From: Cupriavidus sp.
GTDB lineage: Bacteria; Pseudomonadota; Gammaproteobacteria; Burkholderiales; Burkholderiaceae
Direction: 5' to 3'
NCBI GenBank assembly: GCA_019236395.1
Contig: JAFAJB010000068.1
Span: 1 to 41,776 of the forward strand
Length of the DNA stretch: 41,776 nucleotides
Shown in pieces: positions 1 through 41,776 of this stretch. The notes below the pieces were generated by a model. That model saw nothing but the letters and a program-made list of their open reading frames with translations, was not told where the DNA came from and did not search any database. Within the stretch, counting starts at the first letter, position 1; the number at the start of each line of letters is the position of its first letter. Both the position numbers and the translations under genes were made by a program.

Positions 1-537
1 CTCGTTCTGCAAAGTGCCGCAATTCCCTTCGGCGTGTTTCCCCTGCGGCGCATTGGAAACTCCGGCTACGTGGACGGCGGGGTCGCGGACAACGTGCCCA
101 TCCAGCCGCTCATTGATGCGGGCTGCACGCGCATCATCGTCGTCCACCTGAACCGCGATGCCGAGTGCGACGGCTGGCGCCTAACCGATCCGGACGATCT
201 GTGGGCACACCTCGGCGCGCTTCGCGAACTGCGCCGACTCGCTGCGCTGGGTCGTGATCGTACGTTCGAGGGCCTCGTCCACGAGGTGAGACTCCGCGAG
301 GCGTCGTCGCCCGATCAGGAACGGCAGGAAAGATCGGCCCACGTGACGCTGGACTACGGGCGGTCGACCGTCGACTTCGTGCACGTTGTGCCGACCGAGT
401 CGTTGGGCACATTCCTCAGCGGGACCATGAACTTCAGCGCCAAAAATGCGCGCCGTTTGATCGAACTAGGGGAGCAGGATGCGCAGCGCGTCCTTGGCAG
501 CTCGACGGAACTCGCGGCCTGGATTTCTGCCTGCTAG
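1..537 (+). CDS. Patatin-like phospholipase, C-terminal part (5' end outside window)
   Basis: The frame is open from base 1, so the gene starts before the window; the GTG at 34 in the ORF track is internal. The segment contains YVDGGVADNVPIQPLIDAG, matching the patatin-family D-G-G/A element that carries the catalytic Asp, followed by a beta strand (RIIVVHLNRD) typical of the family. The nucleophile Ser (GxSxG) would lie upstream and cannot be checked. Patatin-like enzymes hydrolyse acyl esters of membrane lipids; some are effectors in defence or secretion systems, but the partners needed to judge that are outside the window. About 270 bp without a recognisable gene follow before the IS1182-type element. 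The family call is firm and the role is open. Confidence 0.8.
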   Translation, partial: LVLQSAAIPFGVFPLRRIGNSGYVDGGVADNVPIQPLIDAGCTRIIVVHLNRDAECDGWRLTDPDDLWAHLGALRELRRLAALGRDRTFEGLVHEVRLREASSPDQERQERSAHVTLDYGRSTVDFVHVVPTESLGTFLSGTMNFSAKNARRLIELGEQDAQRVLGSSTELAAWISAC

Positions 538-775
538 TGTCGTTGGCCGGGCTAGGGCGCTAGGTCCCCGCCCAGTGAGCTCAAATGCTGTGCTATCGGT
601 TTGCGGCACCCAACCACTCGACTGCTACTTCTGCTTTGGGTCGAGGCTGTGTGGAAACGTCTCTCGAATCGCACCAATGCGCGTCCCCTCCGGGGCGCAG
701 CCTGCCTTTCGAACTTTTGGCCAATCCGGTCGTGGACGACGTCGAAACGGGTGCGAACAGCGCTAGTGGGCCCCT

Positions 776-2109
776 GAGGGTGATCTTCAGCCCAATTTTT
801 GGCGCAAATAGGTGCTTACGCACCCACCAGGCGCATGGCCTTCATTGTTTTCGAGAACCCGAGAATTCGAAGGACGCGCTTCAGGTTGTACGCCAGAACA
901 TGCAAGCTCATTTCAGTTCCGACATTCGGTAGCGTGCGCGTCAGGAAGTGCGTGTATCCCATCCAATGTTTGAAGGTTCCAAAGACATGCTCGACGGTTC
1001 GCCTGCGGACCGTCATTGCATCCGGCGTCTTGTCGAGCCGGCGCTGGACAGCCTCCAGCACTTCCTCATGCTCCCATCTGGAGATGCGCCGGTGGGGACT
1101 CGGCGTGCATTGAGACCGCATGGTGCACTGAGGGCAGGCACTACTCCAATAGCGGCGTAGCTGCAGCCCATGTTCTTCTCTGGTGAAGCGGTATATCGCA
1201 CGTTCACCAGCGGGGCATTGATATTCATCGTCCCGGGCAATGTAGATGAAGTCCGCCCTATCAAATCGACCTCCCGCCTTCGCGCTGGACGTTGTTGGCT
1301 TGGGCAAGATGGCAGCAATGCCTGTATCCGCGCACGCCTTGATCTCCTGCGCACTGAAGTAGCCACGATCAGCGATGGCTTTAAGCCTGGTCTTACCCAT
1401 CGCATCGCGAGCGGACCGAGCCATCGAACTGAGCTGCGCCCGATCATTGCCAATATTGGTGACCTCATGAGCGACGATCAGATGGTGCTTGGCATCAACG
1501 GCCATCTGTACGATGTAGCCGACCATTCCAGAGCCCTTGCCACTTGTCGCCATCGAGCGCGCATCAGGATCGGTCATCGAGATCTGACCATCTGGCAGCG
1601 TCTTGAGTTCTTCCTTTATCTGGTCAAGGCTATGCATCTGCTGACGTAGTTGCGCAATCTTCTCGCGCAGTCGAGTTGTCTTGAGTTCCATCTCCGCCGG
1701 CTGCGTGCGATCCGCAGTCTCCAGCGCGCTCAGATACCGCTGGATGCTTTCCTCGATTTGCTGCTGGCGCTTGTCGACCTTGCCAGTCGTGAAATTGCGG
1801 TCCCGAGTATTGACTGCCTTGAACTTGCTGCCGTCCGATGTATATCTTCAACAGGACGGCAGGATGATATGAGGGGCGACCTGTAGTCGAAGGATTGGCA
1901 CCTTCGAACCCGAGCGACTCGAGATCCAACTCTTCAACAAACGCGTCGATGATCCTGGCAGGGTTATCCTCGGCGATGAAATCATCGAGGCATTCTGGAA
2001 GCAGCGTAGCTTGCTTGCGGTCTTCTCCCTCTATGAATCGCTTCATCCGGTCCCCCAATCTGAATGCGTTGATCCAGTCTAGGTGATCGAGACGTTTTCA
2101 CACACCCTC
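776..2109 (-). mobile_element. IS1182-family insertion sequence, internally deleted
   Basis: The element is defined by its leftward transposase remnant. Possible ends are marked by GAGGGTG at 776-782 and its complement CACCCTC at 2103-2109. The right end, read inward, continues as GAGGGTGTGTGAAAAC, which looks like a true IS terminus; the left end agrees only over the first seven bases. I see no matching target-site duplication next to these bounds, so they are approximate. The element appears immobile because its transposase is broken. Confidence 0.55.
816..2058 (-). pseudogene. IS1182-family transposase with an internal deletion and frame change
   Basis: Two minus-strand frames together make one transposase. 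The N-terminal part (2058 leftward; MKRFIEGEDRKQATLLPECL, better start at 2046) has the DUF772-like domain ending in VLLKIYI. The C-terminal part (ending at 816) begins in another frame with GSKFKAVNTRDRNFTTGK and carries the DDE domain, for example ADRGYFS, and the conserved tail RRRTVEHVFGTFKHWMG. The segment normally found between KIYI and the DGSKF motif is missing at about 1837/1838, which also shifts the frame. From memory of family length, about 60-70 codons are lost. It cannot encode a full transposase. Neighbouring intergenic DNA looks degenerate too. Confidence 0.85.
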
Positions 2110-2120
2110 GGTCGGAAGCA

Positions 2121-2175
2121 GTAGTTCGACGCCGCAGCGGGCGGTCAACGGCCGATGAATTTCCGCGTTCGGCCA
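2121..2175 (+). repeat. Imperfect dispersed repeat, copy A
   Basis: The stretch starting GTAGTTCGACGCCGCAGCGG recurs in the same orientation at 3629-3682, with a few mismatches and indels and a shared end TCGGCCA. It lies just outside the right end of the IS1182-type element. I see no coding content; it looks like a decayed intergenic repeat. Confidence 0.6.
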
Positions 2176-2414
2176 CTTCCGGCCGCTGGTGCACCCTCCT
2201 ACTCGGACGTTTGAACGTCGGCTCTGCAGTCGTCGATCGACATTCGTCCGCCGGCGTGCTTAATTCAGCGACCTTGTTACTAGTCACCTTCATATTAAGT
2301 ACACCTGAGAACTCCTGCACGTCGTAGTCCTACGATGACTTCCTCGGTCACCTGCCAGTCATCGATGGTCCCGGGTTTTCGCGGCTTATCCATGCCTAAG
2401 TCGCTGACACTCCC

Positions 2415-3332
2415 TCATGACAATTTTCCAATCAATCTCTCAACAAATGGAATCTCGACTAGCGTCACGAACATCCAAACATAACACGCATAAATCACCA
2501 TAAAAATCAAGGATGATGTACTTACGGCAGCGACAACTCTACCTAAACTATTACGGTGCACCCAGTTTAAGAATATACAGTATTGTATTATCAGAAGGAT
2601 GATGATTGCAAATTCCATAATGAGCATCGGGACCACCAATATTCCTTTCTGAAAGTAAATTGGATATCGCAATGTTATGAATAGCGCCCACACTAAATAG
2701 TAGTATCCACTAAAATAAAGCGTCAGGTTGACTGTTGTCCTTCTCGGCACTGCACTTGGTTTGGAAACGGCATGATAGATAACCGCACTGAGAGCCATTG
2801 CCGGAAGCAACACCGCCTGTAGGACGCTTGAGAAAATGTGAATTTTTACGCCTTCTAATTCAATGGATTTAGAAAACGTCTTTGCGAGCGCTGGATCGAA
2901 TTTGGCGATGAAAATTGTTATATCCGAGTTTGATGTCGACCCGGCCAATGACGCGATTTGACTAGAGGAGCGCGAGATTCCCCTCCACAATATTTCGATG
3001 CGCGCATCTCGAATTGCATCGTCCGCAGAAAGCCCAAAGAGATCGAGAAAATGGACTTGATCACCTGTTGACATTTCGATAAACCCGTCGATCCACCCAG
3101 CTTTTTGCGACGAAGAGGGATTTAGTATGGATGCCGCGAAGCAGATAGTTAGGCCAATCGTAGCAACGGTCTTTGGCCCGAGACCGAATCGCCGATCGCC
3201 CCGCGCGAGTCTATCTGCAGTCGTTCTCGTCTGGGTTCCAATCAGGAAACATATCTTAAGGAAACGCAACACTGGGGCAGCTTTTCGCGACAATTCCGCG
3301 AACAAGTTACTGATCCACGCAGCAGTTTTCAT
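2415..3332 (-). CDS. Hypothetical multi-pass membrane protein
   Basis: The 305-residue product is not one I recognise. Hydrophobic stretches suggest about five membrane segments, near residues 54-71, 163-188, 201-222, 229-256 and 264-292. Between the first and second is a soluble region of about 90 residues (near 74-162), and residues 1-50 are basic and probably cytoplasmic. Base composition is clearly more AT-rich than in the neighbours, with many TTT, AAT and ATA codons, suggesting recent acquisition. No operon partner is visible. Coding is supported by a long open frame despite AT-rich DNA and by coherent hydrophobic segments. Defence-effector or toxin-like roles are possible for such orphan island membrane proteins but nothing in the sequence shows this. 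Confidence 0.65.
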   Translation of the reverse strand: MKTAAWISNLFAELSRKAAPVLRFLKICFLIGTQTRTTADRLARGDRRFGLGPKTVATIGLTICFAASILNPSSSQKAGWIDGFIEMSTGDQVHFLDLFGLSADDAIRDARIEILWRGISRSSSQIASLAGSTSNSDITIFIAKFDPALAKTFSKSIELEGVKIHIFSSVLQAVLLPAMALSAVIYHAVSKPSAVPRRTTVNLTLYFSGYYYLVWALFITLRYPIYFQKGILVVPMLIMEFAIIILLIIQYCIFLNWVHRNSLGRVVAAVSTSSLIFMVIYACYVWMFVTLVEIPFVERLIGKLS

Positions 3333-3628
3333 CTGGCGCTTACCTCAATAATATCGAACATGCTTTCATGCTAGGACAATGGCGGGGGCGTTGGCGAAGC
3401 GGATGGCGATTTCCTGCTGTCGCAGGCCGCAATCAGAACTGGGCTGCGACACGTTCTCCGTCCGGCACAAGAAGTGGTTTACGGGCCAGACGACTACACA
3501 TTCAAGGCTGCTGTACTCAGCACCTGCTATGGCAGATCTGCTGTCCCTGAACAGTCACGTTGGGCACCTGCTCCAAGCTGATAGCTGCCGTTGAACTACC
3601 GATTAGGCGAATGACAGCAACGGGAGCG

Positions 3629-3682
3629 GTAGTTCGACGCCGCAGCGGCGGTCGGCGACCGATGGAATTCCGAGATCGGCCA
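3629..3682 (+). repeat. Imperfect dispersed repeat, copy B
   Basis: This is the second copy of the element at 2121-2175, starting GTAGTTCGACGCCGCAGCGG and ending TCGGCCA, in the same orientation about 1.5 kb away. No coding function is evident. Confidence 0.6.
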
Positions 3683-4180
3683 GAAGCAGTCGGTCACATC
3701 TGTGTGAATAGCAGAATTAACCCTAAGCCAGCGTTCATGGTGGGGCCAAGCCAGGACGATCCAACCATTGCCTTTCCTGGCTGAGACTTCCTTTGCACGA
3801 TGTCCGATGGAATTAGTTGCGTTGCCTATTTTGACTCTAGTTGTCTCATATGGGACATCGAAGGGTTGTCGATACCCTTTTCCAACACCGCCTCAGACTA
3901 GGCTCGGCTTTTCAAGAATGCGGGCAAGGCACGGGACTGAGGCCTCTCCCTTGGCATTCACTAAGCCCGAGCCCCGTCGGTCAGCATCGGCATAGTCGCG
4001 ACTTCGCTCTAGCCACGGCGGCTTTCGAACGAGTCGCGTCCTCGCAGCTGTTACGCCGAAAAACATACAAAAGTCACTTGGAATCGTCCGCGCTGCGCAT
4101 ATGCAACTCACGCGGCACACAAAATTCGATGTGCGTTGACTGGACTTTTTATCATGTGCCGGAAAGGCCCCCGCCACAGG

Positions 4181-4200
4181 ACGGTTCGGATTAGAACCGT
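4181..4200. promoter_or_regulatory. Inverted repeat before the lipoprotein gene
   Basis: ACGGTTC-ggatta-GAACCGT is a perfect 7-bp inverted repeat with a 6-base spacer, 72 bases before the start codon at 4273. No U-run follows, so it is not a typical terminator. It could be an operator or a leader hairpin. Confidence 0.3.
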
Positions 4201-4272
4201 GCGGAAGCCCACACATGTCTTTCCGTGATGGTGTTACCAATTCGGCTGCGATAAGAAAAACGAGAGGGCCTC

Positions 4273-5577
4273 ATGAGCACAACGACGAGGATGCGTTGCA
4301 TGATGGGTATATCGTCAGCCGGGCTGCTTGCGGCATGTAACACCAATCCACCCTCCCCATTGACATCTGGATATGTGTCCGACCAGTGGTCTGCGCAGAT
4401 GTCGCAGTTTGCTATCGTTCCCGTGTTCCCGCCGCGAGCAGACCTCCAAGTAGGCGACCTATATCTATCTTGCGATGATTCCGCGCCGGCGGCTTCATCT
4501 GGCACCTCGACATCGTCGGTGTCTTCTTCAGTCAATCTCGACCACCATGTCATGTGGCTCGCGTCTTTGGATGGCATCGTTACGGCCACTTCAGGCCGGA
4601 CGACCATCCCTGGCATGCTGGACACCCAGTACATGAAGCGAGTCCATATGCCGGCCATCCCAATTTCGACTGCTCCAAGCCAGACCGCTACGCCACCGGC
4701 GTCCGCCTCTATCGCAGACCCTGCCTCAGCGACAAGGGCAAAGAAGGAAGCAAAGGTAGTAAAGAAGCCCGCATCCACGCCTGCGGCAAATGGCACGACG
4801 GCAGCCCCTGACGTCTTTCAGGCCGCCCCGCCGAAGGCGCTGATGCCGGTCTCCCTACCCGAGTTCTTCGCCGTATCCGCCACAAGTGCCCAAGCCCAGA
4901 CCCTCATCCCCTTCCCGAGCATTCTTGCGAAGGCAGGTATGAGCTATTCGAAAGCCCAGAACATTGAGATTACGGTTCCAGAAGCCGAATCCTATGGCTT
5001 GCCGGCAAGCATCATCTATAGGGCATATTTGACTCAGGCGAATTCACAAAACCTCCAGGACGCTTTCACAATCTTCAATACGGTAAAAGCGAAATTTTGT
5101 ACATACGGCACTCCTGCGATGGTGCTTGTCAATGAGGTCTACGCGACGAGAGCTATCAACGTGAGCGTAACATTTAGTCAGAATGCCTCCGGGGATGCCG
5201 CTGCCGGGCTTTCGTACCCACAAGGCTCAAGCCAAGCCGCTATTCTCAGCGCGTTGACTAAGTATCTTAGCCCGGCACCAGCAAGCGGTGCCAGCGCAGT
5301 GGATGCGCCTGCAGCACTCGTACCTGCGCCCGCGAACGGGGCATCGCCAACCATCGACCAGGCGACCGCGTATGTGGCACAACTGAACGCACTATACAAG
5401 TCGCTCAGTGGGAGCAGCGAAGCCCTGCAATACCCCGGCGTACAGGTGAGCTTTATCCATGGAAATGGGTCGGGAGTCGTGATGAATCGGCAATTCGAAT
5501 CCCCTATCGTCATTGGCTACAGAGGCCTAAGAGTTATTCCCATTGCGCCGTCGGTGGAACGGCAAGCGGAACGGTAG
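4273..5577 (+). CDS. Predicted lipoprotein of unknown function
   Basis: The 434-residue product starts with a lipoprotein signal: a short basic N-terminus, a hydrophobic stretch and a lipobox ending LLAAC, so Cys22 would be lipidated and the protein anchored in the envelope. GAGAGG lies seven bases before the ATG. Low-complexity Ala/Pro/Ser/Thr regions near residues 70-85, 130-185 and 335-365 look like linkers between folded parts, the clearest around residues 195-320. I recognise no domain. Small secreted or accessory-region lipoproteins of this kind are often lineage-specific. A 68-codon gene follows 63 bases downstream and may be co-transcribed. Base composition is lower in GC than the catabolic locus, consistent with the island. 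Confidence 0.6.
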   Translation: MSTTTRMRCMMGISSAGLLAACNTNPPSPLTSGYVSDQWSAQMSQFAIVPVFPPRADLQVGDLYLSCDDSAPAASSGTSTSSVSSSVNLDHHVMWLASLDGIVTATSGRTTIPGMLDTQYMKRVHMPAIPISTAPSQTATPPASASIADPASATRAKKEAKVVKKPASTPAANGTTAAPDVFQAAPPKALMPVSLPEFFAVSATSAQAQTLIPFPSILAKAGMSYSKAQNIEITVPEAESYGLPASIIYRAYLTQANSQNLQDAFTIFNTVKAKFCTYGTPAMVLVNEVYATRAINVSVTFSQNASGDAAAGLSYPQGSSQAAILSALTKYLSPAPASGASAVDAPAALVPAPANGASPTIDQATAYVAQLNALYKSLSGSSEALQYPGVQVSFIHGNGSGVVMNRQFESPIVIGYRGLRVIPIAPSVERQAER

Positions 5578-5640
5578 CCTCTTTAGTACGCGGTGCTGCG
5601 GCCGCTCTGCATCTGTCTTCCCCTATTACAGGAATTCATC

Positions 5641-5847
5641 ATGACAGCAAAACGTAATACCGAAGGTACTCTGAAAGACGGCCAACCGCCGGCAGCAGCA
5701 GGCACTGGACTTGATGACAATCAGGGACCTGTAGAGCCGACGATGCGAAAAGTAGAGGAAGACCCTATACCTGATGGCGGAGGAAGTGGTCTCGACCCGG
5801 TCCAGAACCATCCGCAACCGCTTTCACGAGAAAAGAAAGACCGATAA
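5641..5847 (+). CDS. Small hydrophilic protein, 68 residues
   Basis: The chosen ATG at 5641 has CAGGA nine bases upstream; the track's start at 5593 has no better support and would add an unlikely leader. The product is short, charged and rich in Gly, Pro, Asp and Lys (for example IPDGGGSGLDP), with no membrane segment, and is likely disordered. It follows the lipoprotein gene on the same strand with a 63-base gap. I do not recognise it. Small size and simple composition make the coding call moderate. Confidence 0.45.
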   Translation: MTAKRNTEGTLKDGQPPAAAGTGLDDNQGPVEPTMRKVEEDPIPDGGGSGLDPVQNHPQPLSREKKDR

Positions 5848-5992
5848 GCACTTCGGTCATGACGGACTGCGCTGACGACTTGCATCTTACTGCCCTGGCA
5901 ATTCCCACGAGAAAGTCCCCAGTCTGGTCCGTCCGTTAGATAACCCGAGTTACACCACAATTCAATTTTTCCGTAGATTTAGCGGAACCACA

Positions 5993-6202
5993 TTGTCGTT
6001 TCCGACAGCTCTGAGCAGTCTCTCCAAGTGGTCACATCCGCGCTGGAGTTTGGCCAAGTCTTCGCGAGCCGCGACGTTTCATGAGGCGTGCCGCGAGGTC
6101 GGCCTGACCTGGGATGACTATCCCTTCAATACGGACACATTGGCGCGCCAGTCGGTTCGGAAGCCCCCAGTCCTCACGATGTCATCATCTTTCGAAGTAT
6201 GA
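5993..6202 (+). pseudogene. Short ORF carrying a duplicated TnsB-like fragment
   Basis: This TTG-initiated 69-codon frame includes, in frame, 31 residues (from ATFHEACREVGLTWDDYPF on) identical to residues 153-183 of the transposase encoded at 7007-8950. Flanking residues have no counterpart in the transposase. The stop codon lies inside the palindrome at 6187-6218. No good ribosome-binding site is seen. It is most simply a fragment left by duplication or rearrangement, although expression as a small protein cannot be excluded. Confidence 0.5.
6070..6163 (+). repeat. 94-bp direct repeat, copy 1 (of transposase gene interior)
   Basis: The sequence from CGCGACGTTTCATGAGGCG to GTCGGTTCGGAAG is identical, base for base, to 7462-7555 inside the transposase gene. 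Sequence similarity stops sharply at both edges. The lack of any mismatch implies a recent event or ongoing conversion. Confidence 0.95.
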
Positions 6203-6218
6203 ACATACGACGAAAGAT
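6187..6218. promoter_or_regulatory. 32-bp palindrome, likely operator of the Xre-type regulator
   Basis: The arms ATCTTTCG/CGAAAGAT enclose a second pair GTATG/CATAC around a central AA, giving 13 paired positions of 16. An AT-rich ATATATATTC follows directly and could serve as a promoter -10 region. The site is 115 bases before the regulator start codon, a suitable place for autoregulation by a dimeric HTH protein. Binding is inferred from position only. Confidence 0.5.
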
Positions 6219-6333
6219 ATATATTCCGCGAAATGCTACAAACTGGGCCGCGCGTTGCTGGAGATCTTTGATTTGCGCAATCTCTCTCCAATTTCTACCA
6301 TACGGACATCTCCCTCGCATGTTGAGGTGATTT

Positions 6334-6768
6334 ATGCACCCCTTCGGGCGGACCGTCCGTGCGCTGCGCCGGGATCGTGGTCTCAGGCAGGCCGAGATTG
6401 CTGCACGTGTCTACTGCAGCCAGCAGAAGATTTCAGAGATCGAAGCCGGAAGAGCTCGACCTTCCCTCGCGTTCGCCCAGCGTCTGGCCCGCGCTCTGGA
6501 ACTGGTGCCTGAACAGGCCGCTGGCTTTTGGGAGGCGTTCGATCATTCACAGAGCGTCCTGAAGGTTCCGGAGGGTGCGTCCGAGGAGGTCTTTTATCTT
6601 GTGGCGGAACTCTCGCGCGGACTGCCATTCGCCTCGCCCGCATGCATTGAACTGCTACGGCAGACCCTGAGACTCTTTGCCGAAAGTGCACCCGAAGCAG
6701 CCAGGGACGCACCGGGCGAGACGTCTCGCAGACGGAGCGCCCGCATCGATGAGGAGGTTGCCATGTAG
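6334..6768 (+). CDS. Xre-family HTH regulator of the Tn7-like block
   Basis: The 144-residue product has a Cro/C1-type helix-turn-helix at about residues 5-60: GRTVRALRRDRGLRQAEIAA, then the recognition-helix region SQQKISEIEAGRARPSLAFA. This fold binds palindromic operators as a dimer. The C-terminal half has no recognisable domain. GAGGTG lies four bases before the ATG. The gene leads the same-strand series transposase, ATPase, TniQ-like, separated from the transposase by 238 bp of hairpin-rich sequence. Its place suggests control of transposition gene expression, with the 32-bp palindrome upstream as the probable target. Exact operator and effect are inferred. Confidence 0.85.
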   Translation: MHPFGRTVRALRRDRGLRQAEIAARVYCSQQKISEIEAGRARPSLAFAQRLARALELVPEQAAGFWEAFDHSQSVLKVPEGASEEVFYLVAELSRGLPFASPACIELLRQTLRLFAESAPEAARDAPGETSRRRSARIDEEVAM

Positions 6769-6779
6769 AAAAACGAAGA

Positions 6780-6799
6780 GGCAAGCCAGAAGGCTTGCC
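6780..6799 (-). terminator. Hairpin after the regulator gene
   Basis: GGCAAGCC-agaa-GGCTTGCC is a perfect 8-bp stem with a 4-base loop, 11 bases after the regulator stop codon. On the minus strand it is followed by TCTTCGTTTTT, so it fits an intrinsic terminator in that direction. On the plus strand there is no U-run, and it may act as an attenuator or 3' stabiliser. Confidence 0.5.
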
Positions 6800-6926
6800 C
6801 CTCGGCCCGATGGACGGGCAGTACTGCAACTCGCGCTTTCAGTATCGTCACGTCCCACGCCGCGGTCAATTCCTGATTCGTCACATTTGTTACGGCATCT
6901 GGCATGTCGGGGTCGTCTGCTTCCGT

Positions 6927-6949
6927 TTTACCGGGAGATCCCCGGTAAA
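6927..6949. promoter_or_regulatory. Perfect 9-bp inverted repeat in transposase leader
   Basis: TTTACCGGG-agatc-CCCGGTAAA lies 57 bases before the transposase start. It could be a protein-binding palindrome or, in RNA, a stable hairpin. No T-run follows on the plus strand. Confidence 0.5.
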
Positions 6950-6973
6950 TGCCACCGCGCCGTACCTAATGCG

Positions 6974-6994
6974 GCCCGGACGCGAAGTCCGGGC
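6974..6994 (+). promoter_or_regulatory. Leader hairpin just before the transposase ribosome-binding site
   Basis: GCCCGGAC-gcgaa-GTCCGGGC is a perfect 8-bp GC-rich stem ending 12 bases before the ATG, directly before the GGGAGAGG ribosome-binding region. A hairpin here could affect translation initiation of the transposase. The function is inferred from position. Confidence 0.5.
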
Positions 6995-7006
6995 GCAAGG
7001 GAGAGG

Positions 7007-8950
7007 ATGATGCCCAGAATCCGACGCCTATCGGCCGTGCACGCCGACAAGCTGGCCAACTGGCCAACGGTGGATCCCGCGGTGGTGCCTGCACGGGTGC
7101 GCAACGCCTTCGAGCGGCGGCGTCAGGCGGTCTTTCTGTACCTGAGAGGGGCCTCCGTTGCGCAGATTGCCCAGGAAACCGGCATTGACCGGTCGCAGGT
7201 GCTCAAGCTCGCTCAGCTCGCCACCACACCGCAAGCGGACGGTTCGATTCTGGGCGATGCGGCGCTCATCCCCTATCAAAAGCGCACGGCCCAACGCAAA
7301 TTGCCGCCACCGGACGGGCCGTTAGCGCAAGGCTTTGCGGGCGCCTTCCAGCAGTTGCTTGCCCGTCACCCGTGCATCCGTACGGCCATGGAGACGGTGC
7401 TGACCAGTACCGAAGGTGTGCTCCGGCCAGGCAGTGCGGAGGATCTCGCCGGAGAGGTGGTCGCGACGTTTCATGAGGCGTGCCGCGAGGTCGGCCTGAC
7501 CTGGGATGACTATCCCTTCAATACGGACACATTGGCGCGCCAGTCGGTTCGGAAGTTCACAAAGGATTACATCGCCGCACATCCCGAAAAAACTGTAAAA
7601 AACGTCTACGGCCACGACGCGGCCGTCCGCATGCATACCGGATCCGGTCGGGGCAAACCTGTGGTTGCGGTCTTCGAGCGTGCGGAAGCCGATGCGCATA
7701 AGCTCGACGTGAACTGCACGGTGCTGGTTCGCCACCCGAACGGTCAGTACGTGCCGCGCCGGCTGCGACGCATGTGGATCATTGTCCTGATCGAGGTGCG
7801 CTCGCGGGCCGTCCTGGGCTACTGCCTGTCCTTGGGGCGCGAGCCCTGCAAACAGGATCTGCTCGATGCGCTACACATGGCGTTGAGTCCATGGCAGCCC
7901 TGCAACTGGTTTGATCCCCATCTTCCGTACAGCGTGCACGCGGGATTTCCGAGCGTGCATCCGAATTACCTGCACCTGGGGTTTCGCGAACTGTCGGTTG
8001 ACAAGGCGCTGATGAATATTTCCAGCGATGTCAGCGACCGGCTACGCCAGTTGATGGATGCCCGGGTCATGAACGTCGATCAGGAGCGTCAAGTCAGCGG
8101 CCGTTCCAACCCGAACGATCGTCCCTACATCGAGGGGTTTTTCCGGTTGATTGAGGAGCGTGGCTTCCACAAGCTCAGGGCGACCACGGGCAGCCACCCG
8201 CGCGACCCGAAACGTGCCCGTGAGATTGACGTACGGACCGGCCGCCACGCACTGGACGTCCAGCATCTGCCAGCCCTGCTCGATCACGTCATATCCGAAT
8301 ACAACGGCGCGCCGCATGGTGGACTCGGGGACATCAGTCCGCTGGACTTCCTCGCGCAGATGGCTGCGCAGATTCACCCGCAATGTCGCACGCTGGAACA
8401 ACAGGATATCGATACGCTGCAGTTCGTTGTGGTCACCCGGCAGGTGCGCGGCAACATCGAAGAAGGCCGGCCTCCCTATGTCGATTACATCTACGGCCAC
8501 TACACCGGCGGACCTCTGGCGTTTGCCTACGCGCTCATCGGTCAGACCGTCCAGTTGCGGGTCAACGTGCAAGACGCCCGGTTTGGGCAACTCTTCAGCA
8601 TGCGGGGCGAATTCCTGGGCAGCGTCCACGCAAATCCGCCCTGGGATGAGATTCCGCATTCCCTGCGCTTGCGCAGCCTGATCTGCAAGGCTCGAAATGG
8701 CAGGCTACGCCACGAACTCGATGCGCCGAATCCCCTCCGTGCTTACGCCAAGCTGATCGAGCAGAACGTCGCGCTGGGTGGTCCCGTACTTGACGGCTAC
8801 CTGAGGCTGCAGCGCAGCATCATCCTGGGGGCGGGGCCGACGGGCCATGTAGCGTGTGGCCAGGGCGATCAAGGCGCGCCCCGGGAGGTCAAGCGCGATC
8901 TGCCACCCCTATTGCCGGCAGTGCAAGGAGGACGCGATGGAAGCAACTGA
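7007..8950 (+). CDS. DDE transposase of the TnsB/TniA/Mu group
   Basis: The protein (647 residues from the ATG at 7007; an ATG at 7010 is equally possible) should cut and join transposon ends. GGGAGAGG directly precedes these codons, whereas the track's earlier start would read through the hairpin region. Residues 36-70 resemble a helix-turn-helix (ASVAQIAQETGIDRSQVLKL). The rve-like catalytic core spans about 225-400, with candidate acidic residues Asp234 (KLDVN), Asp332 (SVDKA) and Glu376 (YIEGFF); a Mu-type C-terminal beta domain follows near 480-580. The end overlaps the ATPase gene by 14 bases, indicating a translationally coupled operon. No TnsA-like endonuclease is seen, so replicative, Tn5053/Mu-like movement is more likely. 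Residues 153-183 are duplicated upstream. Confidence 0.88.
   Translation: MMPRIRRLSAVHADKLANWPTVDPAVVPARVRNAFERRRQAVFLYLRGASVAQIAQETGIDRSQVLKLAQLATTPQADGSILGDAALIPYQKRTAQRKLPPPDGPLAQGFAGAFQQLLARHPCIRTAMETVLTSTEGVLRPGSAEDLAGEVVATFHEACREVGLTWDDYPFNTDTLARQSVRKFTKDYIAAHPEKTVKNVYGHDAAVRMHTGSGRGKPVVAVFERAEADAHKLDVNCTVLVRHPNGQYVPRRLRRMWIIVLIEVRSRAVLGYCLSLGREPCKQDLLDALHMALSPWQPCNWFDPHLPYSVHAGFPSVHPNYLHLGFRELSVDKALMNISSDVSDRLRQLMDARVMNVDQERQVSGRSNPNDRPYIEGFFRLIEERGFHKLRATTGSHPRDPKRAREIDVRTGRHALDVQHLPALLDHVISEYNGAPHGGLGDISPLDFLAQMAAQIHPQCRTLEQQDIDTLQFVVVTRQVRGNIEEGRPPYVDYIYGHYTGGPLAFAYALIGQTVQLRVNVQDARFGQLFSMRGEFLGSVHANPPWDEIPHSLRLRSLICKARNGRLRHELDAPNPLRAYAKLIEQNVALGGPVLDGYLRLQRSIILGAGPTGHVACGQGDQGAPREVKRDLPPLLPAVQGGRDGSN
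7462..7555 (+). repeat. 94-bp direct repeat, copy 2 (inside transposase gene)
   Basis: This segment encodes transposase residues 153-183, ahead of the catalytic core, and is the presumed source of the identical copy at 6070-6163. Confidence 0.95.
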
Positions 8951-9932
8951 TCCCGTGCATCCGCTGATATCCCGTGACTACGCGTTGCAAACGCCTTCGA
9001 TTGCGGAATTCGGCAAGACGATCCAACAGTGGGCAGCCGAACGTCTGCCCGGCGGGATCGTGACAGGCTACCCCCAAACCGGGAAAACCACCGCGATCAT
9101 TCATTGGGCGGGCCGGTTCCTGCGGGAGACGGAGGGGCGGACACTGCCCATCATCGTCATGACTGCACCGCCGCAGGGACTTACGTCAAGGGGCTTCTAC
9201 CAGCATCTGCTGCAGGCCGGCAAGCTCGGTCCATGGCAGTCCGGTACCGTCGGTCAACTCCTGCCGCGGCTTCAGGCCGGGATCGTGAAGCGCATCGTCA
9301 GTCACGACAGCCGATATATGGTCTTCTTGATCGACGAGGCGAACAATTTCAATCTGAAGTATTGGCAACTGCTGAAGGATTTGGAGAACCAACTGCTCAT
9401 GTACGAACAGTTGCGTCTGACTTTCATTGCAGTCGGCTCGTCCGAGCTCAAGGGCGCCCGCCGGACCCTATATACAGCGGCCGAGTGCGCGCTGACGGCC
9501 CGCTTCATGGTGCGACAGTTCGAGTTTCGGGGTGTGCTCAACGTCGAGGAGCTCCGCCACATCCTCTCTGGCTATGACATTACGCGCTGGCCGGCGCCTG
9601 ACGGGCTGACCTACACGGAGTACTTCCTGCCGCTGGCGTACTCGGAAGGCTTTCGCATGGCGCAGTACGCGCAGACGCTCTGGACGGTCTTCATGTCGTG
9701 CATGCCCGCCATGCGTGGCCAGGAGACTGTCGAGATCCCGATGGTCTTCATCGTCATCCTGGCCCATCACATCCTGCGAAATCTGTGCAATCTCGAACTG
9801 GCTGTGCGGACATCCGTCGCTCATCTGACGGCGCTACTGAAAGCCAGCGGGTTTCGTGAGCACATGGAAGTCCATCTGAAACTACAACGCCATGAACTGG
9901 ACGCAGTCGCGCAACCCGTCATGCCGGCGTGA
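8937..9932 (+). CDS. TnsC/TniB-like AAA ATPase
   Basis: The 331-residue product carries Walker A (GYPQTGKTT, residues 44-52) and Walker B (YMVFLIDEAN, Asp133-Glu134), followed by a sensor-like segment (FIAVGSSELKGAR). ATPases of this family link target selection by TniQ-type proteins to the DDE transposase and give target immunity. The ATG at 8937 has AAGGAG six bases upstream; the track's start at 8856 lies deep in the transposase gene. The gene overlaps the transposase end by 14 bases and the next gene starts close to its stop, so the three are one operon. Family level is firm; whether it is closer to TniB or TnsC cannot be told by eye. Confidence 0.88.
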   Translation: MEATDPVHPLISRDYALQTPSIAEFGKTIQQWAAERLPGGIVTGYPQTGKTTAIIHWAGRFLRETEGRTLPIIVMTAPPQGLTSRGFYQHLLQAGKLGPWQSGTVGQLLPRLQAGIVKRIVSHDSRYMVFLIDEANNFNLKYWQLLKDLENQLLMYEQLRLTFIAVGSSELKGARRTLYTAAECALTARFMVRQFEFRGVLNVEELRHILSGYDITRWPAPDGLTYTEYFLPLAYSEGFRMAQYAQTLWTVFMSCMPAMRGQETVEIPMVFIVILAHHILRNLCNLELAVRTSVAHLTALLKASGFREHMEVHLKLQRHELDAVAQPVMPA

Positions 9933-9945
9933 GTCACTCTGGTGG

Positions 9946-11655
9946 ATGATGCATCGCTTCATGGTGCTCAACTATCCGGGGCATCTCGATATCGCACGGT
10001 ATTTCGCCTCAAACCAGGGCACAAGGTCCCTGATCGACGTCTCGCTCTTGCGGGAAGGCCGTTGGCCGGGGCGGCCCCGGCTCGATTGGCGTCGGCTGTT
10101 CATCGCCAGCGGCGCGAGCGATAGGCCGCTGCATCCGCCGTTCTGGACGTTGCCGAGGATTCCATGTATGCGGACCGCCTGTGTCTGTTATCCGTGCATG
10201 GCTGCGGGATTTCACAGCGTATGGCTGGCAGGGCCATTTCTGCCGTGTTGCCCGATTCACGGATCGCCCATCATCGAGCGCTGCCCGGCGTGCGGTGGAA
10301 CGATTTCCGGTCGCCTGTCGATCTGGGCAGCCCATCATCCTGGTCACTGTGCTTGTGGCTGGCGCTTCATGTCGGTCACGCAGGCAGCTAGGGGCACGGA
10401 CCCCATTGATGGAATAGAACGCCTGGATGCATACGTGACGTGGCTGCACCAGCATCGTGAGGCGATTGCGCGGGCCTTGCCAGCGGGCGCCTCCCGCCGT
10501 GAGCTGCAGATGCCCGTATGGGCGAACATCAGACGGCGGTGGATACTGACCATGCCGGAGGAGCTCTCCGAGTTTCTGATGCGCAGCGTCACGCAGTCGG
10601 AGGCGCCGGTTGCCAGCATACTTGTCCCGAGGGCGCTGGATGCCCGAGCTGCCAGTCGAGCCTGGCGGTGCATTGGGGCGCCGGGAGACTGGATAGCCGA
10701 GTCTGGGCACATGGAGAATCCGGTGGCGGCAATGGCGCGAGAAGCTGCCGGGCGATGGATGCTGTCATGTGTGAAGTCGCTGCGGCGGCATGTGTGGGGA
10801 CGACATGGCCACGCGTTTGACCATCTGCCACGCGTCAATCATCCGCTTGCTGCGAACCGCTTCGAGACGGTGAACGCGCGGGAGTTCGCTTGGCAGCAAC
10901 ATGTTGCCAGATCAAGTTGGGACACCGACCTGATGGATCGCATCCTAGGGCGACTAGCCTCCGATATTCCGGGGGAGGCCGTTTCACGCGAGCGCGCGGG
11001 CTGGTATTGGCTGCGCCGGGCGGTGACCTTGCCGCAGCCCACCTTTGGCCCCACGTTAGTCGCCTGGCTGGTGCAGCATCTTGCTTGCGAAGTCGCGCTG
11101 GTGGCATTGGAGGAGGCGCTGCGTCGCGCGACTGGCATTGCACCACGGCCCACCCAGTTCGCATGGCGCCTAGAGCCACAGGCGACAGGGGAGCCTGCGC
11201 TCTTTGTGGACCGGGACCGTCGCCCCCTCTCACTGATGCGAGCACCCGAGGCAGCTAGACGCTGGCGATGCGTGCTATTGCCCGGTGCGATCTGGGCGGT
11301 TCGGCGAGGAAACTGCGGGGTGCCGTCTCGCATCTCGGGCACCATGCTGGCGGAATTGCCGGCGCGCTATGCCCGCCGTGCGTTTGCGCTGACCGGTCGC
11401 AGCACCGTACTGCAGTGCGCGGCGAGCGACCTCGAGGTCATCGGGGAGACCGTTGGGGAGGCCGCCCAGCTTCAGCGCGCGGTGTTGCGATACCACGCCA
11501 GGTTGATGCGCGCGCTGGATTACGCCATCCCTCCCAGTGGGGCGCAATTTCCGTTGGCCTGGTATCTCCCGGAGGACTCACTACACCCCCGTCATGAGGA
11601 GGCGCGCTACATGAACACGCGGCTCAAGCACCGCTCAGGCTTCTACGACGGGTGA
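9946..11655 (+). CDS. TniQ/TnsD-like target-selection protein
   Basis: The N-terminal third has the TniQ pattern of zinc-binding residues: CVCYPC, then LPCCPIHGSPIIERCPACGG, then HCACGW (roughly residues 79-138), resembling the CPxC...CxxH...CPxCG arrangement of the family. TniQ/TnsD proteins choose or recognise the insertion site and recruit the ATPase. The protein is about 569 residues from the ATG pair at 9946/9949 (GGTGG just upstream); the track's ATG at 9892 would overlap the ATPase gene by 41 bases and is also possible. The length suggests a C-terminal DNA-binding region, like TnsD rather than short TniQ. The stop lies eight bases from the convergent recombinase-like gene. No target gene was identified. 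Confidence 0.8.
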   Translation: MMHRFMVLNYPGHLDIARYFASNQGTRSLIDVSLLREGRWPGRPRLDWRRLFIASGASDRPLHPPFWTLPRIPCMRTACVCYPCMAAGFHSVWLAGPFLPCCPIHGSPIIERCPACGGTISGRLSIWAAHHPGHCACGWRFMSVTQAARGTDPIDGIERLDAYVTWLHQHREAIARALPAGASRRELQMPVWANIRRRWILTMPEELSEFLMRSVTQSEAPVASILVPRALDARAASRAWRCIGAPGDWIAESGHMENPVAAMAREAAGRWMLSCVKSLRRHVWGRHGHAFDHLPRVNHPLAANRFETVNAREFAWQQHVARSSWDTDLMDRILGRLASDIPGEAVSRERAGWYWLRRAVTLPQPTFGPTLVAWLVQHLACEVALVALEEALRRATGIAPRPTQFAWRLEPQATGEPALFVDRDRRPLSLMRAPEAARRWRCVLLPGAIWAVRRGNCGVPSRISGTMLAELPARYARRAFALTGRSTVLQCAASDLEVIGETVGEAAQLQRAVLRYHARLMRALDYAIPPSGAQFPLAWYLPEDSLHPRHEEARYMNTRLKHRSGFYDG

Positions 11656-11661
11656 CGTCGT
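11645..11661. terminator. Small stem between convergent ends
   Basis: ACGACG-ggtga-CGTCGT straddles the TniQ-like stop codon and the eight-base gap before the convergent gene's stop. The stem is only 6 bp with no clear U-run, so it is a weak candidate for a two-way terminator. Confidence 0.25.
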
Positions 11662-11663
11662 CG

Positions 11664-13706
11664 TTACGCTGAGTCGTGATCGACGCCAGAACCTGAGCCC
11701 CCAATACGCCAGTACAACTCCAACCCAGTTGGCGGATCTTCACCCTTGCGAATCCCGCGCGATGGCATACGGTTCAATCGGTTTGCCTCCGGGCTTTCGG
11801 AATCAAGCCGGTTTGCGCAGCGGCATAGAAACTGTTTGATCTGTCGATTCAGCGTGATGGGGCTCAAGGGCTGGTTGTCGGTGCGATGGACCACTTTCGC
11901 CCACGGTGCAAAGTCGCGTGGGGCGGCCCCAACAAACAGCAATTCGTCACGGCAAAGAGCGGGATCGTCAGGCAGGCCTCTCGCTTGAAGCGCCGTCTGC
12001 AGGGTCCCTGCAATCTTCTCGGAAATTTCGGAGAATCGCGGGACTCCATGCTTGCCGTGGACGGCGAGTATCCACTGTGGCGCATTACCTGGTGCGCGCT
12101 GCACACAGCGGACGTCTCCGACGCGCAAGGCAAGTGCTTGGGATAGCGGGATACCCGTTTCATACAACAGGGGCAGAAGCAGTTGCAACCGGCGGTTGAC
12201 GAGGGTGTCGGGCAAGGTCGCGAGGCAATCGGCAATGTGTGTCCATTCTGCTTCCGTCATTCGCGAAGCGGGAGGCTCCGGGGATTTGGGAGTGCGGCGC
12301 AGCAAGCCCTTCCAAGGGTTGCCGGCCATGTACCCGTTGTCATTGAGCCATGTGTAGAGGGCACAGAGCACCGTGATCGTAGTGCGCTGGGAGTGCTGAG
12401 TGAGTGGTCCCTGGAACGGCCGCCACAGCGGGGTCCAGCGCTCCCGCTGGCCAGGGCCGCACCAACTCGCAGGCGGGCTCGCGACAAAAGCCAGATATGT
12501 CACACAGTCGTCCAGCGCCATAGATGACAAGGCCTTCTGTCTCACGAGAATCGCCCAGAGAAGGAACCGTTCGGCCTCTTTCCGGTACGCGCGTTGCGTA
12601 TTTGAGGGATACAGCGCCCACTGCGTGGGGTCAGGCACCGTCGACAGGTCATTGTGGAACGCGTGTCGGCGTTGCAACTGTTCGGGGGAGATCGAACTCC
12701 GCGTGCCCAGCCAAAGCACGATCGCTTCCTTGTCGGTGACGGAAGGAATCTTGCATTGGCGCCTGGGGAGCCGAAATTTGCCGTCGTGCCCATCGAGTTC
12801 CATCGGGACAACGAGCCTCTCAAGAGGCACGAGTGCCGTAGCTGGGGCCACCATGCGTTCCCGCTCGTGTGCGTACTGGCGTTGTTTGGGAACCTCGGCT
12901 AGGGCCAGTATTGGCTTGCCGATCGTATCCGCGTGAGCGCGAAGAAATCCAATGATGGCCCTGGCTTTGCCGGCGCCGATGCCGGAAATGGAGCGATGCC
13001 AGCCCAGCCCCAGACCGTTGATCCGGTCGATCAGATCCGAGATCGTAACTATGTTGGCGACTTCCAGCCGATACGCCAAACTGTCTGACAGCCATGCGCC
13101 GCACGGATCCGAAGCCTTGACCCGTTGCACGTATCGGGCTTCCAGCCAGGCGATCGCCTTGAGTTGCAGATTCACCAGGGTTTGCCGTTTGGCCTCCAGA
13201 TCGGCAGCGACCCCATACCGTTCGCGGTAGGCCGCAAGTTGTTCTGCCTCGCTGAAGCCATCAAGGCCCTGTTGTGCCACAAACTCTTCCAGCGGCAACA
13301 AGCCGTCACTTCGAGGGGCAATCACCGAGAAATCCGACCTGATCAGCCGGATCATCCCGGGTCGCTGTGACCGACGAGCCGCACCGCAGATTTCTTGCCG
13401 TAGCCACGCCGTCGTGCGCTGTACAGTAGGATGCAGAGCAAACGCGTGAGGTTGGTCACCGGCGATACAAGTGTCCTTCGTGCGTCCTGTACCGGCGGCC
13501 GTGGCTGACTTGTAGATGTCCGTTTCGATCCGGCCTTCTTCCTGAAGGTAACGCTCCCACACGGAACGTGCGCACAGTCCCTGGACGATTGCACGGAAGA
13601 ATGCGAAATGCCCTCGGTGTAGCTGCCGCCTGGTCACCGCTCGTTTGCGGCTATCTGCGGGGCGCTTCTCAGCACCGACCTCAACCTCCGGTGAAAATCC
13701 TTCCAT
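11664..13706 (-). CDS. Tyrosine-recombinase-like protein with degenerate catalytic residues
   Basis: The 680-residue product resembles long phage-integrase-like proteins with an N-terminal DUF3701-type region (LHRGHFAFFRAIVQGL near the start, a SISGIGAGKARAIIGFL helix-hairpin-helix-like stretch), a SAM-like core-binding domain around 375-480 and a recombinase fold from about 490. The usual catalytic Arg of the GLRxSE motif is replaced in ETGIPLSQALAL (Pro520). The HxxRH box seems replaced by SRGIRKG (649-655), and no trailing GH...Y segment exists; the protein ends soon after. GGAG lies eight bases before the ATG. It converges on the Tn7-like operon. It is either a decayed integrase or a non-catalytic DNA-binding partner. 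Confidence 0.75.
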   Translation of the reverse strand: MEGFSPEVEVGAEKRPADSRKRAVTRRQLHRGHFAFFRAIVQGLCARSVWERYLQEEGRIETDIYKSATAAGTGRTKDTCIAGDQPHAFALHPTVQRTTAWLRQEICGAARRSQRPGMIRLIRSDFSVIAPRSDGLLPLEEFVAQQGLDGFSEAEQLAAYRERYGVAADLEAKRQTLVNLQLKAIAWLEARYVQRVKASDPCGAWLSDSLAYRLEVANIVTISDLIDRINGLGLGWHRSISGIGAGKARAIIGFLRAHADTIGKPILALAEVPKQRQYAHERERMVAPATALVPLERLVVPMELDGHDGKFRLPRRQCKIPSVTDKEAIVLWLGTRSSISPEQLQRRHAFHNDLSTVPDPTQWALYPSNTQRAYRKEAERFLLWAILVRQKALSSMALDDCVTYLAFVASPPASWCGPGQRERWTPLWRPFQGPLTQHSQRTTITVLCALYTWLNDNGYMAGNPWKGLLRRTPKSPEPPASRMTEAEWTHIADCLATLPDTLVNRRLQLLLPLLYETGIPLSQALALRVGDVRCVQRAPGNAPQWILAVHGKHGVPRFSEISEKIAGTLQTALQARGLPDDPALCRDELLFVGAAPRDFAPWAKVVHRTDNQPLSPITLNRQIKQFLCRCANRLDSESPEANRLNRMPSRGIRKGEDPPTGLELYWRIGGSGSGVDHDSA

Positions 13707-13867
13707 AACTGCACTCCATTATGCGCAGTGGCACGTGCGGTGAATTTATATGGATTAAAGTCGGGGTTTATTATTTTGTCTAGAATTAATCAGGTGTGGA
13801 TGGATCTGTGTGGTTAATTCAATGTGAGTGTGTTGAATATTGAGTTTGACCACAACGGGTTGCGGGT

Positions 13868-13909
13868 GACAAGTAACTTGTCTTTGATAATCAATGACTT
13901 AAGTTTGTC
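13868..13909. promoter_or_regulatory. Two related palindromes before the recombinase-like gene
   Basis: GACAAGT-a-ACTTGTC (13868-13882) is a perfect palindrome. GACTTAAGTTTGTC (13896-13909) is a looser one of the same type, 28 bases on. Further TTGTC words occur at 13776 and 13943. They could be operators or transposase-binding sites; both are inferences. Confidence 0.4.
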
Positions 13910-14845
13910 TTTATCGTCCGAGAAGTGCTGCTTGATGGGTAGTTGTCAAGATGCTATTTGTTGTGGATGAATTTTCTAATTCCTGCGACAGAAAACTTCT
14001 GGATCGAATCTGATCCGGCGTGTTTTGCATCACAAAGTGCAATGTAAATTATTTTTTGGTCGATGCAAAGCGAAGCGTTGCTTCGATTCAGTGTTCCTGC
14101 AGGCCTGGATGGCTTGGTCCCATGACGGGCAAACGATAGCCACTGGCAGAGCGACTTGCGGCCCGGGGCGCAACTGCAGGCCACCGCAGCGTTGTGAAAC
14201 AGGGGAGAGAGGCGCGCCAAGGCGCTCGCAGCAAGCGTCCGTCCCCGGATGCCACCCACGGCCGGAGCCCCCGTGACTGAGCGCAACAGTTCCAGTCAGC
14301 GTTGATTTTCAACGGGAAACCTACGCAGCATCGGGTACGCCGACATTTGAATCAGTACCAATTGTTCAGTGGGTCGTCCCTTCCCCTTCCTAATTCGAAA
14401 GAACGGCTCAACGCAATGGGCCAATGTTCATACCTCGCAGTCTTCAAACGCGTGAAGGAGTTGGTTCGCAGTTCGCGAACTGGAGCCTTGTGCGAGTCGA
14501 TGTTCAGGCGCCGCCGTACCGGGATGGTCGAATGTCATTATTACTGGTATCGCAACACGATCGATCGCGGGACGCGTGCGGTGGCGCAGACCGATGCACT
14601 CATGGAGAAATCTCCAAATATTCGTGTTCACAATCTGCGAACCAAGTCCCTGCGTGGTGCCCCACACCTTGGAGGCCGTCATGAACTTTAGTCCGACACG
14701 CTTCCCAACAATATGCGAACCAGACGCGCTCATGGCGACGAATTTTTACCGACGTCAACGCGGCTGCAGCCCTGGCGCGCACGCCTACTCCAGATGGTCG
14801 CTCGCTAGTCGCCTTCGATCTATCAGTCTTTGGGCAAATGGGATG

Positions 14846-14918
14846 CGAAAGGGAAACAGGTAGGAAAACCGGGAAAAAATGGAAAACAAAAAAGGAAACG
14901 GAAGGTAAAACAGGAAAC
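14846..14918 (+). other. Purine-rich tract with repeated GGAAA words
   Basis: Almost every base is A or G, with about seven GGAAA words at irregular spacing, ending 89 bases before the start of the BamE-like lipoprotein gene. The complementary strand is a matching pyrimidine tract. No function is known to me. Confidence 0.5.
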
Positions 14919-15007
14919 TCAATACACGGGCTCCAGAAACCTTGCATCCTGAACCTCGAAACGCGTATCTCCGCCCTATACTGCTTGCAACAATAAGGAG
15001 GCGCGCC

Positions 15008-15520
15008 ATGAGCTCTCTCTTCTCGATCCCCCGTCTTGCACTGACTTGCGCAGCCTTTGGGGTGCTATGCGGCTGCTCGACCTTCGCGCCGCTGCAGACC
15101 GGACAAGCCACGATCGGTCAGCCAGGGTCTGCCGTGGAGGCCAAGCTCGGCAAGCCTGCCGAGCAGTATCCGTTGGCGGGCGGCGGAACCCGATGGCTAT
15201 ATCCGACCGGGCCGATGGGCCAGTACACGTATGCAGCGGATTTCGATGCAGGTGGCAACCTGAGTGCGTTCCACCAGGTTCTGACTTCCGCTGACTTCGC
15301 TCAGATCCAGCTTGGACGATCCACGCAGCAGGACGTACTGCAAACCTTCGGCAAGCCGGAGGCGATGACTTACTACCCGCTGAGCGATCGCAACGTATGG
15401 ACGTACCGTTTCCGCGCAGATGGCTGGTGGCCGTCGCTGATGAACGTCGCGTTCGATCGCAACAACATCGCGCGGGTGACGCAGGTCGTTCCCGATCCGT
15501 TGTTCGGCCTGTACAACTGA
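15008..15520 (+). CDS. BamE/SmpA-like outer-membrane lipoprotein
   Basis: The 170-residue product has a lipoprotein signal with lipobox VLCGC, so it is probably lipidated at Cys23 and sorted to the outer membrane. Two repeats resemble the SmpA/OmlA (BamE) fold, each with the motif of a short turn then GKP: GQPGSAVEAKLGKPAEQYPL and LGRSTQQDVLQTFGKPEAMT. AAGGAGG lies eight bases before the ATG at 15008, which fixes that start rather than the track's 14942. Its role is likely structural or chaperone-like in the envelope; it differs from canonical BamE, which is shorter and has one such unit. It marks the boundary between the accessory region and the catabolic locus. Confidence 0.75.
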   Translation: MSSLFSIPRLALTCAAFGVLCGCSTFAPLQTGQATIGQPGSAVEAKLGKPAEQYPLAGGGTRWLYPTGPMGQYTYAADFDAGGNLSAFHQVLTSADFAQIQLGRSTQQDVLQTFGKPEAMTYYPLSDRNVWTYRFRADGWWPSLMNVAFDRNNIARVTQVVPDPLFGLYN

Positions 15521-15575
15521 TCTACTGACGATCTCCGGCCAGCCGGGCCGGCCCGGTGTTGTTCGGGGGCGAAGG

Positions 15576-16613
15576 TTAGCGAGCGACCCCGGCAGCGTCC
15601 GGCGCGCTGGTCGAGCCACCGGCTTCGCGGCGCGTCGTCGATTCGCGCACGATAAGGCGGGGCTCAAGCATCGCGTAGCCGTCATCGGCATTGCCGTCGA
15701 GGATGTTCAGGAGCTTCTGCATCGCCAACTCGCCCATCCGCTCGCTCTGCAGATCCATCGTGGTGAGTGCGGGCGATGCATACTCGCCGTAGGGCACATT
15801 GTCGAAGCCCACAACCGAGACATCTTCCGGCAGGCGGCATCCCAGCGCGCGCGCCTCCTTCATGAAGCCAAGGGCGATCAGATCGTTGTAGCAGACCACT
15901 GCGTCCGGACGCCTGGGCCCGAGCACGATCGCCGAACAGGCGCGTTCACCGGCCTGGGCTGATGGCGCGTGTGCGTCATGGACTTCGATTTGCAGGCCAG
16001 CTTCCTCAAGGCACGCAGTGACGCCGCGGAGCCGCTCCGCGTTCCAGCGTGACTGGCCGAAGCCCAGGTATGCAATGCGACGGTGACCTTCGTTGAGCAG
16101 ATGGCGCGCGGCCATGTAGGCCGCGAGGTAACTGTCGGACCCGACGCTCGGAAACGGAAGGTGCCGCGAGCGTCCGAACAGCACCACCGGCTTGTTCAGC
16201 TCCAGCATCCATTGCGACGATTCCTCCTGCATCCGGGAGGTGATGATCAGGCCGTCCACCCGCTGAGCCAGGGCCTCGATGAGCTGCCGTTCGCGTGCCT
16301 GGTTTTCCTCCGTATCAACAAGCAGCAACGTGTAGTCCTGCTGCAGCGCGATCCGGTTTGCGCCCTTGACGATGTTGGTGAAGTGCGGATTGCGGATATC
16401 GAGCACGGCAAGCCCGATGGCGCGGGTCTTGCCGGTAATCATCGACCGTGCCAGCGGATTCGAGCGGTAGCCAAGTTGTTCGATCGCGGCCTTCAGCTTG
16501 GCTTCGACCGGCGCGGAGAAGCGCTGGGTCCCATTCATGAATTTCGAGACGGTGGCGACAGAGACACCTGCGGCCGCCGCAACGTCGCGAATGGTAGGAG
16601 AGTTTGTCTTCAT
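15576..16613 (-). CDS. LacI-family repressor of the uronate locus
   Basis: The 345-residue product has a LacI HTH at residues 7-53 (TIRDVAAAAGVSVATVSKFM, hinge NPLARSM) and a periplasmic-binding-protein-like sensor domain (AIGLAVLDIRNPHF, then DAVVCYNDLIALGF). Repressors of this family bind centrally CG-symmetric palindromes and release them on sugar or sugar-acid binding. The gene lies at the left end of the catabolic locus and has its own promoter: TATAAT on the minus strand (16706-16701) beside a GGAAATCGTTTTCT palindrome, implying autorepression. Similar palindromes stand before both operons of the locus. The inducer is probably a uronate, aldarate or a pathway intermediate; that is inferred. 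Confidence 0.92.
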   Translation of the reverse strand: MKTNSPTIRDVAAAAGVSVATVSKFMNGTQRFSAPVEAKLKAAIEQLGYRSNPLARSMITGKTRAIGLAVLDIRNPHFTNIVKGANRIALQQDYTLLLVDTEENQARERQLIEALAQRVDGLIITSRMQEESSQWMLELNKPVVLFGRSRHLPFPSVGSDSYLAAYMAARHLLNEGHRRIAYLGFGQSRWNAERLRGVTACLEEAGLQIEVHDAHAPSAQAGERACSAIVLGPRRPDAVVCYNDLIALGFMKEARALGCRLPEDVSVVGFDNVPYGEYASPALTTMDLQSERMGELAMQKLLNILDGNADDGYAMLEPRLIVRESTTRREAGGSTSAPDAAGVAR

Positions 16614-16700
16614 CTATGACCCTGTTGCTTGCTTCCGCATGCGGCCACCGGACCCGGCAGCCGTCGATGAGTGGGAATCCAGCAAGTCTGGAGTGGCGAA

Positions 16701-16723
16701 ATTATAGTTGGAAATCGTTTTCT
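16701..16723 (-). promoter_or_regulatory. LacI-type operator and -10 box of the repressor gene
   Basis: GGAAATCGTTTTCT (16710-16723) has the CG-centred palindromic form of LacI/PurR operators. Four bases away on the minus strand is a perfect TATAAT (+ strand ATTATA, 16701-16706), so the operator covers the spacer of the promoter. It lies 97 bases before the repressor start codon. Confidence 0.75.
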
Positions 16724-16747
16724 AACGCGGGCGGATGCTTGAATCGA

Positions 16748-17644
16748 TCAACCAAGCTCCAGGCGCATCGACAACGCGACCCGTTGCCCCGGCTGTGCCA
16801 CGTGGGCCGTGGGCGTCAAATGGCCCGCCAGGTGAGTGCATGGTTCGACACACACAAACGACTCGCCGGCCCGGTGATGTACGACCACATACCCGGCTTC
16901 CGGGCTCGACAGCTCGACGTACCGACGCGTCCCCGGATAGTCGATTCGTGCCGTGGCGCGATCCGTTTCGCAAAACCATGTGAAGGTGTCGCGTGGCAAC
17001 GCGTGGCGGCGCAAGGCAAACCTTAGCGGGCCGTCCAGCCGCCGTTGCAGGACGGGCAGGCCCTCCGACGCCGGGTTGCCGTGCCAGATGCTGCTGGCGG
17101 AAACGGTGGCCTCGGCACCCAGGCCAATCGGGAAGTAGGGGTGAAAACCGAGACCCAGCGGCATTGGTCGCGTCGACAGGTTGGTGACCTGCAACGCCAT
17201 GTCGATCCCGCCGCGATCTACACCGAAGTGCAGTTCCGCCCGCCAGGTCCATGGCCACACCTCGCTTTCGCCAACAAGCAGCGACATGACGCAATGCGAG
17301 CCGCTTGATTCATCGACCGACCACGCAAGCCGATGCCCCCATCCGTGGAGCCAGCCAGGAGAACCCGGTGGGGCAATCTCCACGTGCTCATCGCCCCATT
17401 TAAGCTGGTTGCCCTTGAATTTGTTGGTGAACGGCAGCATCGGAAAGCAGCCAGCCCGCTGCCATTGCGCGGAGTCGAAGCTTTCCGGGGCGAGCGGCAC
17501 CAGATAGTCGAAGGCACCATCCTCCGATACGCGGCGCAGGCGGCCAACCCGGCCCCCCAGCGCCGGGTACAGCTCAACCGCGACGGCACCGGCAGAAAGT
17601 GTCAACGGTGCCGGTGCCGTCGGCACTGCGCGTTCAGGCGACAT
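16748..17644 (-). CDS. Aldose 1-epimerase (mutarotase) family protein
   Basis: The product (298 residues from the ATG at 17644) has galactose mutarotase-like features: PMLPFTNKFKGNQLKWGDE near the N-terminus, catalytic-His candidates in GWLHGWGHRLAW and LGFHPYFP, and an acidic segment SFVCVEPCTHLAG near the C-terminus where the catalytic Glu is expected. It would interconvert alpha and beta anomers of the imported sugar or uronate, supplying the form used by the dehydrogenase. The start overlaps the stop of the upstream reductase gene by 11 bases, indicating coupled translation; the longer track ORF would extend into that gene. It ends the leftward operon. Confidence 0.8.
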   Translation of the reverse strand: MSPERAVPTAPAPLTLSAGAVAVELYPALGGRVGRLRRVSEDGAFDYLVPLAPESFDSAQWQRAGCFPMLPFTNKFKGNQLKWGDEHVEIAPPGSPGWLHGWGHRLAWSVDESSGSHCVMSLLVGESEVWPWTWRAELHFGVDRGGIDMALQVTNLSTRPMPLGLGFHPYFPIGLGAEATVSASSIWHGNPASEGLPVLQRRLDGPLRFALRRHALPRDTFTWFCETDRATARIDYPGTRRYVELSSPEAGYVVVHHRAGESFVCVEPCTHLAGHLTPTAHVAQPGQRVALSMRLELG

Positions 17645-18512
17645 TGCAGCCAGCCATGAGCTCGAGCGCACGCACCATTGCCGAGTGATCCCACTTCTGG
17701 CCGCCATTGGCAGCGCAGACGTTGAACAACTGCTGCGCGCCTGCGGTGTTGGGCAGCGCGATGCCGAGTTGCCGGGCGCCTTCCAGTGCCAGGTTCAGAT
17801 CCTTCTGATGCAGTTCGATCCGGAAGCCCGGCTCGAAGGTGCGCTTGATCATCCGTTCGCCATGCACTTCCAGGATGCGCGACGAGGCAAAGCCGCCCAT
17901 CAACGCCTGGCGCACGCGCGCGGGGTCCGCTCCGGCCTTGGATGCGAAGACCAATGCCTCGCCGACGGCTTCGATCGTCAACGCCACGATGATCTGATTG
18001 GCGACCTTGCAGGTTTGCCCGGCACCGCTCTCACCGACGAGCGTGATGTTCTTGCCCATCAACGCGAACAGCGGCCGGGCATGTTCGAAGGCCGCCTCCG
18101 AACCGCCAACCATGATCGTCAGCGTTGCATCGCGAGCGCCTACCTCGCCGCCGGAAACCGGCGCATCGAGGTAGTCGCAGCCAAGCGCCTCGATACGCTT
18201 CGCGAACGCCTGCGTGGCCAGCGGCGCAATCGAGCTCATGTCGATCACGAGCTTGCCCGGCGTCAGGCCTGCGGCCACGCCGTCGTCGGCGAACAGTACG
18301 GCCTCGACGTCGGGGGTGTCCGGGACCATCGTGATCACGATATCCGCGGCCTGTGCGACTGCCATCGGGCTGGCCACTACCGCGGCTCCGGCACGAAGGT
18401 CGTCGGGAATGCTGCGTTTGCCGTTCAGAACAAGCGTGTGGCCGCCCTTGAGCAGGTTACGCGCCATATGGGCGCCCATGATGCCGAGTCCGATAAAGCC
18501 AATCTTTGCCAT
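17634..18512 (-). CDS. garR: 2-hydroxy-3-oxopropionate (tartronate semialdehyde) reductase
   Basis: The 292-residue product belongs to the beta-hydroxyacid dehydrogenases. It has the Rossmann motif GFIGLGIMGAHMARNL at residues 4-19, the substrate-site signature DAPVSGGEVGARDATLTIMV, and the catalytic Lys in GAGQTCKVANQI. In aldarate breakdown this enzyme reduces tartronate semialdehyde, formed by the aldolase encoded at 26729, to D-glycerate, which the kinase at 31689 would phosphorylate. The ATG at 18512 fits the Rossmann start; the track ORF begins too early. It lies 20 bases after the dehydratase gene in the leftward operon. Specificity within the family is set mainly by context. Confidence 0.88.
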   Translation of the reverse strand: MAKIGFIGLGIMGAHMARNLLKGGHTLVLNGKRSIPDDLRAGAAVVASPMAVAQAADIVITMVPDTPDVEAVLFADDGVAAGLTPGKLVIDMSSIAPLATQAFAKRIEALGCDYLDAPVSGGEVGARDATLTIMVGGSEAAFEHARPLFALMGKNITLVGESGAGQTCKVANQIIVALTIEAVGEALVFASKAGADPARVRQALMGGFASSRILEVHGERMIKRTFEPGFRIELHQKDLNLALEGARQLGIALPNTAGAQQLFNVCAANGGQKWDHSAMVRALELMAGCNVA

Positions 18513-18532
18513 GTTCGTATGTCCCGGGTGGA

Positions 18533-19795
18533 TCAGTAGCGGGGTTTGACGCGCGTCCAGTCGGGCCGGAACTTGCGCATCTGCGAGACATCGTCGCGAT
18601 TGGTGATGCCGCAACGCAGATACTGTTCGTGCAGCGCGGCCAATGCATCGCGATCGAGTTCGACGCCGAGGCCCGGTGCATCGGTGACGGTCACGCAACC
18701 GTCCACGATGGGAATCTTGCCGCCACGAATCACTTCATCGTCCTGCCAGGGATAGTGCGTGTCGCAGGCGTAGGTCAGGTTCGGCACGGCAGCAGCCAGA
18801 TGCGACATCGCCATCAGGCTGATGCCCACGTGCGAGTTCGAATGCATCGACAGGCCGAGGCCGAACGTATCGCACATCGTCGCAAGCACCTGCGTTGCGC
18901 GCAGGCCACCCCAGTAGTGGTGATCGGACAGCACGATCTGCACGCCATTGAGATCCACGTTGCGGCGGAACTCCTTCATGCTGGTGACAACCATGTTCGT
19001 TGCCAGCGGCAGCCCGGTCACCCGGTGCAGTTCGGACATGCCCTCCAGACCCGGGGTCGGGTCCTCGTAGTACTCAAGATCCCCCTGCAGACGACGGGCC
19101 ACGCGGATGGCCGTGTCGAGCGACCAGTTCGCATTCGGATCGATCCGCAGCGGATGGTTCGGGAACGCGCGCTTGAGCGCCTTCAGACAGTCCGCTTCAA
19201 GATCGGGGTCGAGCGCGCCGGCCTTCAGCTTGATACTGCCGAAGCCGTAGCGGTCGATCATCATGCGTGCCTGCGCGACGATGCCGTCGGCATCCAGCGC
19301 CGGGCCCCAGTTATCGGGCTTGTACGACGGATCGATATCGCTGGCGAACTTGAAGAACAGGTAGGCGGAGAAGGGCACCTTGCGGCGTACGGCGCCGCCG
19401 AGCAGCGCGTGCACGGGCAGATCCAGCGAGCGCGCTTGCAGATCCAGGAACGCGACTTCAAAGGCGCCGAAGACCTTGTGTTCGGACTTGCTCGCGTGCG
19501 AGCCGGGCGCCACGTCGAGATGCACACCTTCCACGGAGGATGGCCCGACCGACAGCACACGTTGCCACAACCCGTTCAGGTCGAACGGACTCAGTCCCAC
19601 CAGCAGATCCTTGACGCGCAACAGCCCGTCCAGCACGGGTTTGTCGCCATAGGTCTCACCGAGGCCAATCAGGCCATTGTCGGTTTCCACCTCGATGATC
19701 GAGCGCAGGGCAAAAGGCTCGTGCACGCCGCTTGCATTGAGCAAAGGCGGATCGCTGATGGCGATGGGCGTGACGCGAACGGCAGCAATCTTCAT
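18533..19795 (-). CDS. Glucarate dehydratase-type enolase-superfamily enzyme
   Basis: The 420-residue product has the enolase-superfamily features of the glucarate dehydratase group: the KxK motif in SIKLKAGAL, metal ligands in RIDPNANW, YYEDPTPG and a following Asn (LATNMVVT), the Asp of SDHHYWGG, and the catalytic His in MHSNSHVGIS. It would dehydrate D-glucarate or a related aldarate to 5-keto-4-deoxy-glucarate, the substrate of the aldolase. It is somewhat shorter than E. coli GudD, and HSNSHVGIS differs from the usual HSNNHFDIS, so the preferred aldarate may differ. It is the first gene of the leftward operon, 144 bases after a LacI-type operator. Confidence 0.82.
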   Translation of the reverse strand: MKIAAVRVTPIAISDPPLLNASGVHEPFALRSIIEVETDNGLIGLGETYGDKPVLDGLLRVKDLLVGLSPFDLNGLWQRVLSVGPSSVEGVHLDVAPGSHASKSEHKVFGAFEVAFLDLQARSLDLPVHALLGGAVRRKVPFSAYLFFKFASDIDPSYKPDNWGPALDADGIVAQARMMIDRYGFGSIKLKAGALDPDLEADCLKALKRAFPNHPLRIDPNANWSLDTAIRVARRLQGDLEYYEDPTPGLEGMSELHRVTGLPLATNMVVTSMKEFRRNVDLNGVQIVLSDHHYWGGLRATQVLATMCDTFGLGLSMHSNSHVGISLMAMSHLAAAVPNLTYACDTHYPWQDDEVIRGGKIPIVDGCVTVTDAPGLGVELDRDALAALHEQYLRCGITNRDDVSQMRKFRPDWTRVKPRY

Positions 19796-19939
19796 TCGGG
19801 TTCCTCTCAGGGCTATGTCGTTGTGTTGGCGCGCTCAGTCGCCTTGGAGAAGGCGGTGCACACGGCCGGGGCTCCGGTCATCCTGGCAGGCGTCTCTTCG
19901 TCTGCTAGGCAGAACAGGCGTCGGTGCCAAGAAAATATT

Positions 19940-19953
19940 GGATAACGTTTTCC
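19940..19953. promoter_or_regulatory. LacI-type operator of the leftward operon
   Basis: GGATAACGTTTTCC matches the GGAAAACGTTTTCC-type palindrome at 12 or more positions and lies 144 bases before the dehydratase gene. I see no strong core promoter by eye beside it. Confidence 0.7.
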
Positions 19954-20173
19954 TATCCTAAGGCAAACTTTGCCGCGCCGCAAATCCTTATCGCTCAACC
20001 ATCCTTCAGCATCGTCTCGGCAGCACTTCTGTTTAAAAAACCACTTAATAATCAGGATATTGTAACTACATTTGCGTGTAAAAGTGCTTCATAAGCCGTG
20101 CATTGATGCCGATGCCGCCGCGCAATGAATGTACCTTCCACAACCCTAGGGTTTTCACTGGCGCATGAATTTA

Positions 20174-20187
20174 GGAAAACGATTGAC
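20174..20187. promoter_or_regulatory. LacI-type operator overlapping the -35 box
   Basis: GGAAAACGATTGAC keeps the left half-site and CG centre of the palindrome, with a weaker right half. It overlaps the TTGACT -35 element of the rightward promoter. Its centre is 40 bases from the centre of the next operator, about four helical turns. Confidence 0.6.
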
Positions 20188-20211
20188 TCGCACTGAATCG
20201 GTGCCTATAGT
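20183..20211 (+). promoter_or_regulatory. Sigma70 promoter of the rightward uronate operon
   Basis: TTGACT (20183-20188), an exact 17-base spacer and TATAGT (20206-20211) form a near-consensus promoter. The expected start of transcription near 20218 falls inside the second operator, leaving a leader of about 40 bases before the first gene. Confidence 0.75.
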
Positions 20212-20213
20212 CC

Positions 20214-20227
20214 GGAAAACGTTTTCT
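20214..20227. promoter_or_regulatory. LacI-type operator at the transcription start
   Basis: GGAAAACGTTTTCT is the best match to the shared palindrome and covers the likely start point, as expected for repression by blocking RNA polymerase. Confidence 0.8.
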
Positions 20228-20256
20228 CTTATCCGAGTCATTGCACCTTTCCTCGT

Positions 20257-21012
20257 ATGCAGACCCAGTTCGATTTCCACGGCAAGTTGGTAGTAGTGAC
20301 AGGCGCAAGCGGGGCCATCGGCGCCGCGATCGCGAAGCAGTTCCACCGCGCGGGCGCTCATGTGATTGCCACGGGTCGCAACCGGGATGCGCTGGCTTCC
20401 CTGCGCGACACGCTGGGGGACCGCTGTGAAGTCATTCAGGGTGATCTGACGGATGAAGCACACCTCGCGGAAATCCTGGCGTGCGCCGAGCGGCTCGGTG
20501 GCATCGACGTACTCGTCAACAACGCCGGCATGACGCTGACGAAGAAGCCGACCGATGAAACGAGCCTGGCCGACTTCGACGAGATCCTGTCGGTCAACCT
20601 GCGTGCCATGTATGCGCTGAGCCTGAACGTGATCCGGGGCTGGGTTGCGCGCGAGCACAAGGGCGTGATGGTGAACGTGTCGTCGCCCGGCGCGCAGCGC
20701 GCCCACCGCAACAACGCGATCTATGACATCAGCAAGGGCGGTATCGATGCGCTGACCCGCTGCCTGGCGGTCGATTTCGGCAAGTACGGGATTCGTGTGA
20801 ACGCCATTGCACCGGCACAGATTCCGCATTCGCACACGCCGAACGTGAACCCGGCCGCGGCCAATGGCCTGCCCCTGCCGCGCCACGGGAAGCCCGATGA
20901 AGCTGCCTGGCCCGTGTTGTTCCTGGCATCCAGCGCGGCATCGTTCATTACTGGCCATGTGCTGCCCGTCGACGGCGGGCTGCTGGCCCAGTTGCGTGTT
21001 CCGGCGGCCTGA
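20257..21012 (+). CDS. SDR-family oxidoreductase of the uronate locus
   Basis: The 251-residue product is a classical short-chain dehydrogenase: cofactor motif TGASGAIG (residues 16-23), NNAG, a catalytic Ser in VNVSSPG, and YDISK as the YxxxK element. The Arg in ATGRNRDAL after the second beta strand would be compatible with NADP(H). It is the first gene of the rightward operon, behind a LacI-controlled promoter, and lacks a strong ribosome-binding site. Possible roles include oxidation or reduction of an onic or uronic acid, or reduction of the unsaturated uronate product (DEH) released by a polyuronate lyase, since known DEH reductases are SDRs. No KDG kinase or KDPG aldolase is present nearby to decide this. 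Confidence 0.85.
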   Translation: MQTQFDFHGKLVVVTGASGAIGAAIAKQFHRAGAHVIATGRNRDALASLRDTLGDRCEVIQGDLTDEAHLAEILACAERLGGIDVLVNNAGMTLTKKPTDETSLADFDEILSVNLRAMYALSLNVIRGWVAREHKGVMVNVSSPGAQRAHRNNAIYDISKGGIDALTRCLAVDFGKYGIRVNAIAPAQIPHSHTPNVNPAAANGLPLPRHGKPDEAAWPVLFLASSAASFITGHVLPVDGGLLAQLRVPAA

Positions 21013-21093
21013 GACAGCGGAACAACAAGCGTTGCAGCAAGCGCGAAGGCCGGCAAACCGGCATCGCGCAGATAAGAAATAAAGGAGACAAGA

Positions 21094-22422
21094 ATGGGAA
21101 CGGAAAACATCGAGACGAAGCAACCTGCACGCCGCATGCGGCTTGCGTTGACGGCTGCAGCGGCCTGCGCCGGCGTGATGGCCATCGCCCCGGCGGCGCA
21201 TGCGGAAACCACGCTACGCGTCTGGACGCGTTCGAACGTCGAAGCGCGCGCGACCTATGACAACCTCGCCGCCGCCTTCACGAAGAAGACGGGCATCAAG
21301 GTCGAGTACTTCAATGCAATGACCGACTATGAGCAGCGTCTGTCGCGCGCGATTGCCGGCAACGACCTGCCCGACGTGATCATCAATGACACGTCGTCGC
21401 TCGGCCTGATGGTGAAGAGCGGTGTCGCGCAGGAGATCGATCGCGCCAGCCTGCCCGGCGCCGCGGAAATCCAGGATCGCGCATGGGATGGCGCACGCGG
21501 CTACAACGGCAAGTACTACGGCGTACCGGTCTCGGCGCAATCGTTCGTGTTCCTGATCCGCAAGGACTGGCGCGAGAAGCTTGGCCTGCCCGTGCCGAAG
21601 TCGTGGGAAGACATTGCCGCGCTGGCAAAGGCCTTCACCACGCAACAGCCCGCCGGCCCTGGCAAGCAGGTCTATGGATTTGCCTTCCCGGGTTCCGCCA
21701 CGCGTGGCTACACCACGTGGTTCATGAGCAGTTTCCTGTGGCAGGCCGGTGGCGACTTCATTCGCCCGGCAGCCGGTGGCAAGTACCACGGTGCGCTCGA
21801 CGAACCGGCGGCGGCAAAGACGGTCGGCTACTTCCGCCAGATGATGTGCACGGACAAGGTCATGCAGCCCGGCGCGATCAATGCGACCACGGCTGACGCG
21901 ATTGCAAGCTTCCGCTCGGGCCAGACCGGCATCTTCTTCACCGGTCCCTATCACATTGCCGTGGCCGACCAGGAACCGGGCCGCGCGAAGATCGAAGTCA
22001 TCGCAGCGCCGCCCGGTCCGGCCGGACGTGCCGACTCGCTGGGCGAAGGCGAACTGGCCTATGTGACGCGCACCGCCAACAAGCAGGCGGCGCTGTCCTT
22101 CATCACCTTCCTGGCATCGGGCGAGGGCCAGCGCCTTGGCATGAACCCGGGTGGCTTCCCTGTGGTGCGGCTGCCGGTCAACAAGACGGTCAACCCGGGC
22201 CAGGTCTACAAGGATCCGCGCTGGGTGACGGTTGAAACCGTCTATCAGAAGGACGCGCACTACGCGCCTGCGATTCCGGACTGGATGAGCATGCGCCTGC
22301 TTACGGCCGAAGGCCTGAACCGCATCCTCGCCAACTGCAGCAGCGACGTTGACGCCGGCCTCAAGGACCTGAACAAGAAGGTCAACCAGGAATTGGCACG
22401 CCAGCGAGTGCTGGCCAACTGA
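21094..22422 (+). CDS. ABC transporter sugar-binding protein (CUT1 type)
   Basis: The 442-residue product has a long Sec signal peptide ending AAHA-ET near residue 38 and then the family-1 extracellular solute-binding fold (TLRVWTRSNVEARATYDNL, KKTGIKVEYFN, GKYYGVPVSAQSF, GKQVYGFAFPG). It would capture a sugar, uronate or oligouronide in the periplasm for the two permeases encoded next. AAAGGAG lies seven bases before the ATG. The gene is 81 bases after the SDR gene and 29 before the first permease. The ligand is inferred from the locus. Confidence 0.9.
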   Translation: MGTENIETKQPARRMRLALTAAAACAGVMAIAPAAHAETTLRVWTRSNVEARATYDNLAAAFTKKTGIKVEYFNAMTDYEQRLSRAIAGNDLPDVIINDTSSLGLMVKSGVAQEIDRASLPGAAEIQDRAWDGARGYNGKYYGVPVSAQSFVFLIRKDWREKLGLPVPKSWEDIAALAKAFTTQQPAGPGKQVYGFAFPGSATRGYTTWFMSSFLWQAGGDFIRPAAGGKYHGALDEPAAAKTVGYFRQMMCTDKVMQPGAINATTADAIASFRSGQTGIFFTGPYHIAVADQEPGRAKIEVIAAPPGPAGRADSLGEGELAYVTRTANKQAALSFITFLASGEGQRLGMNPGGFPVVRLPVNKTVNPGQVYKDPRWVTVETVYQKDAHYAPAIPDWMSMRLLTAEGLNRILANCSSDVDAGLKDLNKKVNQELARQRVLAN

Positions 22423-22451
22423 ACCGCGCCGGCAGAACTGGAGGTACCACG

Positions 22452-23348
22452 ATGAGAAGCCAGAACTTCAGCCCTGCAATGCGACGCGCATGCGTTCCAT
22501 GGCTGTTCCTGCTGCCCGCGCTTGTGCTGTTCATCCTGTTCAAGTTCGTGCCGATGGCGCGCGGACTTGAAATGAGCTTCTACCAGGTGAACTTCGGTTC
22601 GGACTGGGAGTGGGTGGGGCTGGACAACTTCCGGCGCGCCTTTGCCGACAGCGATCTGCACGCGGCCGTGGTGCAGACCGCCGTCTACGTGTCGGTGTCC
22701 GTGATCGTGTCCGCGCTGGTTGCCTTCGCGCTGGCGCTGGCACTCGAAGGCCCGGCGCGTCATCTGCGCATTATCCGCACGGCGATGTTCCTGCCTGCGG
22801 TGACCAGCGCGGCCGTCGTGGCCCAGATCTGGCAGATCATGCTGTCGCCAACGCCGGATGGCATCGGCAATACGATCCTCGGCTTCCTCGGGGCCGGACA
22901 TGCCGGGTTCTTCTCGGACCCGGACCAGGCGCTCGCCTCGCTGATCGCGATGCAGATCTGGAAGACCGTGCCCTACGACATGATGATCTTCGTAGCCGGC
23001 CTGACGGGCGTGAACCGCGAGTTGTATGACGCAGCCGCGGTCGACGGTGCGCGCTGGCACCACCGCCTTTGGTACGTGACGCTTCCGGCCATGCGCCATA
23101 CGGTGGTGATCGTCGGTGTGCTCGGCTTCATCCGCGGCGTGCGCGTGTTCACCGAGGTGTACTCGAGCACCGGCGGTGGCCCGGGCGGCGCCACCGAAGT
23201 GGTGATGACCTATGTCTACAAGGCCGGCTTCGTGCAGTTCGACTATGGCTATGCGTCAGCGGTCTCCTGCCTGCTGTTCCTCTTTACCGCCGTGACCACG
23301 GTGACCTATCTGACCCTGCGTCAACGGAGCAATCGTCATGGAGCTTAA
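22452..23348 (+). CDS. ABC transporter permease (MalF-like, CUT1)
   Basis: The 298-residue inner-membrane protein begins with a membrane segment (VPWLFLLPALVLFILFKFVP) and has the permease EAA-type loop as ELYDAAAVDGARWHHRLWYV, which contacts the ATPase. Six membrane spans are expected. GGAGG lies eight bases before the ATG. It overlaps the next permease gene by 11 bases, indicating coupled translation, as usual for paired subunits of sugar importers. Confidence 0.9.
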   Translation: MRSQNFSPAMRRACVPWLFLLPALVLFILFKFVPMARGLEMSFYQVNFGSDWEWVGLDNFRRAFADSDLHAAVVQTAVYVSVSVIVSALVAFALALALEGPARHLRIIRTAMFLPAVTSAAVVAQIWQIMLSPTPDGIGNTILGFLGAGHAGFFSDPDQALASLIAMQIWKTVPYDMMIFVAGLTGVNRELYDAAAVDGARWHHRLWYVTLPAMRHTVVIVGVLGFIRGVRVFTEVYSSTGGGPGGATEVVMTYVYKAGFVQFDYGYASAVSCLLFLFTAVTTVTYLTLRQRSNRHGA

Positions 23349-24237
23349 CCAGAGCCTGCGCCAGAAAGGCGTGACGGGCACCGCGAGCGCGGCCCGCTTC
23401 AATATCGCCGGCGTCGCGACTGCAACGGGGCGATGGATTCTGTATGCGGCGATCGTGCTGGTATTCGCCGGTCCGTTCTGGGCGATGCTCGCCACGGCCT
23501 TCAGCGCGGAAACCGTGCAACCGGGGCGGATGGTCGCGTGGCCCTCGCATCCGTCGCTCAAGCATCTGGTCTTCGCATGGGACAACGCCGGAGCGTGGCG
23601 CTACCTGCTGAACTCCTGTGTGGTGGTTGCCGGTGGACTGGTCCTGCAGATGTCGGTCAGCGCGCTGGCTGCCTATGCGCTGGCCCGCAAGAAGTTCGCG
23701 GGCGCTGGGCTGGTGAGCCTGCTGTTCCTGTCCACCATGATGCTGCCCGAGGAAGTGATCGCGATCCCGCTGTACCTGGTGCTCGGCAAGCTGCCGGTGA
23801 TTCACGCCAGCCTGCTGAACTCGTACCTGGGCATGATCCTGCCGGTGGCCGGCTGGGCCTTCTCGATCTTCGTGCTCACTGAGTTCATGAAGGCGATCCC
23901 GATGGAGCTCGAGGAAGCCGCGCGCATCGACGGTGCCAGCGAATGGCAGATCTTCTGGAAGGTGGTGCTGCCGCTCGTCAGGCCCGCGCTCGGCACCACC
24001 GGCATCTTCGGTTTCCTGATGATCTGGGACCAGTACCTGCTGCCGCTGATCGTCGTGAACCGCGAATCGCTCTATACGCTGCCGGTCATTCTCGCGACGC
24101 TGCGGACTGACGAGCACATCTCTCCCAACGTGTTTATCGCCGTCACGCTCCTGGCCATGGTTCCCAGCGTGCTGCTGTATCTCGGCCTTCAGAAGCAGTT
24201 CCAGCGCGGGCTGACCGCTGGCGCGGTGAAGGGCTGA
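23338..24237 (+). CDS. ABC transporter permease (MalG-like, CUT1)
   Basis: The 299-residue inner-membrane protein carries a canonical EAA loop ([20 protein letters not shown]) and hydrophobic segments typical of MalG-type subunits ([19 protein letters not shown] near the N-terminus). It pairs with the preceding permease, whose gene it overlaps by 11 bases, and with the ATPase gene 35 bases downstream. Confidence 0.9.
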
Positions 24238-24272
24238 CCACGAACAAGAATCAGATATCAGGAGTGAGACAT

Positions 24273-25370
24273 ATGGCTTCCGTGACATTGCGTGGCGTCG
24301 ACAAGCAGTTCGGCGACCAGCACATCATCAAGAACGTATCGGTGGACATTCCCGACGGCGAGTTCTGCGTGCTCGTCGGCCCGAGTGGTTCGGGCAAGTC
24401 CACGCTGCTGCGCATCATCGCCGGCCTCGAGGAAGTGACCGGCGGCAGTGTTCACATTGGCGGTCGCGACGTAACCCGGCTCCATCCGAAGGATCGGGAT
24501 ATCGCGATGGTGTTCCAGAGCTACGCGCTGTATCCGCAGCTCACCGTGCGCGAGAACATGGGTTTCAGCCTCAAGCTGGCCCGTCGCCCCAAGGCCGAGA
24601 TCGAGCGCATCGTGAACGAGATCGCGCGGTCGCTGGCACTGGAGCCGCTGCTCGACCGGTACCCGCGACAACTCTCAGGCGGCCAGCGGCAGCGCGTCGC
24701 CATGGGCCGCGCCATCGTCAGGCAGCCTTCCGTGTTCCTGTTCGACGAGCCGATGTCGAATCTCGATGCCGCATTGCGCCACCACGTGCGCGGCGAGATC
24801 CGCGAGATGTACGAACGCCTGCGCACGACCTGCGTGTATGTGACCCACGATCAGGTCGAGGCCATGACGCTCGCTGATCGCATTGTCGTGCTGCGCGATG
24901 GCCAGGTGGAGCAGGTGGGCACGCCCATTGAGCTCTATGACCGCCCGGTGAACCGCTTCGTTGCCCAGTTCATCGGCGCCCCTGCCATCAACTTCTTTAC
25001 TGGTGTGGCCAGGGTATCCGGCGGCCGGAAGCTGATCCGCTGCGCCGATGGCATCGAGTTCGCGTTGCCCGGCCATCAGCAGGTCGAGGATGGACAGACG
25101 CTCGAATGCGGCGTGCGCCCCAAACATATCAGCGTGGGTGCCCCGGACCACTCGTGCAGCGATGTGGTGTGCCTGGGCGCACGCGTGAAGACCGGCGAGT
25201 TCTATGGCGCGGAGACGCTGCTCGCATGCGACACCCCGGTGGGCACGCTTTCCACAACCGGACGGGACCGTGCCACCTACGGCGCGCGCAATGGCGAGCA
25301 GGTACTTCTGCAGATTCCGTCGGCGCATCTGCACCTGTTCGATCGACATACGGGGCTGCGCGTCAACTGA
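24273..25370 (+). CDS. ABC transporter ATPase (MalK/UgpC-like)
   Basis: The 365-residue product has Walker [10 protein letters not shown], the Q-loop FQSYALYPQ, the signature LSGGQRQR, Walker B VFLFDEP with the D-loop SNLD, and the switch His in VTHD. A C-terminal TOBE-like domain from about residue 240 is typical of CUT1 sugar importers and may receive regulatory signals. CAGGAG lies eight bases before the ATG at 24273; the GTG at 24264 in the track overlaps that site. It completes a full importer with the three preceding genes. Confidence 0.92.
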
Positions 25371-25371
25371 A

Positions 25372-25417
25372 GGCGCGTGGACCTGGCATCGGCAGTACGG
25401 CGTATCGAGCACGCGCC
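25372..25417 (+). promoter_or_regulatory. Long-loop inverted repeat between ATPase and porin genes
   Basis: GGCGCGTG (25372-25379) pairs with CACGCGCC (25410-25417) across a 30-base loop, starting one base after the ATPase stop codon. No U-run follows. It may stabilise the upstream mRNA or separate porin expression. Confidence 0.3.
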
Positions 25418-25460
25418 GGGACAACTAGAAGTGCCACACTTGAAAGACGGAGGAAGAGAA

Positions 25461-26708
25461 GTGAACGCCAAGAAGACTGTGTTGTGTGCGGCTGCACTGA
25501 TGTGCATCGCGGCGCATGCCAACGCTCAAAGTTCGGTGACGCTGTATGGGGTGATTGACGGCACGATCGACTACATGCGTGCCAACGGCGCCAACAAGCC
25601 GAACGGCAATGTACCGGGGGTAGTGAGAGAGGACAGCAACAGCTCGCTGTGGGGCTTTCGCGGCAAGGAAGATCTGGGCCGCGGCCTGTCGGCGATCTTT
25701 CAGATCGAGTACGGTTTCAACGTCGACACCGGCTCGGGCCCGAGCGCGCGCGACCAGTTCATCGGCCTGAGCAGTGACGTGGCCGGCACGATCCAGCTGG
25801 GTAACATCACGACGCCGATGCGTGGCCTGGGCGGGAAGACCAACTTCATTCCCGGCAGCACGTCGATTGCGAACAACATCGGCATCATGACGACGTTGAA
25901 CGGCTCGCAGACCAACTTGAACGCGCGCCTGGCCAACTCCGTGATGTACACCACGCCGAACTACGGCGGCTTCTCCGCGCAGGCGGTGATCTCCCCGGGC
26001 GAGGGCGCCCAGGCGCCGACCAATTCGAGCCTGGACAACAAGACGACCCCGGTGGGCCCGAACCTGCAGGGTATGTATGCCTACGGCTTTGGCGCGCAGT
26101 ACTCCCAGAACCGGCTGTACGCGGCCTACGCGTACGAGTCGCGTCGCGGCCAGTCGCTGCTCGGCGCGGGCTCAGGGCTCTCCGGCGCGGCCAGTGCCGG
26201 CATGGGCGTGGCGGCTGCCGGGTATTCGAACGACTGGGAGCATCGCGTCGCAGTGCGCTATGAGGCCAGCTTCATCTCGGCGGGTTCGACGAGCTTCGCG
26301 CTCGGCTGGGACCGCCTTGGCTCGACCGGTACCTTCGGCGCGGGCAAGGCAGCAGGCAACGGCGAAACCTACCGCGATTCGTACAGCATCTCGATCATGC
26401 AGAAGGTGGGGGTTCAGGACTTCATCCTGAACTACGCGTTCGCGCGTCCGCTGCATTGCTCGGGCGCGGCCATCAACGGCCAGTGCTCGGGGGCGCAGGC
26501 ATCGCACACTGGCGCGCAGCAGCTGGTCTTCGCGTACCACTACTGGCTGTCGCCGCGCACGATGCTGCAGGCATACGTCAGCCGCATTCACAACAGCTCG
26601 TTCGCTACGTACGACTATGACGTGAATCCGGTGACGACCGCCGTGGCAAACCGTGCGCCGGGCGCATCGCCGATCGGCGGCGGCATCGGCATCCGCCATT
26701 CGTTCTAA
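25461..26708 (+). CDS. Gram-negative trimeric porin (Burkholderiales type)
   Basis: The 415-residue product has a signal peptide ending NANAQ, the family start SSVTLYGVIDGTIDY, the SRWGFRG-like element SSLWGFRGKEDLGRGLSAIFQIE and a C-terminal Phe (GIRHSF) needed for outer-membrane assembly. It would form a general or substrate-selective channel for acidic sugars. The GTG at 25461 is chosen because GGAGGAAG precedes it and the signal peptide begins there; the track start at 25377 adds a non-signal leader. Its place between importer and enzyme genes suggests it serves substrate entry. Confidence 0.9.
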   Translation: MNAKKTVLCAAALMCIAAHANAQSSVTLYGVIDGTIDYMRANGANKPNGNVPGVVREDSNSSLWGFRGKEDLGRGLSAIFQIEYGFNVDTGSGPSARDQFIGLSSDVAGTIQLGNITTPMRGLGGKTNFIPGSTSIANNIGIMTTLNGSQTNLNARLANSVMYTTPNYGGFSAQAVISPGEGAQAPTNSSLDNKTTPVGPNLQGMYAYGFGAQYSQNRLYAAYAYESRRGQSLLGAGSGLSGAASAGMGVAAAGYSNDWEHRVAVRYEASFISAGSTSFALGWDRLGSTGTFGAGKAAGNGETYRDSYSISIMQKVGVQDFILNYAFARPLHCSGAAINGQCSGAQASHTGAQQLVFAYHYWLSPRTMLQAYVSRIHNSSFATYDYDVNPVTTAVANRAPGASPIGGGIGIRHSF

Positions 26709-26728
26709 CTTCGGGTAAGGGGCATTCC

Positions 26729-27502
26729 ATGCAAGCCAACCGGTTCAAGGCGCAGTTGCTGGCGCGCAAGCAGCAAATCGGGGTCTGGAGCATGCTTGCC
26801 TCCAGCAACGTGGTGGAAGTCCTCACGCAGAGCAGCTACGACTGGATACTGCTTGACACGGAGCATGCCCCTAACGAAGTGCCGATGGTGCTGGAGCAGT
26901 TACGCACCGTCGCGCAGTCCGAAATGTCCGCCATCGTGCGGCCGAGCACGAACGATGCCGTGCAGATCAAGCGTCTGCTCGATATCGGCGCGCAGACGCT
27001 GCTGATCCCGATGGTGGACACCGCGGCCGACGCCAGCATTGCGGCAGCCGCGGTGCACTACCCGCCGCGCGGTGTGCGCGGCGTATCCATGGCCACGCGC
27101 GCGAATCGCTACGGCCGGGATGAAGACTATGCCTGGCGCGCGAACGAGGATATCTGCCTGCTGGTGCAGATCGAAACGCCAACGGGGCTGGCGAACCTCG
27201 AGCGCATCGCAGAGGTCGAGGGTGTCGACGCGATCTTCATCGGTCCGTCTGACCTCGCGGCGACGCTGGGCCACATCGGTGATGTCCGTCACAGGGAAAT
27301 CCAGGCTGCCATCGAGGATGCGCGGCTCAGGGCGGAGCGAATCGGCAAGCCGATCGGCATCCTGATGACCGATCCGGTGCTTGCCGCCCGCTATGTGGAG
27401 CAGGGTTTCGACTACGTCGCCGTGGCGACGGATATTGGTTTGCTGCGCGCCGGGGCCGAAGCACGGCTGAAGGATGCGCGCGGCCTAGTAAAGCAAGGCT
27501 GA
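26729..27502 (+). CDS. garL: 5-keto-4-deoxy-D-glucarate aldolase (HpcH/HpaI family)
   Basis: The 257-residue product is a class II pyruvate aldolase of the HpcH/HpaI family. It shows the catalytic His in DTEHAPN, Arg in AIVRPST, the metal ligands Glu in LLVQIETPTG and Asp in FIGPSDLAATLG, and YPPRGVRGVS. It would split 5-keto-4-deoxy-glucarate to pyruvate and tartronate semialdehyde, feeding the GarR-type reductase. HpaI is a close relative acting on aromatic-pathway substrates; the surrounding dehydratase and reductase genes favour the aldarate role. It follows the porin gene by 20 bases and is nearly joined to the next gene. Confidence 0.85.
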   Translation: MQANRFKAQLLARKQQIGVWSMLASSNVVEVLTQSSYDWILLDTEHAPNEVPMVLEQLRTVAQSEMSAIVRPSTNDAVQIKRLLDIGAQTLLIPMVDTAADASIAAAAVHYPPRGVRGVSMATRANRYGRDEDYAWRANEDICLLVQIETPTGLANLERIAEVEGVDAIFIGPSDLAATLGHIGDVRHREIQAAIEDARLRAERIGKPIGILMTDPVLAARYVEQGFDYVAVATDIGLLRAGAEARLKDARGLVKQG

Positions 27503-27506
27503 GGTG

Positions 27507-28355
27507 ATGATGTCAGAACGATCGATGAACCACGATGCAAAAGCGGGCAAGCCGTTCCGCCGCCTGTTGCTGACCGGCGCTGTCGGCAATCTTGGTCGCC
27601 AGTTGCGCGGGGCGCTGGCGGCATGGGCGGAAGTCGTCCGCGTCAGCGACATCGCGCCGCTCGGCCAATTGGCCGAGCATGAGGAAGGGATCGTTGCGGA
27701 TCTGGCCGATCGCGATGCGGTGTACCGCATGCTCGAAGGCGTCGACGCCGTGATCCATCTCGGTGGCATCTCGGTGGAAGCGCCGTTCGATGCGCTGATG
27801 GAGAGCAACATCAGGGGTCTGTACAACCTCTACTCCGCAGCGCAGAAGCATGGTGTGAAGCGGGTGCTGTACGCCAGCTCGAATCATGCGGTGGGCTTCC
27901 ACCCGGTCACCGAAGTGGTCGATATCGATGCACCGCTGCGGCCTGACTGCCTGTACGGCGTCACCAAGTGCTTTGGCGAGGCCCTGTCGCGCTACTACTA
28001 CGACCGCTTCGGGCTCGAAACGGTGTGCATGCGTATCGGCTCGTCGTTCGAAGCGCCGAAGAACCCGCGCATGCTGGTGACCTACCTGAGCTATCGCGAC
28101 TTCATCGAACTGGTGCGTTGCGCGCTGTTCACCAACCGCGTCGGCCACGCCATCGTCTACGGTGTGTCGGACAACCGCGTCAAATGGGTCGATAACACGA
28201 AGGCGGCCTTTCTTGGCTTCAGGCCTCAGGACAGCTCGATGGACTACGAGCATCTGTTCCCGGTCGCGGCGCCGAGCCAGGAGTTCAACGATCCAACACA
28301 ACGGTTCCAGGGCGGCCCGTTCGTGCTGGCCGGGCCGATGGAGCCGGACGCCTGA
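27507..28355 (+). CDS. udh: Uronate dehydrogenase
   Basis: The 282-residue product belongs to the extended SDR group: cofactor motif LLLTGAVGNLGRQLR, HLGGISVE, the SSNHAVGFHP stretch characteristic of uronate dehydrogenases, and YGVTKCFGEAL as YxxxK. It oxidises D-glucuronate or D-galacturonate with NAD+ to the aldaro-1,5-lactone, the first oxidative step of this route. Starts at 27507, 27510 or 27525 are possible, the last giving a length closer to characterised enzymes. The gene begins a few bases after the aldolase stop and is two bases before the lactonase gene. Confidence 0.88.
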   Translation: MMSERSMNHDAKAGKPFRRLLLTGAVGNLGRQLRGALAAWAEVVRVSDIAPLGQLAEHEEGIVADLADRDAVYRMLEGVDAVIHLGGISVEAPFDALMESNIRGLYNLYSAAQKHGVKRVLYASSNHAVGFHPVTEVVDIDAPLRPDCLYGVTKCFGEALSRYYYDRFGLETVCMRIGSSFEAPKNPRMLVTYLSYRDFIELVRCALFTNRVGHAIVYGVSDNRVKWVDNTKAAFLGFRPQDSSMDYEHLFPVAAPSQEFNDPTQRFQGGPFVLAGPMEPDA

Positions 28356-28357
28356 TC

Positions 28358-29275
28358 ATGCCGATGCAATGCCAAGTGGAGCGCGTGGGCGCAATGGGAC
28401 AGGCGCCGGCCTCGGTCGGCGAGAGCCCGGTGTGGCGGGCGGCCGAGGGTGCGCTGTACTGGGTCGATATCCCGGCGCAGAAAATCGTTCGCCTGCAAGT
28501 TGAAACCGGTGCACGCACGGAGTGGATGCTGCCTGAGAAGGTGGCGTGTATCGCGTTCGATCGCAACGGTACGGTGCTGGCGGGCATGGAGAGCGGCCTG
28601 TTCGCGGTGGATCTGTCAGCGGCGAAGTTGGGTGACCAGCCCGTACCGGTGCGCAAGCTGGCCGCTCCGGCGTTTCCGGCCGAGAACATGCGCTTCAACG
28701 ATGGACGCTGTGATCGCCAGGGCAGGTTCTGGGCGGGCACCATGGTGCAGGACATGGCCGCGGCCAACCCTGCCGGGGGGCTCTTTCGCTTCGATGCCGA
28801 TGGCGTGCTGTCCGAGCCGGTCATCGACCAGCTGATCGTCCAGAATGGCCTGGCCTGGTCGCCGGACGGCGGCACGATGTACCTGTCGGATTCGCATCCG
28901 TCGCGACGCCTGATCTGGGCGTTCGACTACGACATCGATGCGGGCTTGCCGCGGAACCGCCGCGTATTCGCCGACCTGCACCATCATGCGGGACGCCCCG
29001 ATGGCGCGGCAGTCGATGCCGATGGCTGCTACTGGATCTGTGCAAACGATGCCGGGCTGCTGCTGCGCTTCACGCCGGAAGGACGGCTCGATCGCAGCAT
29101 CGCGGTGCCTGCGAAGAAGCCGGCCATGTGCGCGTTCGGCGGCGACGATCTGGGAACACTGTTCGTTACGTCGATCCGCCCGCCCGCTGATGCCAGCGAG
29201 CATGACGGCCACGTCTTCGCGCTTCGCCCGGGCGTGTGCGGATTGCCTGAGCCCGAGCACGCGGGGGTCCTGTGA
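28358..29275 (+). CDS. SMP-30/gluconolactonase-type aldarolactonase
   Basis: The 305-residue product has the SMP-30 six-bladed propeller signatures: a metal Glu in VGESPVW, the NDGRCDRQGRFWAGTM block, NGLAWSPDG and PDGAAVDADGCYW, which together place the metal site residues. It would open the lactone produced by uronate dehydrogenase to the free aldarate, preventing a bottleneck before the dehydratase. There is no signal peptide, so it is cytoplasmic. It sits directly after udh and its stop overlaps the GTG start of the lyase-like gene (GTGA). Confidence 0.88.
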   Translation: MPMQCQVERVGAMGQAPASVGESPVWRAAEGALYWVDIPAQKIVRLQVETGARTEWMLPEKVACIAFDRNGTVLAGMESGLFAVDLSAAKLGDQPVPVRKLAAPAFPAENMRFNDGRCDRQGRFWAGTMVQDMAAANPAGGLFRFDADGVLSEPVIDQLIVQNGLAWSPDGGTMYLSDSHPSRRLIWAFDYDIDAGLPRNRRVFADLHHHAGRPDGAAVDADGCYWICANDAGLLLRFTPEGRLDRSIAVPAKKPAMCAFGGDDLGTLFVTSIRPPADASEHDGHVFALRPGVCGLPEPEHAGVL

Positions 29276-30366
29276 GCGGCGGCCGGTACTTCAGCGAGCG
29301 CCGGCGACTGCTGCGCGGGCTTGCCATGGCGCCGGCGCTGCTACTGCCGGGCATGGGGCGGGCTGCGGTGGTCGATCCAGCGGCAACGTTCGTCCTGACG
29401 CCTGCGGGACGCTCCGCATCGTTGGCATCGCACGTGCCCGCCGATGTTGCGCGCCATCTGATCGCCGAAGCCGATACCCAACTTGCTCGCGGCATGAACG
29501 TGCGGGCAGTCGTGCACACGCAGGGATTGCTGCCACATGAGGGCGACCGCGATGCGAGTCTGCTGGCGCAGGAAGACTGGCGGCAGACGCTGACGCAGGC
29601 GCTGGCGTACCGTGTGAGCCGCGTCGATGCCTATGGCGAGAAGGCTGCCGCATACATCGAAGCGTGGTTGCCGGCTTACCGCTCATCCGCCAATCCCGTC
29701 GACGAGGCGGATCTGGTCCGCTTCCTGTTCGGTCTCGATCTGGTACGGGACCGGCTGCGCCGCCCGGTCGCAGCGCTGGTGCAGCCGTTCGGCGCCGATC
29801 TGGCACAGGCCTATCTCGACCCCGGCCGCCGCGTTGGCGACGGTACGACGCTGCTGAACAACTGGCATAGCCATCGCGTGAAGCTGGCTACGGCAGGCGC
29901 ATACCTGAGCGGCCGCCGTGCGTTGATCGACGACGCCAGGGCCGCGTTCATGGCCCATGTGGCGAGCAACGTGCGCGACGACGGCAGCACCTACGATTTC
30001 GCGCAGCGCGATGCCATGCACTATGTTGTCTATACCCTGGAGCCGCTGCTGATGGCGGCATCGATGGCCCGGGCGCATGGTGACGACTGGTATGGCGCAC
30101 CGGAGATTGCCGGGCGCCTGCCGAGCGCGCTGGAGTGGCTCGGGCCGTACGCGCGCGGCGAGCGCGAGCACGAAGAGTTCGTGCGCAGCACCGTCAAGTT
30201 CGACGCAAGACGTGCCGCTGCGCATGTGAAGGGATACTCGGGTCTTTGGCAGCCGGATGAGGCGGCGGACCTGTACTGGATTGCTGCGCATCTGGATGCG
30301 CGGTTCGCCCCGATGGCAGCCCGCCTCCAGGCCCGGCCGACAACGCGGGCGCTGTTTGCAAGGTAG
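29272..30366 (+). CDS. Alginate-lyase-like (PL5-type) exported protein
   Basis: The 364-residue product resembles the alginate_lyase (PF05426) fold: NNWHSHRVKLATAGAYLSG in the position of the catalytic Asn/His segment, and DGSTYDFAQRDAMHYVVYT before LEPLLMAA, which supplies candidate Arg and Tyr residues. Enzymes of this group cleave polyuronates by beta-elimination; some act on polyglucuronate. The N-terminus (ERRRLLRGLAMAPALLLPG) has a twin-arginine-like pattern, so export to the periplasm is likely. It starts at GTG inside the lactonase stop (GTGA overlap), so translation is coupled. The catalytic segment differs from the classic NNHxYW, so substrate and even activity are uncertain. Confidence 0.65.
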   Translation: MSGGRYFSERRRLLRGLAMAPALLLPGMGRAAVVDPAATFVLTPAGRSASLASHVPADVARHLIAEADTQLARGMNVRAVVHTQGLLPHEGDRDASLLAQEDWRQTLTQALAYRVSRVDAYGEKAAAYIEAWLPAYRSSANPVDEADLVRFLFGLDLVRDRLRRPVAALVQPFGADLAQAYLDPGRRVGDGTTLLNNWHSHRVKLATAGAYLSGRRALIDDARAAFMAHVASNVRDDGSTYDFAQRDAMHYVVYTLEPLLMAASMARAHGDDWYGAPEIAGRLPSALEWLGPYARGEREHEEFVRSTVKFDARRAAAHVKGYSGLWQPDEAADLYWIAAHLDARFAPMAARLQARPTTRALFAR

Positions 30367-30376
30367 GAAGAAGGTC

Positions 30377-31669
30377 ATGCATTTCAAGGTAAAGGGACTC
30401 AGGTGGTGGATGATTGGCCTGCTGACGCTAGGCACGGTCATGAACTACCTGGCACGCAGTTCGCTGAGCGTGGCGGCGCCCACCGTCATGCAGGCATTGC
30501 AGATCGACACCCATCACTACGGCTGGATCACGGGCGCATTCCTGCTCATGTACCCGATCGGCGCCCCCCTGACCGGCTACCTGATGGACCGGGTGGGGCT
30601 GCGCATCGGCTTTCTGATCTGCGGCGTGGCCTGGTCGTTGATCTGCATGGCGCACGGGTTCGTGAGTGGATGGATCGGGCTGGTGGTGCTGCGCGGCCTG
30701 CTGGGGCTGGCTGAATCGGCATTCATCCCGGCCGGCATGCGCGCCACCGCTTACTGGTTCCCGGCGCGCGAACGCGGCTTTGCAGCAGGCGTATTCAACC
30801 TTGGCACCTCACTGGGCGCGATCGTGGCGCCGCCGCTGATCGCCTGGTCGATCTTCCGGTTCAGCTGGGAAGCGGCGTTCATCATCGCCGGCGGCATGAG
30901 CCTGGGCTGGGCCGTGTTGTGGCTGCTGTTCTACCAGCATCCGGACCGCCACAAGGCATTGTCTAAGGAAGAGGCCACCTATATCGCGGACGGGCAGGAT
31001 GCGCAGCCCGAGCCCGAGAAGCGCGAGCGCACGCCGATCCGCAGCATTCTCAAGCAGCGCAACTTCTGGGGAATCGCGCTGCCCCGATTCTTCGCCGATC
31101 CCGTGTGGGGCACGCTGAACTACTGGATGCCGCTCTACCTGTACCAGGCGAGAGGTTTCGATCTCAAGACCATCGCGCTGACCGCGTGGCTGCCGTTCGT
31201 GGCCGCCGATCTTGGCTGCATGATGGGCGGCACGGTTTCGGCATGGCTGCACAAGCGGTTCGGCACGCCATTCGTCAATGGCAAGCGCATCACGTTCACG
31301 TTGGGGGCGTTGCTGATGGTTGGCATGGCCGGGGTCGGGTTTGTGGATAGCCCGGCAGTGGCGATCTTCCTGCTGTGTCTGGGCGGATTCGCGCACCAGA
31401 CGCTGTCGATCAGCGTGATCTCGCTGTCGGCGGACCTGTTCCCGCGCCGCCAGGTGGCTACCGTCACGGGCATGGCGAGCTTTGTCTCCGGTCTGGGCAA
31501 TCTCGCTTTCACGTTGACGATTGGCGCGCTGGTCAGCGTGATCGGCTACGCACCGTTCTTCGTCGCGCTTGGCTGTGGCGACCTGATCGGCATGGTCCTG
31601 CTGTGGACGCTGGTGAAGCCGGGCGGCCTGACACAGACGCGTCCGGCGACTGCCGCGGCGCAGACCTGA
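30377..31669 (+). CDS. MFS transporter, hexuronate/aldarate type (ACS family)
   Basis: The 430-residue product has about twelve membrane spans and N-terminal features of the anion:cation symporter family (MNYLARSSLSVAAPTVMQAL, then MYPIGAPLTGYLMDRVGLR, the MFS loop 2-3 motif), similar to ExuT, GudP and related carriers. It would import hexuronate or aldarate by proton symport. AGGAAGAAGG precedes the ATG at 30377 closely; the track's start lies inside the lyase-like gene. It is 10 bases after the lyase-like gene. With the ABC importer, the locus has two independent uptake routes. Confidence 0.88.
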   Translation: MHFKVKGLRWWMIGLLTLGTVMNYLARSSLSVAAPTVMQALQIDTHHYGWITGAFLLMYPIGAPLTGYLMDRVGLRIGFLICGVAWSLICMAHGFVSGWIGLVVLRGLLGLAESAFIPAGMRATAYWFPARERGFAAGVFNLGTSLGAIVAPPLIAWSIFRFSWEAAFIIAGGMSLGWAVLWLLFYQHPDRHKALSKEEATYIADGQDAQPEPEKRERTPIRSILKQRNFWGIALPRFFADPVWGTLNYWMPLYLYQARGFDLKTIALTAWLPFVAADLGCMMGGTVSAWLHKRFGTPFVNGKRITFTLGALLMVGMAGVGFVDSPAVAIFLLCLGGFAHQTLSISVISLSADLFPRRQVATVTGMASFVSGLGNLAFTLTIGALVSVIGYAPFFVALGCGDLIGMVLLWTLVKPGGLTQTRPATAAAQT

Positions 31670-31688
31670 CGCACCGGAGTCTTTGTCC

Positions 31689-33029
31689 ATGGACCCGCGA
31701 GACTTCCTGCGGCGGATGTTTGCCGCCGCCATCGAAGCAGCACAACCGGCGCACTGCGTGCCGCCGCACCTCGCCGATATCAAGGCCAGGCGGCTGGTGG
31801 TGATCGGCGCCGGCAAGGCCTCCGCCGCAATGGCGCGCGCCGTGGAAGCCCACTGGGACGGGCCGTTGAGCGGCCTCGTGGTGACGCGCGACGGCTACGC
31901 GGTGCCGTGCGAGCATATCGAGATCGCCGAGGCATCCCATCCAGTGCCGAACGCGGCAGGCTTCAACGCCGCACGGCGCATGCTCGACCTCGTGAGCGGC
32001 CTCGGCGTGGACGATACCGTGCTGTGCCTGATCTCGGGCGGCGGCTCGTCCTTGCTGCCGCTGCCGATTACCGGCCTCACGCTCGAAGACAAGCAGGCGA
32101 TCAATCGCGCGCTGCTGGCCAGCGGTGCCACCATCAGCGAGATGAACTGCGTGCGGCGCCATCTGTCCGCCATCAAGGGCGGACGGCTGGCCGCGGCCTG
32201 CCATCCCGCGCGTGTCGTCACGCTGGTGATGTCCGATGTGCCGGGCGACAACCCGTGCGACATCGCCTCGGGTCCCACCGTCGGCGATCCCAGCACATGC
32301 GCCGATGCACTGGAGATCATCGACCGCTACCGTATTCCTGTGCCAGACGCTGTGCGCGACCTGCTCCTCAGTGGCCGTGCGGAGTCGGTGTTCCCGGACG
32401 ATGTGCGCCTGTCGGGCAGCGAGGTGCGGATGATCGCCACGCCGCAGATGGCACTCGAGGCCGCCGCACGCGTGGCCGAGGCCGCAGGCATTCCCGCCCA
32501 TGTCCTCGGCAATGCCATCGAAGGAGAGGCACGCGAGGTCGGCACAGTCATGGCCGGCATCGCCCGCCAGGCGAACCGCCTGGGCCAGCCATTCACCACG
32601 CCCTGCGTGCTGCTGTCGAGCGGCGAGACATCGGTGACGGTGCGCGGCAACGGTCGTGGCGGGCGCAACGTGGAGTTTCTGCTTGCACTTGGCATCGCCC
32701 TGGCGGGGGAGCCCGGCGTTCATGCCATCGCGGGCGATACGGATGGCGTTGACGGGCTCGAGGAAATCGCCGGTGCGCTGCTCGCGCCGGACACGCTGGC
32801 CCGCGCGCGGGCCAGGAGCATCCACCCGATCGCTGCACTCGGCAACAACGACGGCCATGGTTTTTTTGGCGCGCTCGGCGATTCTGTCATCACCGGCCCG
32901 ACGCTGACAAACGTCAACGACTTCCGTGCGGTGCTGGTGCTTGGCCCGGACGGCTGCTGGCCTGCGGCGCGCGATGCCACAGCCGCCGGAAGATCAGCAG
33001 GTGCAGATGCACGAGCAGCGGCACGATGA
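31689..33029 (+). CDS. Glycerate 2-kinase (MOFRL/GckA-TtuD family)
   Basis: The 446-residue product has the N-terminal DUF4147 region (VVIGAGKASAAMARAVE, CLISGGGSSLLPLP, NCVRRHLSAIKGGRLA) and the C-terminal MOFRL domain (SSGETSVTVRGNGRGGRNVE, AGDTDGVDG). It converts D-glycerate to 2-phosphoglycerate, the last step of the pathway. After the usual family ending VNDFRAVLVL it continues for about 28 residues of Ala-rich sequence, overlapping the convergent membrane-protein gene by 116 bases; this extension looks non-native, perhaps from loss of the original stop. The ATG at 31689 is preferred over the track's TTG at 31683. Confidence 0.9.
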   Translation: MDPRDFLRRMFAAAIEAAQPAHCVPPHLADIKARRLVVIGAGKASAAMARAVEAHWDGPLSGLVVTRDGYAVPCEHIEIAEASHPVPNAAGFNAARRMLDLVSGLGVDDTVLCLISGGGSSLLPLPITGLTLEDKQAINRALLASGATISEMNCVRRHLSAIKGGRLAAACHPARVVTLVMSDVPGDNPCDIASGPTVGDPSTCADALEIIDRYRIPVPDAVRDLLLSGRAESVFPDDVRLSGSEVRMIATPQMALEAAARVAEAAGIPAHVLGNAIEGEAREVGTVMAGIARQANRLGQPFTTPCVLLSSGETSVTVRGNGRGGRNVEFLLALGIALAGEPGVHAIAGDTDGVDGLEEIAGALLAPDTLARARARSIHPIAALGNNDGHGFFGALGDSVITGPTLTNVNDFRAVLVLGPDGCWPAARDATAAGRSAGADARAAAR

Positions 33030-33654
33030 AGCAGGGGATCAGGATCCAGGGGAGCGTAGTCATCAGGTTGCTGCCTGTACCCTCGTTCCCGAAACCAAGC
33101 GGAAAACCGGGTGACGAAGCGACGCCGAGCACGATGGCATCCACCAGATCGGCCAGGCCCAGCACATTCCACGCGAGCGCTGCGGGACGCCACCCTGGCG
33201 CCCCGGTTGCGGCCAGGTAGGCCACCGGCAATGCCGTTATTCCAACCAGCACATCACCCCAGCCTGCCGACGGTGCAAAAGGTGCGGGAAGCCGGCCACT
33301 CCAGAACAGCAGGACGAAGAACATGCCAAGCAGGCGCATGGCGTGTACGCCGATCAGGACGGTCAGTGGCACGGCATTCAGTGCCTCGCTCAACGCCCCG
33401 CCCCGCATGCTCCAGTACGAGAGCACCACGACCGGAACGACGACCGCGATGCCCATCCCGGCAGGTCCGGTTCCGCGCAAGGCATCGAACGCGCCCGTCG
33501 CGCCACACGCCACGACCACCAGGAACCACGCTGCCAATGCACCGGCCAGCATCATGGCCAACCGTCTGCGGCCATGCCACGCGGCCGAGACATACACCGA
33601 TGCCAGCACAACAGCAGCGGCACCCAACGCAATCGCACCTATCAAGTCGAGCAT
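32914..33654 (-). CDS. Small multi-pass membrane protein, target of adjacent TetR
   Basis: The 246-residue product is hydrophobic with about seven predicted spans (for example LIGAIALGAAAVVLASVYVSA at the N-terminus and MAHRLLGMFFVLLFW-like mid-region). I do not recognise a family with certainty. The ATG at 33654 has GGAGG seven bases upstream, while the longer track ORF runs through the operator region. It is divergent from a TetR gene and shares a palindrome with it, so the regulator probably controls it. Its 3' end overlaps the glycerate kinase extension. Confidence 0.65.
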   Translation of the reverse strand: MLDLIGAIALGAAAVVLASVYVSAAWHGRRRLAMMLAGALAAWFLVVVACGATGAFDALRGTGPAGMGIAVVVPVVVLSYWSMRGGALSEALNAVPLTVLIGVHAMRLLGMFFVLLFWSGRLPAPFAPSAGWGDVLVGITALPVAYLAATGAPGWRPAALAWNVLGLADLVDAIVLGVASSPGFPLGFGNEGTGSNLMTTLPWILIPCFIVPLLVHLHLLIFRRLWHRAPQASSRPGQAPAPHGSR

Positions 33655-33672
33655 GACACACCTCCGTTCTAC

Positions 33673-33718
33673 AATATGATGAACGTAATATTGACAAAAT
33701 ATGTCGCTCATCATATTT
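33673..33718. promoter_or_regulatory. TetR-type operator between divergent genes, with promoter
   Basis: AATATGATGAACG (33673-33685) and CGCTCATCATATT (33705-33717) form 13-base inverted arms with one mismatch. Within it, TTGACA (33691-33696) and TATTTA (33714-33719), 17 bases apart, make a rightward sigma70-like promoter for the TetR gene, so the regulator is likely autoregulated and also controls the divergent gene. Confidence 0.65.
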
Positions 33719-33761
33719 AGTCAATGACGAGATGAAGAGACGAGGCGATAAGGAGAAGGCC

Positions 33762-34388
33762 ATGCCCTGGAGCGACGATCACAAGCAGGCTACGCGGGAG
33801 CGGATCGTTGTTGCCGCCGCACGCGCAATCCGCGAACACGGGCCGGACGGCGTAAGCGTGGCAGCCATCATGCGCAGCGTCGGCCTGACGCACGGAGGCT
33901 TCTATGCGCACTTCGCGTCAAAGGAAGCGCTCGTATCGGAAGCCCTTCTGTATGCCGCGGCCGAGACGCTCGAGTACCTGGAAGTGACTGCCGCGCGCGC
34001 AACGGGCCAGCAACAGGTGGGGATCGTGGATCTTGCCGAGGCCTATCTGAGTACCGTTCACCTGGAGCATCCCGAGCAGGGCTGCGTGCTGGCCGCGTGC
34101 GGTGCGGAACTGGCCCGTGCGGACGACCCGGTTAGCGGCGCGTGCAGCGAGAGCGTCCATGCGTTCGTGCGGCGGCTCGTGCAGCACAGTGCAGCGCCGC
34201 AGCAAAGGGAGCGGTCACGCGAGGCAACCGGCGCGCTCGCGGCGATGGTCGGCGGGATGATGCTTGCGCGTGCCGTGGAGGACCCGGCTGCGGCCAGAAG
34301 GATCCTTGCCGATGTCCGGTCCTTCGTACGCAGCGCGCTGCAGGCGCAGACAGAAGCAAAAACGGAAGCGAAAACGGAAGCGAAATGA
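33762..34388 (+). CDS. TetR-family regulator
   Basis: The 208-residue product has the TetR HTH at about residues 8-55 (ERIVVAAARAIREHGPDGVS, IMRSVGLTHGGFYAHFASKE) and a C-terminal ligand domain of the type found in NemR/AcrR-like regulators, with Cys residues in EQGCVLAACGAEL that could sense electrophiles. AAGGAG lies six bases before the ATG at 33762, preferred over 33732. It is divergent from the membrane-protein gene across a palindrome. The C-terminus ends in TEAKTEAKTEAK, encoded by a 12-bp tandem repeat. Confidence 0.88.
   Translation: MPWSDDHKQATRERIVVAAARAIREHGPDGVSVAAIMRSVGLTHGGFYAHFASKEALVSEALLYAAAETLEYLEVTAARATGQQQVGIVDLAEAYLSTVHLEHPEQGCVLAACGAELARADDPVSGACSESVHAFVRRLVQHSAAPQQRERSREATGALAAMVGGMMLARAVEDPAAARRILADVRSFVRSALQAQTEAKTEAKTEAK
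34350..34385 (+). repeat. 12-bp tandem repeat at the end of the TetR gene
   Basis: Three units (ACAGAAGCAAAA, then ACGGAAGCGAAA twice) encode TEAK repeats immediately before the stop codon. Such an in-frame repeat could vary in copy number by slippage. Confidence 0.85.
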
Positions 34389-34396
34389 CCTGACCG

Positions 34397-35398
34397 CTAC
34401 TTGAACGTGTCAGCCCAGTAGCCAACCACCTGCTTCACCAGTTCTGGCGGCAGCGCCACGTAGTGTTCGGTGGACGCATCGGCCTGCCCCTCCGACAGCG
34501 CCCAGCGGAAAAACGCGAGCGCGTCCTTGGTGCTGGACGGATGGGCCGCCGAGCGTTGCATCAGGACGAACACGGTGCCCGTGATCGGCCAGGCGTTCGG
34601 GCCAGGCGCGTTGGTCTGGACCTGATAGAAATCGAACCGGGGGTCCCACTGCACGGCCGTGACCGCCGCGCTGAACGATTCGCGTGAAGGCTGCACGTAG
34701 ACACCGTCGCGATTCTGGACCAGCGCGTATGGCAATCGGCGTTGCAGCGCGTAGCTCAATTCCACATAGCCGATGGCACCGCGCACGTTGCGGATGTAGA
34801 GCGACACGCCTTCGTTGCCGCTTGCTCCGGGGCCTCTGGGCCAATGCACGGATGTGCCGGCGCCAACGGCATCCTTCCAATCCGGACTGACTGTCGAGAG
34901 GTAATTGGTCCAGTTGAACGTCGTGCCGGAACCGTCGCTGCGATGGACGACCGTGATCTTCTGGTCAGGGAACGTGATGCCGGGATTGACCGCCGCGATG
35001 GCCGGGTCATTCCAGTTTTCGATCTGGCCCAGATAGATTCTGGCCAGCAACGCACCTGTCATGCGGATCTGGCCCGGGGCAATGCCCTGGAGGTTGATCA
35101 CAGGCACGACGCCGCCGATCGCGATCGGAAACTGCGCCAGCCCGGCACGTTCCAGCTCCTCGGGCTTGAGCGGCATGTCCGTGGCCCCGAACGTTACGTT
35201 GGCCGCCTTGATCTGCCGGATGCCGTTGCCGGACCCGATGGGCTGATAGTCGACCTGCTGCCCGGTCCTGGCGTAGTAAGTGGCCGCCCATTTGGACATC
35301 AATGGAAAGACAAACGTGGAACCCGCGCCGGTAACGTCCCCGGCAAACGCACTGACCGCAGCAAGCATCAGTACAAGCGCCGCGATGAGTCTGCCCAT
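34397..35398 (-). CDS. pstS: Phosphate-binding protein, PstS type
   Basis: The 333-residue product has a Sec signal (LIAALVLMLAAVSAFAG) and PstS features: GAGSTFVFPLMSKWAA, YQPIGSGNGIRQI, TFGATDMPL, the RSDGSGTTFNWTNYL phosphate loop. It binds phosphate in the periplasm for the PstCAB importer. No pstC, pstA or pstB gene is adjacent, so it is either an orphan copy or separated from its system. The ATG at 35398 has GAAGAAGGA upstream and begins the signal peptide, unlike the track's start. It converges on the TetR gene with an eight-base gap. Confidence 0.88.
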   Translation of the reverse strand: MGRLIAALVLMLAAVSAFAGDVTGAGSTFVFPLMSKWAATYYARTGQQVDYQPIGSGNGIRQIKAANVTFGATDMPLKPEELERAGLAQFPIAIGGVVPVINLQGIAPGQIRMTGALLARIYLGQIENWNDPAIAAVNPGITFPDQKITVVHRSDGSGTTFNWTNYLSTVSPDWKDAVGAGTSVHWPRGPGASGNEGVSLYIRNVRGAIGYVELSYALQRRLPYALVQNRDGVYVQPSRESFSAAVTAVQWDPRFDFYQVQTNAPGPNAWPITGTVFVLMQRSAAHPSSTKDALAFFRWALSEGQADASTEHYVALPPELVKQVVGYWADTFK

Positions 35399-35546
35399 GA
35401 TTGTTCGTCCTTCTTCAGGCTGCAAAAGACTGTGTTTCTGGAGATTCAGGCTAGCAGATGGTTTGGGAAGGGAAAGGTATTTCAGCGGTGACTTAAGCCA
35501 CCAGATATGCCACCAGCAAGTCACCGCCATGCCGCTAGTACGGCGG

Positions 35547-35564
35547 CTGTCACGCATTTGTCAC
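35547..35564 (+). promoter_or_regulatory. Pho-box-like direct repeat
   Basis: CTGTCAC-gcat-TTGTCAC has the 7-4-7 layout of a PhoB site (consensus CTGTCAT repeated every 11 bases). It lies 149 bases before pstS but points away from it, so its use is doubtful. Confidence 0.35.
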
Positions 35565-35623
35565 GTTGGCGAGCCTGCCGCGAAGGCGCCGTCGAATACG
35601 GCGCACTTCGCGTCGCGCATCTG

Positions 35624-37423
35624 TCAGTCGAGCCTGAACGTCCTCACCACCTGAGCCAGCGTTGCGGCCTGCGTCTGCAGTGCCGCTGCGGCGGCGGTGG
35701 ATTGCTCCACCAGGGCTGCGTTCTGCTGGACCATTTGATCCAGGTGGCTCACCGCCAGATTCACTTCCTGGATGCCGCGCGTCTGTTCGCGTGCGGCGTG
35801 TGTGATCTCGGAGATGATCTGCGTCACGCGTCCCACGTTGCCGACAATCTCGCGCATGGTGTCGCCGCTCATGCGCACCTGTCCCGAGCCGGCGTTCACG
35901 CTGCCGACCGTCGAATCGATCAGCGTCTTGATTTCCTTTGCGGCCTGCGAGCTGCGTTGCGCCAGCGCGCGTACTTCTCCCGCCACCACGGCAAAGCCGC
36001 GGCCCTGCTCGCCGGCGCGTGCCGCTTCCACGGCCGCGTTCAGCGCAAGGATATTGGTCTGGAACGCGATGCCTTCGATCACGCCGGTGATGTCCGAGAC
36101 CTTCACCGCGGCGCGCTCGATGTCGCCCATCGTGTCGATCGCACTCGAGATTGCCGTGCCGCCATCGGTGGCCACCTGCTGTGCCTGCGCGGCCGTATCG
36201 TCGGCCTGGCGCGCGGAGGCTTCCGACTGTCCCACGGTGGCGGTGATTTCCTCCATCGACGCTGCGGTCTGCTCCAGGCTTGCCGCTGCCGATTCGGTGC
36301 GGCGCGAGAGGTCGGCATTGCCTTCGGCGATCTCGCTCGCGGCCACATGCACAGATTCGCTGGCATCGCGAATCTGGCGCATCACGCCCACAAGCTTGTC
36401 GGCAAACGCGTTGAACGCGCGAGCGATCTGTGCGACTTCGTCGCTGCCGTCGGCGGCGAGCCGGCGCGTCAGGTCGCCATCGCCGGAGCCGACCGCCACC
36501 ATCGCATCGCGGATGCCGGACAGGCGGCGGAACGAGACCGCCGTCACGCCAGCCACGATCACCGCGGCGGCGCAGGCCACCACGACGAGCGCGATCAGCG
36601 ATGCAATCAGCACCGAGCGCATGCCGGCGGTGGCTTCAGCCTTGTCCAGTGCGATCACGGCCACCCAGTCGGTGCCGGGGATCTCGCGCCCGCGCAGCAG
36701 CTTGGGCGAGCCGCTGATCGCCACTTCGGTCGGCGCGGTGGCGCTGACGAGCGCGCCGAGCCTGTCGCCGTCGAGTGCGGGCACCAGCTCGGAGATCGGC
36801 TTCAGCGTGAGCTTGTCGTCCAGGTGCGCGACGATCTGTCCATTGCGGGCGACGAGGATGCCGAAGCTGGCAGGCGTCGGATGAATCGAGCGGACATTGG
36901 CGACCACGCTGTCCATGGCCACGTCACCGCCGACCACGCCCTTGACCGTACCGTCGCGCACGATCGGTACGGCGAACGTGACCACGAGCTGGCCAGTGCT
37001 GGCCGACTTGTAGGGCGGCGTCACGATCGGCTTGCCCGCGGCCACGGCCTGCTTGTACCAGGGGCGCGCCGTCGGGTCGTAGTCGGGCTTCAGCCCGGTG
37101 GCGTCGGAGAAGCGATGGCTCTTGTCCGGATAACCGACGTAGGTCTTGATGAAGCCGCCGGCTTCCGACACGAGCTTCAGGGCTGGAATCGGGTCTTCCT
37201 GCAGGGCGGCATCCTGCAGGGAGACGATCATCCGCGTATGGCTGGCGACCCAGTCGGCAATGGCGTCGACGTGGCCGGTCTGCACCGCTGCGAGGTTGTT
37301 GTCGATCGCTTCGTTGTTATAGGTTCGTGCAACCAGATGGTTGACGAGGGCATTGGCTGCAAGCGCGACGATGACGATGGCCACGGATAGGGCCACGATG
37401 CGCGCGCGGAGCGAGGAAAGCAT
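35624..37423 (-). CDS. Methyl-accepting chemotaxis protein with dCache sensor
   Basis: The 599-residue receptor has a membrane span at about 9-31, a periplasmic dCache domain (35-270), a second span (273-297), HAMP (about 298-350) and a signalling domain with the conserved tip [21 protein letters not shown]. The sensor contains YDPTARPWY (Tyr115, Arg120, Trp122, Tyr123), with Tyr138 and Asp167 further on, matching the Y-x4-R-x-W-Y pattern described for amino-acid-binding dCache domains. It would therefore sense amino acids or related amines and signal through CheA/CheW. There is no C-terminal NWETF-like tether. It is monocistronic. The ligand is inferred from motif only. Confidence 0.92.
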
Positions 37424-37919
37424 GTGATTGACTCTTCTCTCAGGTTGGCCCGGTTATGGGCAAGGGGGCTGCGAACGCAATTACGGCACGCCGGCGGCAG
37501 GCTTTAGTGCGCTGCACAATAAGTGGTCCATCGAGCATGTCGCGTTGTGTGCGAACGATCGTTCGGGGCTTTGCGTGGCATTCAGTGTCGTAATACCGGG
37601 TAATACGGGATAACCCGCTGCGCTGCACCATCGCCTTGCTTTCACCCAGCGCACTTCCTATGCTGAACATCAGAATTAGATTTAATTTGAATCAGTCTTC
37701 AGAAGTATCTAATGCGTTGCAGACGCAAACGGGGCGGTTGGGCATCCTCCGAGGGAGGGCCGGTATTGCTGCAGTAGGCCAGGACGGGAAGCTGCAGGGG
37801 GCTCGGGAGGCTATACCTGATCGTATGGAAGTGCAGCCGTGCCATAAGCGGAGCGCCTCCAATCAGCGCGTTGCCGAATCGCTGTTATCCGGCTTCGCGC
37901 CAAGAAGAAGTGAGCGGCC
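37424..37919. other. 496-bp intergenic region with palindrome
   Basis: It separates the divergent chemoreceptor and LuxR genes and must hold both promoters. The clearest signal is the perfect 14-bp palindrome CGAACGATCGTTCG at 37552-37565, a possible operator. A second symmetrical stretch, CGGGTAATACGGGATAACCCG-like, lies near 37597. No gene is evident. Confidence 0.5.
37552..37565. promoter_or_regulatory. Perfect 14-bp palindrome
   Basis: CGAACGATCGTTCG lies about 130 bases before the chemoreceptor start and 355 before the LuxR gene. The form suits a dimeric regulator. The identity of the binder is unknown. Confidence 0.35.
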
Positions 37920-38750
37920 ATGGCCACAATCCTCCTGTTCGAGCCACATCCATTGTTGCGTCTCGGACTGCGCCACCTATTGGCCCAGGCGCACGTGCCC
38001 GGTGATCTCGTCGACCTCGATCCCACCTCGCTGCACAACCCCGAACCCTGGGTTCACCATGCCGATCTGCTGGTCTACGGACTGCCCGCCGATACCGATG
38101 CGGGCTGGCGCATGCTGACCGGCCTGTGCGATCGATTGCAACCAATGCGTGTGCTGGTGCTGGCCGAGCAGTCGCCGGTGCCGATGCCTGAAGCGGGGCT
38201 GCCGGAAAAGGTGCGAGGGCTACTGGCCAAGACCTGCTCCTCCGATGCGCTGGAAGCCGCGATCCGGCTGGTGCTGGCGGGCGGCGAGTGTTTCCCGTCG
38301 CAGGTTCCCGCGGCGCGCCAGCCTGAATCGTCCATGACGGCGTTGCCGGCGGATGCCGCGCGGCATGCCACCGCACCGATCGTGGTACCGCTGCACGGCG
38401 GCATGCCAGCCCAGGCGCCCGGCGCGGAGGCCCATGCCGCGCCGGTGGAAACACCGACGGCAGGGGCGCACCTGCTCAATATCACCGAGCGCCAGTACGA
38501 GGTGCTTGCGCTGCTGGCACGGGGATATCCGATCAAGACCGTCAGCCGGCTGCTCAATATCTCGGTGGCCACCGCCAAGACCCATGCCTGCACGCTGTAT
38601 CAGCGCCTGCACGTGCGCAACAAGGGCGAAGCGGTGTACGTCGCGCTGCAGCGCGGGGCGTCGCTGAACTGGCCCGGTCCCACGCCGGCCAGGCCGACGC
38701 ATATCCCGATGTCGTCGCTGTCGGCGCGGCAGGCATGCGAGGCAGCCTGA
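37920..38750 (+). CDS. LuxR-family regulator with degenerate receiver domain
   Basis: The 276-residue product has a receiver-like N-terminal domain (ATILLFEPHPLLRLGLRHLL) and a LuxR/FixJ HTH at about 187-250 (LLNITERQYEVLALLARGYP, then VSRLLNISVATAKTHACTLY). The strand that normally ends with the phosphorylated Asp reads HADLLVYGLPADTD, with Tyr-Gly where Asp is expected, so phosphorylation is unlikely. A low-complexity Ala/Pro linker of about 50 residues joins the domains. It is followed, 243 bases on, by a gene for a receiver-only relative. Activation may depend on protein partners rather than a kinase; no histidine kinase gene is near. Confidence 0.82.
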   Translation: MATILLFEPHPLLRLGLRHLLAQAHVPGDLVDLDPTSLHNPEPWVHHADLLVYGLPADTDAGWRMLTGLCDRLQPMRVLVLAEQSPVPMPEAGLPEKVRGLLAKTCSSDALEAAIRLVLAGGECFPSQVPAARQPESSMTALPADAARHATAPIVVPLHGGMPAQAPGAEAHAAPVETPTAGAHLLNITERQYEVLALLARGYPIKTVSRLLNISVATAKTHACTLYQRLHVRNKGEAVYVALQRGASLNWPGPTPARPTHIPMSSLSARQACEAA

Positions 38751-38993
38751 CGGAAATCCGCCGCGCAGTCCGCCGCGGACCGTCCGCCGTCTGTCTTCGC
38801 TTTTCTCTGTTTGTCTCCGCCTGTCTCGGTCTTTCGCCGGCCCGCCCTCATCCAAAAGCATGAGGCGGTGGCCGGCGGTCGTTGCTACGGTTCTACAGGA
38901 AAAGAAGAGCCGCCCCCTGCATACCGGGGCACCCGCCTGCCAGACAAGCTGGGCGGCAATACCAACGAAAATGCCCTTTCCCCTTTCCCTGCA

Positions 38994-39581
38994 ATGACGA
39001 CCTACCTGATCGCGAGCAACGAAATGATGTGCCGCATTCTTGCGCGACGAATGGAAGGGCAGGACATACCGCTACCGGTGCGCTGGCATTGCCCGGAATG
39101 GTTGACTGATGGCGCTGTTGAAAGCGCCTCCGTACACACGATCGACAATCCCGATGAAGCCGAACCGCTGCCGCATGGCGCGGTAGACCTGGTGCTGGTC
39201 GACTGCAGCACGGCAGACGATCCGCATGATCTGCTCGATCGCGTGCACGCGCGGCTGGCGCCGCGCCGCTGGCTTGTCCTGTCCGATGCGCTCGATGACG
39301 CGCTGATGACCCGCGCCGCGCGGCTTGGCGCCGCCGGCTGCCTGGCCGTGCCCGCGCCGGTCGATCTGGTGTGTGCGGCCGCGGCGCTGGTCTGGGCCGG
39401 CGGCCAGTGCTTCCCGCGTTCCGCGTTGACGATGCTGAGCGCGCGGTCGCCATCGTCAGCTCAGTCACCTCAGTCTGCTCAGTCGTCCCAGCAGCCTGCA
39501 ACGGCTGCGGGGACCGCGTCCACACCAATGCCTCCCCCCTATCCGCAGGTATATCCCGATGGCTCTACTGCCATCGGATGA
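38994..39581 (+). CDS. Receiver-like protein without output domain
   Basis: The 195-residue product resembles the N-terminal domain of the adjacent LuxR protein: both have a (R)WLVL/RVLVL strand and then an AAxLVxAGGxCFP segment (LVWAGGQCFPRSAL here, LVLAGGECFPSQVP there). Here the strand VDLVLVDCST keeps an Asp at the usual phosphorylation position. There is no HTH; residues 140-195 are a Ser/Gln/Pro-rich tail (SAQSPQSAQSSQQP). The ATG at 38994 begins the first beta strand; the preceding track ORF is pyrimidine-rich leader without a domain. No clear ribosome-binding site is visible. It may be a truncated duplicate or a partner protein. Confidence 0.65.
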   Translation: MTTYLIASNEMMCRILARRMEGQDIPLPVRWHCPEWLTDGAVESASVHTIDNPDEAEPLPHGAVDLVLVDCSTADDPHDLLDRVHARLAPRRWLVLSDALDDALMTRAARLGAAGCLAVPAPVDLVCAAAALVWAGGQCFPRSALTMLSARSPSSAQSPQSAQSSQQPATAAGTASTPMPPPYPQVYPDGSTAIG

Positions 39582-39676
39582 GGGCGATCGCGCGTTGATA
39601 TGACTATGCTGGATGTGCCCGCAGTCAGAAGCCGGAGTGATGGCAGGCCGGCCGCACGCGGGGAGCAGGGGGTCAT

Positions 39677-39955
39677 ATGGATAGCAGACTGGATATCCTG
39701 GTCGTGCATGGCTTTGCCATTCGCGAGGGCCGGGGCAAGTGGGCATGTTGTTATGAGATCCGGCTCGCCATTCTCGGCGGGCCACTGCTGTATCGTGGCG
39801 AACTGCACGGGAGAAGCTTCGCCACCGAGGACGCCGCCATATTCGCCGCGGTGGAGATCGGCGAACGCGAGGCAAGCCTCCATCTCGACACCGCGCGCGC
39901 GATGATCGTCGCGCTGACGCGCGTGACTGATCACAACTCGAACGAAATCACGTGA
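39677..39955 (+). CDS. Small hypothetical protein, 92 residues
   Basis: The product has no signal peptide or membrane span and alternates beta-like strands (LDILVVHGFAIREG, WACCYEIRLAI) with a helix (ATEDAAIFAAVEIGEREA). The pattern fits small cytoplasmic proteins common in Burkholderiales, but I cannot name the family. GGGGG lies a few bases before the ATG. An intrinsic terminator 44 bases after the stop supports it as the end of a transcription unit. Confidence 0.6.
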   Translation: MDSRLDILVVHGFAIREGRGKWACCYEIRLAILGGPLLYRGELHGRSFATEDAAIFAAVEIGEREASLHLDTARAMIVALTRVTDHNSNEIT

Positions 39956-39998
39956 GCCTGGAGTCCGGGCGTCTACCCGATCGGCGCGGCAAAAAAAG

Positions 39999-40029
39999 AA
40001 GCCCGCCGACCGGGGGACCATGCGGGCTT
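39999..40029 (+). terminator. Intrinsic terminator after the 92-residue gene
   Basis: AAGCCCGC (39999-40006) pairs with GCGGGCTT (40022-40029) over a 15-base loop, preceded by an A-run and followed by a short T-containing stretch. The A-run gives a good U-run on the minus strand, so it may work in both directions. Confidence 0.7.
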
Positions 40030-40213
40030 TGAAATGGACGCCCACGTGCGCGAGCGTCCATTACAGATGAACATATCGAATCGCGCGCCGACTCTGTATC
40101 AACCAGATGCACCAGACTTGCGCGGCATCTCATCCCCGATGGCGCACAGGGTCGTCCATCTCATTCTTCCGTATGGAGTGCGGGGGAGGGCTGGGCTTTC
40201 GCTCCGCCGCTGA

Positions 40214-40241
40214 GTTGGAGACGGCGGGTTGGAGACGGCGG
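40214..40241 (+). repeat. Two tandem 14-bp units
   Basis: GTTGGAGACGGCGG occurs twice in direct contact, 62 bases before the PAP2-like gene. It may be a slippage product in the leader. Confidence 0.8.
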
Positions 40242-40303
40242 TCAGGTGGTGTTACGCTGCCGCTGGGCCGAGCTTCCGGCCATCCGCGCCACGCCAACGC
40301 ATC

Positions 40304-40984
40304 ATGAGCCGCTGGGAACTGATCACCTTCTTCGGAGAATCCGCCTTTCTGCTGCCGTGCGCCGTCTTCCTGTACGGCTGGCTGCGCTGGCGCGGCGCGG
40401 CCGATAGCGCGCGCCACTGGCTCCTGGCGTTCTCCGCAACGGCCCTGGTGGTGCTGGCTTCCAAGCTGGCGTTCATGGGCTGGGGTATTGGCAGCGAGGC
40501 GTTCGACTTCACGGGATTCTCGGGCCACTCGATGATGGCGGCGTCGATCCTGCCCGTGCTCGGCTTTCTGGCGGTGCCATCGAGGCATCGTGGGCTGAGC
40601 CTGCTGGCGGCCGCAGCGGGCATGCTGCTGGCGCTGGCGGTCGGGGTGTCCCGGCTTGCGCTCCACGCGCACTCGGTATCCGAGGTGGCAAGCGGGCTGG
40701 CGCTGGGGTTTTGCGTCAGCGTGCCGTTCATCATGCGCCGGGCGATGCCGCGCGGGCCGAAGGCGATGCTGATCGCGTCGGCGGCGCTGGCCATGCTGAT
40801 GGCCCTGCCCGTCGGCGGCGTGGCCGGCGTTACCCACATCTGGGTCCAGGACCTCGCCACCTTCCTTTCCGGCCGCGATCGCCCGTACCAGCGCGGCGAA
40901 TGGACGTCCCTGCCAGGCTGCCGGGCATGCATGGCCGGTGCGGCAGCGCGTCCGGCATGCGCCACCAGTCACTGCCGCTGCTGA
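40304..40984 (+). CDS. PAP2-superfamily membrane phosphatase
   Basis: The 226-residue product has several membrane spans and PAP2-type motifs: FSGHSMMAA (usual PSGH) and GVSRLALHAHSVSEVASG (usual SRxxxxxHxxxD, here with Glu). The first motif (KxxxxxxRP) is not evident, so activity may differ from the classic family. Such enzymes dephosphorylate lipid phosphates, for example undecaprenyl pyrophosphate, which would suit the polyprenyl-linked sugar transferase encoded next. The ATG at 40304 starts a typical membrane protein; the track's start adds an unlikely leader. The C-terminal 20 residues are unusually Cys- and Ala-rich (RACMAGAAARPACATSHCRC), possibly read-through beyond an original end. 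Confidence 0.72.
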   Translation: MSRWELITFFGESAFLLPCAVFLYGWLRWRGAADSARHWLLAFSATALVVLASKLAFMGWGIGSEAFDFTGFSGHSMMAASILPVLGFLAVPSRHRGLSLLAAAAGMLLALAVGVSRLALHAHSVSEVASGLALGFCVSVPFIMRRAMPRGPKAMLIASAALAMLMALPVGGVAGVTHIWVQDLATFLSGRDRPYQRGEWTSLPGCRACMAGAAARPACATSHCRC

Positions 40985-41105
40985 CCGGCGCCTTCCACGG
41001 ACTCCAGGGGGCCCAGCGGCGCTTTGTGCGCCCGCCCACAGACGCCCCGCGACGGGTGCGCAACCATGGCTCCGATATGGTTCCCGCAAGGGCATTGGGG
41101 CGGTC

Positions 41106-41776
41106 ATGGCATCGAACTGGAACGTTGCCGCCGAGCGGCATACGGCGCTTCACTACCTCTACAGACTCGTCGACGCGCTGCTGATCGGCGCGGCCGGCGT
41201 GGCCATGGGGGCGCTCTACTTTCCCGGCGGGATTCGCGAGGAAGCGCCGGTGCACGGCTTCCTGACCATGCTGTGCTCGCTTGGCGCGCTGGTGGTGTTT
41301 CCCGCCTTCGGCATCTACGAGTCCTGGCGCGGACGCAGCCAGGCGGTGCTGGCCCTGCGCATCTGGGCCGCCTGGACCACGGTGTTCATCACCGGCCTGC
41401 TTGGTACGTTCCTGATTCATCAGATAGCCATCGTCTCGCGCGTCTGGTCGATGGGCTGGTTCCTGAGCGCCGCACTGGTGCTGGTGGCGGCGCGGGCCGT
41501 GATGTTCCGCATGCTGGCCAACGTGCGCGAGCAGGGTATCAATGCCAAGCGCGTGCTGATCTTCGGCTATGGGCCGCTGGGCCGAGAGATGTACCTGCGC
41601 GTGCACCGCTTCCGCGCCGCCGGTTACCGCGTCGTGGGAGTCTATGACGAGACGTCGGCCGCCATCCCGCCCGATGTCATGCCGCTGCGCACGATGGAGG
41701 AAGTCAGCACGTTCGTGCACAACCACGGCGTGCACGAGATCTGGCTGACCCTGCCGATGGCGGCGTGCCGCGACCT
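41106..41776 (+). CDS. Polyprenyl glycosylphosphotransferase, N-terminal part (runs off window)
   Basis: The frame starting MASNWNVAAERHTALHYLYR is open to the last base and is absent from the ORF track because it has no stop here. Four membrane spans (about residues 20-40, 50-70, 85-105 and 112-130) are followed by a nucleotide-binding CoA_binding_3-like domain (RVLIFGYGPLGREMYLRVHR). This is the N-terminal layout of WbaP/WcaJ/GumD-type initiating transferases, which move a sugar-1-phosphate to undecaprenyl phosphate at the start of exopolysaccharide synthesis. The catalytic C-terminal domain lies outside. A polysaccharide cluster probably continues downstream. Confidence 0.85.
   Translation, partial: MASNWNVAAERHTALHYLYRLVDALLIGAAGVAMGALYFPGGIREEAPVHGFLTMLCSLGALVVFPAFGIYESWRGRSQAVLALRIWAAWTTVFITGLLGTFLIHQIAIVSRVWSMGWFLSAALVLVAARAVMFRMLANVREQGINAKRVLIFGYGPLGREMYLRVHRFRAAGYRVVGVYDETSAAIPPDVMPLRTMEEVSTFVHNHGVHEIWLTLPMAACRD

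Follow-up and report, generated by a model that had tools for sequence, protein, structure and literature searches.

The window, by which we mean the whole stretch of 41,776 nucleotides analysed here (contig C176 in a Cupriavidus-type assembly that is 54% complete), carries an Xre-tniABQ block that, judged from its sequence, is a TnsA-less Tn7/Tn5053-type transposition module, together with a convergent tyrosine recombinase (YR) gene whose product has, on alignment, truly lost catalysis. In our best explanation, which taken as a whole we consider evenly poised between right and wrong, the operon belongs to a group of TniABQ elements that hunt recombinase sites, and the dead YR is a plasmid-type protein lying in the insertion neighbourhood and not a core component of the transposon. 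The original prediction had proposed a distinct five-gene Tn7-like lineage; the observation behind it is sound and the lineage claim is not, and the more interesting result appears to lie in the homing of related elements to YR sites and in a dead YR adjacent to parB.

All five genes were found where they had been predicted, with Xre, tniA, tniB and tniQ on the forward strand and the YR converging on them from the reverse strand, the stops of tniQ and of the recombinase being separated by 8 bases. The block opens with an Xre-type regulator of 144 aa (6334-6768, +; HTH_31, Pfam E 4e-15), followed by a TniA/TnsB DDE transposase (about 7007-8950, +), the reading frame of which is open from 6677 but probably starts near 7007. 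The Pfam matches of TniA are to helix-turn-helix domains only; its family profile finds TnsB of the PDB TnsAB structure (E 1e-4), and its triad D229-D332-E376, read from conserved alignment columns in which D-D-E is invariant in the family, is intact. The TniB/TnsC AAA+ ATPase (8937-9932, +) has Walker A and B motifs and matches Pfam TniB and AAA_22 as well as TnsC in the PDB. The TniQ/TnsD-type protein (9892-11655, +), of 587 aa with zinc motifs and a long C-terminal part, has no Pfam match when searched alone, and its alignment finds solved TniQ/TnsD chains (E 2e-5). As predicted, no TnsA homologue is present in the block, and no serine resolvase was seen among the block ORFs and Pfam matches examined. 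By these matches the operon looks genuine and appears intact. Upstream of Xre lie a near-palindrome, ATCTTTCGaaGTATGaacATACgaCGAAAGAT (6187-6218), which is a candidate operator, and a 94-bp perfect duplicate (6070-6163, +) of a tniA-internal piece (7462-7555) that marks the left flank as rearranged; an interrupted IS1182-family insertion sequence, 95% identical to Cupriavidus plasmid copies, occupies positions 642-2110.

The recombinase gene (11664-13706, -), encoding 680 aa, matches DUF3701 (PF12482, E 1e-18) and, weakly, Phage_integrase. DUF3701, which contains a helix-hairpin-helix motif, is characteristic of the TnpR/Tn4401 subgroup of tyrosine recombinases (PMC8138268), and by domain content and alignment the window YR is a plasmid-type member of this subgroup. 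Its 12 close relatives, 47-50% identical and located on Cupriavidus plasmids, carry the full R-K-H-R-H-Y set, with the exception of one that has a broken frame and is ambiguous. Aligned with 50 relatives, the window protein shows P in place of the first catalytic R, retains K and has R for the box-II H, so that it reads P-K-R-R and then ends. Homology breaks off at 11799, which removes the C-terminal H and Y: some 75 residues at the end, including the HxxR...H...Y part, are missing, and the final 135 bp of the ORF (11664-11799, -) are unrelated to any YR. The predicted inactivity of the recombinase-like partner is borne out by these replacements. In the AlphaFold2 model the core-binding domain is confidently predicted, the catalytic domain is partial and the tail is disordered; within an XerH/Cre-type fold the best match is XerH. 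No tni genes occur within about 8 kb of the 12 close relatives, and essentially no dif-like palindrome lies beside them; a more distant relative, L132, has a 27% TniA-like match nearby. We rejected the possibility that the tni element had inserted into the recombinase gene and left its 3' half on the far side, since no C-terminal remnant occurs anywhere in the window.

In order to distinguish debris from a protein that is kept, residue retention was scored at positions invariant in the plasmid clade, for the window protein and for outgroups. The window YR keeps 50 of 63 such residues in the N-terminal part (outgroups 38-42), 37 of 48 in the DUF3701 part (24-31) and 51 of 63 in the core-binding part (43-48), whereas it keeps fewer than the outgroups in the catalytic part (27/49 versus 35-43) and at the catalytic end (7/34 versus 27-30). 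On a fixed tree, the window branch measures 0.79 substitutions per site for the N-terminal half, 0.76 for the core-binding domain and 1.97 for the catalytic domain, the last being about 2.5 times the figure for the N-terminal half, and no stop or frameshift interrupts the 680 codons. So much additional change in an open frame argues that the protein may still be made and used without catalysis, and the window recombinase probably persists as a non-catalytic DNA-binding protein and not as debris.

Simple local decay, in which a plasmid-type recombinase gene lost its 3' end to an insertion or a rearrangement and what is left drifts as a functionless remnant, is an unlikely alternative. It accounts for the sharp homology stop, for a tail that ends next to the tniQ stop, for the lack of a C-terminal remnant elsewhere in the window, for the catalytic homologues found at comparable places and for a neighbourhood rearranged around the tniA duplicate and the IS1182 remnant; the core-binding part, somewhat fast when measured as a share of tree length, also speaks for it. 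Relaxed catalysis with retention of the protein nevertheless fits better with a catalytic domain that has changed about twice as much as expected in a gene with an uninterrupted frame and a conserved N-terminal half.

The right-hand part of the window places the block in a chromid context. On the chromid of CH34 and on 21 other Cupriavidus chromids, the origin consists of repA-parA-parB followed by a convergent DUF3701 gene, and this gene lacks the catalytic C-terminus (His/Tyr) in 22 of 22 cases (e.g. L085:4514-6094, L088:7231-8838, L136-L155). A conserved AT-rich motif (..TGCAATGTAAATTATTTT) upstream of this dead YR is found in 17 of the 22 and is retained in the window at 14024-14058; it often has an imperfect inverted repeat with a 6-bp spacer and is a candidate binding site. 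Chromid homology begins at exactly 13988, in a segment that includes the motif (13988-14119, 83% to L136), and is found again at 34391-40787 (83-85% to L136), while inside this backbone lies an island of about 18 kb for sugar-acid catabolism and ABC transport (14956-32952), 82-86% identical to C. basilensis plasmid pRK1-2. By this homology, the window is located at a Cupriavidus chromid origin. To the left of 13988, the plasmid-type dead recombinase and tniABQ stand in place of the native YR-parB-parA-repA, and between the recombinase and the breakpoint there is an AT-rich (40% GC) non-coding stretch (13707-13987) that has no copy elsewhere and is a possible right end of the element. The chromid repA, parB and native YR are absent from the assembly, which is 54% complete. 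An orthology of the window recombinase with the native dead YR of the chromid was rejected, as the two are just 28% identical.

Using a profile-based scan of the genomes of about 85,000 species, we took the 80 best TniA relatives, none of which exceeds 35% identity; overall, the best relatives of the window TniA are about 33-36% identical to it. TnsA is missing from 53 of these 80 operons and its absence is therefore ordinary; Xre adjoins tniA in none of the 80 loci, and a YR lies within 1 kb of the operon in 14, leaving 66 with none that near. YR density is 0.102 per kb within 1 kb of the operons versus 0.010 per kb at 4-8 kb, a tenfold difference (binomial p 4e-5, or 1e-3 once near-identical loci are dropped). 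YRs really cluster at TniABQ operons, without any five-gene lineage in these data. Their orientation relative to the operon is variable, the convergent tniQ-recombinase arrangement being found also in L217, L221 and L231. Wherever an adjacent YR is of sufficient length to be assessed, its catalytic set is complete, with the sole clear exception of L221 from Polaromonas; L171, L184 and a few more, being truncated or having a broken frame, stand outside this tally. In L221 (12734-13975), a second and unrelated dead YR (S-R-H-R-E-F) abuts tniQ in convergent orientation; L232 has a near-identical element, but this YR was not seen there downstream of tniQ. YRs in TnsA-less Tn7-like elements have been read as resolvases encoded by the element (Benler 2021, PMC8649781), whereas here the YRs lie outside the elements whose ends are readable. 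A role of the adjacent YR as a resolvase that replaces TnsA was also rejected on the numbers, 10 of 53 TnsA-less operons versus 4 of 27 others, which is no enrichment.

The ends of related elements were read by comparing near-identical copies. On C. necator N-1 pBB2, the first element begins with a terminal CGTTAGTTTGCACAATTTTG at about 2881, ends with ..CAAACCAACG at about 7721 and has no cargo; it is present elsewhere, in C. yeoncheonensis (L193), without an adjoining recombinase gene, and the recombinase is therefore outside the element, as it is wherever the ends of relatives are readable. On pBB2 (L012:2881-12890), two TniABQ elements with 85% identical DNA stand in tandem at one recombinase site. 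An empty site in C. oxalaticus (L244) reads recombinase(-) - AGACATAAGCGCAGTTATGTCT - DNA-binding gene(+), and its palindrome, CATAA-N6-TTATG, resembles the dif core site. In about nine lineages with differing terminal repeats, the tniQ-side end, which terminates in CG, is separated by 37-45 bp from a dif-like palindrome; the gaps, counted by eye from the sequences, are 37 bp in L193 and L195/L055, 39 bp in L159, L181 and L194, 41 bp in L171, L174 and L187, 43 bp in L170, about 44 bp in L189 and about 45 bp in L190. Their hosts include Methylococcales, Zoogloea, Cupriavidus, Caballeronia and Piscinibacter, among others. Within 300 bp after tniQ we counted 9 dif-like palindromes versus 0.64 expected (p 3e-8; the data that revealed the pattern also served to test it), and none within 2.4 kb upstream of the related operons; the 9 come from 69 loci with tniQ, so that the rule is not seen for most. 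In several plasmids the palindromes sit just upstream of YR start codons. These palindromes may be recombinase sites to which the recombinase binds, and their spacing suggests that related TniABQ elements hunt YR sites as landing pads. In a literature search that covered mainly papers available without subscription, we found no published description of YR-site hunting by such elements. In L056 (13975-14607) and L194 (12286-12918), the interval separating tniQ from the right end contains, on the minus strand, a YR gene fragment (39 aa, 87% identical to a Robbsia YR).

In our best explanation, the window module would belong to these compact elements, organised LE-tniA-tniB-tniQ-RE and inserting 37-45 bp from palindromes that resemble YR core sites. 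TniQ, probably together with a recombinase bound at the palindrome, would mark the target, TniB/TnsC would relay the signal and TniA/TnsB would join the ends; without TnsA the product should be a cointegrate, which a nearby active YR or RecA could resolve. The window YR would be kept for DNA binding without catalysis, much as a different dead YR is conserved beside parB on other chromids. Against this explanation, no end resembling those of the relatives rises above chance in the window element, whose own target is therefore no more than suggested; its recombinase is not the native dead YR of the chromid, and palindrome binding by a neighbouring YR is deduced. When 5850-7010 was compared with 11600-11830, and 1-7010 with 13700-13995, terminal inverted repeats were at shuffle level or one above, and the end profile of the relatives, scanned over the window, stayed below the 95% limit of the shuffles. 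The boundaries could be read in near-identical relatives, but no canonical ends were found for the window element. The suggested link between the recombinase and target choice persists in altered form: in related elements it is a YR site, and not a captured recombinase, that appears to mark the insertion point.

The dead recombinase could instead lie inside the element, flanked by tniQ and a right end near 13987, and could serve as a target adaptor carried by the element itself, binding recombinase sites and recruiting TniQ in an independent re-invention of TnsF; we consider this improbable, to much the same degree as decay. If the right end at 13987 is real, the dead recombinase is inside the element and the adaptor idea holds for this single element. 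Between the breakpoint at 13988 and the chromid motif (14023 by the 8-bp arms) there are 35 bp, which is near the 37-45 bp of the relatives, and tniQ is on the side that the rule predicts; the catalytic domain, which has evolved at about 2.5 times the rate of the N-terminal half in an open frame, and the AlphaFold2 model, with its good core-binding domain, partial catalytic domain, disordered tail and XerH as best fold, as for TnsF (PMC10293859), would suit an adaptor, and some related elements (L056/L194) have a YR fragment in the corresponding position. On the other side, no second case combines this arrangement with a dead YR of the window type, neither a right end at 13987 nor a left end is recognisable, the chromid motif is an imperfect palindrome and not universal, the left flank differs from the chromid YR-parB that would be expected, and the spacing rule was brought to bear on the window only afterwards. 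In its most specific form, a TniABQ element of the YR-site-hunting group would have acquired a DUF3701 recombinase and abolished its catalytic activity, and would retain the gene, placed between tniQ and the right end, as the source of its own target adaptor, an independent counterpart of TnsF; this is slightly less probable still.

An assembly artefact at the tniABQ-recombinase junction, or in other parts of the contig, is very unlikely: the source assembly (G000) is incomplete and metagenome-like, with 259 contigs and without the chromid repA, parB and native YR, and the contig contains a 94-bp exact repeat, but no repeat is present at the tniQ-recombinase junction, the convergent arrangement recurs in three other loci and the right flank is colinear with chromids. 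The five-gene lineage with a conserved non-catalytic recombinase, which the gene content of the window alone would suggest, is hardly credible, given that the same genes in the same order gave no second example in the best 80 operons of the scan or in 399 genomes of the family and that adjacent recombinases are nearly all catalytic. Both observations that the original prediction had named as counting against it were made: most homologous operons have no recombinase within 1 kb, and the full-length recombinases beside related operons, L221 apart, are catalytic.

Among known systems, Tn5053/Tn402 share with the window a single tniA-tniB-tniQ operon without TnsA, and with its relatives the insertion at a fixed place beside the site of a site-specific recombinase on plasmids. 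Their members carry the serine resolvase tniR with res, mer or integron cargo, 25-bp terminal inverted repeats and a 5-bp target duplication; no tniR was seen among the ORFs and Pfam matches examined, no such cargo was seen, and no terminal repeats above chance were found in the window. Their sequences are very distant from the window element. According to later accounts of Minakhina 1999 (cited in PMC7765201, PMC8649781 and PMC11406308), Tn5053/Tn402 hunt res sites bound by serine resolvases, whereas the site used by the relatives of the window element is dif-like and of YR type. Tn7 proper has the TnsA endonuclease that the window block lacks. Tn6022 with TnsF (and Tsy) resembles the window in that a TniQ-linked element stands beside a protein with an inactivated YR domain and a partial catalytic domain, TnsF having likewise XerH as its best PDB fold match (PMC10293859). 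However, TnsF is operonic with a short tniQ and has N-terminal zinc fingers, while the window YR is convergent, of DUF3701 type, with no CxxC pairs seen in its N-terminal sequence and next to a long TniQ (587 aa); Tn6022 moreover has TnsA and TnsE and targets comM, unlike the window element with no TnsA and a chromid-origin location. The DUF3701 recombinases of the TnpR/Tn4401 subgroup share with the window YR the DUF3701 domain with its helix-hairpin-helix region and the core-binding domain, but they are catalytic where the window YR has lost R, H, H and Y. MrpR and SroF, in which a recombinase fold occurs without catalysis, are comparable as recombinase-fold DNA-binding proteins (weak fold matches), but they are phage regulators with no DUF3701 and no transposon context.

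If true, YR-site homing at a fixed distance by a TniABQ group that is large and poor in cargo would mean that both recombinase superfamilies, and not just that of the serine resolvases, have their sites hunted in this way, would explain the recurrent YRs beside TnsA-less Tn7-like operons and would give a natural intermediate towards recombinase-derived target selectors such as TnsF. For Cupriavidus itself, the dead recombinase that stands beside parB on every chromid examined is a backbone gene of these secondary chromosomes.
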